A program made the translations under genes and the position numbers. From Bacteroidota bacterium (lineage in GTDB: Bacteria; Bacteroidota; Bacteroidia; Bacteroidales; F082), in assembly GCA_014382445.1 (NCBI GenBank), contig JACNJS010000035.1, positions 158,985 through 222,984 of the forward strand: a DNA stretch of 64,000 nucleotides, in the 5' to 3' direction. How positions within the stretch are numbered: the stretch's first letter is position 1; every line of letters starts with the position of its first letter. Shown here piece after piece: positions 1 to 64,000 of the stretch. Under the pieces are notes generated by a model. The model ran no database searches. It was not told the origin of the DNA and worked only from the letters and a program-made list of their open reading frames with translations.

Positions 1-161
1 TATGCTTTAAGTTCTTTCTGAAGCGAATCTGTTTCAGGCATTATTGTTAATATTTCATTTGAATCAATGTATCCGAATTTTGCACCGGATTGTCCAATTC
101 CAACGTTTGAAATAAGAACAACAAGAGTTAATAATGCAATTACTTTTTTAGTTGATTTCAT
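1..161 (-). CDS. OmpH/Skp-family periplasmic chaperone, C-terminally truncated by window edge
   Basis: Reverse-strand reading MKSTKKVIALLTLVVLISNVGIGQSGAKFGYIDSNEILTIMPETDSLQKELKA; signal peptide plus GYIDS..IL..MPE motif as in the adjacent Skp paralog. Confidence 0.75.
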   Translation of the reverse strand, partial: MKSTKKVIALLTLVVLISNVGIGQSGAKFGYIDSNEILTIMPETDSLQKELKA

Positions 162-422
162 CTTTTTATTTAATAATGTGGTTAAAAATATTCAAATTTA
201 AGGGTTGCAAACTTAGTTAAAAATTGATAATGCCAACGCAAATAAGAAATTATGTGACAATAATTATGAAAAATTAACAATTTTTAAGGTTCAATTGTTC
301 GATTGCTCAATTGTTTAATTGATAACTACTTGAAAACACATCGTAGTTATAATATTCTTTTTGGTACTCATAATAAACTCATCAGCTATATCCTCACCAT
401 GATCGGGTTTAGCATCAATTTA

Positions 423-998
423 TTAGTCTCCCCGGTTTCGGCTATCACGCTTAACAGTTTGCATAACATTACCTACTTCATCAAGTACGTCATCGCTAAT
501 GTCGTATTTTGGGTCGGTATATAGCAAAGTCATCCCTCCTGATTTATCAAAAACGAAGGAGTAGTTATGAGTTGCAGCAATGCTTTCAATTGCGTTATAT
601 ACTTTTTCCTGTATTGGTTGCACAAGCTCCTGACGTTTTTTATAGAGTTCACCCTCGGCTCCAAAATACAATCGTTGAAGCTCTTTTACTTCCTTTTCTT
701 TTGTCACGATATCTTCTTCTCTTTTTCGCTTAATGTCTTCAGGTAATAAAACAGATTCTGCCTGATATTTTTGATACATTTCACTTACTTTGGCGTACTT
801 TGTTTCAATTTCTTTTTGCCACTTTGCCGATAATTCATCTAATTCGTCCTGCGCATCCTGAAACTCGGGAATATTATCAAGTATGTATTGGGTGTCGACA
901 TATGCGTACTTTTGCGACTGTCCGGCAACTGAGATACCAGCAAACAAAAAGGCTGTAACTAACAGCGCGAAAACAGAATTAACAACATTATTTTTCAT
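423..998 (-). CDS. OmpH/Skp-family outer membrane protein chaperone
   Basis: 191 aa, signal peptide, YAYVDTQYILDNIPEFQDAQDELDELSAKWQKEIE coiled coil; directly downstream of bamA. Confidence 0.88.
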   Translation of the reverse strand: MKNNVVNSVFALLVTAFLFAGISVAGQSQKYAYVDTQYILDNIPEFQDAQDELDELSAKWQKEIETKYAKVSEMYQKYQAESVLLPEDIKRKREEDIVTKEKEVKELQRLYFGAEGELYKKRQELVQPIQEKVYNAIESIAATHNYSFVFDKSGGMTLLYTDPKYDISDDVLDEVGNVMQTVKRDSRNRGD

Positions 999-1051
999 GA
1001 TTTTAAGATTTTATTTAATCTGATTATAGCAAAAACATTGCCAAAGTTAAA

Positions 1052-3700
1052 TTAATCCAACGATTGGTTTAGTGAAAAATGGAAATGACTACCATTAGCA
1101 CTAGGAATTCCATAAATTGGGTCGAACCCATAAGCCCAGTCGAGACCAAGCATTCCAAACATAGGTAGAAATACTCTAACTCCAAAACCAGCAGATCTTT
1201 TCATGTCAAATGGATTAAAACCCTGTGAACCAAGCCATGAATTTCCAGCTTCAACAAATGTAAGTGCATAAATTGTAGAACTCGGATTTAACGACAATGG
1301 ATATCTTAATTCAAGAGTATAACGTGTAAAAACGGTACCGCCAATATTTCTGTTTTCATAAAAGAAAGGTGTTATTGACTCATTTGTGTAACCTCGCATA
1401 CTTATAATTTCGCGGCCATCAAAATTTTGGGTTCCCGATAAACCATCACCTCCAAGGTAAAACCTGTCAAAAGGTGTTACTCCCAGATCATAATTGTAAT
1501 AGCCCAGGTAACCAAACCGGAATTTTGTAGCTAAAACAAGTTTTTCCATTAATTCAAAATACCAATATGCTTTTAGCTTCCATTTATGATATTCAATCCA
1601 TTTATATTTTTCAGTATCGTCAATTTGAGAATAGTCCTTCTCGGGGCTAAATAATGAATAGGGTGGAGTTAACTCAAGCCCCAATGAAATGTCAGAACCC
1701 CGACGGGGGTATATTGGCTGGTCAATTGAGTTCCTTCCAAAAATAATTTCATAATTTAGGTTATTATATGTGCCACTTCCGCTTCCAATATAAAATATTT
1801 TGGCATAATTTTGCAAATTATATAACTGGATATTAATCCCGTGGTATAGTGTAAAAAAGTCGTCGGGCCATGTAAGTCGTTTACCAATACCGGCGCTTAT
1901 TCCATTAATTACAAACGAAGCCCTTAGAGTATCTGATTTTGGCAAGCCGTTTGAATAAATCGAGTAATAGTATGAAACTGTTAACGCATTAGGTTTTCGC
2001 CCGCCTAACCAAGGTTCGGTAAACGACACACTCCAACTCATGTAATCGGCACCATATGTTTGAAACCGCAACGATAGCTTTTGTCCATCGCCGGAAGGAA
2101 TTGGTCTCCATGCATTAGCATTAAAGAAATTTTTAAAAGAAAAATTATTAAAGCTCAACCCCAAAGTTCCAATTATTCGGCCATAACCCCATCCACCCGA
2201 AAGTTCAATCTGGTCTGCCGATGTTTCTTCTACTACGTATTCAATGTCAACGGTTCCGTCGATGGGGTTTGGGTTTATGTTTGGAGCAATCGATTCGGGG
2301 TCGAAATACCTTAAGTTAGCTAATTCGCGTGTGGTTCTTATAACATCTTCGCGGCTAAATAATTGACCAGGCCTTGTGCGTAATTCACGTATTACAACAT
2401 GGTCGTTTGTTTTGGTATTACCTTTTACCGATATGTTTTTAATACGTGCTTGTTTCCCTTCAAATATTCTTATCTCCAGGTCAATAGAATCATTTTCAAC
2501 ATAAGTTTCAACAGGAGTGGCATTAAAAAAAAGATAGCCATTATTCATATAAAGTGAACTTACATCAAAGCCTGCAGGATTGTATTGAAGATTAGTTTCA
2601 AGAAGTTCGAGATTGTAAACATCTCCCGGCTGAATACCTAGTATTGTGCTTAAAAATAAGGATGAATAAACAGTATTTCCAACCCAGCTAATATTACGGA
2701 AATAATATTTATTTCCTTCATCGATGGTAATATCAATAGCTATATTTTCATTATCAAGTTTGTACACCGAATCAGAAACAATATGTGCATCGCGGTAACC
2801 TTTCTTATTATACTTTGCTATAATGAGGTCAAGGTCATCTTTATAATTAGATTTAATATACTTGGAGCCTTTGAAAATATTTACTTTAAAATTGTTTTTA
2901 ACATAAGCGATAGCATTATCGCGCATAGATTTAAATTTAAGAGTAATCACATCACTGGCAATATCAATAATAAAAGGGCCGAGGCTATCCAGAGGTGTAA
3001 AACTACCCCGCGCTTTTGTTTCTTTCATGCTTGACTTTACCACATCATACGAAAAGTTCTTAATACCGTAAATATTTATTTCCTGTATTTTAACTTTCCC
3101 GTGTTTTTTAATTTTAATTAACAGATCAACAAAGTTTAAATCTCGTTTATCTGGGGTTTCTTCTATATTTACCTCACTGTTAAGATATCCTTTATCAGCA
3201 TAAAAGTCTTTTATAATATTTTTTGTGCGGATAAGGAGGTGATCGGTAACCACATCACCACGAGTAAGATTTATTTTCTCACGGATATCATCAGCTTCTG
3301 TTTTTCGGATACCTTCAAAAGAAAATTTGCTCAACCTGGGGCGTTCATGCAAGATTATTTTCAGGAATATACTGTTTGATTTAATATCGGAAGCAACAAT
3401 GCTAATATTATCAAAAAGGCCTTGATCCCAAAGTTTTCGGATTGCCCCCGTAATTTCATCACCCGGTATTTTGATTCGATCACCAATTTCGAGATCAGAA
3501 AGCATAACTATAACATTCTTATCAAGATACTCTACGCCTTCAACTTCGATACCCCCTATGATATATTCGGTTGGTGCATTGTAACTAATCCTTGATAAAT
3601 CGCTGCCGATATTAATTTGGGCAGATGATACGTTAGTAAACAGTACAAAGCTAATTACTATAAAAAATCCTACTAGTTTTTTTCTTACCACTTTAATCAT
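1052..3700 (-). CDS. bamA: Outer membrane protein assembly factor BamA (POTRA + surface antigen barrel)
   Basis: 882 aa, POTRA-like repeats, C-terminal barrel with GGDGLSG..RGY and FGVRVFLPMFGMLGLDWAYGFD; neighbours skp and uppS. Confidence 0.95.
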   Translation of the reverse strand: MIKVVRKKLVGFFIVISFVLFTNVSSAQINIGSDLSRISYNAPTEYIIGGIEVEGVEYLDKNVIVMLSDLEIGDRIKIPGDEITGAIRKLWDQGLFDNISIVASDIKSNSIFLKIILHERPRLSKFSFEGIRKTEADDIREKINLTRGDVVTDHLLIRTKNIIKDFYADKGYLNSEVNIEETPDKRDLNFVDLLIKIKKHGKVKIQEINIYGIKNFSYDVVKSSMKETKARGSFTPLDSLGPFIIDIASDVITLKFKSMRDNAIAYVKNNFKVNIFKGSKYIKSNYKDDLDLIIAKYNKKGYRDAHIVSDSVYKLDNENIAIDITIDEGNKYYFRNISWVGNTVYSSLFLSTILGIQPGDVYNLELLETNLQYNPAGFDVSSLYMNNGYLFFNATPVETYVENDSIDLEIRIFEGKQARIKNISVKGNTKTNDHVVIRELRTRPGQLFSREDVIRTTRELANLRYFDPESIAPNINPNPIDGTVDIEYVVEETSADQIELSGGWGYGRIIGTLGLSFNNFSFKNFFNANAWRPIPSGDGQKLSLRFQTYGADYMSWSVSFTEPWLGGRKPNALTVSYYYSIYSNGLPKSDTLRASFVINGISAGIGKRLTWPDDFFTLYHGINIQLYNLQNYAKIFYIGSGSGTYNNLNYEIIFGRNSIDQPIYPRRGSDISLGLELTPPYSLFSPEKDYSQIDDTEKYKWIEYHKWKLKAYWYFELMEKLVLATKFRFGYLGYYNYDLGVTPFDRFYLGGDGLSGTQNFDGREIISMRGYTNESITPFFYENRNIGGTVFTRYTLELRYPLSLNPSSTIYALTFVEAGNSWLGSQGFNPFDMKRSAGFGVRVFLPMFGMLGLDWAYGFDPIYGIPSANGSHFHFSLNQSLD

Positions 3701-3708
3701 AAAATAAA

Positions 3709-4455
3709 TTAGCTTAATAATTGTTCACTTGTTAAACCAAACCTCCGCTCCCTGTACTGATATTCCACAATTGCTTTGTATAGCTCTTCTTCACGAAAAT
3801 CAGGCCATAGTACATTTGTAAAATAAAGCTCGGCATAAGCTATTTGCCATAACAGGTAATTGCTTATCCTTAATTCCCCACTCGTCCTTATTAGCAGTTC
3901 CGGATCGGGTATACCAAAGGTTGACAAATATTTTTCAAAAACATCTTCGGTTATATCTTTACTCTTTAACTTACCCAATTCAACATCAGATGATACTTTT
4001 TTTACAGCATCAATTATTTCCCAACGTGAGCTATAACTCATTGCGAGGGTTAGTGTCATCCTGTTATTTTTGGAAGTTCTTTCTATCGTTTCAATGAGCT
4101 TCCTGTAATTTTCATCCGGCAAGCTACTAAGATCACCAATGGCATTAAGCCGAATGTTATTTTTGTTTAATGTATCCAGCTCTTTAGCAATAGTTTCAAC
4201 AAACAACGACATCAAAGCATCAACTTCATCTTTGGGCCTGTTCCAGTTTTCGGTTGAAAAGGTATAAAGAGTAAGATATTTAATCCCAAGTTTTGCAGCA
4301 GTTTCGGCAATATTCCGCACTGAATCAACACCCTCATGATGACCACCAACGCGATCAAGGCCATGTTGAATTGCCCATCTGCCATTGCCATCCATTATAA
4401 TAGCAATGTGCTTAGGAAGTTTCTCAATATTTATTTTTTCTTTATAGCTTTTCAT
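3709..4455 (-). CDS. uppS: Isoprenyl transferase (undecaprenyl diphosphate synthase)
   Basis: HIAIIMDGNGRWA, YTFSTENWNRP, ELLIRTSGELRISNYLLWQIAYAELYF motifs. Confidence 0.96.
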   Translation of the reverse strand: MKSYKEKINIEKLPKHIAIIMDGNGRWAIQHGLDRVGGHHEGVDSVRNIAETAAKLGIKYLTLYTFSTENWNRPKDEVDALMSLFVETIAKELDTLNKNNIRLNAIGDLSSLPDENYRKLIETIERTSKNNRMTLTLAMSYSSRWEIIDAVKKVSSDVELGKLKSKDITEDVFEKYLSTFGIPDPELLIRTSGELRISNYLLWQIAYAELYFTNVLWPDFREEELYKAIVEYQYRERRFGLTSEQLLS

Positions 4456-4473
4456 TAAAAAATTTGATGAAAA

Positions 4474-5358
4474 TTATTTCCATTCTACATTATTACATCT
4501 TTTATTATTCTGCAAATCAAATTTATATGTAACAGTAATCCCTGTATAATTATACCAATCTTTAGTTTGGTCATCACCACGTTGCATAAAAGGATCGTGA
4601 GTCATCGAAGGGTCGCTTAAAATCTCTGCAGGATAATCAGGGTTTATATTTGATCCGGTTAAATAATATGTTGTGCTTACATCATCAATATAATCAGTTA
4701 AAGTTTTACGCATTCCCCATTCAAAGGTAAGCCCAAATCTTTCTGATATACTGTATTTAAAACCAAAACCAAATGGGAAGGCAACACTATACAGGTTATA
4801 TGGATTGCGGTTGGCAAAACCAATATTTTGCCCCTCAGTTCCAATTGGTTGCAGAGCAACACCACTAGATGATGTAGGTTTAAATGTAAAAAATGAGATT
4901 CCTCCAAAAATAAAAGGAGTAAAAAAGTTTTTTTTACTTCCTGTAAAATATTCCCAGAAATTAAATTCGGCAACTAAAGAGAAATCGTTGATTTTTGATT
5001 TAAAATTGAGATCACGGTTAATTACAGAACCTCCTGTGGCATCACTCCCCTGCACGTTACCACGATAATAAGAAAACTTTGCTGCCCATCGAGGGTTAAT
5101 ATTATACCGGGCAAGTGCGCCATATGCTAACTGTGTTTGATTATATGGCAGGGCAGGATTTAACTCTCCCAAATAATATGATGTTCCGCCAAACCCTCCA
5201 ATTTCAATAGTTTGAGCGTTAGAGGCATATGCAAACAAAATAATAGTTAAGCCAATCAAGGCCTTTATTACTATACGTATGAAACTATATTTCAGGGTTT
5301 TTTCTATCATTATAATTTTGACCGGCAAAAATATCACTTTTTTAGTTATGCTTAACAT
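4474..5358 (-). CDS. DUF6089-like outer membrane beta-barrel protein
   Basis: Signal peptide, IEIGGFGGTSYYLGELNP start and barrel-like sequence; lies between uppS and nadK. Start codon uncertain (internal Met at MIEKTLKYSF possible). Confidence 0.75.
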   Translation of the reverse strand: MLSITKKVIFLPVKIIMIEKTLKYSFIRIVIKALIGLTIILFAYASNAQTIEIGGFGGTSYYLGELNPALPYNQTQLAYGALARYNINPRWAAKFSYYRGNVQGSDATGGSVINRDLNFKSKINDFSLVAEFNFWEYFTGSKKNFFTPFIFGGISFFTFKPTSSSGVALQPIGTEGQNIGFANRNPYNLYSVAFPFGFGFKYSISERFGLTFEWGMRKTLTDYIDDVSTTYYLTGSNINPDYPAEILSDPSMTHDPFMQRGDDQTKDWYNYTGITVTYKFDLQNNKRCNNVEWK

Positions 5359-5438
5359 GAATTAGTTGGTATAAATCAATACACAACAAACTATTTTTTT
5401 TATGATATATTATTTCGTAAAGTCCTTATTAATTGTAA

Positions 5439-6317
5439 TTAATTCCTATAATCAACACCCCAATGCAGTTTATCGCGAATTGTAGAATAGAAGTTTTGAT
5501 TATTCATTTGAATAAGATTAACGCTGAATTTGCAACGCTTAATAATTATTTCATCATCTTTGCTAATTGCTGAGTGCCTTGAGTCCATTGTCATTAAATA
5601 CTTCTCTTCCCTGCCTTCGATCTTGATTTTAATAACACTCGAATCCTCAAGAATTATAGGACGAACCGTAAGATTGTGAGAGGCAATAGGTGCTACTATA
5701 AAGTTCTTCGACCCAGGTGTTACTATCGGGCCACCAACACTTAGTGAATAGGCTGTTGAGCCTGTAGGAGTTGATACTATTAGTCCATCACCCCAATATG
5801 AGTTTAAAAATGTGTCATCAACAAATACATGAACAACAATTAATGCCGTGGTGTTATTTCTATAAATAGTAAGATCATTTAATGCATAATTAATTTCGCC
5901 AAATAACCTCTTTGGTTGAACAAGCTGGAGAAGTGATCTTTTATCAATGGAATAATCTCCCTTGAAAACATTGTTAACAGCATCTGCAATATCGTTTTTT
6001 GAAATACTTGACAAAAATCCAAGACGCCCGAGATTTATTCCCAGTATTGGAATTCCGGAATCTCTAACGATTGATACTGTATCTAATATTGTACCATCGC
6101 CTCCAATCGAAAATAGTATATCAGCATTCTTCTTAATATCTTTATTTGTTTTGAAAAAAGAAATATTCGGCCCGAAATCCACTGCCGAGGCAATAGCTTT
6201 ATAATATGGCTCATAAATACTAATTTCGGAGTTTCTTTTTATCAGCTCATTGATCAATAGCTGTAAGTAACCTCTCTGATTGTCAGCATATACCTTTCCA
6301 AATAATGCTACTTTCAT
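5439..6317 (-). CDS. nadK: NAD kinase
   Basis: SIGGDGTILDTV, LGINLGRLGFLS, GDGLIVSTPTGSTAYSLSVGGPIV motifs. Confidence 0.96.
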   Translation of the reverse strand: MKVALFGKVYADNQRGYLQLLINELIKRNSEISIYEPYYKAIASAVDFGPNISFFKTNKDIKKNADILFSIGGDGTILDTVSIVRDSGIPILGINLGRLGFLSSISKNDIADAVNNVFKGDYSIDKRSLLQLVQPKRLFGEINYALNDLTIYRNNTTALIVVHVFVDDTFLNSYWGDGLIVSTPTGSTAYSLSVGGPIVTPGSKNFIVAPIASHNLTVRPIILEDSSVIKIKIEGREEKYLMTMDSRHSAISKDDEIIIKRCKFSVNLIQMNNQNFYSTIRDKLHWGVDYRN

Positions 6318-6539
6318 ATTAAAGGAATTTTTAACGGCAAATGTAACTTAAAAACCCTATGTAAATATTACAGAGGGATGTTATCACTAATCAAAATTAC
6401 TATGGAAAGCTTAACAAATTTCAAAATTTGATATTATTTGAACGATAACAAATATATTATCGGGCTAATATTTAGCAATTTAAGCCGGATTTTATGATGT
6501 GTATTATTTGTAATCCTTAGCTTTCCAACGAAAATCCAA

Positions 6540-6656
6540 TTAACTTTTTTTAACAGCTTTAAGCAGTGCGCTTTTCGATTGAACACCAACCAGCTTGTTA
6601 ACTACTTTACCGTTTTTAAATATGATAATCGTAGGAATGCTTCTGTATGGTGGTTC
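6540..6656 (-). pseudogene. Thioredoxin C-terminal remnant
   Basis: Reverse strand reads (stop)EPPYRSIPTIIIFKNGKVVNKLVGVQSKSALLKAVKKS(stop): cis-Pro SIPT, FKNG and VG of thioredoxin, but no WCxxC half; in-frame stop immediately upstream. Confidence 0.75.
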
Positions 6657-6675
6657 TTACATTCTACATCTTTTC

Positions 6676-9117
6676 TTAAAAATAAACTCTTGTAATACCG
6701 GATCCTCCAAATTCGATCGGAGCATCCCCAAACGTTTTAATTTCATCAACACTTTTCAGGTATTTGCGAATTATTTCACGAAGTATTCCATATCCCTTAC
6801 CATGAAGAATGCTAATTTCTTTCATGTTCAACAGTATGGCCTCATCAATGTATTTTTGTAACATCGACAGCGCTTCATCGGCGCGTTTGCCGCGTAAGTC
6901 GATAGTAAGTTTAAAATTGACCATTTTTTCATTAATATCGCTCACAATATCATTGTAGCCTTTTCTTTTTACAATATTGAATTTTGGTGCGACCGATTTA
7001 ATAAGCTTTGAAACTTTCGTTTTAATTTTTACATCATTAACATTTAAAAGAGCATCCGTTCCATCTATTGTTATTAATTCACCAATTATATCGGTGTTTT
7101 TTATCATTACAAAATCACCTTCATTAATTTGTTCATCCTTTATAATTTCCGACTCCTTTAAATGATTTTTTTTCTTTTTGTTTTTATTAACAGTGTTTAG
7201 TTCCTTTGTTTTTGGGGATTCCTTTTTTTGCTTAACCTTTAATTTTTCTTTTTTATTATCCAGTACTTTTCTTATTTCCTGTGTAACTATTTTATCAGCA
7301 CCAGCTTCTTTAATATCACGAATGGTTTTTTCAACATCTTTATTAGAAGTTTCAATTATAATTAATGCCTGCTCGTTGGCATCCTTTATTATTTGTTTTT
7401 TCGACTTCTCAAGACTATTGAGCAGATCAGTGTATTTTTCAATCATCCGACTCAAATTAATATCTGCAGACTCAGCTTTTTTCTGTTGCTTCAGTAATTT
7501 TATTTTGTCAATTTCCAGTTGCTGAAGCTGATGGTCGAAGCGGACATGCTTTCCTCCGCTTTTCTTTTTTGCTCTGTTTAGTACATGTGCCGGAAAGCCT
7601 ATTTTTTTTGCTATCTCGAAGGCAAAGGAGCTACCTGGTTTTCCGATTTGTAGTCTGTACAAAGGTTGCATTTCCTCAGAGTCGAACAGCATTGCCCCAT
7701 TAATCAATCCCGGCATTCGTTCGGCGGCAAGTTTTAAGTTAGTATAATGAGTCGTAATTAACCCATAGGTTTCTTTTTTATTTAGTTGCTCAAGAGTAGC
7801 TTCGGCAATCGATCCTCCAAGCTGTGGTTCAGTTCCGGTACCAAACTCGTCGATCAAAACAAGTGTGCTTTTATTTGCATTACGTAAAAAATATTTCATG
7901 TTTAACAAATGCGAGCTATAAGTACTCAAATCGTTCTCAAGCGATTGTTCGTCACCGATATCAATGAAAATATTATCAAATAACCGGAATTCACTATCGG
8001 GAGAAGCAGAAACTAATAATCCGCATTGCAGCATATATTGCAATATTCCAAAAGTTTTTAAGCAAACCGACTTTCCTCCTGCGTTTGGCCCCGATATGAT
8101 TAGTATCCTGTTTTCAGGAGAAAGTTCTAAGTTTAAAGGTACTACATTCTTTTTTTGTTCTTTGTGCGATAAATACAAAAGTGGATGTATGGCATCTCTT
8201 ATATCTACGGGTTTATTATGCGTAATAATTGGTTGTTTAGCTACAATTTTAATTGAAAACAACGCTTTTGCACAGATAAAATCAATTAATCCAAGAATAC
8301 GGTAAGCCTCAACTAGTTCATTTATTGAAGGACGTAACTCATCAGTAAAGTTTAATAGTATTTTAATAATTTCTCTGCGCTCTTCACTTTCCAGTTCCTT
8401 TATTTCATTGTTGATTTCGAATGACATAGGTGCTTCAACAAATACTGTTTGACCTGATGATGATTCATCGTGAATAATACCACCGATTGCCCTTTTATCA
8501 GATACTTTTAAAGGGATTACTGATCGGCCGTTACGGATTGTTATTTCTGCATTTTCAGGAACCCAGCCCGATTTTTGTGCCTTTTCAAATGCTTTTTTTG
8601 TTTCTTGAAATACCTGCTTTAATTTGCTGGTAATTGCCTGACGAATTATACGCAGGTTGTCAGATGCGTCGTCTCTGATTTCTCCTTTATCGTCAATTAT
8701 CTTTACAGCATTTTTCAGCAAATCCCCAGGAAAATTTACTTTATCAATTATGTTTTTTAACTCAGGATAGGCTTCTTTTTCGGTTTCTTTAAAATAATTG
8801 AGAATTTCCTCTATAGTGAATAATGATGTTTTTAAATTGAAAAGGGTATGCTGTTCAATATAGCTGCCCGGTGTTTTTAATTGAGTAATATCGTGAGTGA
8901 CATCGATATAGTCATGTGCTGGAAATGATTTTCCAATGGTGAGTATTTTTGTGAACTCGCTTGTTTGATTAAGCAATTTTTGAATTACACTAATATTTGA
9001 TGAAAACCGAATTTTATCTACAAAATTCTGCCCCATTGTACTAATACACAAGCTGCTTATTAGTTCCTTTATCTGGTCGAAGCCAATTTTTTGCTCGAAG
9101 TTAACCGGGTAGTTCAT
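6676..9117 (-). CDS. mutS2: Endonuclease MutS2 (MutS-like ATPase with C-terminal Smr domain)
   Basis: ISGPNAGGKSVCLKT Walker A, LVLIDEFGTGTEP Walker B, C-terminal DLRGKRADEAL...ILHGKGYGILR Smr motif. Confidence 0.95.
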   Translation of the reverse strand: MNYPVNFEQKIGFDQIKELISSLCISTMGQNFVDKIRFSSNISVIQKLLNQTSEFTKILTIGKSFPAHDYIDVTHDITQLKTPGSYIEQHTLFNLKTSLFTIEEILNYFKETEKEAYPELKNIIDKVNFPGDLLKNAVKIIDDKGEIRDDASDNLRIIRQAITSKLKQVFQETKKAFEKAQKSGWVPENAEITIRNGRSVIPLKVSDKRAIGGIIHDESSSGQTVFVEAPMSFEINNEIKELESEERREIIKILLNFTDELRPSINELVEAYRILGLIDFICAKALFSIKIVAKQPIITHNKPVDIRDAIHPLLYLSHKEQKKNVVPLNLELSPENRILIISGPNAGGKSVCLKTFGILQYMLQCGLLVSASPDSEFRLFDNIFIDIGDEQSLENDLSTYSSHLLNMKYFLRNANKSTLVLIDEFGTGTEPQLGGSIAEATLEQLNKKETYGLITTHYTNLKLAAERMPGLINGAMLFDSEEMQPLYRLQIGKPGSSFAFEIAKKIGFPAHVLNRAKKKSGGKHVRFDHQLQQLEIDKIKLLKQQKKAESADINLSRMIEKYTDLLNSLEKSKKQIIKDANEQALIIIETSNKDVEKTIRDIKEAGADKIVTQEIRKVLDNKKEKLKVKQKKESPKTKELNTVNKNKKKKNHLKESEIIKDEQINEGDFVMIKNTDIIGELITIDGTDALLNVNDVKIKTKVSKLIKSVAPKFNIVKRKGYNDIVSDINEKMVNFKLTIDLRGKRADEALSMLQKYIDEAILLNMKEISILHGKGYGILREIIRKYLKSVDEIKTFGDAPIEFGGSGITRVYF

Positions 9118-9454
9118 GCAGGCAAAGGTAGGGAAAGGAAGGATTGAATTTAGAGATTAACTTATATTAAAACTCCTCAGCATGTATTCCTCCCGGGCTG
9201 GTCTTTTTATGGTCTTTAAATCCATCAGTATAAAGTAACTCCTTCATTCCGTCAACCATTTTAGGATTTAATTATTTTCATAATCGGTGATATTTGTACC
9301 GATTGTGTTATTACGCAGTTTAGTTAATCTACTAAGTTCATGTTAATTATGTATGTTTATGAGTCGCAAAAATACGAATATCAATAATTTGAAAAAATAA
9401 AATGGAAGGTTAATTAAAGTTAAATAAGTCAAATTAACTCTGGAATTATCTATA

Positions 9455-10129
9455 CTAAAAGCTCAATCCAATAGTTGTGTTAAACCCATTCATTGGTGTT
9501 CGGTTGCTGCTCGGGTTGGAATGGTTTGGCCAGTATTCACTATTTTGATTGTTTTTTAATTTCAACCCGCCAATATCATATTCAAAACCAAGCATAAAAA
9601 CGGCGAGTCGTACATTTATACCAAACGAATACATAAACTGAGTATATGCATAATACATATCAATACCATTGTCAAAATTTTGGTGGTTATAATAAATTGC
9701 TCCTACCCACACCGGATTAAGTTTTGCAAATACATCGAATGACACAGCTCGGGCTGGTGAATACGTTAAAGATGGGCCAATTTTTGACCCCACAAAAAAA
9801 TTATAAAGATTTTCGCTTCCCTGGAGATTAAATACCTGGCTTTTAAGAGATATAAAATCCACATTAATACCCAATCGGAGTCCATCACCTAAATTAATAC
9901 CATTGAGTATAAATATGGTTCCAATTTCAAAGATGCCGCCTATCTTTGATTCTGCATTCAATCCCGTTTTTAGATCGTTTATGTTGCTATAGCCATAATA
10001 TGTCCATGTTGGTGTTGATAAACCAGCTCTAATGTAAAATCGTTTATTCAGGTCGCCTGATTCAAAGTCTTGTGAAAATACAGATGATGAGATAATTGCG
10101 GCTAAAATGAAGATAATAATATTTTTCAT
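9455..10129 (-). CDS. Outer membrane beta-barrel protein (hypothetical)
   Basis: 224 aa, signal peptide, alternating beta-strand pattern ending FNTTIGLSF. Confidence 0.65.
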   Translation of the reverse strand: MKNIIIFILAAIISSSVFSQDFESGDLNKRFYIRAGLSTPTWTYYGYSNINDLKTGLNAESKIGGIFEIGTIFILNGINLGDGLRLGINVDFISLKSQVFNLQGSENLYNFFVGSKIGPSLTYSPARAVSFDVFAKLNPVWVGAIYYNHQNFDNGIDMYYAYTQFMYSFGINVRLAVFMLGFEYDIGGLKLKNNQNSEYWPNHSNPSSNRTPMNGFNTTIGLSF

Positions 10130-10205
10130 TTTATGAGATTTTAGTTTACAATAATTGGGTTTAAATTAAAATCCTCAACTATTATATCATGTTTTGCTAA
10201 AGTAC

Positions 10206-10238
10206 AAAAAAAAGCCGAATCATTCGAATCGGCTTTTT
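10206..10238 (-). terminator. Rho-independent terminator downstream of tsf
   Basis: aaaaaaaAGCCGAatcattcgaaTCGGCTttttt: hairpin flanked by A-run and T-run 21 bp after the tsf stop. Confidence 0.8.
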
Positions 10239-10258
10239 AAATAATTTTTGAAGAACTT

Positions 10259-11086
10259 TTAGGCAAGTGCTAATCGTTTAAAATCAGTTACAGTTAATCC
10301 GTTTTCAACATCTTGCAAATATTGACTAACGCTTTTTTTACTGTCTTTAATAAAAGTTTGATTTAACAAAGTGCTTTCTTTGTAAAACTTATTTAATTTT
10401 CCCATTGCAATTTTTTCAAGCATATCCTCTGGTTTCCCTTCCTGACGAGCCTGGTCCATTCCAATTTCAATTTCGCGTTTAATCATATCTTCCGAAACGC
10501 TGTCTTTATCCAAAGCAACCGGGTCCATAGCAGCAATTTGCATAACAACGTCTTTTCCTGCGTTGAGCAGTTCATCACCCGATTTGTTAAACCCGGCGAT
10601 AGTTGCAATACGATTTCCGGGATGGATATATGCATATGTACTTTCAGCTTCAACAACTTCAAAACGACCAATCTGAATTTTCTCACCAATAACCCCAGTC
10701 TGGTCTGTAATCGATTCGTCAACTGTACGACCACCGAGCTGCAAAGCTTTCAGATCATCAATATTTTTAGCCCCATTTGATACAGCAAGGTCAATAATAG
10801 TTTGTGCATAAGCAATAAAATCTTCATTTTTTGCAACAAAATCTGTTTCACAATTTATCATTGCTACAGCAGCGTATTTTCTGTCGGCACTTACTTTTGA
10901 TAGTACTACACCATCGGCAGCATTGCGATCAGCACGTTTTGCAGCTACTTTTTGACCTTTTTTTCTGAGTACATCAATGGCTTTTTCTATGTCACCTTCA
11001 GTTTCAACCAAGGCATTTTTGCAGTCCATCATACCTGCTCCGGTACTTTTTCTCAGTTCATTAACCTGTTGGGCTGTTATCTTCAT
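10259..11086 (-). CDS. tsf: Translation elongation factor Ts
   Basis: VNELRKSTGAGMMDCKNALVETEGDIEKAIDVLRKKG; MINCETDFVAKNEDF. Confidence 0.97.
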   Translation of the reverse strand: MKITAQQVNELRKSTGAGMMDCKNALVETEGDIEKAIDVLRKKGQKVAAKRADRNAADGVVLSKVSADRKYAAVAMINCETDFVAKNEDFIAYAQTIIDLAVSNGAKNIDDLKALQLGGRTVDESITDQTGVIGEKIQIGRFEVVEAESTYAYIHPGNRIATIAGFNKSGDELLNAGKDVVMQIAAMDPVALDKDSVSEDMIKREIEIGMDQARQEGKPEDMLEKIAMGKLNKFYKESTLLNQTFIKDSKKSVSQYLQDVENGLTVTDFKRLALA

Positions 11087-11122
11087 TTCTTATAAGTATT
11101 AAATGTCGGTAAGTAATACCTG

Positions 11123-11998
11123 TTAATTCTTTTTGGCGATAGTTTTTCTTTTGCGTTTTGGTTTTCCGTCAGATGTTGTAGCAATTCCTTTTTCCGCCGA
11201 TTTATCAGCAGCTTCCTCAGCAATAACGATCGCTTCTGATTTGGATTTAATATCTACATCACCAACTTCTGCATTAGCTTCTTCTTCAGTATCCTCTTTT
11301 TCTTTAGCCAATTTACGTTCATTTAATCCTTCGGCAATAGCCTGAACAGCTGCGTTTACGATTAAATAAATTGATTTTGAAGCATCGTCGTTTGCCGGAA
11401 TTGCAAAATCAATTAAAGTTGGGTCGGTATTAGTATCAACCATTGCAAATATTGGGATATTTAATTTCCTTGCTTCTGCAACTGCAATTTTTTCTTTGTT
11501 GATATCGATAACAAATAAAGCAGCAGGAAGTCTACTCATGTCAGAAATACTGCCAAGGTTTTTTTCAAGTTTGGCACGTTCGCGGGTAATCTGCAGTCGT
11601 TCTCTTTTCGACAGGTTTTGCCATGAATTGGTTGTTGACATTTTGTCGATATTAGCCATTTTTCGCACAGCTTTCCGTATTGTTGCAAAATTAGTGAGCA
11701 TGCCACCCGGCCAACGCTCAGTAACGTATGGCATATTTATTTTTTTTACAAGGTCAGCTACAATCGATTTTGCCTGTTTTTTGGTAGCTACAAATAATAT
11801 TCTGCGACCAGATTTTGCTATTTGTTTAATAGCTTTTTGAGTTTCTTCAAGTTTAGCCTGTGTTTTATACAGGTCAATAATGTGGATACCATTACGCTCC
11901 ATAAATATATAAGGAGCCATGTTTGGATTCCATTTCCTGCGCAAATGACCAAAATGTACACCTGCATCAAGCAATTCGTCAAAACTAACTTTTGCCAT
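11123..11998 (-). CDS. rpsB: 30S ribosomal protein S2
   Basis: LLDAGVHFGHLRRKWNPNMAPYIF; ERWPGGMLTNFATIRKAV. Confidence 0.97.
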   Translation of the reverse strand: MAKVSFDELLDAGVHFGHLRRKWNPNMAPYIFMERNGIHIIDLYKTQAKLEETQKAIKQIAKSGRRILFVATKKQAKSIVADLVKKINMPYVTERWPGGMLTNFATIRKAVRKMANIDKMSTTNSWQNLSKRERLQITRERAKLEKNLGSISDMSRLPAALFVIDINKEKIAVAEARKLNIPIFAMVDTNTDPTLIDFAIPANDDASKSIYLIVNAAVQAIAEGLNERKLAKEKEDTEEEANAEVGDVDIKSKSEAIVIAEEAADKSAEKGIATTSDGKPKRKRKTIAKKN

Positions 11999-12108
11999 TT
12001 TTTTAATTTTTTTAATTTGTTTACATTCTCTTTTTCAATTACTGAATAGCTCTTGTTATTGAGGTTACAGTAATTTGGATACTAAACTCATTCCAATGTA
12101 TGTGAAAA

Positions 12109-12495
12109 TTATCGTTTACTGAACTGGAATTTTTTGCGAGCCTTAGGTTGTCCTGGTTTTTTACGCTCAACCATACGCGGATCTCTCTTCATTAAGCCTT
12201 TTTCTTTAAGAACAGGACGGTATTCAGGGTCGATTTTAACTAATGCACGGGCGATGCCTAATCGCAGTGCTTCTGCCTGACCTGTATAACCTCCTCCTTT
12301 TAGATTTACTTTTATGTTGTATTTGCCCAGGTTGTTGGTAAGCTGTAAGGGCTGTTCTACAACATAATGTAAGATGGCTGTTGGAAAATACTCTTTATAA
12401 TCGCGATTGTTAATAATAATTTTTCCATCGCCATCATGAAGATAAACCCTGGCTACTGCAGTTTTTCTTCTGCCTAATGCATTCACTACTTCCAT
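12109..12495 (-). CDS. rpsI: 30S ribosomal protein S9
   Basis: GRRKTAVARVYL...KGGGYTGQAEALRLGIARALV...DPRMVERKKPGQPKARKKFQFSKR. Confidence 0.97.
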   Translation of the reverse strand: MEVVNALGRRKTAVARVYLHDGDGKIIINNRDYKEYFPTAILHYVVEQPLQLTNNLGKYNIKVNLKGGGYTGQAEALRLGIARALVKIDPEYRPVLKEKGLMKRDPRMVERKKPGQPKARKKFQFSKR

Positions 12496-12502
12496 AGGTA
12501 TA

Positions 12503-12958
12503 TTATCTTATTGATTTTAAATTTATTGTCTTTGGTTTTTGTGCTTCCTGTTTGTGCTCAGTTCCTGCGTATACGTATAAGTTACGAAAAAGATCAGCCC
12601 CAAGCTTATTTTTTGGAAGCATGCCTTTAATAGCTTTTTCAACCATTGCAGTTGGTTTCTTAGCCATTAATTCTCTGGCCGTAGTAGACTTTTGTCCACC
12701 TGGATATCCACTATGGCGAATATAATTCTTAGCATCCCATTTGTCACCAGTAAGTCTTATCTTGTCAGCATTAATAATAATTACATTATCACCACAATCA
12801 ACATGGGGTGTGTAATTAGGCTTATGCTTGCCACGAAGAAGTTTAGCAGCAGCTGAGGCCATTCTTCCTAATATTTCATTCTCAGCATCAATCAGCACCC
12901 ACTCCTTAGTTACGGTGTTTGCATTTGCGCTAACTGTTTTATAACTCAGTGTATTCAT
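12503..12958 (-). CDS. rplM: 50S ribosomal protein L13
   Basis: [52 protein letters not shown]. Confidence 0.97.
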
Positions 12959-13010
12959 CTATCTTATTGTTTCTTAAGCAGTTTACTAAATACCCCTTAA
13001 AATCGGGCTG

Positions 13011-13041
13011 CAAAAATAGAAACATTTTTCTGATTAAACAA
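13011..13041 (-). promoter_or_regulatory. Bacteroidota-type promoter of rplM-rpsI-rpsB-tsf
   Basis: Minus strand TTG-N20-TATTTTTG, matching TTG-N~19-TAnnTTTG, about 55 bp upstream of the rplM ATG. Confidence 0.6.
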
Positions 13042-13165
13042 ATTTGAAACAACTAATTGTGAATAATGTTTTAGAGAATTAAAAAAGCAATGTTAATATA
13101 TTTATCTATTTTTGCAAAATATTTAACTATCCTAATTTAAGAATTCTCAAATACAATTCTAACTA

Positions 13166-13828
13166 ATGGAATATAATACTGCACGAGGTCACCTGATTAT
13201 ACCTGAATATGGTAGAAATATTCAGAAAATGGTTGATTACGCAATCACAATCGAAGACCGTGAAAAAAGAACAAAAACAGCACATACAATAATAGTATCG
13301 ATGGCACAGATGAACCCTTCGATTAAAGAAACTATTGATTATAATCATGTTCTCTGGGATCACCTTTATGTTATTTCGGGCTTTAAACTCGATGTAGATG
13401 GCCCATACCCCCCGCCTTCTCAGGAAATTTTAAACCGGAAGCCGGATCTCTTAAGTTATAGTGTTAGTAACATAACTCTTAGACATTACGGCAAGCATAT
13501 AATCAATATTATTAAGAAAGCTACGGAGTATGAAGAGGGGGAGGAAAAACAGGCACTTATTTTGGCTATAGCCAACCAGATGAAAAAGTCCTATTTGAAA
13601 TGGAACCGTGAATCAGTAAATGATCAAACTATAGGTAAGCATCTTGAAGGAATATCAGATGGGAAATTGAAACTGCCTGAAGATGCAAAGTTAATAGCTA
13701 TTAGTGAAGTTATTCAAAAACCAAAAAAAAATACGAAGAAGCAATTCTCTCATAAATCTAATCCAAAGAATGGTAAAGATAATTATGGAAAACGGAGAAA
13801 GAGTAATTACAGTTCAAAAAACAATTAG
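13166..13828 (+). CDS. DUF4290 domain-containing protein
   Basis: MEYNTARGHLIIPEYGRNIQKMVDYAITIEDREKRTKTA; conserved Bacteroidota family often next to murA. Confidence 0.85.
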   Translation: MEYNTARGHLIIPEYGRNIQKMVDYAITIEDREKRTKTAHTIIVSMAQMNPSIKETIDYNHVLWDHLYVISGFKLDVDGPYPPPSQEILNRKPDLLSYSVSNITLRHYGKHIINIIKKATEYEEGEEKQALILAIANQMKKSYLKWNRESVNDQTIGKHLEGISDGKLKLPEDAKLIAISEVIQKPKKNTKKQFSHKSNPKNGKDNYGKRRKSNYSSKNN

Positions 13829-13924
13829 TTCGTCCTACTACAATTTATTTCTGCAACTAACAATCACAGAACTTTAATAGTTCTGCATGACTTAGCTGAA
13901 TTCCCCATTTTTAAAATATTTTGA

Positions 13925-13953
13925 GAAAGCAACCATAATTTGGTTGTTTTTTC
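13925..13953 (+). terminator. Rho-independent terminator after the DUF4290 gene
   Basis: CAACCataatttGGTTGttttttcg. Confidence 0.65.
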
Positions 13954-13980
13954 GTTTATTTTTACAAATAAATAATTGTA

Positions 13981-15288
13981 ATGGGAGCTTTTAAAATATT
14001 GGGAGGGAAATCTCTTAGCGGAGAAATAATTCCTCAGGGAGCTAAAAATGAAGCACTTCAGGTAATTTGCGCAACTTTGCTTACCAAAAAGGAAGTAGTA
14101 ATTAGTAATGTTCCTGACATCAGAGATGTTAATAAACTTATTGAGTTACTTGAAGGGTTGGGTGTAATTATTAAAAACACCAGCGAAAGCCAATATTCTT
14201 TCCGAGCATCAAATATCGACCTAGAGTATCTGGAAACAGACGACTTCTATAAAAAGGCTACAAGCATACGCGGCAGCGTGATGATACTAGGGCCGCTGTT
14301 AGCACGATTTGGCAGAGGCTATCTGCCACAACCCGGTGGGGATAAAATTGGAAGAAGAAGGCTTGATACTCATTTTATCGGGTTACAAAAACTCGGCGTT
14401 GATTTTACTTACGATGCTAATAAAAAAAGTTACCGTGTTGTGGCAAACAATTTGAGAGGAAGTTATATGTTGCTGGAAGAAGCATCGGTAACGGGAACCG
14501 CAAATATTTTGATGGCAGCGGTTATGGCCAAAGGATCCACAACAATTTTTAATGCCGCATGTGAGCCCTATATTGTTCAGCTGAACAAAATGCTTGTAAG
14601 TATGGGTGCTAAAATTTCGGGTATTGGTTCTAACTTGCTTATTGTTGAAGGTGTGACTTCTATGAATGGCACATCACATACAATGCTGGCTGATATGATT
14701 GAAGTTGGTAGCTTTATCGGGCTGGCAGCAATGACTAAATCTGAAATAAAAATTAAAAATGTAAATCTGTTTGATTTAGGGTTAATACCTGAGGTTTTCA
14801 AACGTATTGGTATTTCAGTATTTCAAGATGGAGCAGATATTGTTGTTCCCAAATATGAGAATTATTCTATTGAAACATTTATCGATGGATCGATAATGAA
14901 TATTGCTGATGCACCATGGCCAGGATTTACTCCCGATTTGATTAGTATTGTGCTGGTAACCGCTGTTCAGGCTGAAGGTAGTGTGCTGATCCATCAAAAG
15001 ATGTTTGAAAGCCGTTTATTCTTCGTCGACAAATTAATTGATATGGGTGCACGTATTATATTATGCGACCCGCATCGCGCAACGGTTATTGGTTTAAATC
15101 ACAAATATCAGCTAAAAGGTATTAAGATGAGCTCGCCCGATATTAGGGCTGGAGTTGCATTGTTAATTGCTGCTTTATCTGCTCAGGGCACAAGCATAAT
15201 TGAGAATATTGAACAAATCGACAGGGGTTATCAGAATATCGACAAACGATTGCAACAGCTTGGCGCAGAAATTCAAAGGATAAATTGA
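13981..15288 (+). CDS. murA: UDP-N-acetylglucosamine 1-carboxyvinyltransferase
   Basis: SLSGEIIPQGAKNEALQVICATLL; PGGDKIGRRRLDTHF; DIRAGVALLIAAL. Confidence 0.96.
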   Translation: MGAFKILGGKSLSGEIIPQGAKNEALQVICATLLTKKEVVISNVPDIRDVNKLIELLEGLGVIIKNTSESQYSFRASNIDLEYLETDDFYKKATSIRGSVMILGPLLARFGRGYLPQPGGDKIGRRRLDTHFIGLQKLGVDFTYDANKKSYRVVANNLRGSYMLLEEASVTGTANILMAAVMAKGSTTIFNAACEPYIVQLNKMLVSMGAKISGIGSNLLIVEGVTSMNGTSHTMLADMIEVGSFIGLAAMTKSEIKIKNVNLFDLGLIPEVFKRIGISVFQDGADIVVPKYENYSIETFIDGSIMNIADAPWPGFTPDLISIVLVTAVQAEGSVLIHQKMFESRLFFVDKLIDMGARIILCDPHRATVIGLNHKYQLKGIKMSSPDIRAGVALLIAALSAQGTSIIENIEQIDRGYQNIDKRLQQLGAEIQRIN

Positions 15289-15420
15289 ATTAATTTCTAA
15301 TTGCTCTAATTGACCTAACAAATCAAAAATCCAAAACTCTAATTTGTTCATTTACAACATTTGGGATTTTAAGCATTAGAAATTTATTAGCAAATTAGAC
15401 ATTAGGTCAATTAGAAATTT
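15288..15420. repeat. Imperfect inverted repeat between convergent murA and dsbD-like genes
   Basis: taatttctaattgctctaattgacctaa ... ttaggtcaattagaaattta; second nested partial IR (aaatccaaaa / tttgggatttt). Confidence 0.6.
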
Positions 15421-17425
15421 AATAATCCAATTTTTCCTTACTGAAGTTCTTTAATCCTGTTTTTAAAAACTTAACAAATTCATTAATATCGAGGTCGTAA
15501 GCTCTGGGTGATGTTAGCATTTTCCCATCAGGGCTTAACAGTACATAGTATGGCTGCGCGTTTACACCAAACATCGCTTTCTGAAGGTCAGCATATTTTT
15601 TTCCGATGGTTTTCTTTTGTTTACCATCATATTCACTTATATACCAATCCTCCTCAGGCAGAGTTGTTTTATCATCTACATAAAGTGCTGTTACAATATA
15701 ATCGTTATTAAGAATGCTTAACACTTTTGGATCGGCCCAAACGTTTGCTTCCATTTCACGACAGTTTACACATCCATGCCCTGTAAAATCAATAAATAAC
15801 GGTTTGTTTTGTTCCCTAGCACATGCCAGAGCTTGTTCGTAATCAAAGTAACCTTCTAATCCGTGAGGTAGATGCAGGAACTCACTATACATAGGAAGTT
15901 CACATAATTCTTTGTCCTCTACCGAATTTGTTGAAGTACCATATACTTTAACATTTTCGCGAATAACATTATTCAAATCAAAATCATGTGTGCTTTGAGG
16001 GGGCAAATATCCCGACAGTGCTTTTAACGGAGCACCCACCATTCCCGGAATCAGATAAGCTACAAAAGTAAATGTTATTACTGCCAGCATTAGCCTCGGT
16101 ACAGAAACAAAGGGCAGATCAGAATCGTGAGCAAATTTTATTTTGCCAAGTAAATAAAGTCCAAGAAGAAAGAAAATAACAATCCACGAGGCAAGATATA
16201 CTTCTCTGTCGAGAATACCCCAATGATAAGTTTGGTCGGCAATGCTGAGAAATTTAAGCCCCAGAGCAAGCTCCAGAAAACCAAGTACTACCTTAACTGA
16301 ATTTAACCATCCTCCCGACTTTGGAAGTCCTTGTAATAAGGTTGGAAAAAATGCAAACAAAGTGAAAGGCAATGCGAAAGCCAACGAAAATCCTAACATA
16401 CCAATAATGGGCTTTATTATCTGACCACCGGCCGATTCCACAAGAATTGTCCCAACAATAGGCCCTGTACAGCTAAACGAAACAAGAACCAAAGTCAGAG
16501 CCATGAAAAAAGGTCCTAAAAATCCGCCTTTGTCGGCACTCTGATCCGATTTATTTATCATCCATGAAGGTAATGTTATTTCAAACATTCCGAAAAATGA
16601 AGCAGCGAAGATTACAAAAATCAGGAAGAACAGAATATTAGGCAGCCAATGTGTGCTAAGCCAGTTAGCAATGTCGGGGCCGGCAATAACTGCAAGTACC
16701 GATCCGATAAATACATATATACCAATAATACTAAGGCCATAAATTATTGCTTGAATTTTTCCTTTAGCCTTATCTTCCCCGTCTTTCATGAAAAATGCAA
16801 CTGTCATCGGTATCATTGGAAAAACGCATGGGGTTAGTATGGCAGCAAGTCCACCCAGAAAAGCTAATATAAAGAATCCCCAATATGAGGCCTTCCTACC
16901 CTGTATGTCATCTTTTTCTTCTACAATATTTTCGTTGGTAACCTGAGCCGTTTGAGTTTGCAGTTCCCCTGATATTTTATTTAAATTCAAATCAAAATCA
17001 ACTTCAGCGGGAGGCAAACATTTTGTATCGTCGCACGACATAAATTCAACAAATCCGCTTACAGTTGCTCCATCACTTAGTAGTTGTATTTTTTGTTTAA
17101 AAATGGCTTCATTAGAATAATATTTAAGCACCATCTCAAAGTTTGGATCATATTCTTCAACAACCGGGCTTACTTCAGTAACATCGCCAAGAAGTTTAAA
17201 TTCATCGGTTTGGTTGAAAACAAATCTGGTTGCAGGGGGCGACATCGGAATGTCTTGCGAATAAAGATGCCAGTGAAGGTCGATGTCGGCTTTGAATATA
17301 AGCTCATATTCTTTTTCACCTGTTTTAATCGATGAGAAATTCCATCTAACCGGTTCCAGGATTTGTGCATCTAATCCAAAAGTAGTTAATAGTAAAAGTA
17401 CTATAGTTGCTAAACTGTGCTTCAT
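15419..17425 (-). CDS. Thiol:disulfide interchange protein DsbD-like (cytochrome c biogenesis transmembrane domain + thioredoxin-like)
   Basis: AILTPCVFPMIPMTVAFF, SFSCTGPIVGTILV, C-terminal FIDFTGHGCVNCREMEANVW. Confidence 0.92.
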   Translation of the reverse strand: MKHSLATIVLLLLTTFGLDAQILEPVRWNFSSIKTGEKEYELIFKADIDLHWHLYSQDIPMSPPATRFVFNQTDEFKLLGDVTEVSPVVEEYDPNFEMVLKYYSNEAIFKQKIQLLSDGATVSGFVEFMSCDDTKCLPPAEVDFDLNLNKISGELQTQTAQVTNENIVEEKDDIQGRKASYWGFFILAFLGGLAAILTPCVFPMIPMTVAFFMKDGEDKAKGKIQAIIYGLSIIGIYVFIGSVLAVIAGPDIANWLSTHWLPNILFFLIFVIFAASFFGMFEITLPSWMINKSDQSADKGGFLGPFFMALTLVLVSFSCTGPIVGTILVESAGGQIIKPIIGMLGFSLAFALPFTLFAFFPTLLQGLPKSGGWLNSVKVVLGFLELALGLKFLSIADQTYHWGILDREVYLASWIVIFFLLGLYLLGKIKFAHDSDLPFVSVPRLMLAVITFTFVAYLIPGMVGAPLKALSGYLPPQSTHDFDLNNVIRENVKVYGTSTNSVEDKELCELPMYSEFLHLPHGLEGYFDYEQALACAREQNKPLFIDFTGHGCVNCREMEANVWADPKVLSILNNDYIVTALYVDDKTTLPEEDWYISEYDGKQKKTIGKKYADLQKAMFGVNAQPYYVLLSPDGKMLTSPRAYDLDINEFVKFLKTGLKNFSKEKLDY

Positions 17426-17579
17426 ATAAATAATATGTGTTTAAAAAATAGTTTGCAAAAATAAATAAATATTACGGCTAGTATTTTCTGGCATCTTAAA
17501 AAGTGTTAATGTTGCATTAATTGATTAGTAGCGAGCCTTAGTTTAGGGTTTTTAATCCCAGTAAGAGGTTGATATTAAG

Positions 17580-18932
17580 TTAGCCCGGACTAAAAAGCAA
17601 ACGAAGCTCCATCATAAAAATATGTTTTGTTGATTTAGTTACCTTGAATTCGTTCGATGATCTATGTCCAACAAGCCAAATTACTTTTTCCCCTGATAGT
17701 ACAACATATGTATTCTCCTTTTCAAATAAGTCAACCTTACTATCAATAAGTATATCGCTTATAAGCTTACTCCCTGTCATTCCGAAAGGGATTATGCGGT
17801 CGCCAACTTCCCAATGGCGTATAGTTAACGGAAAAATTAATTTGGCGAAGTCGAAATATGCGATGTTATTATTTTTACTGAAAATGAATTCCGGGGCATT
17901 TTTATGATTCTCAAATATAATATTAACAGGTGCTGCTATCTCGTTTTGCTCCTTTGTAATTTTGTATTTATTTGAGGATGACTTTTTACGATGTTTCCTG
18001 ATCAGTAGATAATTCCGGTCGATCAATAACTCGTAATCAGGGGAAGAGAACTTTAGCCCTGTTCTGTTTTCCTCTAATAATGATACGCAAATTGAATCTG
18101 TTATTTGTCGGTTAAACCCAAATTTATTTAGAAGATAATACATCCAGACTTCAAATGGAGACAGTTTTAGAAGTTCTGGTATGGATACATTTATTGTGCC
18201 TGTGGAATTTGCAATAAATAGGTGCTTAATTTTTTCGTTAATAGCAGATTGCAATATTAAATCTGAATCTTTTAAATTATCAATACTTTTCTCAATTGCA
18301 GAAGAAAATCCTGGAGATATTTCTTCAATTTTCGGGATGAGGTGATGACGGATTTTATTACGTAAATAATAGTCGGATTTGTTGGAGCTGTCCTCCCTGA
18401 ATTCAAGATTATGTTTATTGGCGTATTCCTCAATCTGGTTACGGGTAGCAAACATTAATGGTCTGATGATATTTTGTCGTTTAGCTGGAATACTTTTTAA
18501 ACCCTTTAAACCGGCTCCTCTAAATAAATTGATAAAAAAAGTTTCAATTGTATCATCATGATTATGTGCTACCGCAACCAATGAATAATTATTATGCAAA
18601 CACACCTTGTTAAACCATGCATATCGAAGTTCACGAGCAGCTTCCTGCATTGATAAATTTTTCTTTTTTGAATAATCAGTTGCATTACACAAACCCGAAA
18701 ATACTTCAACATTATAATTATGAGCGAGTAGCCTGACAAACTTTTCATCTACATCCGATTCAGCACCCCGCAATTTGAAATTACAATGTGCAATTGCATA
18801 TTTAATTCCGGTTTTGTGGAATAAATTGAGCATGACCACTGAGTCGACACCACCACTTACAGCTAAAAGTACTCTGTCGCCGGGCTTAATCAAATTATTT
18901 TGACCGATGTATTTTTCAAATCGATTAATCAC
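17580..18932 (-). CDS. tilS: tRNA(Ile)-lysidine synthase
   Basis: LLAVSGGVDSVVMLNLF PP-loop; AVAHNHDDTIETFFINLFRGAGLKGL; C-terminal RPW-like domain. Confidence 0.94.
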   Translation of the reverse strand: MINRFEKYIGQNNLIKPGDRVLLAVSGGVDSVVMLNLFHKTGIKYAIAHCNFKLRGAESDVDEKFVRLLAHNYNVEVFSGLCNATDYSKKKNLSMQEAARELRYAWFNKVCLHNNYSLVAVAHNHDDTIETFFINLFRGAGLKGLKSIPAKRQNIIRPLMFATRNQIEEYANKHNLEFREDSSNKSDYYLRNKIRHHLIPKIEEISPGFSSAIEKSIDNLKDSDLILQSAINEKIKHLFIANSTGTINVSIPELLKLSPFEVWMYYLLNKFGFNRQITDSICVSLLEENRTGLKFSSPDYELLIDRNYLLIRKHRKKSSSNKYKITKEQNEIAAPVNIIFENHKNAPEFIFSKNNNIAYFDFAKLIFPLTIRHWEVGDRIIPFGMTGSKLISDILIDSKVDLFEKENTYVVLSGEKVIWLVGHRSSNEFKVTKSTKHIFMMELRLLFSPG

Positions 18933-20077
18933 TTTGCAAATTTACTGCCTTTGGCTATTAAGTCGACCATTGTAAAGCTCAGGTCGGAGAATAATATTCC
19001 TGCGTGGGCATTTCGTTCAACATGGTAGTTGGCCTGGTTTAAAGCCGAATACATATCTGTTTGGTTAGCTTCATTGATAAACTGAGAAAGCTTTTTCGAG
19101 AAATCAAGTTCTTCTCCTGCTTTTTTTACTTTGCTTCCGTTGTTATGATTATGCAGTATTGAGTTATGTATAACTTCTAATCCATAATTTAAAAAACTCT
19201 TTTGCTTTTCACGACCAATTTTTGAAATTTCCTGATTAAACTTTATTAATTCAGAATAATCCTTGGGCTGAAAACATAATCTTAACCATTTTCGAAAATT
19301 GATAAAATTTGATTGAGTTTCCTCAGCGTTATTTAATATTTCTTTGGCAAGATTCCAGTTGCCATTTGAAAGTAATGCGATATCTCTGGCAACCAAAGCT
19401 TCAGTTCCTTCTTTAATAAGTTGACTCGCAATATCATTATCAGTAAGCTTGGCAACTTTAAAAAGCTGTGCCCTCGACCTTACAGTTGGAAGTAACTGTT
19501 CATACTTTTCACCAATTAGAATTATGACTGTATTATCGGGTGGTTCTTCAAGAGTTTTTAACAGCTTATTGGAAGCAGACTCATTCATTCTGTCAACCAT
19601 CCAAAAAATAACAGTTTTAAACTTTGATTCGTAAGCTTTTAACGAAATTCTGCCAATTAATTCGTTAGCATCATCTTTACGGATGTAACCCTGTTTATTT
19701 CCTATTCCAAGGTGTTCATACCAACCGTTTTGGGAGATATAGGCATTGTTATCAGACAAATATTCGCGCCACTCGTTTAAAAACAAGCTTGATTTGGGGT
19801 CCTTTTTTATTGATTGGTTGGTGGCTGTGGGGAAATAAAAGTGTAAGTCGGGGTGAGCAAACTTTTCATACTTAATACATGATGGACACTCACCACAGCT
19901 ATCATTATTTATTTTGTGAGCACAATTTAAAAACTGAGCAAATGCAATACCCACGGCTAAAGCTCCCGATCCCTCATTACCTAATAACAGCAGTGTATGA
20001 GCCACACGATTCTCGTTGTAACCTGTTACCAGTTTATCGATTAAAGTTTGTTGTCCGATTATTGACTTGAATTGCAT
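18929..20077 (-). CDS. holB: DNA polymerase III subunit delta' (AAA clamp-loader)
   Basis: IIGQQTLIDKLV, LLLLGNEGSGALAVGIAFAQFLNC, CGECPSCIKYEKFAHPDLHF zinc motif, NKLLKTLEEPPDNTVIILI. Confidence 0.9.
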   Translation of the reverse strand: MQFKSIIGQQTLIDKLVTGYNENRVAHTLLLLGNEGSGALAVGIAFAQFLNCAHKINNDSCGECPSCIKYEKFAHPDLHFYFPTATNQSIKKDPKSSLFLNEWREYLSDNNAYISQNGWYEHLGIGNKQGYIRKDDANELIGRISLKAYESKFKTVIFWMVDRMNESASNKLLKTLEEPPDNTVIILIGEKYEQLLPTVRSRAQLFKVAKLTDNDIASQLIKEGTEALVARDIALLSNGNWNLAKEILNNAEETQSNFINFRKWLRLCFQPKDYSELIKFNQEISKIGREKQKSFLNYGLEVIHNSILHNHNNGSKVKKAGEELDFSKKLSQFINEANQTDMYSALNQANYHVERNAHAGILFSDLSFTMVDLIAKGSKFAK

Positions 20078-20146
20078 TAAGATTAATTATTAGGGTTCAA
20101 AAGTAATGAATTTTAAAAAGGGCTTTTCTGCTCATTCATAAATGTA

Positions 20147-20184
20147 AATAAAAAAAGAAGACGGCAGCTGATAGAGCCACCGTC
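20147..20184 (-). terminator. Rho-independent terminator downstream of sdhB
   Basis: Minus strand GACGGTGGCTctatcAGCTGCCGTCttctttttttattt. Confidence 0.8.
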
Positions 20185-20233
20185 AATATTTCGTTTATAC
20201 CGAAATGGAGGTAAACTATTAAATTTAGTAATG

Positions 20234-20974
20234 TTATGAAACCTTAGCTGCTAAAAATTCCCTGTTCATCCTTGCAATATTGGCAACGCTAATATCCTTT
20301 GGGCATTCAGCTTCACAGGCGTAGGTGTTGGTGCAATTGCCAAAACCAAGATCATCCATTTTAGCAACCATATTTTCAACCCGTTGCTTTGCTTCAATTT
20401 TACCCTGCGGAAGGAGTGCAAACTGACTTACCTTAGCAGAAACAAACAACATGGCTGATGCATTTTTACAAGCTGCAACACATGCACCACAGCCTATACA
20501 GGCAGCGGCATCCATCGCCAGGTCGGCATTTTCTTTCTTTATTGGGATGGCATTTGCATCGGGTACCCCTCCTGTGTTTATTGACACATAACCACCTGCC
20601 TGAATAATTAGATCGAAGGCCGAACGGTCAACCATAAGGTCTTTTATAATCGGGAAAGGTCGTGCACGCCATGGTTCGATAACTATTGTTTCGCCATCTT
20701 TAAATTTGCGCATATGAAGCTGGCATGTAGTTATTGAATCGTCGGGGCCATGAGCATGACCATTAATAAACAGGCTACACATGCCACAAATACCTTCGCG
20801 GCAATCGTGGTCGAATGCTACGGGCTCCTCGCCGTTAGCAACAAGCTCTTCGTTGAGGATGTCCATCATTTCAAGGAATGAAGCATCTTTGGATATATTA
20901 TGAACGGGGTAATGTACAAATTTACCTTCGACATCCGGTCCGGTCTGCCTCCATATTTTAAGTTTTAAATCCAT
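20234..20974 (-). CDS. sdhB: Succinate dehydrogenase/fumarate reductase iron-sulfur subunit
   Basis: [58 protein letters not shown]. Confidence 0.95.
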
Positions 20975-21001
20975 TGTTCCGTTTTTTAACTTTTTGTTAG
21001 T

Positions 21002-22948
21002 TTATGCTGTTTTGTAATTACGTTGTTTAACCTCAATGTTTTCGTAAACAAGTGGTTCTTTATGTAGCACAGGTTCCTGATCGTCACCCTTGTATTCCCA
21101 TGCTGAAACGTACATATAATTTTCATCATCGCGCATGGCTTCGCCTTCTTCGGTTTTATATTCTTCACGGAAGTGCCCACCGCACGATTCATTCCTATCC
21201 AAAGCATCCCGCGCCATTAGTTCTCCCAGTTCAAGGAAATCAACCAGGCGTAATGCTTTTTCAAGCTCTACATTCATGCCTGTTTTTTCACCCGGAACAT
21301 TAACATTTCCCCAAAACTCTTTTCGCAATTCTTTAATTTCAACAATTGCCTTTTCGAGCCCTTCTTTGTTACGTGCCATACCAACATAATCCCACATAAT
21401 TAACCCCAATCTTTTGTGGAACGAATCAACAGTTTTATTTCCTTTAACAACGAATAATCTGTCGATAATATCCTGAACATCCTTTTCAGTTTGCTCAAAC
21501 TCGGCACTATCGGTTGCCAAATGAGGAACATTTATTTGATCGGCAAGATAATTTTGCATCGTATATGGAAGAACGAAATATCCGTCGGAAAGTCCCTGCA
21601 TTAATGCAGATGCACCCAATCGGTTTGCACCGTGGTCGGAGAAATTAGCTTCACCACCTACAAATAATCCAGGAATAGTACTCTGCAGCTCATAATCAAC
21701 CCAGGTTCCACCCATAGTGTAATGGATTGCGGGATATATCATCATTGGTGTTTCATATGGATTTTCATCAACAATTTTTTCATACATCTGAAAAAGATTA
21801 CCATACCTTGCTTCAATAACATTTTTACCCAACCGGTTGATGGCATCTTTAAAGTCGAGATAAACAGCAAGTCCAGTATTTCCAACACCATATCCTTCAT
21901 CACAACGCTCTTTAGCTGCGCGTGACGCAACATCCCGTGGTACAAGGTTCCCAAAAGCAGGGTATCTTCTTTCAAGATAATAATCTCTGTCTTCTTCAGG
22001 GATTTTTACCGGCGACAATTCTCCTTTTTGTATTTTTTGGGCATCTACTTTCTTTTTAGGCACCCAAATTCTACCATCATTTCGTAAACTTTCACTCATT
22101 AATGTTAGTTTACTTTGGTAGTCGCCGTGAACCGGAATACATGTAGGGTGAATTTGAACAAAGCTTGGGTCAGCAAAGTAAGCACCTCTTTTGTATGCTT
22201 TCCACGCGGCACTGCCATTTGACGTCATTGCATTTGTTGAAAGGAAAAATACATTTCCGTATCCACCTGTTGCAAGCAGAACAGCATGTGCTCCATGTCG
22301 TTCAAGCTTTCCTGTTACAAGGTCTCTTACAATAATACCCCTTGCTTTGCCATCAATTTTAACAATATCCATCATCTCACGACGAGTATACATTTTCACA
22401 GCACCCTTGTTAATTTCTTTGCTTAAGGCGCTATATGCACCAAGTAAAAGCTGCTGACCGGTTTGTCCACGGGCATAAAAAGTCCGCGAAACAAGTGCGC
22501 CACCAAACGATCGGTTATCTAGCAGCCCCCCGTATTCGCGGGCAAAGGGAACTCCCTGTGCAACGCACTGATCGATTATGTTGTTGCTTACTTCAGCAAG
22601 TCGATATACGTTTGCTTCGCGAGCGCGGTAATCGCCACCTTTCACAGTATCATAAAATAATCGGTAAATACTATCGCCATCGTTGGGATAGTTTTTAGCT
22701 GCATTAATTCCGCCCTGAGCGGCAATACTATGGGCACGACGTGGGCTATCCTGAATGCAGAATACTTTTACGTTAAATCCAAGCTCACTTAAACTGGCTG
22801 CTGCTGCTCCACCGGCAAGTCCCGTTCCTACTATTATTACATCAATCTTACGTTTGTTGGCAGGGTTAACGAGATTTTGGTGTGCTTTATAATTTGTCCA
22901 TTTCTCGGCTATTGGACCGGATGGAACTTTAGAGTCTAGCTTTGTCAT
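21002..22948 (-). CDS. sdhA: Succinate dehydrogenase/fumarate reductase flavoprotein subunit
   Basis: [50 protein letters not shown]; start moved to MTKLDSKV because the longer ORF (to 23041) overlaps sdhC. Confidence 0.94.
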
Positions 22949-22953
22949 ATCTT

Positions 22954-23628
22954 CTATTTTGTAAAGTAAATAACCAGAGGAATTAGTATATAGCCAAGCG
23001 AAATTACAATCGCATATACATGACCAAACCCTTTTATACATGGGGTATATTTAGGGTGATTTAAACCAAGCGACTGAAATGCCGATTGAAAAGCATGATC
23101 GAGATGAAAGCCAAGTAATAGTAATACAATTATATAACCAATTACATATTCAGGTAATTCAAATAATTTTACCACCAGTAAACCCATGTCTTCCATTCCG
23201 GTATTAACACCAGCTAAAATGAAATCGTCTACTCCATGAAATACTTTTACTTTGATAAAGAAATTAGCAAAATGGATAACCAGAAAAATCAGGATTATAA
23301 TCCCGGTGTGGATCATAAATTTTGAGAAGAAAGAATCTTCGGAAATAGCCTTTACTTTATACCTTTTCGGGCGTGCTATCCAGTTCTGGATTTGTAGTAT
23401 AACCCCAAGAGCAATGTGGATGGCAAAGCCGGCAAAAAGCACCCATTGAAAAATCTGGATGATTGGGTTTGTCCCCATGAAATGGGCAACTTCATTGAAC
23501 AGTTCCCGCGTGGGATCGAACAGGAGCAATAAATTTATGCCCAAATGAACCACCAAAAATATCATCAGGAATAAGCCCATCAACGACATCCATATTTTTT
23601 TGGTGATTGAGGAATACGAAAGATTCAT
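22954..23628 (-). CDS. sdhC: Succinate dehydrogenase cytochrome b subunit
   Basis: [31 protein letters not shown]; five-TM pattern with conserved His; operon with sdhAB. Confidence 0.93.
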
Positions 23629-23793
23629 AATATTAGCAGTTTACACGTTTTTAATTCAGAAAATATTCTTGATAAAGAAGAACTGACAAATATATAAAAG
23701 TATTCTATGTGTTTTTTTGCCCGAAGGCAATTTAGAATAAGACTAAGTTATGGGGAGTGATGAAAGGAATGTTGTCGGGTTATCAGCTTTCTT

Positions 23794-23846
23794 AATCCGC
23801 TAAGTGTTTTCTTTTCGTGCCTTAAAGAAAATCCACTTAACGGGTT
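23794..23846. repeat. Stem-loop inverted repeat upstream of sdhC
   Basis: aatccgctaagtg(--)ttttcttt ... aaagaaaatccacttaacgggtt, ~21 bp arms with a 2-nt bulge. Confidence 0.6.
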
Positions 23847-24007
23847 TTTAGTTTTGTCTGCAGCTCTCAATGGACAGCCTCAACAACGACAACCACGACA
23901 ACCACGCCCCCCCTTCCCCCAAGCCCGTAATTAAACTTTTAGCTTAATAAACCATACTCAAACATTTTCCATTAACTTTGCTTCATCTTAACTGAAAATT
24001 ATAGATC

Positions 24008-24550
24008 ATGAAGAACTTCATTATAATATTACTCGTTTTTTCAGGCATACATCTTTCGGCTCAGGTAAAAGAAGATTTATTTATACCTATTGATACCGAG
24101 ACAAATAAAATAAAATTTCAGGGAGTTATTGATGAGAAGGGTGATCAATATGATTTGTTTAAAAGGAGTATTTATTGGCTGAACAGTACTTATAAGGATC
24201 CTGTGCGCGTTACGTCAGTAAGAGATAAAGAAACTGGCAAAATAGTTGGGAGGCACAGGTTTCGAATTTATTATTGGGATAAGGACAGTTCAAAACATGT
24301 GGGCGGAATGATAAATTATTCGTTTACCATTGAGATGAAAGAGAATCGGTATAGATATACTATAGATGAAATAGTGCTTAAATCAGCTACGGATATTCCG
24401 GTTGAAAAATGGCTTGATAAAAATGATCCGGCATATGATCCGAGGTGGGATGAATATTTAAGACAAATTGCCGATTTTGTTAACAATTGGAGTAGTACAC
24501 TCGAAGAAAAAATGAAACCTGAACCTGAAAAGGTTGAGGACGTTTGGTAA
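24008..24550 (+). CDS. DUF4468-like domain-containing secreted protein
   Basis: Signal peptide; IPIDTETNKIKFQGVIDEKGDQYDLFKRSIYWL, INYSFTIEMKENRYRYTIDEI. Confidence 0.6.
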   Translation: MKNFIIILLVFSGIHLSAQVKEDLFIPIDTETNKIKFQGVIDEKGDQYDLFKRSIYWLNSTYKDPVRVTSVRDKETGKIVGRHRFRIYYWDKDSSKHVGGMINYSFTIEMKENRYRYTIDEIVLKSATDIPVEKWLDKNDPAYDPRWDEYLRQIADFVNNWSSTLEEKMKPEPEKVEDVW

Positions 24551-24566
24551 ATGAATTATTAATCAA

Positions 24567-25904
24567 ATGCCTAGAAGAAGAAAACGTGATTTTTTAATCA
24601 GAGGTTTTTCAAAACTTCTGAAAGAGGACAAGCTAAAGATTGTTTCTGAGTTGATGGACAACCAGGTTGAAGCCATGGAGTTGATGAAAAGCTTTTGGCT
24701 ATCTGATAAATCGAAGCAAAAAGTATTTGATGAGTTCAGTGAGAATACCCTTTCAAACTTTTATATACCGTATGGTGTAGCTCCCAATGTTGTTGTAAAC
24801 GGTCGCACTTATCACGTTCCGGTGGTTATTGAAGAAAGCTCAGTTGTAGCTGCAGCTTCATCCAGCTCCAGATTTTGGTCGGAACGGGGAGGGTTTAAGG
24901 CCAGAGTGATTGGTGTGGAGAAAATAGGGCAAGTTCATTTTTTATGGAATGGCAAAAAGAGTAAACTTGTAAAAGTACTTGACAGTCTAAAGTTATATTT
25001 AAGAGAGGCTGCCATGGATATCAGTAAAAACATGGAGGAAAGAGGTGGTGGAATTACCGACTTTGAGTTGCTTGACTTTACAAAGAAAATGGATAATTAT
25101 TATCAGCTCAAAGTATCTTTCAATACTGTCGACTCGATGGGTGCCAACTTTATTAATTCATGTCTTGAAGAATTTGCATCGGCCCTGAAAGAGTTTTTCA
25201 AAACCCATGAAATTTTTAGTGATAACGAAAGAGAGTGCGAGATAATAATGTCAATTTTATCTAATTATACACCAAACAATATTGTTAAAGCATGGGTGGA
25301 GTGTGATTATAATGACCTTAATGGTATTTTCAACGAAATGACCGGTGAGCAATTTGCTCGTAAATTTCAGATGGCTGTAAAAATTGCTGAAACTGATATT
25401 TATCGGGCAACAACTCATAACAAAGGAGTTTTTAATGGAGTTGATGCTGTTGCAATAGCAACCGGAAACGACTTTAGGGCAATTGAAGCAGCCGGACATG
25501 CTTATGCCACAAAAGATGGCAGCTATAAAAGTTTAACCAAAGTATTTTTAACCGAAAATAAGTTCAGGTATGAGCTAACAATGCCAATGTCACTTGGAAC
25601 GGTTGGTGGACTAACGTCGTTGCATCCACTTGCCAAACACTCTTTGGAAATGCTTGGCAACCCTAAAGCCAAAGAGCTTATGATGATAGTGGCTTCAGTA
25701 GGCCTGGCAAGCAATTTTGCTGCAATCCGATCGCTGGTAACTAAAGGAATACAGATTGGTCATATGAAAATGCACCTTTTTAATATCCTGAATCATGTTG
25801 AAGCTACAAAAGACGAGAAAGAAAAGGCAATTGAGCATTTTGTTACCCATAGAGTTTCGCATGGTGCCGTTAAGAAGTTTATACAAACCCTACGTGAAAA
25901 TTGA
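24567..25904 (+). CDS. mvaA: Hydroxymethylglutaryl-CoA reductase (class II type)
   Basis: IPYGVAPNVVVNGRTYHVPVVIEESSVVAAASSSSRFW; GVDAVAIATGNDFRAIEAAGHAYA; GTVGGLTSLHPLAKHSLEMLGNP. Confidence 0.93.
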   Translation: MPRRRKRDFLIRGFSKLLKEDKLKIVSELMDNQVEAMELMKSFWLSDKSKQKVFDEFSENTLSNFYIPYGVAPNVVVNGRTYHVPVVIEESSVVAAASSSSRFWSERGGFKARVIGVEKIGQVHFLWNGKKSKLVKVLDSLKLYLREAAMDISKNMEERGGGITDFELLDFTKKMDNYYQLKVSFNTVDSMGANFINSCLEEFASALKEFFKTHEIFSDNERECEIIMSILSNYTPNNIVKAWVECDYNDLNGIFNEMTGEQFARKFQMAVKIAETDIYRATTHNKGVFNGVDAVAIATGNDFRAIEAAGHAYATKDGSYKSLTKVFLTENKFRYELTMPMSLGTVGGLTSLHPLAKHSLEMLGNPKAKELMMIVASVGLASNFAAIRSLVTKGIQIGHMKMHLFNILNHVEATKDEKEKAIEHFVTHRVSHGAVKKFIQTLREN

Positions 25905-26824
25905 GTTCTGAAAAACAAACATGGTCGTCAAAAGGGAAGCTCCTGATTACAGGCGAATATCTTGTAATGGAAGGTGCATTATCCCTGGCACTACCCCTTC
26001 GCGTCGGACAATCACTCAGTTTAAAAAAAAACAATTCCAAAATTTTGCATTGGCAGGCAAACAAAACTGATGGCAGCTGGTTTACTGCTGAATATGAATT
26101 GCCTTCACTTAATATTAAGAGTGCAGATGATGCGGCCCTTTCCCAAAAATTAAAAAAGATTTTGACTGTTGCAAAGGAAATGTCGGGTGATTTTCTTGCT
26201 GATAATTTCGGATTTGATGTAACCACTTTGTTAGAATTTAATCCTGAGTTTGGCCTCGGATCCAGTTCTACGTTAATTAATAATATTGCAAGATGGGCAA
26301 ACATAAATCCGTATCATCTGCTTCAGAACACATTTGGAGGATCGGGATTTGATATTGCTTGTGCGCGAAGTAATAATCCAATTCTTTTTCAGGTGGTTCA
26401 TGGAGATAACCATGTGACTAATGTAAATTTTAACCCCCCCGAAAAAGACAGGTTGTATTTTATTTATCTCGGCAAAAAGCAGAGCTCATCAGATAGCATT
26501 TCTGCATTTAAAAAACACGGTAAATTTACTTCCAAAGATATTGATAGTATTTCTGATATTACAGAAGATTTAATACTAACCAATAATTTGACGGAATTTG
26601 AAAAACTACTGACTGAACATGAACGAATTATGGCAATCGTGTTAAAGTTACCTACTGCCAAATCTTTGTATTTTAATGATTATCCGGGTGTAGTAAAATC
26701 ACTCGGGGCCTGGGGAGGTGACTTTGTTTTGGTAACAAACCATGATTTCGAGATCAACCTAAGAAGTTATATGAAAAGCAAAGGATTTGATACGATTTTC
26801 AGGTATGATGGGTTGGTTCTATGA
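25901..26824 (+). CDS. GYDIA-family GHMP kinase
   Basis: KGKLLITGEYLVMEGALSLALPLRVGQSL; FGLGSSSTLINNIA; GGSGFDIACARS; TTG start overlapping the mvaA stop (ttga). Confidence 0.88.
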   Translation: MSSEKQTWSSKGKLLITGEYLVMEGALSLALPLRVGQSLSLKKNNSKILHWQANKTDGSWFTAEYELPSLNIKSADDAALSQKLKKILTVAKEMSGDFLADNFGFDVTTLLEFNPEFGLGSSSTLINNIARWANINPYHLLQNTFGGSGFDIACARSNNPILFQVVHGDNHVTNVNFNPPEKDRLYFIYLGKKQSSSDSISAFKKHGKFTSKDIDSISDITEDLILTNNLTEFEKLLTEHERIMAIVLKLPTAKSLYFNDYPGVVKSLGAWGGDFVLVTNHDFEINLRSYMKSKGFDTIFRYDGLVL

Positions 26825-26977
26825 TAAGGATTTTGGTGTGGCCTGGTCTCATTATAACCCAGTTGAATTTTATGTTTTTCTAACCAAAAACAGTTAAGTC
26901 AGAAACTTAAGATTGTTGGGCTGTTAAGCTATCAGAAATTACCTAAATTTGTATAATTATTCATAACCTGAAAAATC

Positions 26978-28639
26978 ATGAAATCAAAAAATAAATTTAC
27001 TCTATCAGGTAATATTGTTGATATCAGGGCAAACTCGATTTATCAAGGAACCGTTTATGTTGAAAATGGAACAATTACCAATATAGTTAAAGAAGACCCG
27101 CTTGCCGGAGGGACAGGTGTGAAAGAAGACCAATACATATTGCCCGGTCTTATTGATTCGCATATTCATATCGAAAGTTCAATGCTTATTCCGTCGGAGT
27201 TTGCTAAGCTCGCTGTTGTTCACGGTACTGTAGCTACGGTATCCGACCCACATGAAATAGCTAACGTGTTGGGGATTGATGGAATAAAATACATGATTGC
27301 AAATGGTAGTAAGGTGCCCTTTAAATTTTATTTTGGTGCATCAGCATGTGTGCCGGCAACTCCATTCGAAACTTCGGGTTTTCAGTTTCATGAAAAGGAA
27401 ATGGAAGAGCTCCTTGGTATGAAAGAGATCAAATATCTTTCCGAGATGATGAATTTTCCGGGTGTAATAAATCGTGATCCCTGGGAAATGAAAAAAATTG
27501 GGATAGCGAAAAAGTACAATAAACCCGTTGACGGTCATGCTCCGGGAGTTAGCGGTGTTGATGCTAAGAAGTATGCAGAGGCTGGCATAACCACCGATCA
27601 TGAATGCTTTACAATGCATGAAGCTTTAGATAAAATTGCCTATGGAATGAAAATTCAAATACGTGAAGGTAGCGCCGCCCAAAACTTCGATTCACTTATT
27701 GATTTGATGAAAGATCATTCAGACAAGGTTCTATTCTGTTCGGATGACAAACACCCCAACGATCTTGTTAAGGGACACATTAATCAATTGATAATTAGAG
27801 CGATAAAAAAGGGCTATGAACCTTTAAAAGTTCTTCGAAGTGCGATACTAAACCCAATAGAACATTACGGACTTGATGTTGGAACATTACAGGTAAACGA
27901 CCCCGCAGATATGATCGTAGTTAACAATCTTGAAGATTTTACTATACTACAAACATATGTAAATGGAATTATGGTAGCTGAAAATGGTAAAAGTTACATC
28001 AACTCCGTACCCGAAGATCATCCAAATAATTTTCATGCAACGATCATTTCTGCCGACAAATTGAGAGTTTCTCCCAAAGGAGATAAGTTAAAAGTAATAG
28101 AAGCATACGATGGCCAGCTTATAACGGGCTTTTTATCCGAAGCTTATAAGGTGGAAAATGACAATGTTGTAAGTGATGTAGAAAGCGATATACTTAAAAT
28201 TGTTGTTCTTAACAGATATGAAAAAGCGGAACCAGCAATTGGTTTTATTAAAAATTTCAATCTTAAAAATGGTGCCATTGCATCAAGTGTAGCCCACGAC
28301 AGTCATAATATTGTTGCGGTTGGCACCAGCGATAAAGCTATTACTGAAGCTATTAATCTTATAATTAAAGAAGGTGGAGGTATCTCGCTGGTTAACGGAA
28401 CTGATAAGAAAACATTACCTCTCCCTGTGGCAGGCCTTATGTCGACCTGCGATGGTTACAGGGTGGCAGGTAGCTATCAAATACTTGATGATGAGGTTCA
28501 TAAAATGGGATCGAAACTTCGTGCTCCTTATATGACATTATCATTTATGGCATTGCTCGTTATTCCTGAGCTAAAACTGAGTGATAAAGGGCTTTTTGAT
28601 GGCATTAAGTTCAGTTTTACTGAATTGTTTTCGTCATAA
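26978..28639 (+). CDS. ade: Adenine deaminase
   Basis: LPGLIDSHIHIESSMLIPSEFAKLAVVHGTVATVSDPHEIANVLG; DGHAPGVSG; ITTDHECFT; FCSDDKHPNDL. Confidence 0.94.
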   Translation: MKSKNKFTLSGNIVDIRANSIYQGTVYVENGTITNIVKEDPLAGGTGVKEDQYILPGLIDSHIHIESSMLIPSEFAKLAVVHGTVATVSDPHEIANVLGIDGIKYMIANGSKVPFKFYFGASACVPATPFETSGFQFHEKEMEELLGMKEIKYLSEMMNFPGVINRDPWEMKKIGIAKKYNKPVDGHAPGVSGVDAKKYAEAGITTDHECFTMHEALDKIAYGMKIQIREGSAAQNFDSLIDLMKDHSDKVLFCSDDKHPNDLVKGHINQLIIRAIKKGYEPLKVLRSAILNPIEHYGLDVGTLQVNDPADMIVVNNLEDFTILQTYVNGIMVAENGKSYINSVPEDHPNNFHATIISADKLRVSPKGDKLKVIEAYDGQLITGFLSEAYKVENDNVVSDVESDILKIVVLNRYEKAEPAIGFIKNFNLKNGAIASSVAHDSHNIVAVGTSDKAITEAINLIIKEGGGISLVNGTDKKTLPLPVAGLMSTCDGYRVAGSYQILDDEVHKMGSKLRAPYMTLSFMALLVIPELKLSDKGLFDGIKFSFTELFSS

Positions 28640-28694
28640 GCATTATTTAGAATAAATATAAATATTATAAATAATTATATATGTACATATTTGT

Positions 28695-28726
28695 TTGCCT
28701 TCCATATTTTTTGTTTTCTAAATTTG
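28695..28726 (+). promoter_or_regulatory. Bacteroidota-type promoter upstream of ArsR-family gene
   Basis: TTG-N21-TAAATTTG 15 bp upstream of the ATG. Confidence 0.5.
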
Positions 28727-28741
28727 TAAAAAATTACTGAG

Positions 28742-29041
28742 ATGAATAAAATTGATATTGACGTACAAAAACTCGAAATGGCGGCAAGTAAATTGCGGGC
28801 AATTTCACACCCCATGCGAATTGCTATAATTGATTTATTATCTAAAGGTGAAAAGTTAAGCGTTACTGATATTTACCTTGCACTTAATATTGAACAGGCT
28901 ACGGCATCTCATCATCTTAGTATACTTAAAAACAAGGGCGTACTTGTATCGAAGCGCGATGGGAAGAAGATTTATTATGCATTACGCAACCTTATACTTA
29001 CCGAAATTATTGATTGCGTGAACAGATGTAACGAGTACTAG
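28742..29041 (+). CDS. ArsR/SmtB-family winged-helix transcriptional regulator
   Basis: KLRAISHPMRIAIIDLLSKGEKLSVTDIYLALNIEQATASHHLSILKNKGVLVSKRDGKKIYYAL. Confidence 0.9.
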   Translation: MNKIDIDVQKLEMAASKLRAISHPMRIAIIDLLSKGEKLSVTDIYLALNIEQATASHHLSILKNKGVLVSKRDGKKIYYALRNLILTEIIDCVNRCNEY

Positions 29042-29115
29042 CAATATGATTAAGTTTAACGAGCACCCTCTCATTTAACCAGCACCATGCTGAATCTTCT
29101 ATCCTGCATTTTCAT

Positions 29116-30882
29116 TTACCACTTCCAATCTTCTTCAATTTCCCAATTGGCTCTGACTTTTATTTCTTTTGGGAAATAAATTACTTTTTCCGGTTGAGAT
29201 TTTTGACCATAATTACCTGGATCCCAAATGTTGTTTTTGTTATTGTCGTAAATTATTTTTGTTAAGTATTGCGCTGGTTTAAGGTAGGAAAAGGTGACAG
29301 TTGTATCGTTATTAAAATAAAAATCCCTTAACGTTATTTTATCTTCATTTAATAGTTGAAGAATGTAATTCTGTTTATTTTCGGGGTGCAGTTTAAAAGT
29401 TAAAATCCCGTAATCGTTCAATGGCAATGTGCTAAAACTTAAATCAATAGCTGTAGTGTGAATATTATTCCAACTTGAAAAGGATGAATCGGGGAAGTAA
29501 ATGTGATATTTAGTTTCTTCCAACAAATCAAATGGGAATACAATTTTCATATGTAAACTATCAACAAAATTAAACTCCGGATCCCAAATACTGTCTTTGC
29601 CAATAATTAATAATGATGAGTCGATATCATTTACCTTAACATAGGGTTGATTAAACTGAATTTCAACATGCTTGTTAAGGTCAAGTTTTTTACCTTTTAT
29701 ATTTGATGTCCATTCAAGTTTTTCTTTTTCCTCAACCTTGTCTTTTTTTCGTGACTTGGATGATTTTTTTTCAGGATCGAGTTTGAGATATACTGTTCTC
29801 AGAGTATCATCAAATAGTATTACCACTAATTCAAGTGAGTCGATGGGTGGATTAAATAGATACCAGTATATTGTATCTTTTTCTGCCGAAAAATCCTCTA
29901 CATACCAGATGCTATCCGGTGAAAATTTGAGCGATTGAATTTTTATGTTAGTGGACGGTTGAGAAAATGAAAAACAAATTTTATTTTTTTCAACTACTTC
30001 TGCTTTCAATAATCTTTGTGTGCTATCGGGTGTTAAAAACATAAACAGGTCAACAATGGCATGACTCACATTATAAATCGAATCAGATATTAAAGAATCT
30101 GTAGTAACAATAATCGAATCATTTGTCATCAACACATTGGTTATACTGTCATTAAGAGTTGTGCCGATTTTAGGTTTTTCGATGTATATTGGTTTAATTA
30201 ACGAATCAAGAAAAGCAATTTTTTCACCCGGCTGATCGAAGATATAATTGCTGTTTTGATCACCTATTGCAAATATCAAGTAATTATCGTTGGATAAACC
30301 ATTAAATTGAAACCTGCCGTCAACATCTGTTTTACTAAGGTAATAGGGTACCACAAAATAAGGTAAAGAGTCGAAAACAATGGTGTCGTTGTTATCTTTA
30401 TAAAGCATTACATATGCTCCTTCCATTGGTGCTAAATCAAATGCGTTATAAACATGTCCAGCCAGGCTTAGAGAATCAACATAATCGCCGGTAGAAAAAA
30501 TATACGTATAATTAAACAAAGGGTTTTTCTCAGTTATGTCAACAATTGCATCTCCAAAATAAACCGAGTAAGTTGTTATTGGTTTCAAATCTTCATTAAA
30601 TTTAACAACAACCGATTTGCCCTTTACCCTAAAATCAGGTATGTTGAGCATGGGAGGCGATATTAATGCTGTTTGCTGTATATTTTCAAGAGATACAAAT
30701 TCTTCAAACTTAATTGTAAACTTATCAGTTTTAAAATTAGGACTCCCGTTTTCAGGTATGGTTTCGATAACCGCTGGTGGCGTAACATCTTTAGCACCCC
30801 CTGAAGGAGAAACTGGATGAGCACATTGCAGAATAATTGCACTTGTTAAAACCAGTAAAAGAAACCACAAAAATCTAACCAC
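29116..30882 (-). CDS. Ig-like (SbsA/Big_5-type) domain lipoprotein
   Basis: Lipobox ILQCAHPVSPSGGAKDVTPPAVIETIPENGSPNFKTDKFTIKFEEFV; conserved Bacteroidota architecture. Confidence 0.8.
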   Translation of the reverse strand: MVRFLWFLLLVLTSAIILQCAHPVSPSGGAKDVTPPAVIETIPENGSPNFKTDKFTIKFEEFVSLENIQQTALISPPMLNIPDFRVKGKSVVVKFNEDLKPITTYSVYFGDAIVDITEKNPLFNYTYIFSTGDYVDSLSLAGHVYNAFDLAPMEGAYVMLYKDNNDTIVFDSLPYFVVPYYLSKTDVDGRFQFNGLSNDNYLIFAIGDQNSNYIFDQPGEKIAFLDSLIKPIYIEKPKIGTTLNDSITNVLMTNDSIIVTTDSLISDSIYNVSHAIVDLFMFLTPDSTQRLLKAEVVEKNKICFSFSQPSTNIKIQSLKFSPDSIWYVEDFSAEKDTIYWYLFNPPIDSLELVVILFDDTLRTVYLKLDPEKKSSKSRKKDKVEEKEKLEWTSNIKGKKLDLNKHVEIQFNQPYVKVNDIDSSLLIIGKDSIWDPEFNFVDSLHMKIVFPFDLLEETKYHIYFPDSSFSSWNNIHTTAIDLSFSTLPLNDYGILTFKLHPENKQNYILQLLNEDKITLRDFYFNNDTTVTFSYLKPAQYLTKIIYDNNKNNIWDPGNYGQKSQPEKVIYFPKEIKVRANWEIEEDWKW

Positions 30883-30950
30883 AAGTATTTAATTTATTTA
30901 AACTACAAAGATGCGAAATAGTTTAATTTCTAACGGCATTAAATTTTGAA

Positions 30951-31565
30951 TTATAACAACTTAAAAGCAAACCCTTTATCATAGAAGTGTTGTAAAAACA
31001 CAGGAAGAGCATAAAGCAGATTTTTTTCAGCTTTCTTGCTATCGTGAAAAATAATAATTGAACCTGGTTTTGTTGCTCTAATCGAATTTTTCAGACATTT
31101 TTCCTGATTCACTTTCATGTCGAAATCGTAAGTAAGAACCGACCACATTATAATAGAGTACTTTTCTTTCAGTGCTTTTATTTGTGATGGCATTATTCTC
31201 CCAAAAGGCGGCCTGAATAAATGAGAGTTAATAAGTTGGTCAGCTTTTTCAATATTTTCGAAATAATCATGATTTGAAACCTTCCAGCCGTTAATATGAT
31301 TATAACTGTGATTCCCAGCCTGATGTCCATTACCGATAATAAGCTTAAAAGTATTCGGATAATTCATCACATTTTCGCCAACACAGAAAAAAGTTGCTTT
31401 TGCATCATATTTATCAAGTAATTCGATTACTTTGCGAGTAATTTCGGGATGAGGACCATCATCAAAAGTGAGGTAAATTTCCTTTTCACTTGTTTTGATA
31501 TCCCATACTAAATCCGGAAATACTTTTTTAATTATGGCAGGCGATTTTACAAACATGGTTAACAA
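30951..31565 (-). CDS. Polysaccharide deacetylase family protein
   Basis: EIYLTFDDGPHPEITRKVIELLDKYDAKATFFCVGENV; GNHSYNH; FRPPFGR. Confidence 0.93.
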   Translation of the reverse strand: MLTMFVKSPAIIKKVFPDLVWDIKTSEKEIYLTFDDGPHPEITRKVIELLDKYDAKATFFCVGENVMNYPNTFKLIIGNGHQAGNHSYNHINGWKVSNHDYFENIEKADQLINSHLFRPPFGRIMPSQIKALKEKYSIIMWSVLTYDFDMKVNQEKCLKNSIRATKPGSIIIFHDSKKAEKNLLYALPVFLQHFYDKGFAFKLL

Positions 31566-31689
31566 AAATAGTACAATTGACCTAATTGCCCAATCGAAAT
31601 ATTTAACTTAATATTAAATTGAATGGAATAATAGATAACATTTTGTTAGTTTTGTTAAAAATTCTTAAAGCGATTATACCCCTTAAACA

Positions 31690-32436
31690 ATGAAAAGATT
31701 AGTACTTGTTCGCCACGGACAGAGCATATGGAATAAAGAAAACAGATTTACAGGATGGACAGATGTAACTCTTTCTGAAAAAGGAGTTGCTGAAGCAATA
31801 CAGGCAGGAAAGATTCTTAAAGAAGAAGGCTATAGGTTCAAGCTCGCTTTTACATCATATCTTACCAGAGCAATTAAAACGCTGTGGCTCATGCTGGAAG
31901 AAATGGATTTGATGTGGATTGAAGTTAGAAAAAGCTGGAGACTGAACGAAAAGCATTACGGTACGTTGCAGGGTCTTAACAAAGTTGAAATTGCTGAAAA
32001 ATATGGCGCCGATATGGTTCAGTTATGGAGACGAAGCTTCGACACACCTCCCATGCCTTTAGCTGCCGATGACGAAAGAAATCCTAAATTTGATCTGAGA
32101 TATGCAGAATTAACTGCCGGAGAACTTCCACTTACTGAATCGTTGAAGGAAGTAATTGAAAGATTTATCCCCTACTGGGAAACAGAAATAAAGCCTGCGC
32201 TACACGAGAACAACGACTTGCTGATAACAGCCCACGGCAACAGTTTAAGGGCCCTGGTTATGCACCTAAAAAATATGAGTCGTGAAGAAATATTAGAGTT
32301 TAATATTCCAACTGGTGTTCCTTATGTTTTTGAGTTTGATGATGACCTTAATTTTATTAAAGATTATTTTCTGGGCGATCCCGAAGATATTAAAAAACTA
32401 ATGGAGCAGGTGGCCAATCAGGCAAAAGGAAAATAA
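31690..32436 (+). CDS. gpmA: 2,3-bisphosphoglycerate-dependent phosphoglycerate mutase
   Basis: [61 protein letters not shown]. Confidence 0.96.
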
Positions 32437-32450
32437 AATACCAAATCATA

Positions 32451-33188
32451 ATGATAAAGAAGTGGGTTATACCTGATATACATGGTTGTGTTGATACTTT
32501 GAAGATCTTAATGGAAAATCAAATTAAACCCAACAAAAATGATCATCTGATCTTTTTAGGGGATTATATTGATCGCGGGCCGGATAGCAAAGGTGTTATC
32601 GATTACATTATGGAGATGCAGCGAAATGAATATCATATTACTGCATTGTTGGGTAATCATGAAGATTATTGTGTGAAAGCATTTGATGAGGATGTGAAAC
32701 ACAAAGGATTTTTGGGATTTAGAGCAAAAACAAAAATTCAGCGTGAGTGGGAAATATATGGCGGTGCTGAGGCCCTCCAGAGCTTTGATGCTGAATCACC
32801 TAAGGATATTCCTGAGAAATATATTGAGTGGATGAGGAATCTTGATTATTATACAGAAGTTGATAATTTTATTATAGTTCATGCCGGCCTTAATTTTAAA
32901 GAGGATAACCCTTTTTCTGATAAACGTGCTATGATATGGATCAGGGATTTTAAAGTGGACCCGGATAAAATTTCTAACAAAAAGGTAATTCATGGACATG
33001 TTCCAGTAAACCTGGAGTTTATCGACCTTTCGATCAACAACCCCGATTATAGATTTATCGATCTGGATAATGGAGTTTATTTTAACGACCGAGCTGGATA
33101 TGGTAATCTAATAGCTCTTGAACTCACTGAGATGAAATATGCCATACAATCATTAATGGACGATGTTACCTACCGCCAACAGCGATAA
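32451..33188 (+). CDS. Serine/threonine-type metallophosphoesterase
   Basis: VIPDIHGCVDTL; IFLGDYIDRGPDSKGVIDYI; ALLGNHEDY; VIHGHVPV. Confidence 0.93.
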   Translation: MIKKWVIPDIHGCVDTLKILMENQIKPNKNDHLIFLGDYIDRGPDSKGVIDYIMEMQRNEYHITALLGNHEDYCVKAFDEDVKHKGFLGFRAKTKIQREWEIYGGAEALQSFDAESPKDIPEKYIEWMRNLDYYTEVDNFIIVHAGLNFKEDNPFSDKRAMIWIRDFKVDPDKISNKKVIHGHVPVNLEFIDLSINNPDYRFIDLDNGVYFNDRAGYGNLIALELTEMKYAIQSLMDDVTYRQQR

Positions 33189-33266
33189 TTAATAACCCTT
33201 TTTTTGCTTGCCATGAATAAACTATAAATAAGCGGAATTATACTTGCGGGAGAAGTAAACAACTGA

Positions 33267-34463
33267 ATGAAAAATAATGATGACTTATGGCTTAAAGCAG
33301 CAGTAGTAGGTGGTTTGTGGGCAGCTTTAGAAATTATTATAGGTAGTTTTTTGCATAATACCCGACTACCTATGGCCGGCACAACGCTAGCTTTTGCAGG
33401 TACTGTATTATTGATTGGATATTACCAGCTTTGGCCACAAAAAGGACTTATTATCAGAGCAGGACTAATAACTGCTATTATGAAATCTGTTTCTCCCTCT
33501 GCCGTAATCCTTGGCCCCATGACCGGAATTTTACTCGAAGCCATGCTTATCGAGCTGGTGATATTAATAGCCGGTAATAATATTTTCAGCTATGTAATGG
33601 CAGGAATCTTAAGTGTATCTACTGCCTTATTTCATAAAATAGTAAGCCTGCTAATTTTTTATGGATTTGATTTGATCAAAGTATATTTAAATATTATAAA
33701 TTTTGCTCTAAAGCAATTGAAAATGAGCGAGACCGCGCCAAAGCAAGTATTACTGGTACTGTTATTATTTTACTTTGTGTTAGGTTTTACTGCCGCAATA
33801 TTAGGGTATTACATTGGCAAAAAAGCAGTTGCAATAAAATCGTCATCACGTAATTTTGTTCTTGATAATAAAATTAATAACAGAAGTGATTTTTTTGACA
33901 TAAACAAAAATTACCGCACATCAATTGGTTTACTAATATTTCATTTGATTGCAATACCAATGGGTTTGTATTTATTGAATTTTCATGATCTTATTTTCGG
34001 GTTGTCGTTTATTATCTTCTACTTGTTGATTTTTGGTTATATGTATCGATATGCTCTACGCCGTTTGCGCAAACCAGTTTTTTGGTCCCAGTTAATTATA
34101 ATAGTTCTTTTATCGGCATTGTTTTGGGATACAGGGAGCTATAACCCAACATGGTTTAATTTAGTAGGGCTTTACAAAGGCATGGAAATGGTTATTCGTG
34201 CATTATTTATCGTTGTGGCGTTTTCGTCCATTAGTGTTGAACTAAAAAATGAAAAAGTAAGAAATTTTTTAATGAAGGTTGGCTTTGGAAAATATTACCA
34301 GTCGATAGGTTTGGCATTTAGTGCTTTACCAACAATGATTTCTTTATTGCCTAAATCAAAGCAAATTATTGCACATCCTGTACGTTCGTTATTGCTACCC
34401 CTTACAATGGCCAATCAGTGGCTTGAGTTGTTTAAGGAAAAGCAAGAAAAATCACCAGATTAA
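33267..34463 (+). CDS. Multi-pass membrane protein, function unknown (possible ECF-transporter-like component)
   Basis: ~10 hydrophobic segments; WAALEIIIGSFLHNTRLPMAGTTLAF. C-terminus overlaps convergent gene by 12 bp. Confidence 0.6.
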   Translation: MKNNDDLWLKAAVVGGLWAALEIIIGSFLHNTRLPMAGTTLAFAGTVLLIGYYQLWPQKGLIIRAGLITAIMKSVSPSAVILGPMTGILLEAMLIELVILIAGNNIFSYVMAGILSVSTALFHKIVSLLIFYGFDLIKVYLNIINFALKQLKMSETAPKQVLLVLLLFYFVLGFTAAILGYYIGKKAVAIKSSSRNFVLDNKINNRSDFFDINKNYRTSIGLLIFHLIAIPMGLYLLNFHDLIFGLSFIIFYLLIFGYMYRYALRRLRKPVFWSQLIIIVLLSALFWDTGSYNPTWFNLVGLYKGMEMVIRALFIVVAFSSISVELKNEKVRNFLMKVGFGKYYQSIGLAFSALPTMISLLPKSKQIIAHPVRSLLLPLTMANQWLELFKEKQEKSPD

Positions 34464-35747
34464 TTTTCCAATCTGTTCCTTAACATCCCTCTCATTTGGA
34501 TTAACATCGAAATAAAGAAGTGGTTTCAGATAATGTAATTCATTATCATTTTTAAACCTGTCTTCACCGCCTCCGGTAATGTTAAGCATAATAATACTAT
34601 CGGTTTTCACCACATTATTTTTCACGGCAGTTATTAATGTTGCTGTGGCCACGGCTGCTGCCGGATGAATATCTATACGTTCGGTTTCAAGGAAAATGTT
34701 TCCTGCAGTTTTTGCTTCCTCGTTGGTAGCAAGCAATACATCACCTCCTGCATCTTTCATAGCATCATACAATCCTCCCGAAAGTGAGTATGGAGGCCTT
34801 CTGTTTGAAAGTACTTTTGCATCAATAATTTCAACCTGCTTACGTGCTTCAGCATCATCAAATGGTAGCAGCGATCTTGAGTCTGCTTTCCATGCATCAT
34901 AAATAGGGTGGAAGGGAAAATTTTGACTTACTATAAGTTTCATCTTTCTATTTCCGAAACGGCCATCTTCAATTAACCTAAGATTTGCTTCCCATGCAGC
35001 AATGGCTCCTGTTCCACTTCCTACAGCCTGAAAATAATGCTCAGGGATTTCACCAATTGTTGTAGTTGCCGACAACATTGTTGTTCCCATACCATCACGT
35101 CGTGCCACATTCTTTGCGCCACCTTCTGTTACAAAACCATCTAATTCGGCAGCAATGTTTGAAAGATGAATTGCATCAAAATAATCACCTCCTTTTTTAC
35201 TTGAAATAAGCTTAACGCAATCGTCAAGTGGTGCATCAAACCATAGTGCATCAAGATTATCTTCGGGAACACAAAGCAGTAGTGGAATTTTGTTGTCCGA
35301 GCACACCTGGGCAAATGCACGAGCTGTATTCCCTGCCGATGCAACCACCAATATTTTTTCTTCATCACTATCCATACGAGCACAAACCGAGTACGATTCG
35401 GTTTCCTTAAACGAGCATGTTTTCATAAGGATATTGCGTTCAGGCCAGTAACCGCTAAACGTAATGTAGAGATTAGAAAGCCCTAACTTTTTACTAAGTC
35501 CTTCACTTTTAAAGGTGACTGGTGCAAATGAGCCCACCAACATTTTATGTATTGGTAGCCAGTCGGCAAATTTGTAAATACCATAGGAATCATCTTTAAT
35601 TTTCAGTTGTTTCTTCTCATAAATGGCGCGCACTAGTCCGGGTTGTGATTCATCCGGAGCCTCAAGTACCCATCCTGTATCGTTAAAAAATTTTCCGGAT
35701 GCAACCGACATTAATTGATATTTGGTTTCAGGGATTGAATGATACAT
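34452..35747 (-). CDS. Cysteate synthase-like PLP-dependent enzyme (threonine synthase fold)
   Basis: FSGYWPERNILMKTCSFKETESYSVCARM, VVASAGNTARAFAQVCSDNKIPLLLCVPE, EGGAKNVARRDGMGTTML. Confidence 0.8.
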   Translation of the reverse strand: MYHSIPETKYQLMSVASGKFFNDTGWVLEAPDESQPGLVRAIYEKKQLKIKDDSYGIYKFADWLPIHKMLVGSFAPVTFKSEGLSKKLGLSNLYITFSGYWPERNILMKTCSFKETESYSVCARMDSDEEKILVVASAGNTARAFAQVCSDNKIPLLLCVPEDNLDALWFDAPLDDCVKLISSKKGGDYFDAIHLSNIAAELDGFVTEGGAKNVARRDGMGTTMLSATTTIGEIPEHYFQAVGSGTGAIAAWEANLRLIEDGRFGNRKMKLIVSQNFPFHPIYDAWKADSRSLLPFDDAEARKQVEIIDAKVLSNRRPPYSLSGGLYDAMKDAGGDVLLATNEEAKTAGNIFLETERIDIHPAAAVATATLITAVKNNVVKTDSIIMLNITGGGEDRFKNDNELHYLKPLLYFDVNPNERDVKEQIGKLIW

Positions 35748-35833
35748 ATGTATTTAGTTATTATGTTGGGCAAAAATATAAAATATGAATGATGCAGATG
35801 AATTAATAGGGCTACAACATCTATAATCAGACA

Positions 35834-37198
35834 TTATAAATTTAAATCTTGTACTAACTTATCTTTTTTGTGCTCAAATACTAAGTTATGATAATGAAGG
35901 TTTGAATTATACGACCATGTTGCCGAAATTGGGTTTCTTGTTGCCTTCAAAGCATCTATGAATTTCCTTTTCAATCGTTTTTCATCATATAGGGTTTTCC
36001 ATGCTGAATCTATTGATTTAGTGAGTTCTCTAGCAGTCATAAGCCTTGGCTTATAAACTACTTCTACAAAATCGTAACGAGCCCAGTCATCAGGGAAATT
36101 GTTGCAAATTAGTCTATGCTCATCCACCAAGCGATCAAATAACGGTGTACCGGGAAGAGGAGTAAGAATTGTAGCCTGCATTGCATCAATATTAGAATTG
36201 AGCATATACTTTGTTCGATTCTCAATTGTTTCTGGGGTGTCAGTATCTAAACCATAAATAAATGCACCAAGAACAGCAATTCCATACTCGTGTATTTTAT
36301 CGTAAACTTTTGAAAAGTTGTTGATACCAATTTTTACATTCAGCTTTTTATTTGCCGATTCAAGTTGGTCGATAAGCTCCGACTCAATACCGAGAAATAT
36401 CATCCTGCATCCTGCTTCAGCAGCATATTTTAACACTTCGTCGTGATCGGCAATATTCATCGAAGCTGCGCAAAACCAATCTTTTTTAATGCTGCGCCTA
36501 ATAATTTCTTTGCAAATCTCAACAACTCTTTTGGCCGATTTTTTTGAATATCCGATGAAGTTATCATCAACAAAATACACTTTATCTTGTGGTATTTTTT
36601 CAAATTCATCTACCACATTTTTAACCGGACGGGCGCGGTATTGTTTTCCGTTAAAAGTATGAACCGAGCAAAAATCACAACTCATTGGACACCCCCTGGT
36701 GGTTTGTACACTACCAAATGCATATCCGGAATGATAAAGGTCGATCCTTGGCTGTGGTGAATCAACCAGAGGTTTCAGCTCGCCTTTATATAACCGTTTT
36801 AATGATTTGTTTTCAAAATCCAGTATTACATTTTTCCAAACACTTTCAGCCTCTCCAATCACAACTGTGTCGGCGTAAGTTAATGCTTCTTCCTGCATCA
36901 TCGAAACATGAATCCCGCCAATCACGGTTGGAATATTTTTCTTTTTATAAATTTCAGATATTTCATAAGCACGTGTTACCTGGGATGTTAGTGCAGTTAA
37001 TCCAACAAGGTCGGCTTTTTTAAATTCAAAGCGTTCAAAATTTTCGTCGAGTAATTCAATATCCCAATGTTCGGGAGTTAAAGCAGCAATTATCGCGAGG
37101 CTCATTGGAGGGTATATTGACTTTTGATCTCTTATCAGGCCAATTCGCTTTGTGCTTAACGGATTTATGAGTAGAAGCTTGTATTTTTTTTTCGTCAT
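35834..37198 (-). CDS. B12-binding-domain-type radical SAM protein (copy 2)
   Basis: SVQTTRGCPMSCDFCSVHTFNGKQYRARPV (CxxxCxxC), VGLTALTSQVTRAYEI, VIGGIHVSM; start trimmed to MTKKKYKL. Confidence 0.88.
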   Translation of the reverse strand: MTKKKYKLLLINPLSTKRIGLIRDQKSIYPPMSLAIIAALTPEHWDIELLDENFERFEFKKADLVGLTALTSQVTRAYEISEIYKKKNIPTVIGGIHVSMMQEEALTYADTVVIGEAESVWKNVILDFENKSLKRLYKGELKPLVDSPQPRIDLYHSGYAFGSVQTTRGCPMSCDFCSVHTFNGKQYRARPVKNVVDEFEKIPQDKVYFVDDNFIGYSKKSAKRVVEICKEIIRRSIKKDWFCAASMNIADHDEVLKYAAEAGCRMIFLGIESELIDQLESANKKLNVKIGINNFSKVYDKIHEYGIAVLGAFIYGLDTDTPETIENRTKYMLNSNIDAMQATILTPLPGTPLFDRLVDEHRLICNNFPDDWARYDFVEVVYKPRLMTARELTKSIDSAWKTLYDEKRLKRKFIDALKATRNPISATWSYNSNLHYHNLVFEHKKDKLVQDLNL

Positions 37199-37211
37199 GA
37201 TTGAATAGTTC

Positions 37212-38615
37212 CTACAAAAACGGGTTTGATTCAAATTCTTTCAATCCGAAAATATCAACAAGATCAAGCTGAGGCCTGCTTTCATCATGTTCAAAAACAA
37301 GATTGTAGTACTGCAAATTTGAACCATACGACCATATTCCCGCAATAGGGCTTTTTGTTTGTTTAAGCGTTCGGATAAATTTCTTTTTCAATATTTTCTC
37401 ATTATATAACTTATCCCAGTTTTTGGCTATTTCGCTGGTTATAACCTCATACTGCATAGTGTCGTGCTTAAAAACAACTTTACCAAAATGGTAATGTTGC
37501 CAGTTGTTTGGGTAATCGTTCATAGTTATTTTGCCCTCCTCAGTCATTCGATTAAATAGACCGGTTCCGGGAAGTGGAGTTAGAATAGTAGCCTGAACAG
37601 CATCAATTGATGCGTTATTTATGTATTCGGTACGGGCAACCATCGACTCCGGTGTGTCGGTTTGCAATCCGTAAATAAAGGCTCCAAGAACAGCAATTCC
37701 ATGTTTATGTATCTTATTAAATACTACTTCATAGCTGTCGATGCCCATACTAACATTCAGCTTTTTGTTCATATCCTGCAACTGGTCGATGCGTTCCGAC
37801 TCAATACCCAATAAAACCATCCTGCAACCACTTGCTGATGCTAAACGTAATACTTCTTCATTATCGGCAAAGTTCATCGATGCCGAGCAAAACCATTCAA
37901 TCTTTATTCCGCGCTCGATAATCCCTTTGAATAATTCGATGGCTCTTTGCTGCGATCTTTTCCCATAACCAATAAGGTTGTCGTCAACAAAATAAACCAG
38001 ATTGTGCTCAAGAGTTTCAAGCTCGTCAAGTACTTCAGCTACAGGCCTCAACCTGTATGAGTTGCCATTAAAAGTATGAACCGAACAAAAATCACAACTC
38101 ATTGGGCAGCCGCGGGTTGTTTGGATGCTGGCAAAATTATAGTCCTTGTGAAAAAGATCGCGCCTGGGCTTTACAGCATTTTCCATCGACAATAGTTTTC
38201 CTGTGTAACTTTTCCTTAGTTCACCGTTTTCGAAGTCTTCAATCAGGGTGGGCCATACACTTTCAACTTCACCAATAACAACCGAGTCAACAAGTTTCAT
38301 GGCTTCCCCTGGCATCATCGATGCGTGTATGCCTCCCAGTACTGAAGCAATACCCTTTTTACGATAAATATCTGCAATTTCATATGCCCGAGTAACGCTG
38401 GAGGTAAGAGCTGTTAATGCTACAAGGTCAGCATCTTTGAATTCAAAACTATCAAAATTCTCATCTAATAATTCTACATCCCAATCATCGGGTGTAAGAG
38501 TAGCAATTATTCCCAATCCCAAAGGTGGGTAAATAACTTGTTTGTGAATTATAAGACCCTTAGTGCCTGTGTTTAACGGATTTATTAGTAATAGTTTTTT
38601 CCTTTTTGTCGACAT
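37212..38615 (-). CDS. B12-binding-domain-type radical SAM protein (copy 1)
   Basis: SIQTTRGCPMSCDFCSVHTFNGNSYRLRPV, VALTALTSSVTRAYEIADIYRKKGIASVLGGIHASMMPGEA; close paralog of downstream gene. Confidence 0.9.
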   Translation of the reverse strand: MSTKRKKLLLINPLNTGTKGLIIHKQVIYPPLGLGIIATLTPDDWDVELLDENFDSFEFKDADLVALTALTSSVTRAYEIADIYRKKGIASVLGGIHASMMPGEAMKLVDSVVIGEVESVWPTLIEDFENGELRKSYTGKLLSMENAVKPRRDLFHKDYNFASIQTTRGCPMSCDFCSVHTFNGNSYRLRPVAEVLDELETLEHNLVYFVDDNLIGYGKRSQQRAIELFKGIIERGIKIEWFCSASMNFADNEEVLRLASASGCRMVLLGIESERIDQLQDMNKKLNVSMGIDSYEVVFNKIHKHGIAVLGAFIYGLQTDTPESMVARTEYINNASIDAVQATILTPLPGTGLFNRMTEEGKITMNDYPNNWQHYHFGKVVFKHDTMQYEVITSEIAKNWDKLYNEKILKKKFIRTLKQTKSPIAGIWSYGSNLQYYNLVFEHDESRPQLDLVDIFGLKEFESNPFL

Positions 38616-38746
38616 AAATTTGTTTGATTCTTGAAGACAAAGATAATTATTAAAATAGATGTTTGGTTTTAAAGGCTACACTAAAAAATTCGTAACTAAT
38701 AGTGTAACGAAAAGTAATGATGACTAGAGTTTCTAAAAATCCTTAA

Positions 38747-38881
38747 TTTTCTTTGTGTCACTTGAGCTTCTTTGAGCTACTTTGTGCAATAGCCCTGCCT
38801 GCCGGTTTACCTGCCGGAAGCATGGCAGACAAGTGTTTCACAGAGGATCACAGAGAAGACACAGAGTTTCACAGAGTTTAT
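38747..38881. repeat. Palindromic intergenic repeat with CTTTGTG/CACAGAG iterations and CTGCCGG core
   Basis: ctttgtgtcacttgagcttctttgagctactttgtgc / gccctgcctgccggtttacctgccggaagcatggcagac / cacagaggatcacagagaagacacagagtttcacagag. Confidence 0.6.
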
Positions 38882-39011
38882 TGAAAGATTATCCTGTATT
38901 TTAATACTGATTAGTTACAAAAATTCTACGCGCTTTACTCTCATCGCGAAAAATATGTACATTTATCGACCCTAACTGGTCAAAGTTTTTGTTTATACAA
39001 ATTTGTTAATT

Positions 39012-41693
39012 ATGTCCTTCCCTGATGAATTTCTCGAGTGTTCAGCAATTAATTATTATGGTAATGCCCCGCAAGGGCACATCTTAGAGAGAGAAATAGT
39101 TAAAAATCCTACTCAAAGGGTGGAGAAAATACGAAATCAGTATTTTGAAACGAAGTCTTCTGCATCTATTGAATTTCCATATTGGTATACACGTAAGTGG
39201 GAAGAACTAGAGGGCGAAGTGCCAATCGTAAGAAGAGCCGAAGCACTCAAAACAGGTTTTGAGCATCTTACACCTGTAATTTACCCCGGCGAATTACTTG
39301 TTATGGGAAAAGCTAACTACCTAAGGGGTTCATATCCAATGCCATGGCTGTCGGAAGCATTTTTTCTCGCCAAGGAAGATGAAATGTATAAAGAAGCTCT
39401 TGAGGCAGGAAAGGTCAGTTCGGATGAAGTTACTACAATGGGACAGGGAGGAGGTAACGTTACTAAAAGTATTGGCAATGTAATATCGATTGCCGGAAAG
39501 TTCGGGATGAGGAAGGAAGAAATGCCAATGCTTCTGAGAATTGCAAAAAAATGGCATAACAAATCTGTCGATGACATTGGTCACAAATATGAGCAGCTGG
39601 TTCCTGGATACAGCACTAAAGAAGAGATAATGAGGGCTGTTATTTGTATGTTCGATTCGGGCTATACTCTCCCTCAGGGCCGTGAAGTCATGAATTATTA
39701 CTATCCGCTGCAATATGGCATTAATGGAATATTAAAAATCTGTAAAGAAAAGATTGATGCATCAGCCGGTTATCCGAATATGGACAGGAAATATTTTTAC
39801 AAATCAATTGAAACAGTTCTTTTAGGAATTCAAAAATGGATAAAAAACCATGCTGATGAAGCAAGGTTTATGGCAAGCCTGGAGAAAGATAACAACCAAC
39901 TTCACGAATATTTGGATATTGCAGAAAGACTCGACTGGCTATCACATAATCCTCCCCGGGATTTTCACGATGCATTGCAGTTGACATGGATTTTCCATGT
40001 TGCTGTACTAAACGAAGATGCAATTTCGGGACTTTCGCCCGGAAGGCTGGGACAGGTACTATATCCCTACTGGAAACAAGACATGGACGAAGGTAAATTG
40101 GATAAGGAGAAAACTATCGAACTACTCGAAACTATGCGCATGAAGTTCACTCAGCTGGATTGCTTTGCATCAATGGGTGTTGTTGGAGGTGTACTAAGTG
40201 GTAACACTTTTAACAATCTGTGTGTGGGAGGATTAACCAAGGATGGCAATAGCGCGGCTAACGAGCTTGAAATACTTATCATGGAATCATCAATCACTTG
40301 CGACACTCCTCAACCAACTTTAAGTTTACTGTATGATGAAAAGTTGCCTGAAGAGTTCTTGCTTAAAGGTATCGAAACTACAAAGGTAGGAACCGGATAT
40401 CCGGCATGGGTTAACAACCGCGTAGCGATGGAGTTTATAATGGAGAATTTCAAAAATGAAGGAATGGAGATGGAAGAGGCAAGAGCATGGTCGATAGGTG
40501 GCTGCCTTGAAACTTCAGCCGGAAGCTGGATGCCTCTTGAGTTTAATGGGGAGATTCATTATATTCCCGGTGGCTCAGCACCGGCCACAAGTGTTGGGGT
40601 TCACTTTATATCTGTGCCAAAAGTGCTTGAAGCTGTGCTTTACAATGGAATTGATCGAAGAACCGGAAGAAGAGTTTATCCCGCTCACGGCAAAAAACTT
40701 AGTACTTATGAGGAACTTTGGGAAACATTCAAAGAGTATTTCAGCCTTACGGTAGAAGTTCTTACGCTTACAAATAATATTCAGCACGACATTTGGGGTA
40801 AGATTTCGCCATCAATTGTAAATAGCATGCTTAAACCCGACTGTTTGGAAACCGGCAAAGATATCAGCCACAAAGGAAGCCGCTATAACCGTACATTTAA
40901 TGTTGAAGTTTGCGGAGGGGTTAACCTTGTAAACTCGCTGGCATCAGTAAAGAAAAATGTTTACGTAGAAAAGAACTTTTCGTTAGCAAATCTGAAAGAT
41001 GCCATTGATTCTAATTTTGGATATTTCACTGCACAGGAAACAGGTTCATATAGTTTGATTGAACAGAAGAGAACTGAAAAATACGAAGATTGGTTAAAAA
41101 TTCATAGCCAATGCCTCGATGCTCCTAAGTATGGTAATGATGAAAGTTTTGTGGATAATATTTTCCGCGACTGGCAAATCTGGTTCAGCAAAATGTGCGA
41201 AAATTATCTTTCACTATATAATGAACCACTTTATTCATGTCAGATATCTGTATCAACCCATGCACCAATGGGAGCCGTAACATTGGCAACTCCTGACGGG
41301 AGATTGAGCGGTACAACATTTGCCGATGGCTCTGTTTCGGCCTATCCCGGAACTGATCAAAACGGCCCATATGCACTTTTTAATTCCGCAACATGTTACA
41401 ACCATGCGCTTTCGCAGAATTCGCAGCTGAATATGAAAATCCATCCTTCGGTTGTAGCCGGCAGGGAAGGCTCAAAGAAATTTTTAGAGATGATCAAGGC
41501 ATATTTGAGGAAAGGTGCGTTTCACGCACAATTTAATATTGTTGATTCGCGCATGTTAAAAGATGCACAAAACAACCCCGATAATTACCGGGGACTAATG
41601 GTTAGAGTAGCAGGGTTTACACAATATTGGGTTGAACTTGGTAAGCAAATCCAGGATGAGGTAATTGCCAGAACAGAATATGAAGAAATTTAA
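39012..41693 (+). CDS. hpdB: Glycyl radical enzyme, 4-hydroxyphenylacetate decarboxylase large-subunit type
   Basis: Active-site loop WSIGGCLETSAGSW (Cys-x-Glu) and glycyl radical motif LMVRVAGFTQYWVELGKQIQDEV; followed by small FeS subunit and radical SAM activase. Confidence 0.88.
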   Translation: MSFPDEFLECSAINYYGNAPQGHILEREIVKNPTQRVEKIRNQYFETKSSASIEFPYWYTRKWEELEGEVPIVRRAEALKTGFEHLTPVIYPGELLVMGKANYLRGSYPMPWLSEAFFLAKEDEMYKEALEAGKVSSDEVTTMGQGGGNVTKSIGNVISIAGKFGMRKEEMPMLLRIAKKWHNKSVDDIGHKYEQLVPGYSTKEEIMRAVICMFDSGYTLPQGREVMNYYYPLQYGINGILKICKEKIDASAGYPNMDRKYFYKSIETVLLGIQKWIKNHADEARFMASLEKDNNQLHEYLDIAERLDWLSHNPPRDFHDALQLTWIFHVAVLNEDAISGLSPGRLGQVLYPYWKQDMDEGKLDKEKTIELLETMRMKFTQLDCFASMGVVGGVLSGNTFNNLCVGGLTKDGNSAANELEILIMESSITCDTPQPTLSLLYDEKLPEEFLLKGIETTKVGTGYPAWVNNRVAMEFIMENFKNEGMEMEEARAWSIGGCLETSAGSWMPLEFNGEIHYIPGGSAPATSVGVHFISVPKVLEAVLYNGIDRRTGRRVYPAHGKKLSTYEELWETFKEYFSLTVEVLTLTNNIQHDIWGKISPSIVNSMLKPDCLETGKDISHKGSRYNRTFNVEVCGGVNLVNSLASVKKNVYVEKNFSLANLKDAIDSNFGYFTAQETGSYSLIEQKRTEKYEDWLKIHSQCLDAPKYGNDESFVDNIFRDWQIWFSKMCENYLSLYNEPLYSCQISVSTHAPMGAVTLATPDGRLSGTTFADGSVSAYPGTDQNGPYALFNSATCYNHALSQNSQLNMKIHPSVVAGREGSKKFLEMIKAYLRKGAFHAQFNIVDSRMLKDAQNNPDNYRGLMVRVAGFTQYWVELGKQIQDEVIARTEYEEI

Positions 41694-41747
41694 GGGTTTG
41701 GAGTTTGGAGTTAAAGTTTTAATTTAATAGTCAATAATCAATTAGTA

Positions 41748-41987
41748 ATGAAACATATAGATTGTAAATATTATCTTCCTGTTGATGCGTTTAAAGGATT
41801 GTGCAAAAGAGACAAAAACAATATAGCTGCCGATGATGAGTCGTGTGAACATTTCGAAAAAGCCCAAAAGTGCAAACATTGCTTTAATTTTCAGTTAACA
41901 ACGGATGATATGGGTAACTGCATGAAAAAATATGATGCCTACCCACAGTTGAATGCTCTAACCTGCACTGATTTTCATTGGAATTAA
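41748..41987 (+). CDS. hpdC: 4-hydroxyphenylacetate decarboxylase small (Fe-S) subunit
   Basis: 79 aa with His3, Cys6, Cys19, Cys33 and Cys42, Cys45, Cys58, Cys73: the His+7Cys pattern expected for two 4Fe-4S clusters in HpdC. Confidence 0.88.
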   Translation: MKHIDCKYYLPVDAFKGLCKRDKNNIAADDESCEHFEKAQKCKHCFNFQLTTDDMGNCMKKYDAYPQLNALTCTDFHWN

Positions 41988-41988
41988 G

Positions 41989-42912
41989 GTGGAGCCCAAA
42001 GCATATATTTTCGACATTCAAGGACTATCTGTTCATGATGGTCCCGGATGCCGAACTCTTGTGTTTATGCAAGGCTGCACATTAAACTGTAACTGGTGCT
42101 CAAATCCGGAAGGTATAAACCATAGTCCTATATTACTTTACAACATCTTAAAATGCCGCCTTGATGGCAATTGTGTAAAGGATTGTAATTTCGGAGCAAT
42201 TGAAATAAAAAATGAACAACTTTTAATTAATCGTAATTTTTGTAACGACTGTTTTGAACACTCATGTTTAAACAATTGCTATACTAAAGCACTAAGTGTA
42301 AGTGCGAAAGAAATGACCGTAGGAGAACTTATGAAAACTATAAACCGCGACAGGCAGTTTTGGGGGCTCGATGGAGGCATAACCTTGTCGGGAGGTGAAC
42401 CGCTCCTTCAAATTGATTTTGCTGAAGAGCTCTTAAAGCAATGTTACGATTCATATATACATACTGCCATCGAAACATGTGGCAATCTCCCATGGAAACA
42501 TTTTGAAAGGGTAATGCCTTTTCTCGACTGGATATTCTATGATTTAAAAAATCCCGATACCTTATTGCACAAAAAGAAAACCGGCTCAGGAAACGAACTC
42601 ATACTAAGCAATGCTGCAAAATTATCAAAGGAATTCAGCGGCCGTTTGATTATCAGGGTGCCGGTAATTCCGGGATTTAATAACTCCGATGAAATATTGG
42701 AAAAATACATCAACTTCTTCAGAGAAAACAATATCTCAGAAGTCAATCTGCTTCCTTTGCATCACCTTGGCAGGGAAAAGTACAAATTGTTGGAACGTGA
42801 GGACACGATGGACATAGATAACATTCCAACACAAAATGAAATGAAGCAAGTATCAGAAGCATTTATTAATTCGGGAATAAAGAGTTATACAGGTAGTTAT
42901 ACGCCGTTTTGA
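41989..42912 (+). CDS. hpdA: 4-hydroxyphenylacetate decarboxylase activating enzyme (radical SAM, extra FeS domain); GTG start
   Basis: FDIQGLSVHDGPGCRTLVFMQGCTLNCNWCSNPEG; extra Cys clusters CRLDGNCVKDC and CNDCFEHSCLNNC. Confidence 0.88.
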   Translation: MEPKAYIFDIQGLSVHDGPGCRTLVFMQGCTLNCNWCSNPEGINHSPILLYNILKCRLDGNCVKDCNFGAIEIKNEQLLINRNFCNDCFEHSCLNNCYTKALSVSAKEMTVGELMKTINRDRQFWGLDGGITLSGGEPLLQIDFAEELLKQCYDSYIHTAIETCGNLPWKHFERVMPFLDWIFYDLKNPDTLLHKKKTGSGNELILSNAAKLSKEFSGRLIIRVPVIPGFNNSDEILEKYINFFRENNISEVNLLPLHHLGREKYKLLEREDTMDIDNIPTQNEMKQVSEAFINSGIKSYTGSYTPF

Positions 42913-43106
42913 GAAGGTATCTTTTTATAAAACTGACTCAATGTTGGTGCTTAAGGAATTAGAGGGAGTTGAAGCAGATTTATTTGAATAATACGACGAC
43001 GAACCATATCCATAAAACAGTTAAAAATCCTTAAACATTGTTAAATTTAGTGCCATCTGCCTCTTGATATAGTATTTTTGTACTTTTGCAGTACCAATTA
43101 ATAAAT

Positions 43107-43177
43107 GTGAGAAGCACGATTTCTGCACGGATCGGCTCACCAAAACCAACAACTGCGGGAAAGTTTAGTTCAAACTT
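43107..43177 (+). ncRNA. Candidate structured 5' leader (unassigned)
   Basis: Nested stem GTGAG..CGAT..ATCG..CTCAC, then AAGTTT-agttc-AAACTT hairpin ending 8 nt before the ATG; TATTTTTG/TACTTTTG -7-like elements at 43073-43088. Confidence 0.35.
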
Positions 43178-43185
43178 ATTAAAAT

Positions 43186-45012
43186 ATGAGCAAAAAACAC
43201 ACATTTCATATTCCTGTTATGGGAATTGGTTTTACCATTGATACCCCATTAAAAGTTTCTCAGTACGGAATTGATTCTGCGGTATCCCTGGTTGATGATA
43301 CTCTTCTTGAAAAATTAAGAAAAATGTACAGCGAGAAATTTGAAATCCCTTTTCAGGAAATTTCGGAAAAAATTGACGATTTCAGAGCAAAAAGGATTAC
43401 CTCTTATCTTAATTTTTTAAACGATCAGGTAGAAAAGAAATTTGAGGAATTAAAAAATGCTACTTTTGAAAAAGGTAATGAAATAAAGGAATATTTCAAT
43501 ATGTTGCCCGATAGCTCTACCCTAAAGCAAGAATTCAATAGTTTAACCGAAAAATATTTTAATTTAACTGAAATAAAAAACTGGCTAAAAAATAACTTGT
43601 CATTGGGCAGCATTGATGTAAATATTATGACCAAAATTGATAAGGATAATTATTCAAATAATGAAAAATTACCTATCGAATATAATGATGCCCATGCTGC
43701 GTTAAGAGGATTTGCTAATAGCGAACTAAATTCTTCCGTTGTATTATCGGCAGGAATGAATCCCAGATTATACAGTTATATTGAGCAGTTTAAAGATTTT
43801 TTTCCTGATGAAAGTGGTGAAATAAAAAAGAAAATTATACTAAAAGTAAGCGACTACAGATCCGCATTGATACAAGGCAAATTTTTAGCAAAAAAAGGTC
43901 TATGGGTAAGTGAGTACAGAATTGAATCAGGTCTTAATTGTGGTGGCCATGCTTTTGCTACTGATGGATATTTAATGGGGCCGATACTTGCCGAATTTAA
44001 AGAAAATCGGAAAGAATTAATTAAATCAGTTCACGATATCCTTATCACAGCACTTTCTCAAAAAAATCTTCAGATACCAAAAACAGTATTACCTCTTAAA
44101 ATTACCGCTCAGGGAGGTGTTGGCACAGCCGAGGAACATCAATTTCTAATTGATCATTATCAAATCGATTCGGTTGGTTGGGGAACGCCCTTTCTCTTAG
44201 TGCCTGAAGCTACAACGGTTGATGATTATACTCTTAATGAATTAATCGATTCCCGGGAGAATGATCTGTATTTAAGTAATATATCCCCGTTAGGTGTACC
44301 ATTTAATAGTTTGAAAGGTAATACTAAAGATATTGAAAAACTATCACTGGTTGAGAAAGGAATACCGGGCAGTACATGTCCAAAAAAATATCTTGTTTCT
44401 AACAAAGAGTTTACTGAAAAGCCAATTTGTACAGCCTCAATTCGATATCAACGATTAAAAATAAAGGAATTGGAAAATGAAGGATTATCACATGATGAAT
44501 ACCAGGTAAAATATGATAGTATCGTTGACAAATCATGCATTTGCGTGGGATTAGGCACATCTGCTTTGTTAGTTAATAAACTGGACACTACGATTGAAGG
44601 CGAGGGGGTTTCAGTTTGTCCGGGTCCAAATATGGCGTATTTCTCAAAAATATCAAGCTTAAAGGAAATGATAGATCATATTTATGGAAGGGCAAATATT
44701 ATTACCAGAACCGATCGCCCAAATATGTTTTTAAAAGAGTTAAAGATTTACATTGATTATCTGAAAAATAAAATTGATGAATCAAAGGTTTCCAAAACAG
44801 ATAAACAACATAAGTATCTGCTAACCTTTGCTGATAATCTAAAAGAAGGGATTAACTATTATTCCGGATTATTTAGCGAGTTGAAAGACAAATTTGAAGA
44901 TACTAAATTGAGTATTCTAGTTGATTTGGATGAGTGTCGTACAGCGTTAAATATATTAAAATTAAAAATATACAAACAATCCTTAATACCTGTTGTAGCT
45001 CAAACAGCCTAA
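43186..45012 (+). CDS. Conserved hypothetical 608-aa protein, possible flavin/TIM-barrel-like oxidoreductase
   Basis: Cys motif SGLNCGGHAFATDGYLMGPI, AQGGVGTAEEHQFLIDHYQIDSVGWGTPFLLVPEAT, SCICVGLGTSALL. Confidence 0.55.
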   Translation: MSKKHTFHIPVMGIGFTIDTPLKVSQYGIDSAVSLVDDTLLEKLRKMYSEKFEIPFQEISEKIDDFRAKRITSYLNFLNDQVEKKFEELKNATFEKGNEIKEYFNMLPDSSTLKQEFNSLTEKYFNLTEIKNWLKNNLSLGSIDVNIMTKIDKDNYSNNEKLPIEYNDAHAALRGFANSELNSSVVLSAGMNPRLYSYIEQFKDFFPDESGEIKKKIILKVSDYRSALIQGKFLAKKGLWVSEYRIESGLNCGGHAFATDGYLMGPILAEFKENRKELIKSVHDILITALSQKNLQIPKTVLPLKITAQGGVGTAEEHQFLIDHYQIDSVGWGTPFLLVPEATTVDDYTLNELIDSRENDLYLSNISPLGVPFNSLKGNTKDIEKLSLVEKGIPGSTCPKKYLVSNKEFTEKPICTASIRYQRLKIKELENEGLSHDEYQVKYDSIVDKSCICVGLGTSALLVNKLDTTIEGEGVSVCPGPNMAYFSKISSLKEMIDHIYGRANIITRTDRPNMFLKELKIYIDYLKNKIDESKVSKTDKQHKYLLTFADNLKEGINYYSGLFSELKDKFEDTKLSILVDLDECRTALNILKLKIYKQSLIPVVAQTA

Positions 45013-45092
45013 TGGAGATGACTTTTTAAACAAGTTTAAGTTCTTTCCCATCAAAAAACGTCCGTTCAATCTTTTTGTTATTTTTGGCGGAT

Positions 45093-46448
45093 ATGGAGAT
45101 TAATAATCTTAAAATAAAAGATGGTTCCAATATTGCCATTGTTGGAGGAGGTCCTTCAGGCAGTTTTTTTACATATTTTACTTTCGAACTTGCCGAACAA
45201 CTTGACCTTCATATTAATATTGACATAATTGAAGGGAAGGACTTTAATAGCTGTGGCCCATCAGGTTGCAACCAATGTGGGGGTATTGTTTCTGAATCAC
45301 TAATCCAAATGTTATCTGGTGATGGGATTATTTTACCTGCAGAAGTAATCCGGCAAGGAATTGAATCCTATACGTTTCATCTTGAGCAGGGAAATGTAGT
45401 AATTGAAGCTTCTGCTGACGAACAAAAAATCGCTTCTATGTTCAGAGGGCTTGGCCCCTTAGGATGTATCCCTGATGATCGCAAAAGTTTCGACAATCAC
45501 CTGATGGAATTATGTGCAGCGAAAGGGGCAAATATTATCCGTGACAGGGTTATTGAGATGGAAAGAAAAAAGGATGGAATAATCCTTAGGGCCAAAAATA
45601 ATTTTGAAAAAGAATATGATCTTGTTGTAGGAGCTGTTGGGCTTAACAAAACGACGTTGGAATTGTTTAGTGATCTTTGTCCGTCTTTTATACTTCCAAA
45701 AACAACCCGAACATTTATTTGTGAAATTCAAATAGATGAAAACCAGATTAATAAATATTTTGGTAATTCAATGCATGTTTTTCTTCTTAATTTACCCAAT
45801 ATCAAGTTTGGAGCATTAATACCGAAAGCCAGGTATGTTACCCTCGTATTATTAGGAGCAGATATCAACACCGAAATTGTAGCAAGTTTTCTTGAGTCGG
45901 AACCAGTTAAAAAGTGTTTTCCTCCAAACACCGATCTTAAAAGTATTATAACATGCCAGTGCTATCCTAATATTAACATTAAGGGTGCAAAATCTGCATA
46001 CGCCGACAGGGTGGTACTTATTGGTGATTCATCCACTTCAAAACTGTATAAAAATGGCATTGGAGCAGCTTATTTAACAGCTAAGGCTGCAGCTAATACT
46101 GTATTATTTCAAGGAATATCGTCGGTACACTTTAAAAAGCATTTTCAACCCACGTGTAATAAACTAGAGAAGGATAATAATATCGGCAAGTTTATTTTCA
46201 AAATTACATCTAGTGTTCAACAATCGGTAATATTGAAAAGTGCACTACTTAGGATGGTTGTTAATGAGAAACAAAAAGAAAGATATAAACGAAAAATGAG
46301 CTCCATCCTTTGGGATATATTTACGGGTAGCGCTCCATATAAAAATATTTTTGTGAGGTTTTTAAATCCGGGAACTATCTTTACATTTGTATGGAATACT
46401 ATTGGTGCAATGGCTCGGATGGTAAAGTATAATAAATATGAACTTTAA
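45093..46448 (+). CDS. FAD-dependent oxidoreductase (geranylgeranyl-reductase-like)
   Basis: NIAIVGGGPSGSFFTYFTFELAE dinucleotide fold; CGPSGCNQCGGIVSESLIQML; VVLIGDSSTSKLYKNGIGAAYLTAKAAANTV. Confidence 0.8.
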   Translation: MEINNLKIKDGSNIAIVGGGPSGSFFTYFTFELAEQLDLHINIDIIEGKDFNSCGPSGCNQCGGIVSESLIQMLSGDGIILPAEVIRQGIESYTFHLEQGNVVIEASADEQKIASMFRGLGPLGCIPDDRKSFDNHLMELCAAKGANIIRDRVIEMERKKDGIILRAKNNFEKEYDLVVGAVGLNKTTLELFSDLCPSFILPKTTRTFICEIQIDENQINKYFGNSMHVFLLNLPNIKFGALIPKARYVTLVLLGADINTEIVASFLESEPVKKCFPPNTDLKSIITCQCYPNINIKGAKSAYADRVVLIGDSSTSKLYKNGIGAAYLTAKAAANTVLFQGISSVHFKKHFQPTCNKLEKDNNIGKFIFKITSSVQQSVILKSALLRMVVNEKQKERYKRKMSSILWDIFTGSAPYKNIFVRFLNPGTIFTFVWNTIGAMARMVKYNKYEL

Positions 46449-46472
46449 ATATTATTGCATTTTTGAAGAATC

Positions 46473-47228
46473 ATGACCGGTATACCTGAGATTCATAAGG
46501 CAGAAGATAACCAGAAGCAACCCCCAACAAGGAGCAGGAATATATTAACTGATATCAAGTATTTTTTGCTGAATAAACCAACAGTACATACTCTTATTAA
46601 ATTCAACTCCGAAGAAGAAAGAAGGAACTATTGTGAAAGTATTCTGCAACGAACAGGCATTGAAGTTGATAACTTTAAAATACTCAACATTCATAGAATT
46701 GGAATTGAAGCCCCAGCTAGTTATGTGTTTGATGAACTGCTTAAATGGAATGGTGATTCTTCATGCTGGCCTAATCATATCGCTAAGGTTAACCTTCAAG
46801 ACAAAAAACTGGAAAAAATTCAAATTTTTCTATTCGGTTGTTCTCCACATATTTTCGGACTGAAAAATGGAATATTTGGATTTAAATTGATGCATTTATT
46901 TGACTTGAATGCGATTACCATCCAGCGAACACCTGCTCCATTCGATTTTGACAATGCCCGGTTTCTTCTTTACCGATGTAAGGGAGGATACCCTATTGGA
47001 GTATTTTCAATATATGTTAGAACCTCTATCCCTGAACGAGGTGAAAATGAAATGACGCAATTGTTTATGATGGTTGGATTTGATTTTTATGGTAATAAAA
47101 CTTTATCAAAAATGAAATTTATTCGTCGAATTTGGGAATCTCTTCATGATCGTGTAACTGCAAATGTAACAAGCAGGTTTAAGCAATTATGCGAGTGGCA
47201 ATTTGATAAATTTGTAGATGGTAAATAA
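46473..47228 (+). CDS. SRPBCC/START-like hypothetical protein
   Basis: APASYVFDELLKWNGDSSCWPNHIAKV, FDFDNARFLLYRCKGGYPIGVFSIYVRTSIPERGENEMTQLFMMVGFDF; co-directional with the FAD gene. Confidence 0.45.
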   Translation: MTGIPEIHKAEDNQKQPPTRSRNILTDIKYFLLNKPTVHTLIKFNSEEERRNYCESILQRTGIEVDNFKILNIHRIGIEAPASYVFDELLKWNGDSSCWPNHIAKVNLQDKKLEKIQIFLFGCSPHIFGLKNGIFGFKLMHLFDLNAITIQRTPAPFDFDNARFLLYRCKGGYPIGVFSIYVRTSIPERGENEMTQLFMMVGFDFYGNKTLSKMKFIRRIWESLHDRVTANVTSRFKQLCEWQFDKFVDGK

Positions 47229-47488
47229 TTGATAAGATTGGTAAGTGTTAAAATCATCTTTTTTAAAAGTTATTTTATAATCTTTTCAACATAACTCCTG
47301 AATTTTTAACCAAGTGTACAATCAAAACTAACTCTACAATTTTGGTTTTCATAACAAGCTGAATTATTAACTGATGCTAGTATATATATATGTAATTATG
47401 TGTATAACAGTAAGATGGTGAAATAATCCAAAATCCTAACATATCTAACAGGCAGTATATGAGATATATAGCCAAATATTCAAAATAG

Positions 47489-47518
47489 TTGCAAATAATA
47501 AATACTTTTTTATATTTG
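47489..47518 (+). promoter_or_regulatory. Bacteroidota-type promoter of the Rrf2/cytochrome operon
   Basis: TTG-N19-TATATTTG, exact match to TTG-N19-TAnnTTTG, 32 bp upstream of the Rrf2 ATG. Confidence 0.65.
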
Positions 47519-47550
47519 CATCCTATAAGTTTAGTAGCATTGATGGGATT

Positions 47551-47961
47551 ATGAAAATTCACACCAAAGTAAGGTATGGTTTGAGGGCAATGATTGAGAT
47601 TGCCAATAATAAATCACTAAACGGTCTTTTTCAAAAGCAAATTTCTGCAAATCAAAAAATTCCGTTAAAATATTTGGATTCAATAATCATGGGGTTAAAA
47701 AATACAGGATTAATAGTAAATTTTGCAGGTAAAAGTAGCGGGTATGTACTGTCGAAACAACCAAATGAAATTTCGGTTTATGATATTTATCGAGCATTTG
47801 AACCTGAGTTAACATTGGTGAATTGTTCATATGAAGGTACACAATGTGAGCAATTTGATATTTGCCCTTCCAAAGATTATTGGTACGAACTGAATAATGA
47901 AATAAAAAATAAAATGAAATCATCGAAGCTTCTCGAATTTATAAATGAAAACGCACAATGA
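47551..47961 (+). CDS. Rrf2-family transcriptional regulator with cysteine triad
   Basis: KIHTKVRYGLRAMIEIANN...QKIPLKYLDSIIMGLKNTGLIVNFAGKSSGYVLSK; VNCSYEGTQCEQFDICPS. Confidence 0.92.
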   Translation: MKIHTKVRYGLRAMIEIANNKSLNGLFQKQISANQKIPLKYLDSIIMGLKNTGLIVNFAGKSSGYVLSKQPNEISVYDIYRAFEPELTLVNCSYEGTQCEQFDICPSKDYWYELNNEIKNKMKSSKLLEFINENAQ

Positions 47962-48515
47962 AAGACTTTAACAACAAATTTCTAAAAATATTTTTTGTAC
48001 TATTAGTATTATTATATGGATGTAGCGAAAGCCATTTTTTTAAGCAGGACATGGTAAATGCTGAAGCATTGACAAGCTCTGATGAACAGAAGAACAATAT
48101 AGCAGTTGCTAAACCACCATTTAGTGAAGATATTTTCCCATGTTCCGAATGCCATGCTGAGCAGGAAACGAATCCTGAAAGAAGATTATTGGATATGCAT
48201 GAAGAGATTGTCGACTCTTTCCATCATGATAGTGAAAACCGTTGGTGTCTTGATTGTCATGACGCCGATAACAGGGATTTCTTGAGACTTGCAAGTGGCA
48301 GTTTATTAAAATTTGAAGAATCATATAAGCTATGCGGACAATGTCATGGTGATAAACTTCGTGATTGGAAGGTTGGAGTTCATGGTAAACGTACTGGTGA
48401 TTGGAATGGAAATAAACAATATCTACTTTGCGTACATTGCCACAATCCGCATTCGCCTAAATTTGAATCATTACAACCGTTGCCCCCTCCTGTTCGACAA
48501 GAGGATATTTATTGA
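47958..48515 (+). CDS. Tetraheme c-type cytochrome lipoprotein
   Basis: Lipobox LLYGC; CSECH, CLDCH, CGQCH, CVHCH; ATGA overlap with the Rrf2 gene. Confidence 0.88.
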   Translation: MKDFNNKFLKIFFVLLVLLYGCSESHFFKQDMVNAEALTSSDEQKNNIAVAKPPFSEDIFPCSECHAEQETNPERRLLDMHEEIVDSFHHDSENRWCLDCHDADNRDFLRLASGSLLKFEESYKLCGQCHGDKLRDWKVGVHGKRTGDWNGNKQYLLCVHCHNPHSPKFESLQPLPPPVRQEDIY

Positions 48516-48541
48516 TATATTTTTTAAAATACAGAATAATC

Positions 48542-48781
48542 ATGCAAAAAACTGATAATAGTCCGAGAAGAGATTTTTTAAAAAAGATACCTATAGCAAT
48601 TGTTTCGATTAGTGCTTTTTCTTTTTTGAATCGAAAAAAATCTAATAATCATTCTGAACTGAAATTTAATACTCTGTCGAAGGCTGAAGCGGATGAAATT
48701 ATTAATAATGATAGTTCATCTGGTTCAATGCAACTTAAACCTGCACCGGCCCCTGTTGCACAAAAAAACATAAAGGGATAA
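48542..48781 (+). CDS. 80-aa Tat-signal mini-protein, paralogous to the leader of the next gene
   Basis: MQKTDNSPRRDFLKKIPIAIVSISAF...FNTLSKAEADEIINN parallels MQKKEKNNSRRNFLKKLPVLALGTVAL...FRTLSKAEKNDIVKN. Confidence 0.7.
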   Translation: MQKTDNSPRRDFLKKIPIAIVSISAFSFLNRKKSNNHSELKFNTLSKAEADEIINNDSSSGSMQLKPAPAPVAQKNIKG

Positions 48782-48813
48782 TTTTATAAATATTGATAAC
48801 GATTTTGTAAAGT

Positions 48814-49713
48814 ATGCAGAAAAAAGAAAAAAATAATTCACGACGGAATTTCTTGAAAAAATTACCTGTTTTGGCTTTGGGAACTGTTGCATTAGCAGGT
48901 TGTAGTTCAGAAGAGTTAGATGAATTTTTTCAACAAAATTTCAGAACATTATCAAAAGCAGAAAAAAATGATATTGTAAAGAATCTTGAGAAAAAGTATT
49001 CTGAAAAATATGGTAAGGAGTTTGTAGTATCAGATAAGCCTGCTACTGAAGGAATTTTATTTGGATATGCTCTCGATTTATCCCGATGTATAGGATGCCG
49101 AAAATGTGTTTATGCTTGTGTTGAGGAAAATAATCAATCTCGTGAACCTCAGGTTCACTGGATACAGGTGCTTCGGATGGAAAATGAAAAGGGTATCGAT
49201 GTGCATTATGCCAATGTTCATTATAATCCTGATTTGGTTCCGGAAAAGGGTCATTTCTACATGCCAGTTGCTTGTCAGCAATGTAGAAATCCTCAATGTA
49301 CTACTGTTTGTCCAACTAAAGCAACCTGGCAAACCGAAGATGGAATTGTTGTAGTTGATTATAACTGGTGTATTGGTTGCCGATATTGTATGGCTGCCTG
49401 TCCTTATGGCGCCAGGCATTTTAATTGGGGTGAGCCAAATATTCCAGATGAAGAGGTTAATCCAATAACTCATTATTTAGGGAATCGGCCAAGAACTAAA
49501 GGTGTTGTCGAGAAATGCACTTTCTGCATTCAACGTGTTCGAGATGGAAAATACCCTTCTTGTGTTGAAATATGCCCTACAGGTTCACGAAAATTTGGAA
49601 ACTTGCTAGACCCTGATAGCGAAATAAGATACATATTAGAAAATAAGCGTGTTCTTGTTTTTAAAGAAGAGCTTAACACACAACCTAAATTCTATTATTT
49701 CTTCGGTGTCTAA
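48814..49713 (+). CDS. 4Fe-4S ferredoxin-type electron transfer subunit with Tat/lipobox leader
   Basis: SRRNFLKKLPVLALGTVALAGC; CIGCRKCVYACVEENN, CQQCRNPQCTTVCPTKA, CIGCRYCMAACPYGARHFNW, CTFCIQRVRDGKYPSCVEICP. Confidence 0.92.
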   Translation: MQKKEKNNSRRNFLKKLPVLALGTVALAGCSSEELDEFFQQNFRTLSKAEKNDIVKNLEKKYSEKYGKEFVVSDKPATEGILFGYALDLSRCIGCRKCVYACVEENNQSREPQVHWIQVLRMENEKGIDVHYANVHYNPDLVPEKGHFYMPVACQQCRNPQCTTVCPTKATWQTEDGIVVVDYNWCIGCRYCMAACPYGARHFNWGEPNIPDEEVNPITHYLGNRPRTKGVVEKCTFCIQRVRDGKYPSCVEICPTGSRKFGNLLDPDSEIRYILENKRVLVFKEELNTQPKFYYFFGV

Positions 49714-49749
49714 TTTTATCTTTTTTAATCATTTGATAAATTAATAATT

Positions 49750-50994
49750 ATGAGTTTTTTACGATTTATAAACGGATCATTTAAAATTATTGTCAATGGA
49801 GGAAGAGTTTATTATTCCTGTATATTTTTTCTGCTTGTATTAATTGTGTGGGGAGCACTTGGGTATTATGATCAACTGCAAGAAGGTCTGATTGTGACAA
49901 ATATGAGAGATTCTGTTTCATGGGGTTTCTATATTGGAAATTTTACTTTTTTAGTAGGGGTTGCAGCAGCTGCAGTTATGCTTGTAATTCCCGCATATAT
50001 ATACGACTGGAAACCAATTAAAGAAATTGTAATTTTTGGCGAAATATTAGCCATTTGCGCTGTTATTATGTGCATAGCTTTTATTGTGGTTGATATTGGA
50101 GAACCACTTCGTTTTTGGCATATGCTTCCTATTGTTGGAACAATGAATTTCCCATCTTCGATTTTGTCGTGGGACTTTTTTGCTCTCTTCACTTATTTTA
50201 TATTAAATTTAGTAATTGTTACACACTTATTATATAAACAATTTCATAAAAAAGAATATAACAAATCCTTCATATTGCCATTGGTATTATTAAGTATTCC
50301 AGCCGCAATAGCAATTCATACTGTAACTGCATTTCTTTTTAATGCTCTTCCTGCCCGACCTTTTTGGAATAGCGCTTTACTTGCTCCCCGGTTTTTAGCT
50401 TCTGCTTTTTGTTCGGGTCCTGCAATACTAATACTACTCTTTCAGGTTCTTCGAAAAACAACAAAATTTGAAATTAAGGATGAAGTTATTTTTACAATTG
50501 CCGAACTAATGGTTTACGCAATGTTTATCTATCTATTCTTTACGGTTTCTGAATTATTTAAAGAATTCTACTCTGATACTGAACATCTTGTTTATTGGGA
50601 ATATTTATTATTAGGAGTTGAGAAAAACAGGGAGATTGTATTTTACAGTTGGTCGTCGATTGCAATGGGCTTCACTGCATTTCTACTATTTTTAATTCCA
50701 AAAACCCGAAAAAACCTTCTCACATTAAATATTGGAGCAGTTTTAATTTATTTCAGTGTTTATATGGAAAAAGGAATAACTTTAATTATACCAGGGTTTA
50801 CTCCCGATTCACTAGGGCAGTATTTATTTTATGTTCCTTCTGATATTGAAATACGTACAGCTGTTATGATTTTCTCAGGTGGTGCATTGCTCTTTACTTT
50901 TATTTCAAAAATATCTATTGCAATTTTATTTGAGGGATTTAGTATTGATAGTTTACAAAAGAAGAGCGTTGAATCGAATACTCAAACCGTTTGA
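49750..50994 (+). CDS. NrfD/PsrC-family integral membrane quinone-interacting subunit
   Basis: RDSVSWGFYIGNFTFLVGVAAAAVMLVIPAYIYDWKPIKEIVIFGEILAICAVIMCIAFIVVDIGEPLRFWHMLP. Confidence 0.9.
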   Translation: MSFLRFINGSFKIIVNGGRVYYSCIFFLLVLIVWGALGYYDQLQEGLIVTNMRDSVSWGFYIGNFTFLVGVAAAAVMLVIPAYIYDWKPIKEIVIFGEILAICAVIMCIAFIVVDIGEPLRFWHMLPIVGTMNFPSSILSWDFFALFTYFILNLVIVTHLLYKQFHKKEYNKSFILPLVLLSIPAAIAIHTVTAFLFNALPARPFWNSALLAPRFLASAFCSGPAILILLFQVLRKTTKFEIKDEVIFTIAELMVYAMFIYLFFTVSELFKEFYSDTEHLVYWEYLLLGVEKNREIVFYSWSSIAMGFTAFLLFLIPKTRKNLLTLNIGAVLIYFSVYMEKGITLIIPGFTPDSLGQYLFYVPSDIEIRTAVMIFSGGALLFTFISKISIAILFEGFSIDSLQKKSVESNTQTV

Positions 50995-51094
50995 TTAATA
51001 AGCACACTAGATTTTTAATAAGTAATATTGTTTGTAATCATAAAATAAATATAATGATCAAAAAACAACTTAACCAACTAACATTTAAATTATT

Positions 51095-51535
51095 ATGCCA
51101 CTTCAAGTAAAACGATTATTGATAGTTTTTGTCCTATTTATTGGGATAATGTTAGGTCTTAAATATTTTCTAACTCCTGAATCATGGAGAGAATATGGAG
51201 CCTATCGCGGAAACGCTCTTACAGAAATTTCAGATAAAGAGGCCAAATATGTTCAAACTGAAACATGTGCTATGTGTCATGATTCCATCGCCGAATTAAA
51301 AACTCAAGGTGCGCATAAGTCAATTCAATGTGAAATTTGTCACGGTCCCGGATATAAGCATATTGATGATGAAAATATTGATATGAACATACCCGACGAC
51401 AATCAATTTTGTATGAGATGTCATTCAAAAAATGCTGCCAGTCCGCAAAGTATAATTAAACAAATTGATGCTGTTGAACACAGTGAAGGTGAAGAATGTA
51501 TAAATTGTCATAATCCACATCAGCCATGGCTATAA
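51095..51535 (+). CDS. Membrane-anchored tetraheme c-type cytochrome
   Basis: N-terminal TM; CAMCH, CEICH, CMRCH, CINCH. Confidence 0.88.
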   Translation: MPLQVKRLLIVFVLFIGIMLGLKYFLTPESWREYGAYRGNALTEISDKEAKYVQTETCAMCHDSIAELKTQGAHKSIQCEICHGPGYKHIDDENIDMNIPDDNQFCMRCHSKNAASPQSIIKQIDAVEHSEGEECINCHNPHQPWL

Positions 51536-52290
51536 AAAAAGAAAATTCATCAAGACGCGATTTCATAAAGAACTCCAGCATGTTTGCAGGAGGCATAGTA
51601 TTGGTTTCATTATTGAATCCATTAAAAATGGTTTATGCAACAAAAAAACCTAAAGGTAAGGGTAAGTGGTACGGAATAGGTATTGATATCGAAAAATGTA
51701 TTGGCTGTGCCAGTTGTGCAAGAGCCTGTAAAGTTGAAAACGATGTTCCTAATGAGCCATTTTTCTTTCGAAATTGGGTTGAACAATATACCATCACTAA
51801 TGACGACGAGATTAAAGTTTCATCGCCAAACGGTGGTATTGATGGCTTTAAACAGCCGGTACCTGATGATGAAATTTATAAAACATTTTTTGTACCAAAA
51901 ATGTGTAACCATTGTGCAAAATCACCTTGTACTCAGGTTTGCCCGGTAGGTGCCTCCTTCGAATCTCCCGAGGGTATTGCTTTAGTCGATAAGAGTTATT
52001 GTATAGGTTGCGGATATTGTGTTCAGTCTTGTCCTTACGGTTGTCGCTATATTGATATGGAAAATGGGGTAGTTGATAAATGTACACTTTGCTACCATCG
52101 CTTACAAAAAGGTTTGGATCCTGCATGTATGATGGCTTGCCCAACAGGAGCCAGAATATATGGTGATTTAAATGATAAAGAAAGTGCAGTGTCAGTATTT
52201 ATCAAAGAAAATAATTGTGCCGTATTAAAACCACAATTAAATACAGAGTCTAAATTATTTTATAACGATTTAAGTCAGGAGGTACACTAA
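51526..52290 (+). CDS. 4Fe-4S ferredoxin-type electron transfer subunit with Tat signal
   Basis: SRRDFIKNSSMFAGG; CIGCASCARACKVEND, CNHCAKSPCTQVCPVGA, CIGCGYCVQSCPYGCRYI, CTLCYHRLQKGLDPACMMACP. Confidence 0.92.
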   Translation: MAIKKENSSRRDFIKNSSMFAGGIVLVSLLNPLKMVYATKKPKGKGKWYGIGIDIEKCIGCASCARACKVENDVPNEPFFFRNWVEQYTITNDDEIKVSSPNGGIDGFKQPVPDDEIYKTFFVPKMCNHCAKSPCTQVCPVGASFESPEGIALVDKSYCIGCGYCVQSCPYGCRYIDMENGVVDKCTLCYHRLQKGLDPACMMACPTGARIYGDLNDKESAVSVFIKENNCAVLKPQLNTESKLFYNDLSQEVH

Positions 52291-53486
52291 TGAATAAATA
52301 TGAAACTCTATACGAAGCATTAGCCAACCTCGACGGCTATATTTATCCTAATGAAATTGCCTTAAACTGGGATTTACTAATTGTAATGTATCCCTACGTT
52401 ACCGGACTTGTTGCCGGAGCATTTATCCTTGCATCTTTAAACAGAGTATTTGATATAAAAGCATTACGACCAACGTATGAAATTTCGTTGCTAACAGCGT
52501 TATCTTTTATGTTAGTAGCCACAATGCCGTTAATTACCCATCTTGGTCAGCCCTGGCGCTTCTACGAAATGCTAGTTACACCTCATTTAACTTCTGCAAT
52601 GGCCATTTTTGGTTTTGTGTATTTATGGTATCTAATGGTAGTATTATTACTCGAAATATGGTTTGATTACAGATACGATATGGTTATATGGTCGCAACAA
52701 AAAAAAGGCTTTGTGAAGTTTGTTTATAAAGCACTTACTTTATGGGTTAGTGAAACTTCACCGGAATCGAGAAAAACAGATGAGAAAATCGGCTATTTTA
52801 TTACCGTAGTTGGTATCCCTTCAGCATTTTTACTACATGGATACGTAGGATTTATATTTGGCTCTATTAAAGCAAATCCATGGTGGTCAACCGTTATGAT
52901 GCCTGTAATTTTTATTTTCTCTGCTATGGTTTCAGGAATTGCTCTGGTAATGTTTATTTATATGGGAGTTTCCTATTTGCGTAAACAGAAACCAGATATG
53001 ATGGCATTGGATACAATTGCAAAATATTTATTTTATATACTTATAATAGATTTTACTCTGGAAAGTTTAGACCAAATCCATAGAATTTATGAAGCAGATG
53101 AATCATTTGATATTCTAAAAATACTGGTTCGCGGTAAATTATTCTTTACTTTCTTTATTATGCAAATTGGAGTTGGCGTATTAATTCCACTAACTACTTT
53201 AGGTTTTCTGCAATTTAAAAAACCTAGAGAAAGAATCAGGAAGATTATATATTTAATAATAAGCATTTGTGTGTTGGTTGGTATCTTCTATATGAGATGG
53301 AATGTTGTTATTGGAGGTCAACTTTTCTCAAAAAGTTTCTATGGGTTTACCAGCTACAAGGTTGATTTAATTGGAGGTGCGGATGTTTGGTTATCTGTGT
53401 TATGGTTTATTGTGCCATTTTTTATTTTAGCGTTTCTGTTATGGCTTCTGCCACCCTGGAAAAAAAATCATGAAGCAATGCATTGA
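52290..53486 (+). CDS. NrfD/PsrC-family integral membrane subunit
   Basis: ALNWDLLIVMYPYVTGLVAGAFILASLNRVF...MPLITHLGQPWRFYEMLVTPHLTSAMAIFGFVYLWYL; 1-nt stop/start overlap with the FeS gene (taatg). Confidence 0.88.
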   Translation: MNKYETLYEALANLDGYIYPNEIALNWDLLIVMYPYVTGLVAGAFILASLNRVFDIKALRPTYEISLLTALSFMLVATMPLITHLGQPWRFYEMLVTPHLTSAMAIFGFVYLWYLMVVLLLEIWFDYRYDMVIWSQQKKGFVKFVYKALTLWVSETSPESRKTDEKIGYFITVVGIPSAFLLHGYVGFIFGSIKANPWWSTVMMPVIFIFSAMVSGIALVMFIYMGVSYLRKQKPDMMALDTIAKYLFYILIIDFTLESLDQIHRIYEADESFDILKILVRGKLFFTFFIMQIGVGVLIPLTTLGFLQFKKPRERIRKIIYLIISICVLVGIFYMRWNVVIGGQLFSKSFYGFTSYKVDLIGGADVWLSVLWFIVPFFILAFLLWLLPPWKKNHEAMH

Positions 53487-53561
53487 TGCGATTTAATCGT
53501 AAAGCATATTGACTATAGTTGATATTTATCTTTAAATATTTGAATATATTAAAACTACGGT

Positions 53562-55202
53562 ATGGATGCAAATCATGATGAATTGAGTAATACTGAAATA
53601 TTTGACAGACTTACAGCTCTTGAATCAAGAGTTGCTAAACTTGAGACGATTCGACAAGGTTTACCGACTCAGACTTTAGATATTGATGAGCCAGAATTTT
53701 TAGATCAGTTTAAAAATATTTCAGTTGGATCTGTACTTGAGTCGAAAGTGGGCGAATACGGACTTTCCTGGCTTGGGAATATTGTCCTATTCTTTGGTAT
53801 TATTCTTATTGTTGAATATATTCAAAGTTCAGGTTACCAAATAGCATCTTCTGTTTTTGGATATATTTCTGTTGCTGGAATTTTCATTTTAGCACGTTTC
53901 CTAAAATCGATTTATCCCAAAATAGCCACCACATTTAGCTGGAATGCCTATTTACTTCTTTTTTATGTTACTCTTAGCTTACATTTTTTCACATCCACTC
54001 CGCTTATTGGCAACAAATCGTTAGGGTTATTATTAATTGCACTTGTAGCTTTTACCCAATTAGTAATCTCAATCAGAAAGAAATCACCCATATTAGTTGG
54101 TATTGCACTGGTACTTTTAAGCATTGTTGCCATCGTAAGTGATTCACCCCATTTTATGTTGTCGATTGCAATTGTAATAGCTGCTACTGCTGTTTACTGT
54201 ACTTTTATGTCAGGATGGAGTCGGTTGCTTACTTTTTCAATATTTCTGGTTTATTTGATCAATTTATTTTATTTTTTGAATAACCCTATTATGGGTCACC
54301 AGATACAGGCTATTAAAATACATAGCTATGGGTTTATTTATCTTTTTGTAATTGCGGCCATTTATTCGTTAATTTCTTTGGTTAAGAAATCAGAATCGTT
54401 AACCAATAATGGAATAGTGGGTTCAATTGTATTAAACGGAATGGGGTTTTCAATGCTACTATCGTTGTATGTAATATCTTTTTTTAAGTCAGATTATGTT
54501 AATATGATGGGCTCTATTTCTGCATTTTGTTTGCTTTATTCCGTCGTGCTGAAAATAAAATCAGATTGGAAAATAACATCATCGCTCTATGCCTTATTTG
54601 GTTTTGTAACCATGAGTGTGATGATACATGGTATTTATGATTTCCCCCTTGCCTATTTTATGCTGGCAATTCAAAGCCTTCTTGTGGTGTCGATGGCCAT
54701 TTGGTTTCGCAGTAAGTTTATTGTTGTTATGAATACTATGCTTTTTATATTCTTGTTAATTTTTTATTTGAGCACATCATCACTTATAGATGGAGTAAAT
54801 ATTTCTTTTTCGATGGTGGCATTAGTAACAGCAAGAATCTTGAATTGGAAAAAAGACAAGTTGACTATTAAAACGGATATATTAAGAAACATTTACCTGA
54901 TTATCGGGTTTATCATGGTTCTGATCACTCTTTTTTATTTAATTCCTGCCAGGTATGTTACGTTATCATGGACAGTTGCAGCCCTTCTTTACTTTATTCT
55001 AAGTTTGGTGTTAAAAAATATAAAATACCGATATTTAGCACTAGGTACAATGATAGCTGCCGCACTTTACTTATTCATTGTTGATCTTGCCCGTATTGAG
55101 TTAGCATATCGCATCATTGCATTAATGTTTCTTGCACTTATTTCCATAGGGCTGTCTATTTATTATTCAAAAAAATCAAAGCACAAAGCTGATAAAGAAT
55201 AA
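53562..55202 (+). CDS. DUF2339-like multi-pass membrane protein
   Basis: N-terminal coiled coil LTALESRVAKLE; VGEYGLSWLGNIVLFFGIILIVEYI followed by many TM segments. Confidence 0.75.
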   Translation: MDANHDELSNTEIFDRLTALESRVAKLETIRQGLPTQTLDIDEPEFLDQFKNISVGSVLESKVGEYGLSWLGNIVLFFGIILIVEYIQSSGYQIASSVFGYISVAGIFILARFLKSIYPKIATTFSWNAYLLLFYVTLSLHFFTSTPLIGNKSLGLLLIALVAFTQLVISIRKKSPILVGIALVLLSIVAIVSDSPHFMLSIAIVIAATAVYCTFMSGWSRLLTFSIFLVYLINLFYFLNNPIMGHQIQAIKIHSYGFIYLFVIAAIYSLISLVKKSESLTNNGIVGSIVLNGMGFSMLLSLYVISFFKSDYVNMMGSISAFCLLYSVVLKIKSDWKITSSLYALFGFVTMSVMIHGIYDFPLAYFMLAIQSLLVVSMAIWFRSKFIVVMNTMLFIFLLIFYLSTSSLIDGVNISFSMVALVTARILNWKKDKLTIKTDILRNIYLIIGFIMVLITLFYLIPARYVTLSWTVAALLYFILSLVLKNIKYRYLALGTMIAAALYLFIVDLARIELAYRIIALMFLALISIGLSIYYSKKSKHKADKE

Positions 55203-55238
55203 AAAAGCTCCACTACTATCTAGTAATGGAGCTTTTAA
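55201..55238. terminator. Bidirectional Rho-independent terminator between convergent operons
   Basis: aaaaaaGCTCCActacTATCTAgtaaTGGAGCttttaaa. Confidence 0.85.
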
Positions 55239-55256
55239 ATGTTTTATAATTCAAGC

Positions 55257-55748
55257 TTATTCAGCTGGAGGAATTGGGTGCGAAATCTGCACAAGGTATT
55301 CACTATAGTTGAACCCTTTGTAATGAGGACTTTGATCGTTATGACATTCTAAACATAATTTTTCGGTTGGCATAATCATACCCATTGCTAATGCTTTATC
55401 ACGATCCTTCATAATTGTGTTTGATTTGTAGCCACTGCCCGGTCCATGGCATGTTTCGCAAGATACACCTTCGCTTACTGTTAAGGTTGCAATTAGATCT
55501 TCGTTAACGCTTCCCGCAGTTGAGTGACATTTCAGGCATTTTGGATTATTTACTTCATCGCCTTTAAGTGATTCCATAGCTTTGGCGTGTTTTGTTTCAG
55601 CCCATTGTTTATATTGTGCACCGGTTGCTGGTTTATTATGACACATTTTACATTTAGCAGCTCCAATGTATTCAAATTCCTGAGCTGTAAGGTAATTTCC
55701 CCCTAAAAACAGAAGAAAACTAGCGATTAAAAGAGTTTTAATGTACAT
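55257..55748 (-). CDS. Tetraheme cytochrome c554-like protein
   Basis: Signal peptide; CKMCH, CLKCH, CETCHGPGSGY, CLECH. Confidence 0.9.
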   Translation of the reverse strand: MYIKTLLIASFLLFLGGNYLTAQEFEYIGAAKCKMCHNKPATGAQYKQWAETKHAKAMESLKGDEVNNPKCLKCHSTAGSVNEDLIATLTVSEGVSCETCHGPGSGYKSNTIMKDRDKALAMGMIMPTEKLCLECHNDQSPHYKGFNYSEYLVQISHPIPPAE

Positions 55749-55874
55749 GATATTGATTTTTTTGGTTATTAAATAATTTCTTTTAGTAATAATTCAATAG
55801 TATTGTCAAAAGTAATAAATTAAATAGATAATTGGATAATCATATTCTTAAATATTTTCAGCATCATTATATTT

Positions 55875-58682
55875 TTAATAAACTCCTGCAATTAATGAAT
55901 ATATAATTAGTCCCACCATAATTATGCCAAGTGATAAAAATAGGTATCCGAAAAATTTAACTATTTTAATATAAGTAGATGATATTTCCTTTTCAACAGT
56001 TACACTATCTAATCTTCCTGATTCAACCAACTCTTTATATTCTCGTGGCCTGTCTTTCATATATTCATCAAAAGGAACATGGCCGGTAAAAATAACGGTG
56101 TCCATAGGGAATGATTCTGGACGCAGATGCGTATTAAAAAAGTGAATAGTGAATATGAAACCGGTAGCTAACAATGCTTCATCACTATGAATGATTTGAG
56201 CTACGTTAATCGCCCAACCCGGAATGAAATGAGTGAAAAATTCAGGGAACCAAAGTATCAAACCCGATAAGCCAATAACGGCTACTCCCCAAAAAACAGC
56301 CATATAGTCAAATTTCTCCCAATAAGTCCATCTTCCATACTCAGGTCGTGGTCCTTTACCTAAAAACCACTTGATTGATGCTCCAAGATCCTTTATATCC
56401 TGTTTATTAAACATTAATGAATTCTTTCCGAAAAGAAAATCTTTCCCACTTAAACCTTCCTTAGCCCTTAACTGAAACAAAGTTGAAAGGTGGAATGCAA
56501 AATAGACAAATGTAACAATTGCGGCAAACCTGTGTATAGTTCCAGCAGATTTTACTCCGCCTAGCATGTGAGCAATCCATGAAGCCCATTCCATGTGAGC
56601 AAACTTTAATGTCATGCCGGTTAAAGCGAGTAATAAAAAACTCAGAATAACCATAATATGTGTAAATCTCTGGCGTTTATTGAACCTGCGGTAGTATTTG
56701 GTTTTGCCTACCGGAGTATGATGTTTATTTATTTTGCGCTGTTTTAGTGAACGTGGTAACCAAATTAAAGTGTGGAGGCCAAAGAATCCAAAAACAAATA
56801 TAAGCAATGATGTCATGCCCCAAAATGACCAAAATAAAATCGGGTTGTCGTTGTGGGTCGCATGTGTAAGGTATCCTGTAAATTCAAGGGTTACATTGTT
56901 GTGACATTTTGAGCACGTATTTACAATATTCTTATAGCCGACCATTGAATTTGGATTCTCCACTTTGAGAATCTTATGTGCTCCATGACAATCAGAACAT
57001 CTTGCAGCGTCCAAATCTCCCAACATATATGCCTTACCATGATATGTTTCTTTATATGTTCCAGAAAGTTTTTCATGGCACAATCCACATTGAACTGTGA
57101 TTTCGGTCATGAATTTATCCTTATCAATTTCACTAATCACATGTGCTGAGTGACATGTACCGCAGTTTGGATAGGTTTTACTTTCAGTATTGTTGTAGAT
57201 TGAATGGTCGCTGGCAATATAATCATCATAAATACTTTTGTGGCATTTTGCACAGGTGAGGGATATATTATTAGGATGCACCGAAGAAAGTGTATCACTT
57301 TCCTTCAATTCATGATGTGTAGTATGGCAATCAGTACAAACAGCACTTACAAGTAAACCCTTGTCAGTAAGCCCTTTCCCATGAATGCTTGTTGAGTAGT
57401 CGAGATAAGCGTTTACTTCTTTTAATCCGGCCATCTTGTTTGCATCGCCGTCTTCCTTATGGCAACTTCCACAAAGTGTTGGTATCTCTCCACGGTATGT
57501 CGGTGAGGTATCATCAAACCTGGATTTTGTTTCGTGTGTTCCATGGCAATTAGTGCAGTATGGTGCATCTTCCTCTTTTCGTAAAAAAGCCTGCCCATGA
57601 CCACTGTCAAAATATTCGTTTGAAACCTCAATATGACAATTTGAACAATCGATTTTATCAACGGTTTCACAGGGTCTTTTTAAGTTGTGGGATACGCCAG
57701 TATGACATTTGGCACACTGTATGCTCGAATGTACTGAATTGGCTAGATGAGTTAGATCGAAATGAAGCGTATCACCGGTCTGAGATAATAAATATTCGCT
57801 TTTGGAAGCATCTTTCTGATGACATCCTAAACAGGCTTGATTTGGTATAACGTCTTCAATATTTTGATATTCAACTTTATGTGGTGGGTGACAATCGGAG
57901 CATGAAGGTACAGCACCCGGAGATTTTTCCCATAATTCACTTTTAATTACCTTTTTGTGCACTTCTTCAATACGAACGTGGCACTTCATACACGTACGTG
58001 CGATCCGTTTTGGATTAACTGATGAATTTGGGCTTTCGTGTGGTAGAATTAAGTGACTGTTATGGCAGTCGTTACATGTTGCTGTAACAATTAAACCACT
58101 TTGATAAAGACCTCTACCGTGAATGCCCTGACTATAATTTTCGACAATATTGTGCTCATCGATCTTATAAATTCTGGCAACAGGCGCTCCCTCCTTATGA
58201 CAATTCCCGCATAAGATTGGGATATTCATCTTGTAGGTTTTTGAATCTGAATTCCAACGTGATAGTATATCATGTGTGCCATGACATTCTTTACAATCAG
58301 GAGCATATGGTTCGTTCAGGCTAAGGGCCTGGCCATGTATACCTGCAAAAAACTGCATTTCACTATCCTTATGGCATGTACCGCATTCAACTGGTGCTAA
58401 TTTTTTCAGTTTATCGGCATGCATATATTCGTCAGTATTTACATCCGTATGGCATTTAATGCAACTAACTTTATTGTGGACTGAATGACTTAGGACATTC
58501 GTCTTAACAAACATAGAAACAGTTTCCCCATTTTTTTCAGCAATTAGTTCAGGGTCTTCATGGCACATCATGCAGTCCTCGTCCGATTGTGCAATTACAC
58601 CATTAAAGAAAAAAAGAAGTATAATGAAATAACAAGTAGTTACATAACCAAAAAAAAACTTTTGTCTTTTATACTTTATCAT
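55875..58682 (-). CDS. 19-heme c-type cytochrome fused to C-terminal membrane cytochrome b domain
   Basis: 19 CxxCH motifs in aa ~37-595; C-terminal multi-TM domain with conserved His (RFTHIMVILSFLLLALTGMTLKF, TIHRFAAIVTFVYFAFHL, QIIHSDEALLATGFIFTIHFFNTHLRPE). Confidence 0.92.
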   Translation of the reverse strand: MIKYKRQKFFFGYVTTCYFIILLFFFNGVIAQSDEDCMMCHEDPELIAEKNGETVSMFVKTNVLSHSVHNKVSCIKCHTDVNTDEYMHADKLKKLAPVECGTCHKDSEMQFFAGIHGQALSLNEPYAPDCKECHGTHDILSRWNSDSKTYKMNIPILCGNCHKEGAPVARIYKIDEHNIVENYSQGIHGRGLYQSGLIVTATCNDCHNSHLILPHESPNSSVNPKRIARTCMKCHVRIEEVHKKVIKSELWEKSPGAVPSCSDCHPPHKVEYQNIEDVIPNQACLGCHQKDASKSEYLLSQTGDTLHFDLTHLANSVHSSIQCAKCHTGVSHNLKRPCETVDKIDCSNCHIEVSNEYFDSGHGQAFLRKEEDAPYCTNCHGTHETKSRFDDTSPTYRGEIPTLCGSCHKEDGDANKMAGLKEVNAYLDYSTSIHGKGLTDKGLLVSAVCTDCHTTHHELKESDTLSSVHPNNISLTCAKCHKSIYDDYIASDHSIYNNTESKTYPNCGTCHSAHVISEIDKDKFMTEITVQCGLCHEKLSGTYKETYHGKAYMLGDLDAARCSDCHGAHKILKVENPNSMVGYKNIVNTCSKCHNNVTLEFTGYLTHATHNDNPILFWSFWGMTSLLIFVFGFFGLHTLIWLPRSLKQRKINKHHTPVGKTKYYRRFNKRQRFTHIMVILSFLLLALTGMTLKFAHMEWASWIAHMLGGVKSAGTIHRFAAIVTFVYFAFHLSTLFQLRAKEGLSGKDFLFGKNSLMFNKQDIKDLGASIKWFLGKGPRPEYGRWTYWEKFDYMAVFWGVAVIGLSGLILWFPEFFTHFIPGWAINVAQIIHSDEALLATGFIFTIHFFNTHLRPESFPMDTVIFTGHVPFDEYMKDRPREYKELVESGRLDSVTVEKEISSTYIKIVKFFGYLFLSLGIIMVGLIIYSLIAGVY

Positions 58683-58729
58683 AATAATATTTAATCTATT
58701 AATTTGAACAAATTATCTTCTTTTTAATC

Positions 58730-59338
58730 TTAATGCCACCCATTTATCATACTCTTGAAATTTGCTAATGCTGTTTTTCCAATAGTGCAGAAGTATATAT
58801 GTACAGCCATAAAGATAGAAAGTGCAAATCCTGTTACGATGTGTATCAAATCGACAATATGTATTCCGCTTATGCCAAATAAATCTGTTGGTAATATTTC
58901 AGGGAAGAATAAAGCAGTTCCGGTAATAACGATAATTGGCATAAATACATACATTACAATTACATAGCTTATTTTTTGTAGTGGATTAAATTTTCTGTCA
59001 ATTGATATTGGATAGGGGGCATCTTCATTTTTAAATATTCCAATTGAATAATAACGTAATTGTTTTAAAACACGAACTAACATACCTGTTAAATGAAATT
59101 GGTAATAAGTTCCATTAGAGGTAAACCGGTTGCTAAACAAATAGAATATATATGCAACACACAAAGCAATGCCTGCAATGTCGTGTATTGAAATAGCCCA
59201 ATCAAAACGAATTAAAGAATAATCGTTACTTGAATATTGCAAACTCAATCCGGTAACTATAAGGGTCAGAAATAATAGGGCATTTAACAGATGCCATAAT
59301 CTAACCCAAATTGGATATAGGTAAACTTGATTTTTCAT
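58730..59338 (-). CDS. Membrane cytochrome b (b561/Ni-Fe hydrogenase b-type subunit family)
   Basis: YPIWVRLWHLLNALLFLTLIVTGLSLQY, WAISIHDIAGIALCVAYIFYLFSNRFT, HIVDLIHIVTGFALSIFMAVHIYFC. Confidence 0.85.
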   Translation of the reverse strand: MKNQVYLYPIWVRLWHLLNALLFLTLIVTGLSLQYSSNDYSLIRFDWAISIHDIAGIALCVAYIFYLFSNRFTSNGTYYQFHLTGMLVRVLKQLRYYSIGIFKNEDAPYPISIDRKFNPLQKISYVIVMYVFMPIIVITGTALFFPEILPTDLFGISGIHIVDLIHIVTGFALSIFMAVHIYFCTIGKTALANFKSMINGWH

Positions 59339-60273
59339 TTTATAAATATTCTTAAAACGGCGTGAATAAAAATAAGTAGCAACACGAACCCAAATATGAG
59401 TCCGCTCAATACGTTAAGGTAGTAGTTTCTGTTGGCACCTATGATATATGAATCATCCAATGTAGAAGCATTGAAAAAACCATATTTATTTCTTTTTTCT
59501 ATTGCTTGGAATTTATATAAAGAAGACATTAATATCGAATTTTGCGAATGGCATTCAACACATTTTCGAACTGCCTTGTCTTTGGTTTGAACTTTATGAG
59601 CTACCAAAATATTGTTGCTGGTATCTGTATGGCACTCAATACACCTTACATGGGCAAAGTGTGATATTTGATTTGGAAGCCAATCGTGTTTTTCAATAAT
59701 ATTTGGATTTTTATCTGATGAAATAAGCTGATATTTATTTATGTCGGCATGACAGCTTAAACAAATATTATTATCATAAACAATTGTTTCAAGTAAATTT
59801 TGGTTGTTACGTGCGTTTATTTTATAAGTGTGTGGATTGTGGCACATCCAACAAGTAAAATCTTGGCTATGCTTTGTAGAATGAACACTTTCCTGGAATT
59901 GCTGATCTATTTTTGCAAAATTGTAAACTTCATCATCACCTTCATGACAATCGAAACATCCGGGCATGGCTTCCATTTGCAATTCATTGTCGTGAGGGAA
60001 GGTTTTGAAACCATACGAATGACAATCAATACATTCAAACGAACTATGGTTTTGATAATAGTATAATGCAGAATCAATTATCAGATAGGGATTCATTCGA
60101 TTAGTAACATTGCGTTCCAGAATTTCATTGTAAAATGAATAAGTCGGGTTTCCATGGCAATAAAAACACTTGCTGTTTTCGGGAGAATGTTCAACGGATT
60201 CATCTGTTATTTCCTGTGCAATGAGAAATGTGCTAAATAATACTATAAGGTTTATAAATAATAATTTTTTCAT
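59335..60273 (-). CDS. Heptaheme c-type cytochrome with C-terminal TM anchor
   Basis: CFYCH, CIDCH, CFDCH, CWMCH, CLSCH, CIECH, CVECH; 4-bp overlap with downstream cytochrome b gene. Confidence 0.9.
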   Translation of the reverse strand: MKKLLFINLIVLFSTFLIAQEITDESVEHSPENSKCFYCHGNPTYSFYNEILERNVTNRMNPYLIIDSALYYYQNHSSFECIDCHSYGFKTFPHDNELQMEAMPGCFDCHEGDDEVYNFAKIDQQFQESVHSTKHSQDFTCWMCHNPHTYKINARNNQNLLETIVYDNNICLSCHADINKYQLISSDKNPNIIEKHDWLPNQISHFAHVRCIECHTDTSNNILVAHKVQTKDKAVRKCVECHSQNSILMSSLYKFQAIEKRNKYGFFNASTLDDSYIIGANRNYYLNVLSGLIFGFVLLLIFIHAVLRIFIK

Positions 60274-60344
60274 TTGATTGATCTTTACATACTTTATTGC
60301 TTAATTATCAGAATAATATAATTTTCTAATTTGGGTTTAAATAC

Positions 60345-61838
60345 TTAATACAATTCCTTATGGCATTCAAAACAAGTCATCTCTTTCCAATCGTCCATTT
60401 CAAAAGGGTGGTTGAAAACTAATGAGCTATCAGCATTGGCATATTCCATATCACCGGCAGGTCCTTGAGCTTTTATTGAATGACACACGGTGCAATCTCT
60501 TGAAATTACATGTCCATCATCGCTTATGAAGTTATCGTTATGACATCTTATACATCCTAACGTCTCAACATGACCCATATAGTTTGGATACTGACTCCAG
60601 TCGGCTTTCATAGTTGGGAAAATGTTATTCTTATAACCAGTTTGTATAGCTTCAATTGCTTTTGGAATCACCTCTGGGTTAGCAATAACAAAATCTTCAT
60701 AGTTTTCATCGTAATACTTATTTACCTTATTTGATATGTAATTCATAGCACTGTCAGTGGTAGGAAATTCTTCAACAAGAATCCCCATTATATAACTTTT
60801 AATCTCCGGAATATCTAATGATATTTCACCTGAGGCAATTGCAGCATCAATAAATATTGCTGGTGAAAGATAATCATGAGATGGTCGGTTATGACAATCT
60901 AAACAATCCATTGTCCTAGTTTCGCTAGATTGAATAGAATCAGTAATTAGATTGTTCTTAAAAACTCTTACTTTTCCGGTGCTAAGATTTGTGTATTTTA
61001 CTTCTGTTATTGAATCTCTTTTCCAATTTGAAACATAGTCAATTTTAACATCTGGATTAATATGCCAGTGGATTCCTTCTGATTGTCCTAAAGCACTATG
61101 TTCAGGACCTGTTTTCATTAGTAGTTGAATATTCCACTCAGTGTTTTCTTCATCTGATAAAAAGTGTTTTTTTGTAACGAACTTTGGATCATAAAACTTT
61201 TGTGGCCAATGGCATTTTTCACATGTTTCCTGAGCGGGCCTTAAGTTGTGTATTGGAGTTTCGATAGGCGTAGGATATGCTTTTGCAATTACAGAGTAAA
61301 CCTGATACATGCCTGAAAGTTTTGATTTTACATACCAGTTTACTCCAGTACCTACATGGCATTCAACACAACTAACACGTGCATGTGCTGAATTGTGGTA
61401 AGTAACATATTCAGGTTCCATTACTGAGTGGCATAATGTACCGCAAAATTCGTTTGATTCGGTATAATGAAAAACCTCATAACTGCCAAGGGCTGTAAAT
61501 AATAAGAAGATAGCTGTTCCGATAACAAAGATAGCAACAACCATTCGTTGGCTGGCGTCATTTAAGTTAACAATGGGAAATTTAACTTCTCGATGAACTT
61601 CTTTACTCTTGTCTCTTTTCATTTTTCTCACCGTTCCGATTGGGATCAGAATCAGGCCGATAATTAGAAAAACAGGTAGTATTATAAATGTAAATAAACC
61701 CAAATAATTTCCTACATCAGTTGGAAAAATGAATGTGATTGCTAATGTAAAAACAATCAGCAAAAAACTGACAGAAGCCAAAACAGCACCGGAAATTGTT
61801 GTCCAGCTATAAAATGATTTTGGTAGTTTCATTATCAA
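60345..61838 (-). CDS. NapC/NirT-like multiheme cytochrome c (6 CxxCH + 1 CX3CH)
   Basis: N-terminal TM; NEFCGTLCHSVMEPEYVTYHNSAHARVSCVECHVGTG; CEKCH, CLDCH, CIRCH, CTVCH, CFECH. Confidence 0.88.
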   Translation of the reverse strand: MIMKLPKSFYSWTTISGAVLASVSFLLIVFTLAITFIFPTDVGNYLGLFTFIILPVFLIIGLILIPIGTVRKMKRDKSKEVHREVKFPIVNLNDASQRMVVAIFVIGTAIFLLFTALGSYEVFHYTESNEFCGTLCHSVMEPEYVTYHNSAHARVSCVECHVGTGVNWYVKSKLSGMYQVYSVIAKAYPTPIETPIHNLRPAQETCEKCHWPQKFYDPKFVTKKHFLSDEENTEWNIQLLMKTGPEHSALGQSEGIHWHINPDVKIDYVSNWKRDSITEVKYTNLSTGKVRVFKNNLITDSIQSSETRTMDCLDCHNRPSHDYLSPAIFIDAAIASGEISLDIPEIKSYIMGILVEEFPTTDSAMNYISNKVNKYYDENYEDFVIANPEVIPKAIEAIQTGYKNNIFPTMKADWSQYPNYMGHVETLGCIRCHNDNFISDDGHVISRDCTVCHSIKAQGPAGDMEYANADSSLVFNHPFEMDDWKEMTCFECHKELY

Positions 61839-61914
61839 TAAAATTTGAAGAAGCCAAGAAGAATTTAAAGTAATAAGTGCTACTTTAGTGCAGCACCGTT
61901 GAATAATTCATTAA

Positions 61915-62826
61915 CTAAAATCCCCATAACCTTGTAATGTTGAACCCTATACGGAATTCGCCATCAGTCCAGTCGCTTTTATTCCACAAATAATTATCCT
62001 GAGGGAGAATTCCGTTTGAAGTCGTAATAAATATCTCAAAAGCATGAGTGGCAGTACCAACCTGATAGCCGATACCGAAATTTGGTAATGGACGATTTGT
62101 TACTGTAGTGTTTTCAGATATTGACTCAATTTCCAATGGTATTGAATAGTGGAAAACTAAAGATGATTGTGGTGAGAATTTTACTCTTCCCATAACCCCG
62201 ATACCTATTACATCATGGTCCATTCCTTTTACGCCGGCAATATCTGCTGGTACTGAATTATAATGTGTAAAACTTCCATTAACTGCAAATGAGAACCAAT
62301 CATTAAATTTACGACTAACAATTAATTGTGTAAAGTACGATAACCTGTTTGTAAATTTAAAAGCCGAGTCGGCAGTAGCAGTAGTAAATATCTCTTTGTT
62401 TCTGCCATCGATTGCCATATTTCCGTATAATGTAACACTAACCGGAATTGTATTTTTTCGGGTTTGTTGAAGAATGTTGTATTTAATCTGGAAATCACTA
62501 TACATGTTCTTTCTGGTGATACCATATCCCACCATCAGGTTATCAAGTATAGCATAATTTAATCCCATTCGTGTGTTGGCTGAAGGAGCATAAATTCCCC
62601 ACAAATCAGAAATACCATTGTTTTTAATTAAACCAAACCTGTGCTGAATTTGCAATTCAAGTGTTTTCTGTTCGGGAATAACCGAAGTTTGTTCGTCAAT
62701 TATTAGTCCACCGGTAAACATTTCACTTACTGGTTTGTCTTTTTTCTTTTTAGCTTCTTCATCTTGTGCTAGAATAACCCCAACACCGAAGATCATTACA
62801 AGGAAAAATATTAAATGTTTTTTCAT
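61915..62826 (-). CDS. DUF5777-like outer membrane beta-barrel protein
   Basis: Signal peptide; TLELQIQHRFGLIKNNGISDLWGIYAPSANTRMGLNYAILDNLMVGYGITRKNMYSDFQIKYNIL; ends in ...FRIGFNITRLWGF barrel terminus. Confidence 0.8.
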   Translation of the reverse strand: MKKHLIFFLVMIFGVGVILAQDEEAKKKKDKPVSEMFTGGLIIDEQTSVIPEQKTLELQIQHRFGLIKNNGISDLWGIYAPSANTRMGLNYAILDNLMVGYGITRKNMYSDFQIKYNILQQTRKNTIPVSVTLYGNMAIDGRNKEIFTTATADSAFKFTNRLSYFTQLIVSRKFNDWFSFAVNGSFTHYNSVPADIAGVKGMDHDVIGIGVMGRVKFSPQSSLVFHYSIPLEIESISENTTVTNRPLPNFGIGYQVGTATHAFEIFITTSNGILPQDNYLWNKSDWTDGEFRIGFNITRLWGF

Positions 62827-62848
62827 TTTCTTACAGTTTTAAGGTTTA

Positions 62849-63232
62849 TTAATTGTTACGAGCTCCTTCTTCTATCCAATATAGTAAAAGAGTTGCCTGT
62901 GCTGCTGTGTATTTTTTGTAATGATTCCCATCAGGCAGAGGGTGAGTATATATCCTGCTTAACGGAGGATCATCTGTATTTACAAGTCCCATTCCGGTAA
63001 TGCTACTGTAAGCATTATCAGCAGTAAGATCAGGTTGAGTTCCTCCTGTGCCGTGACATCCGGTACAGTTTTGAGCAACCCAAATAGGTACAATCTCTAA
63101 AGAAAAGCTAGTTGTGTCACCTGGTGGCGGCGGCGGAATAATGGGTTCTACAAGGAATTTATACTGGCATGAGGCCACCATAATCATTATAAATGCTACC
63201 ATTACAATCCCAACAAAATGTAATTTATTCAT
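62849..63232 (-). CDS. Monoheme cytochrome c-like lipoprotein
   Basis: Lipobox IMVASC; single heme motif VAQNCTGCHGTGGTQPDLTADNAYSS. Confidence 0.85.
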   Translation of the reverse strand: MNKLHFVGIVMVAFIMIMVASCQYKFLVEPIIPPPPPGDTTSFSLEIVPIWVAQNCTGCHGTGGTQPDLTADNAYSSITGMGLVNTDDPPLSRIYTHPLPDGNHYKKYTAAQATLLLYWIEEGARNN

Positions 63233-63438
63233 CTTTTATAATTTTATTTTGTTACTTATTTAACATTACAAGATTAATGGTTTATTAGAGAATTTTGGTT
63301 TTACATACATTGATATATATCCTGATAGAAATGATAAATTCACGTATTAGTATTGATAGATGTCAATAAATTTAAGATATTTGTCCCCTGTAAAGATCAT
63401 GAATAAAATAAAATTCCAAAATAGTAACTGAGTATTAA

Positions 63439-63648
63439 AGTATTAATTTAAATGGCAAAGTTTATAATAGTGATTCTTTTCACACGCAACTTACACGACA
63501 GGATATTGGTGATATGTCGGCAATGACCAAGGAGAGTGCTACAAGGGCATTAAAAGAATTTGAAAGTGAAGGAATAATTAATTTCAATTCGTACAATATC
63601 AGAATCTTAAATAAAGAATCGCTTAAAAAAATTAGTAAAACCGGGTAA
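63439..63648 (+). pseudogene. Crp/Fnr-family regulator, orphan C-terminal HTH remnant
   Basis: (stop)SINLNGKVYNSDSFHTQLTRQDIGDMSAMTKESATRALKEFESEGIINFNSYNIRILNKESLKKISKTG(stop); Crp-type HTH with no cNMP-binding domain upstream in frame. Confidence 0.75.
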
Positions 63649-63873
63649 TTATATTTCCTTTAGAGAGTATTGTCATTAATTCATTTTGCTATTTAATCCT
63701 TTTCAAAACCAAGCGTGATTTGTGTTTTTGGAACGCAGTAGGGACTCGCTATAAGTACTATTCCACAACAACATTTTACTTGACAGCATTGAGTTTCCTT
63801 TTTCTAATTTTAAGTTAAAAATGTTAAAACAAAATTTTTATTATCTTTATCCCTCATTAATGAACATTGTAAA

Positions 63874-64000
63874 ATGAGTTCCGCAACCAACAAAATTTTA
63901 CTATTGTTTTTGTGTGTGATGAATTTTCAATCAGTTGCCCAGATAGAATTTACTACATACACAAAAGACAACGGCCTTCCTTCCTCAAATGTACTTTTTA
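63874..64000 (+). CDS. Two-component regulator propeller-type sensor, N-terminal fragment (runs off window)
   Basis: MSSATNKILLLFLCVMNFQSVAQIEFTTYTKDNGLPSSNVLF: signal peptide + DNGLPSSNV propeller repeat. Confidence 0.6.
   Translation, partial: MSSATNKILLLFLCVMNFQSVAQIEFTTYTKDNGLPSSNVLF

Follow-up and report, generated by a model that had tools for sequence, protein, structure and literature searches.

Tandem tetraheme cytochrome c/Fe-S/NrfD modules of two different lineages in a Bacteroidales genome

The energy that a bacterium can draw from an acceptor in the periplasm or outside the cell is set by its quinol-to-cytochrome entry points. Of these, ImcH and CbcL have been studied genetically in Geobacter, whereas Cbc4 is poorly understood. 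NrfD/Fe-S pairs are able to run in either direction, and Qrc reduces quinone. Cbc4 (CbcSTU) consists of a 4-heme c-type cytochrome, an Fe-S protein and an NrfD-type subunit, with no catalytic subunit. Its annotation in Geobacter genomes is menaquinol:ferricytochrome c oxidoreductase (PMC11434368); CbcS is annotated as a 4-heme protein, and cbcSTU expression is altered in interspecies electron transfer (PMC10989804). NrfBCD and Shewanella SirCD likewise use an Fe-S/NrfD pair as a quinol dehydrogenase that supplies electrons to c-type cytochromes, and the SirCD core is without a cytochrome (PMC11434368). ImcH is defined by 495-519 aa, three N-terminal transmembrane (TM) segments and one CX3CH plus six CX2CH motifs, and the CbcL/MtoC/MtrH type by 3-23 N-terminal CX2CH motifs and six C-terminal TM segments of b-type (PMC6295460).

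Here, we analysed a window of 64,000 nt from a Bacteroidota bacterium (Bacteroidales; F082; assembly GCA_014382445.1, contig JACNJS010000035.1). The contig is 222984 nt long and ends with the window at position 64000. Two gene sets, M1 (47958-50994) and M2 (51095-53486), share one composition: a tetraheme cytochrome, a 4x[4Fe-4S] protein exported by Tat, and a membrane protein of NrfD type. The initial annotation had read this gene order twice, and the open reading frames, the Pfam/NCBIfam domains and the CXXCH motifs agree with it; the coordinates first assigned to the six module genes each hold an open reading frame. However, that inventory had missed a gene before M1 and another within it. 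The former encodes an Rrf2-family regulator (47551-47961, + strand; PF02082, 97.8 bits) that overlaps the start of the M1 cytochrome gene by 4 bp, and its orthologue is also found immediately 5' of M1 in the relative L068. This regulator likely senses Fe-S or redox/NO. The latter (48512-48781, +) encodes a small, Cys-free Tat-signal protein whose sequence partly copies the N-terminal region of the Fe-S protein of M1 (37% over 57 aa, E 1e-10). Its orthologues (31-59%) were found in L073, L074, L141, L142, L144, L148 and L152; a counterpart is missing from L238, where M1 leaves no space for it.

The M1 cytochrome (47958-48515, +) has a c-type cytochrome domain in Pfam and NCBIfam and four CXXCH motifs, and is probably a lipoprotein (LLYGC). 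Its orthologues, 53-75% identical, occur in Bacteroidota and in the class of Geobacter argillaceus (the Geobacter class below), and comparison with the NCBIfam equivalogs for DsrJ and NrfB gave nothing above cut-off. The M1 Fe-S protein (48814-49713, +; Tat signal, Fer4 dicluster, 4x[4Fe-4S]) is DsrO-like, with 193 bits against the DsrO model NF045797, slightly under the cut-off of 200. The Fe-S proteins of M1 and M2 each have at least 16 cysteines, four cluster motifs and a Tat motif. The M1 NrfD-type subunit (49750-50994, +; NrfD 135 bits, cut-off 25.8) is DsrP-like: it scores 388 bits with the DsrP model NF045798 (cut-off 350) and is 40% identical to Chlorobia DsrP. In the alignment, its quinone-site residues Y61/D115/S137/D142 match Y52/D106/S124/D129 of DsrP and its gate K341 matches K328; site and gate are conserved as in DsrP1.

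Such kinship could mean that M1 is a DsrMKJOP remnant or variant acting in sulfite/DsrC chemistry, and M1 also lies closest to DsrP and Nap-type subunits in the tree. However, the NCBIfam DsrP model is not specific, because subunits of Nap operons and of Geobacter pass it too; it labels proteins without a Dsr context. DsrMKJOP contains a triheme DsrJ, whereas the M1 cytochrome has four hemes and no match to DsrJ (a positive-control DsrJ scores 119 bits). DsrM and DsrK were absent from every M1 neighbourhood, no Dsr genes adjoin M1, and the CCG-domain proteins of this genome are not DsrK, while the Chlorobia controls were detected. With DsrJ, DsrM and DsrK missing, DsrMKJOP membership was rejected, and a role in sulfite/DsrC chemistry is extremely unlikely.

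Beyond its orthologues, the closest homologues of M1 are the Fe-S/NrfD proteins of flavobacterial nap operons (43-49% identity), whose arrangement NapA-NapB-4heme-FeS-NrfD has the same 4-heme/Fe-S/NrfD order. The acceptor there is the NapAB nitrate reductase, whereas none is present at M1. In the flavobacterial operons, an M1-like set acts as quinol module to NapAB, so the M1 lineage can feed a periplasmic acceptor.

In M2, the tetraheme cytochrome (51095-51535, +; c-type cytochrome domain, four CXXCH) has a single N-terminal TM segment as a membrane anchor. The Fe-S protein (51526-52290, +) has a Tat signal, a Fer4 dicluster and 4x[4Fe-4S]; its best NCBIfam model is TtrB, with 196 bits, well under the cut-off of 416. 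The NrfD-type subunit (52290-53486, +; PF03916, 136 bits, cut-off 25.8) is Cbc4 (CbcU)-like, and none of the NCBIfam equivalogs reached its cut-off with it. Its quinone-site and gate residues are conserved as in NrfD: H84, S102 and R336 occupy the positions of H74, S92 and R306 in the E. coli protein, so that M2 has the His and Arg of the NrfD type. A PDB search with this subunit gave no match, and one with both module cytochromes gave weak matches only. M2 scored 146 with the NrfC model (cut-off 377.6) and 71 with the NrfD model (cut-off 347.6), and NrfB is a pentaheme protein, in contrast to the tetrahemes here. NrfBCD membership was rejected on these scores, on the four hemes and on the location of NrfA, which is encoded elsewhere with NrfH. 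A resemblance to NrfBCD or to Tmc/Hme/Dsr complexes had been suggested initially; with M1 in the DsrOP/Nap lineage and M2 in a Cbc4-like one, neither module is NrfBCD, Tmc or Hme.

The two modules are only distantly similar to each other (NrfD 20%, Fe-S 29-37% identity), which rules out a recent duplication of one module, and they fall in separate clades in both the NrfD and the Fe-S trees. Judged from their sequences, M1 and M2 are old relatives that would form distinct complexes, as had been supposed. In the NrfD tree, Bacteroidota M1 joins the M1 of the Geobacter class (99), with the Nap-type subunits and DsrP outside, and Bacteroidota M2 joins the M2 of that class (100); the Fe-S tree agrees. 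M1 is placed as sister to DsrOP and to the Fe-S and NrfD proteins encoded in flavobacterial nap operons, and M2 in a Geobacter Cbc4-like lineage. M2, and not M1, clusters with the solo tetraheme/Fe-S/NrfD operon of Geobacter OR-1 and Pelotalea, the single operon of this kind there. This solo type is present in over half of the Geobacter-class genomes, and we infer by elimination that it is cbcSTU. Both modules have the make-up of the Cbc4 operon (PMC11434368, PMC10989804), but here two unlike modules stand in tandem, and M2 NrfD is 39-43% identical to the Geobacter-class proteins.

A search for a catalytic partner bore out the initial statement that none is present, as no molybdoenzyme was found at the locus. 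The whole genome encodes two molybdoenzymes, both Phs/Psr-like and on other contigs, each adjoining its own NrfD, and the same search detected no NapA. A Psr/Phs/Ttr type was rejected for lack of a molybdoenzyme catalytic subunit in the operon. The missing partner is not odd in itself, because molybdoenzyme-free sets are known (Cbc4/CbcSTU; SirCD without a cytochrome). Alternatively, one or both modules might feed a specific soluble reductase from another locus, for example NrfA or one of the many multiheme cytochromes. The genome does encode NrfA (667 bits), away from the modules, and M1-like sets supply NapAB elsewhere. However, NrfA is accompanied by an NrfH (170 bits, cut-off 134), NapA is absent, and both molybdoenzymes are already provided with an NrfD. 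We therefore consider this arrangement improbable.

We then compared the tandem across phyla; named genomes of both were reached by a contig search with a chimeric query (an NrfD2 segment plus a Geobacter PpcA sequence). M1 was found in 40 of the 277 genomes of the Geobacter class, and 33 of these 40 carry M2 on that contig as well, 2.6-3.3 kb downstream of M1. M1-paired M2 of this class (74-100%) forms a group apart from solo M2 (62-73%), and M1 and M2 co-occur in relatives (Fisher p 3e-4, phylogeny not corrected). Chance neighbouring of two independent operons would be consistent with the solo occurrence of each module in Bacteroidota and with the inverted order in L072 and Maribellus. It is nevertheless very unlikely given the pairing in two phyla and the separate group of paired M2; the module order is far beyond chance, being found again both among relatives and in a second phylum. 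Since each module also occurs singly, neither strictly requires the other. It is improbable that the two modules make up a single obligate, two-headed complex or a coupled pair, kept as a unit in two phyla. In such a unit, the unlike NrfDs would act on the quinone pool at differing potentials or with opposed directions, as a quinone loop that has no enzyme to itself, and the DUF2339-like protein would be the third membrane component. Our search of the open literature found no description of the paired form common to Bacteroidota and the Geobacter class; the conserved pair and the Bacteroidota locus appear to be undescribed there, and the module kind itself is known. The initial annotation was silent on the cross-phylum conservation and on the ImcH- and CbcL-type neighbours.

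Directly downstream, a polytopic DUF2339-like membrane protein with an N-terminal coiled coil is encoded at 53562-55202 (+). A homologue lies at most 200 bp from M1 and/or M2 in nearly all Bacteroidales loci, and its profile matches the DUF2339 neighbour of the Geobacter class (96.5%, E 1e-9). Its AlphaFold model has a pLDDT of 78.7, and a structure search against the PDB returned nothing at E<=0.001. The reverse strand then carries a tetraheme cytochrome of c554 type (55257-55748; PF13435, 53 bits), a CbcL-type protein (55875-58682), a cytochrome b561 (58730-59338; PF01292, 83 bits), a 7-heme cytochrome c with a C-terminal anchor (59335-60273) and an ImcH-type cytochrome (60345-61838). The CbcL-type protein shares the published architecture, with a signal, 19 CXXCH and then six C-terminal TM helices (b-type), but 19 hemes contrast with nine in CbcL; its FdnI-like domain is a weak match (42 bits). 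The ImcH-type protein also shares the published architecture: 497 aa, three N-terminal TM segments, CGTLCH (CX3CH) plus six CXXCH, and a NapC/NirT segment. Both are neighbours of the tandem, outside it. Together with the DUF2339-like protein, ImcH-like and CbcL-like cytochromes recur next to the tandem elsewhere, although some tandem loci are without the ImcH and CbcL neighbours.

We propose, as the likeliest of the readings considered, that the locus holds two menaquinol:cytochrome c oxidoreductase modules side by side, which with the ImcH- and CbcL-type quinol oxidases would give the quinol pool a set of alternative exits into a multiheme route. The NrfD subunit of each module would bind (mena)quinol, the Fe-S subunit would conduct electrons across four cubanes, and the tetraheme cytochrome would pass them to periplasmic multiheme cytochromes and not to a dedicated reductase. 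M1 (DsrOP/Nap lineage) and M2 (Geobacter Cbc4 lineage) may be two distinct entries. We infer the direction (quinol oxidation), the assembly of the subunits and the extracellular acceptor, and the modules would serve different potentials or partners.

The modules could also run in reverse, as Qrc-like cytochrome c:menaquinone reductases that fill the quinone pool with electrons of donors in the periplasm or outside the cell (Fe(II), a syntrophic partner, or hydrogen or formate by way of cytochromes). The quinone reductase subunit QrcD is itself of NrfD type (PMC8076601), CbcL-family proteins are found in Fe(II) oxidisers (PMC6295460), and QrcC ranks second among the models matched by the M1 Fe-S protein (156 bits, cut-off 400). 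On the other hand, the QrcD model reaches 39 against a cut-off of 570, and neither QrcA (hexaheme) nor QrcB was found, so that Qrc membership was rejected. In addition, the block includes an ImcH type, which has been reported only as a quinol oxidase (PMC6295460). The reverse direction is therefore rather unlikely, though it deserves more weight than the other alternatives.

Under the proposed quinol oxidation, the electron route would end in multiheme, probably extracellular, transfer. The pair and its helper genes are common to a Bacteroidales bacterium and metal-breathing bacteria of a different phylum, which suggests a shared, little-studied outward electron route. Multiheme, possibly extracellular, electron transfer is predicted in Bacteroidales, and Maribellus sediminis, which is in culture, is among those concerned. 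Outer-membrane candidates in the block are a DUF5777 beta-barrel (61915-62826, -; PF19089, 244.6 bits) and, beside it, a small mono-heme lipoprotein with one CXXCH (62849-63232, -); an MtrAB-type pair of porin and cytochrome was not seen in this genome. An 8-heme cytochrome with a T9SS tail is encoded elsewhere in the same genome (L314), and a T9SS-tail (surface-secreted) multiheme cytochrome lies immediately 5' of M1 in the relative L074.

Nine genes run in one direction from 47551 to 55202, beginning with an Rrf2 regulator, followed by two redox modules, M1 (47958-50994) and M2 (51095-53486), and ending with a polytopic membrane protein. M1 comprises a tetraheme cytochrome, a small Tat protein, an Fe-S protein and NrfD, and M2 a tetraheme cytochrome, an Fe-S protein and NrfD. 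The initial annotation had placed both modules exactly and overlooked the Rrf2 gene and the small Tat gene (48512-48781). The latter partly repeats the N-terminal sequence of the Fe-S protein beside it; it carries no cofactor motif and is kept in several Bacteroidales M1 loci. The two modules share 20% identity in NrfD and 29-37% in the Fe-S protein, which agrees with the earlier view that they are clearly diverged. Upstream of the Rrf2 gene, 43186-47228 encodes three proteins: one of 608 aa that matches no Pfam family, one of 251 aa and a flavoprotein resembling geranylgeranyl reductases. A glycyl radical enzyme and the radical-SAM protein that activates it are encoded at 39003-42912.

We searched for the modules in this genome and 60 relatives. 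Gene starts in the genomes compared come from scripted ORF calls and are approximate. M1 was found in 9 of the 61 genomes, M2 in 10 and both in 6 (Fisher p-value 3e-4, a test that ignores kinship). The order is reversed in one relative's stretch (L072) and in Maribellus sediminis. A scan of named genomes also found the tandem in Geobacter argillaceus and a Desulfuromonadaceae genome. Among 277 genomes of the class holding G. argillaceus (the Geobacter class), M1 was present in 40 (at least 75% identity, hand count) and M2 in 153. Coordinate comparison showed that 33 of the 40 carry M2 2.6-3.3 kb downstream of M1 on the same contig and strand; two have it on a different contig, and five have no tandem-type M2 (at least 74%). 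Identity to the G. argillaceus M2 was 74-100% for M1-paired copies and 62-73% for unpaired ones. In the Fe-S and NrfD trees, Bacteroidota and Geobacter-class proteins were sisters, module by module (quick method, SH-aLRT support only, long-branch outgroup placement uncertain). Such modules are known in kind; what seems new to the open-licence literature, and is testable, is that two unlike ones form a conserved pair in this setting.

At 388, the M1 NrfD clears the cut-off of 350 set for the DsrP model; the M1 Fe-S protein fell narrowly below the one for DsrO (193; cut-off 200). However, Nap-operon subunits (419.6) and Geobacter-class M1 proteins (425.9) clear the DsrP cut-off as well, so a pass is no proof of Dsr function. 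Neither DsrM nor DsrK was found accompanying M1, and model comparison rejected its cytochrome as DsrJ. Some genomes of this bacterium's own class, which are probably Flavobacteriia-like, carry a 4-heme/Fe-S/NrfD set 43-49% identical to M1 downstream of NapA (958 bits; cut-off 904) and NapB. In three such stretches (L123, L124, L125) the nap operon reads NapA-NapB-4heme-FeS-NrfD, and a DsrOP-related quinol module replaces NapC or NapGH. The NCBIfam DsrP equivalog NF045798 was passed outside any Dsr context by 49750-50994, L125:10020-11246 and L238:6073-7365 (the last two from other genomes), Nap-operon subunits included; automatic annotation would thus falsely point to sulfite metabolism.

Ion translocation is a hypothesis for the NrfD family. 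In the alignment, M1 Y61, D115, S137, D142 and K341 share columns with Chlorobia DsrMKJOP Y52, D106, S124, D129 and K328. The D. vulgaris DsrP1 quinone site has the same numbers as the first four Chlorobia residues, with Lys329 as gate (PMC8076601). M2 shows the E. coli NrfD pattern (H84 = His74, S102 = Ser92, R336 = Arg306). By these matches, both NrfD proteins are likely active quinone-binding subunits.

Five NrfD proteins are encoded in the genome (3.47 Mb in 97 contigs, 96% complete), together with two molybdopterin oxidoreductases of PhsA-type likeness, below cut-off. Each molybdoenzyme adjoins its own NrfD and Fe-S genes, a further NrfD is HmcC-like, and NrfA comes with NrfH. Thus no unpaired molybdoenzyme is left for M1 or M2.

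None of the curated models was passed by M2. In other Bacteroidota families M2 (53-56% identical) adjoins Rieske/cytochrome b and multiheme genes. In five such stretches (L130-L134) an 8-heme replaces the 4-heme cytochrome beside Rieske, cytochrome b and 9/11-heme genes, apparently a bc-type complex with a multiheme partner. The solo Geobacter-class M2 may be cbcSTU, an assignment made by elimination and from its wide conservation.

NrfD/Fe-S pairs trade electrons with quinones. Tat signals mark the Fe-S proteins of M1 and M2, and export signals mark their cytochromes, which by prediction places the redox subunits on the periplasmic side. In Geobacter, CbcSTU bears the annotation menaquinol:ferricytochrome c oxidoreductase (PMC11434368), and cbcS, cbcT and cbcU of two sets are among the genes with altered expression in interspecies electron transfer (PMC10989804). 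Menaquinol would be oxidised by M1 and M2 and its electrons handed to a periplasmic multiheme pool. An extracellular acceptor, reached by a putative conduit, is suggested by the company of ImcH and CbcL, by an 8-heme cytochrome with a type IX secretion C-terminal tail in this genome (L314:6732-8246, contig C97) and by a 9-heme cytochrome with such a tail directly upstream of M1 in a relative (L074:5317-7026); both are probably at the cell surface.

The opposite-strand block 55257-63232 encodes a tetraheme of the c554 type, a 19-heme protein that ends in a b-type domain, b561, 7-heme and NapC-type multiheme proteins, a DUF5777 barrel and a small protein with one heme; it may continue further, because the window ends with the contig. 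The published definitions of ImcH and CbcL (PMC6295460) fit 60345-61838 and 55875-58682, respectively, and homologues of both border many Geobacter-class tandem loci. In nearly all Bacteroidales loci at most 200 bp separate the 546-aa membrane protein (53562-55202) from M1 or M2. The counterpart in the Geobacter class is DUF2339 (55.7 bits); the profiles of the two match at 96.5% (E 1e-9), although both proteins are of the many-helix membrane kind. Elsewhere in this genome, contig C5 encodes adjacent 22-heme and 20-heme cytochromes, flanked by a flavoprotein/ferredoxin gene and by a 535-aa protein outside any family (L315:9201-12517), and a Rieske protein adjoining a cytochrome b fused to an 11-heme domain (L064:1995-5140), with an HmcBC-like pair and GcvH-domain proteins close by.
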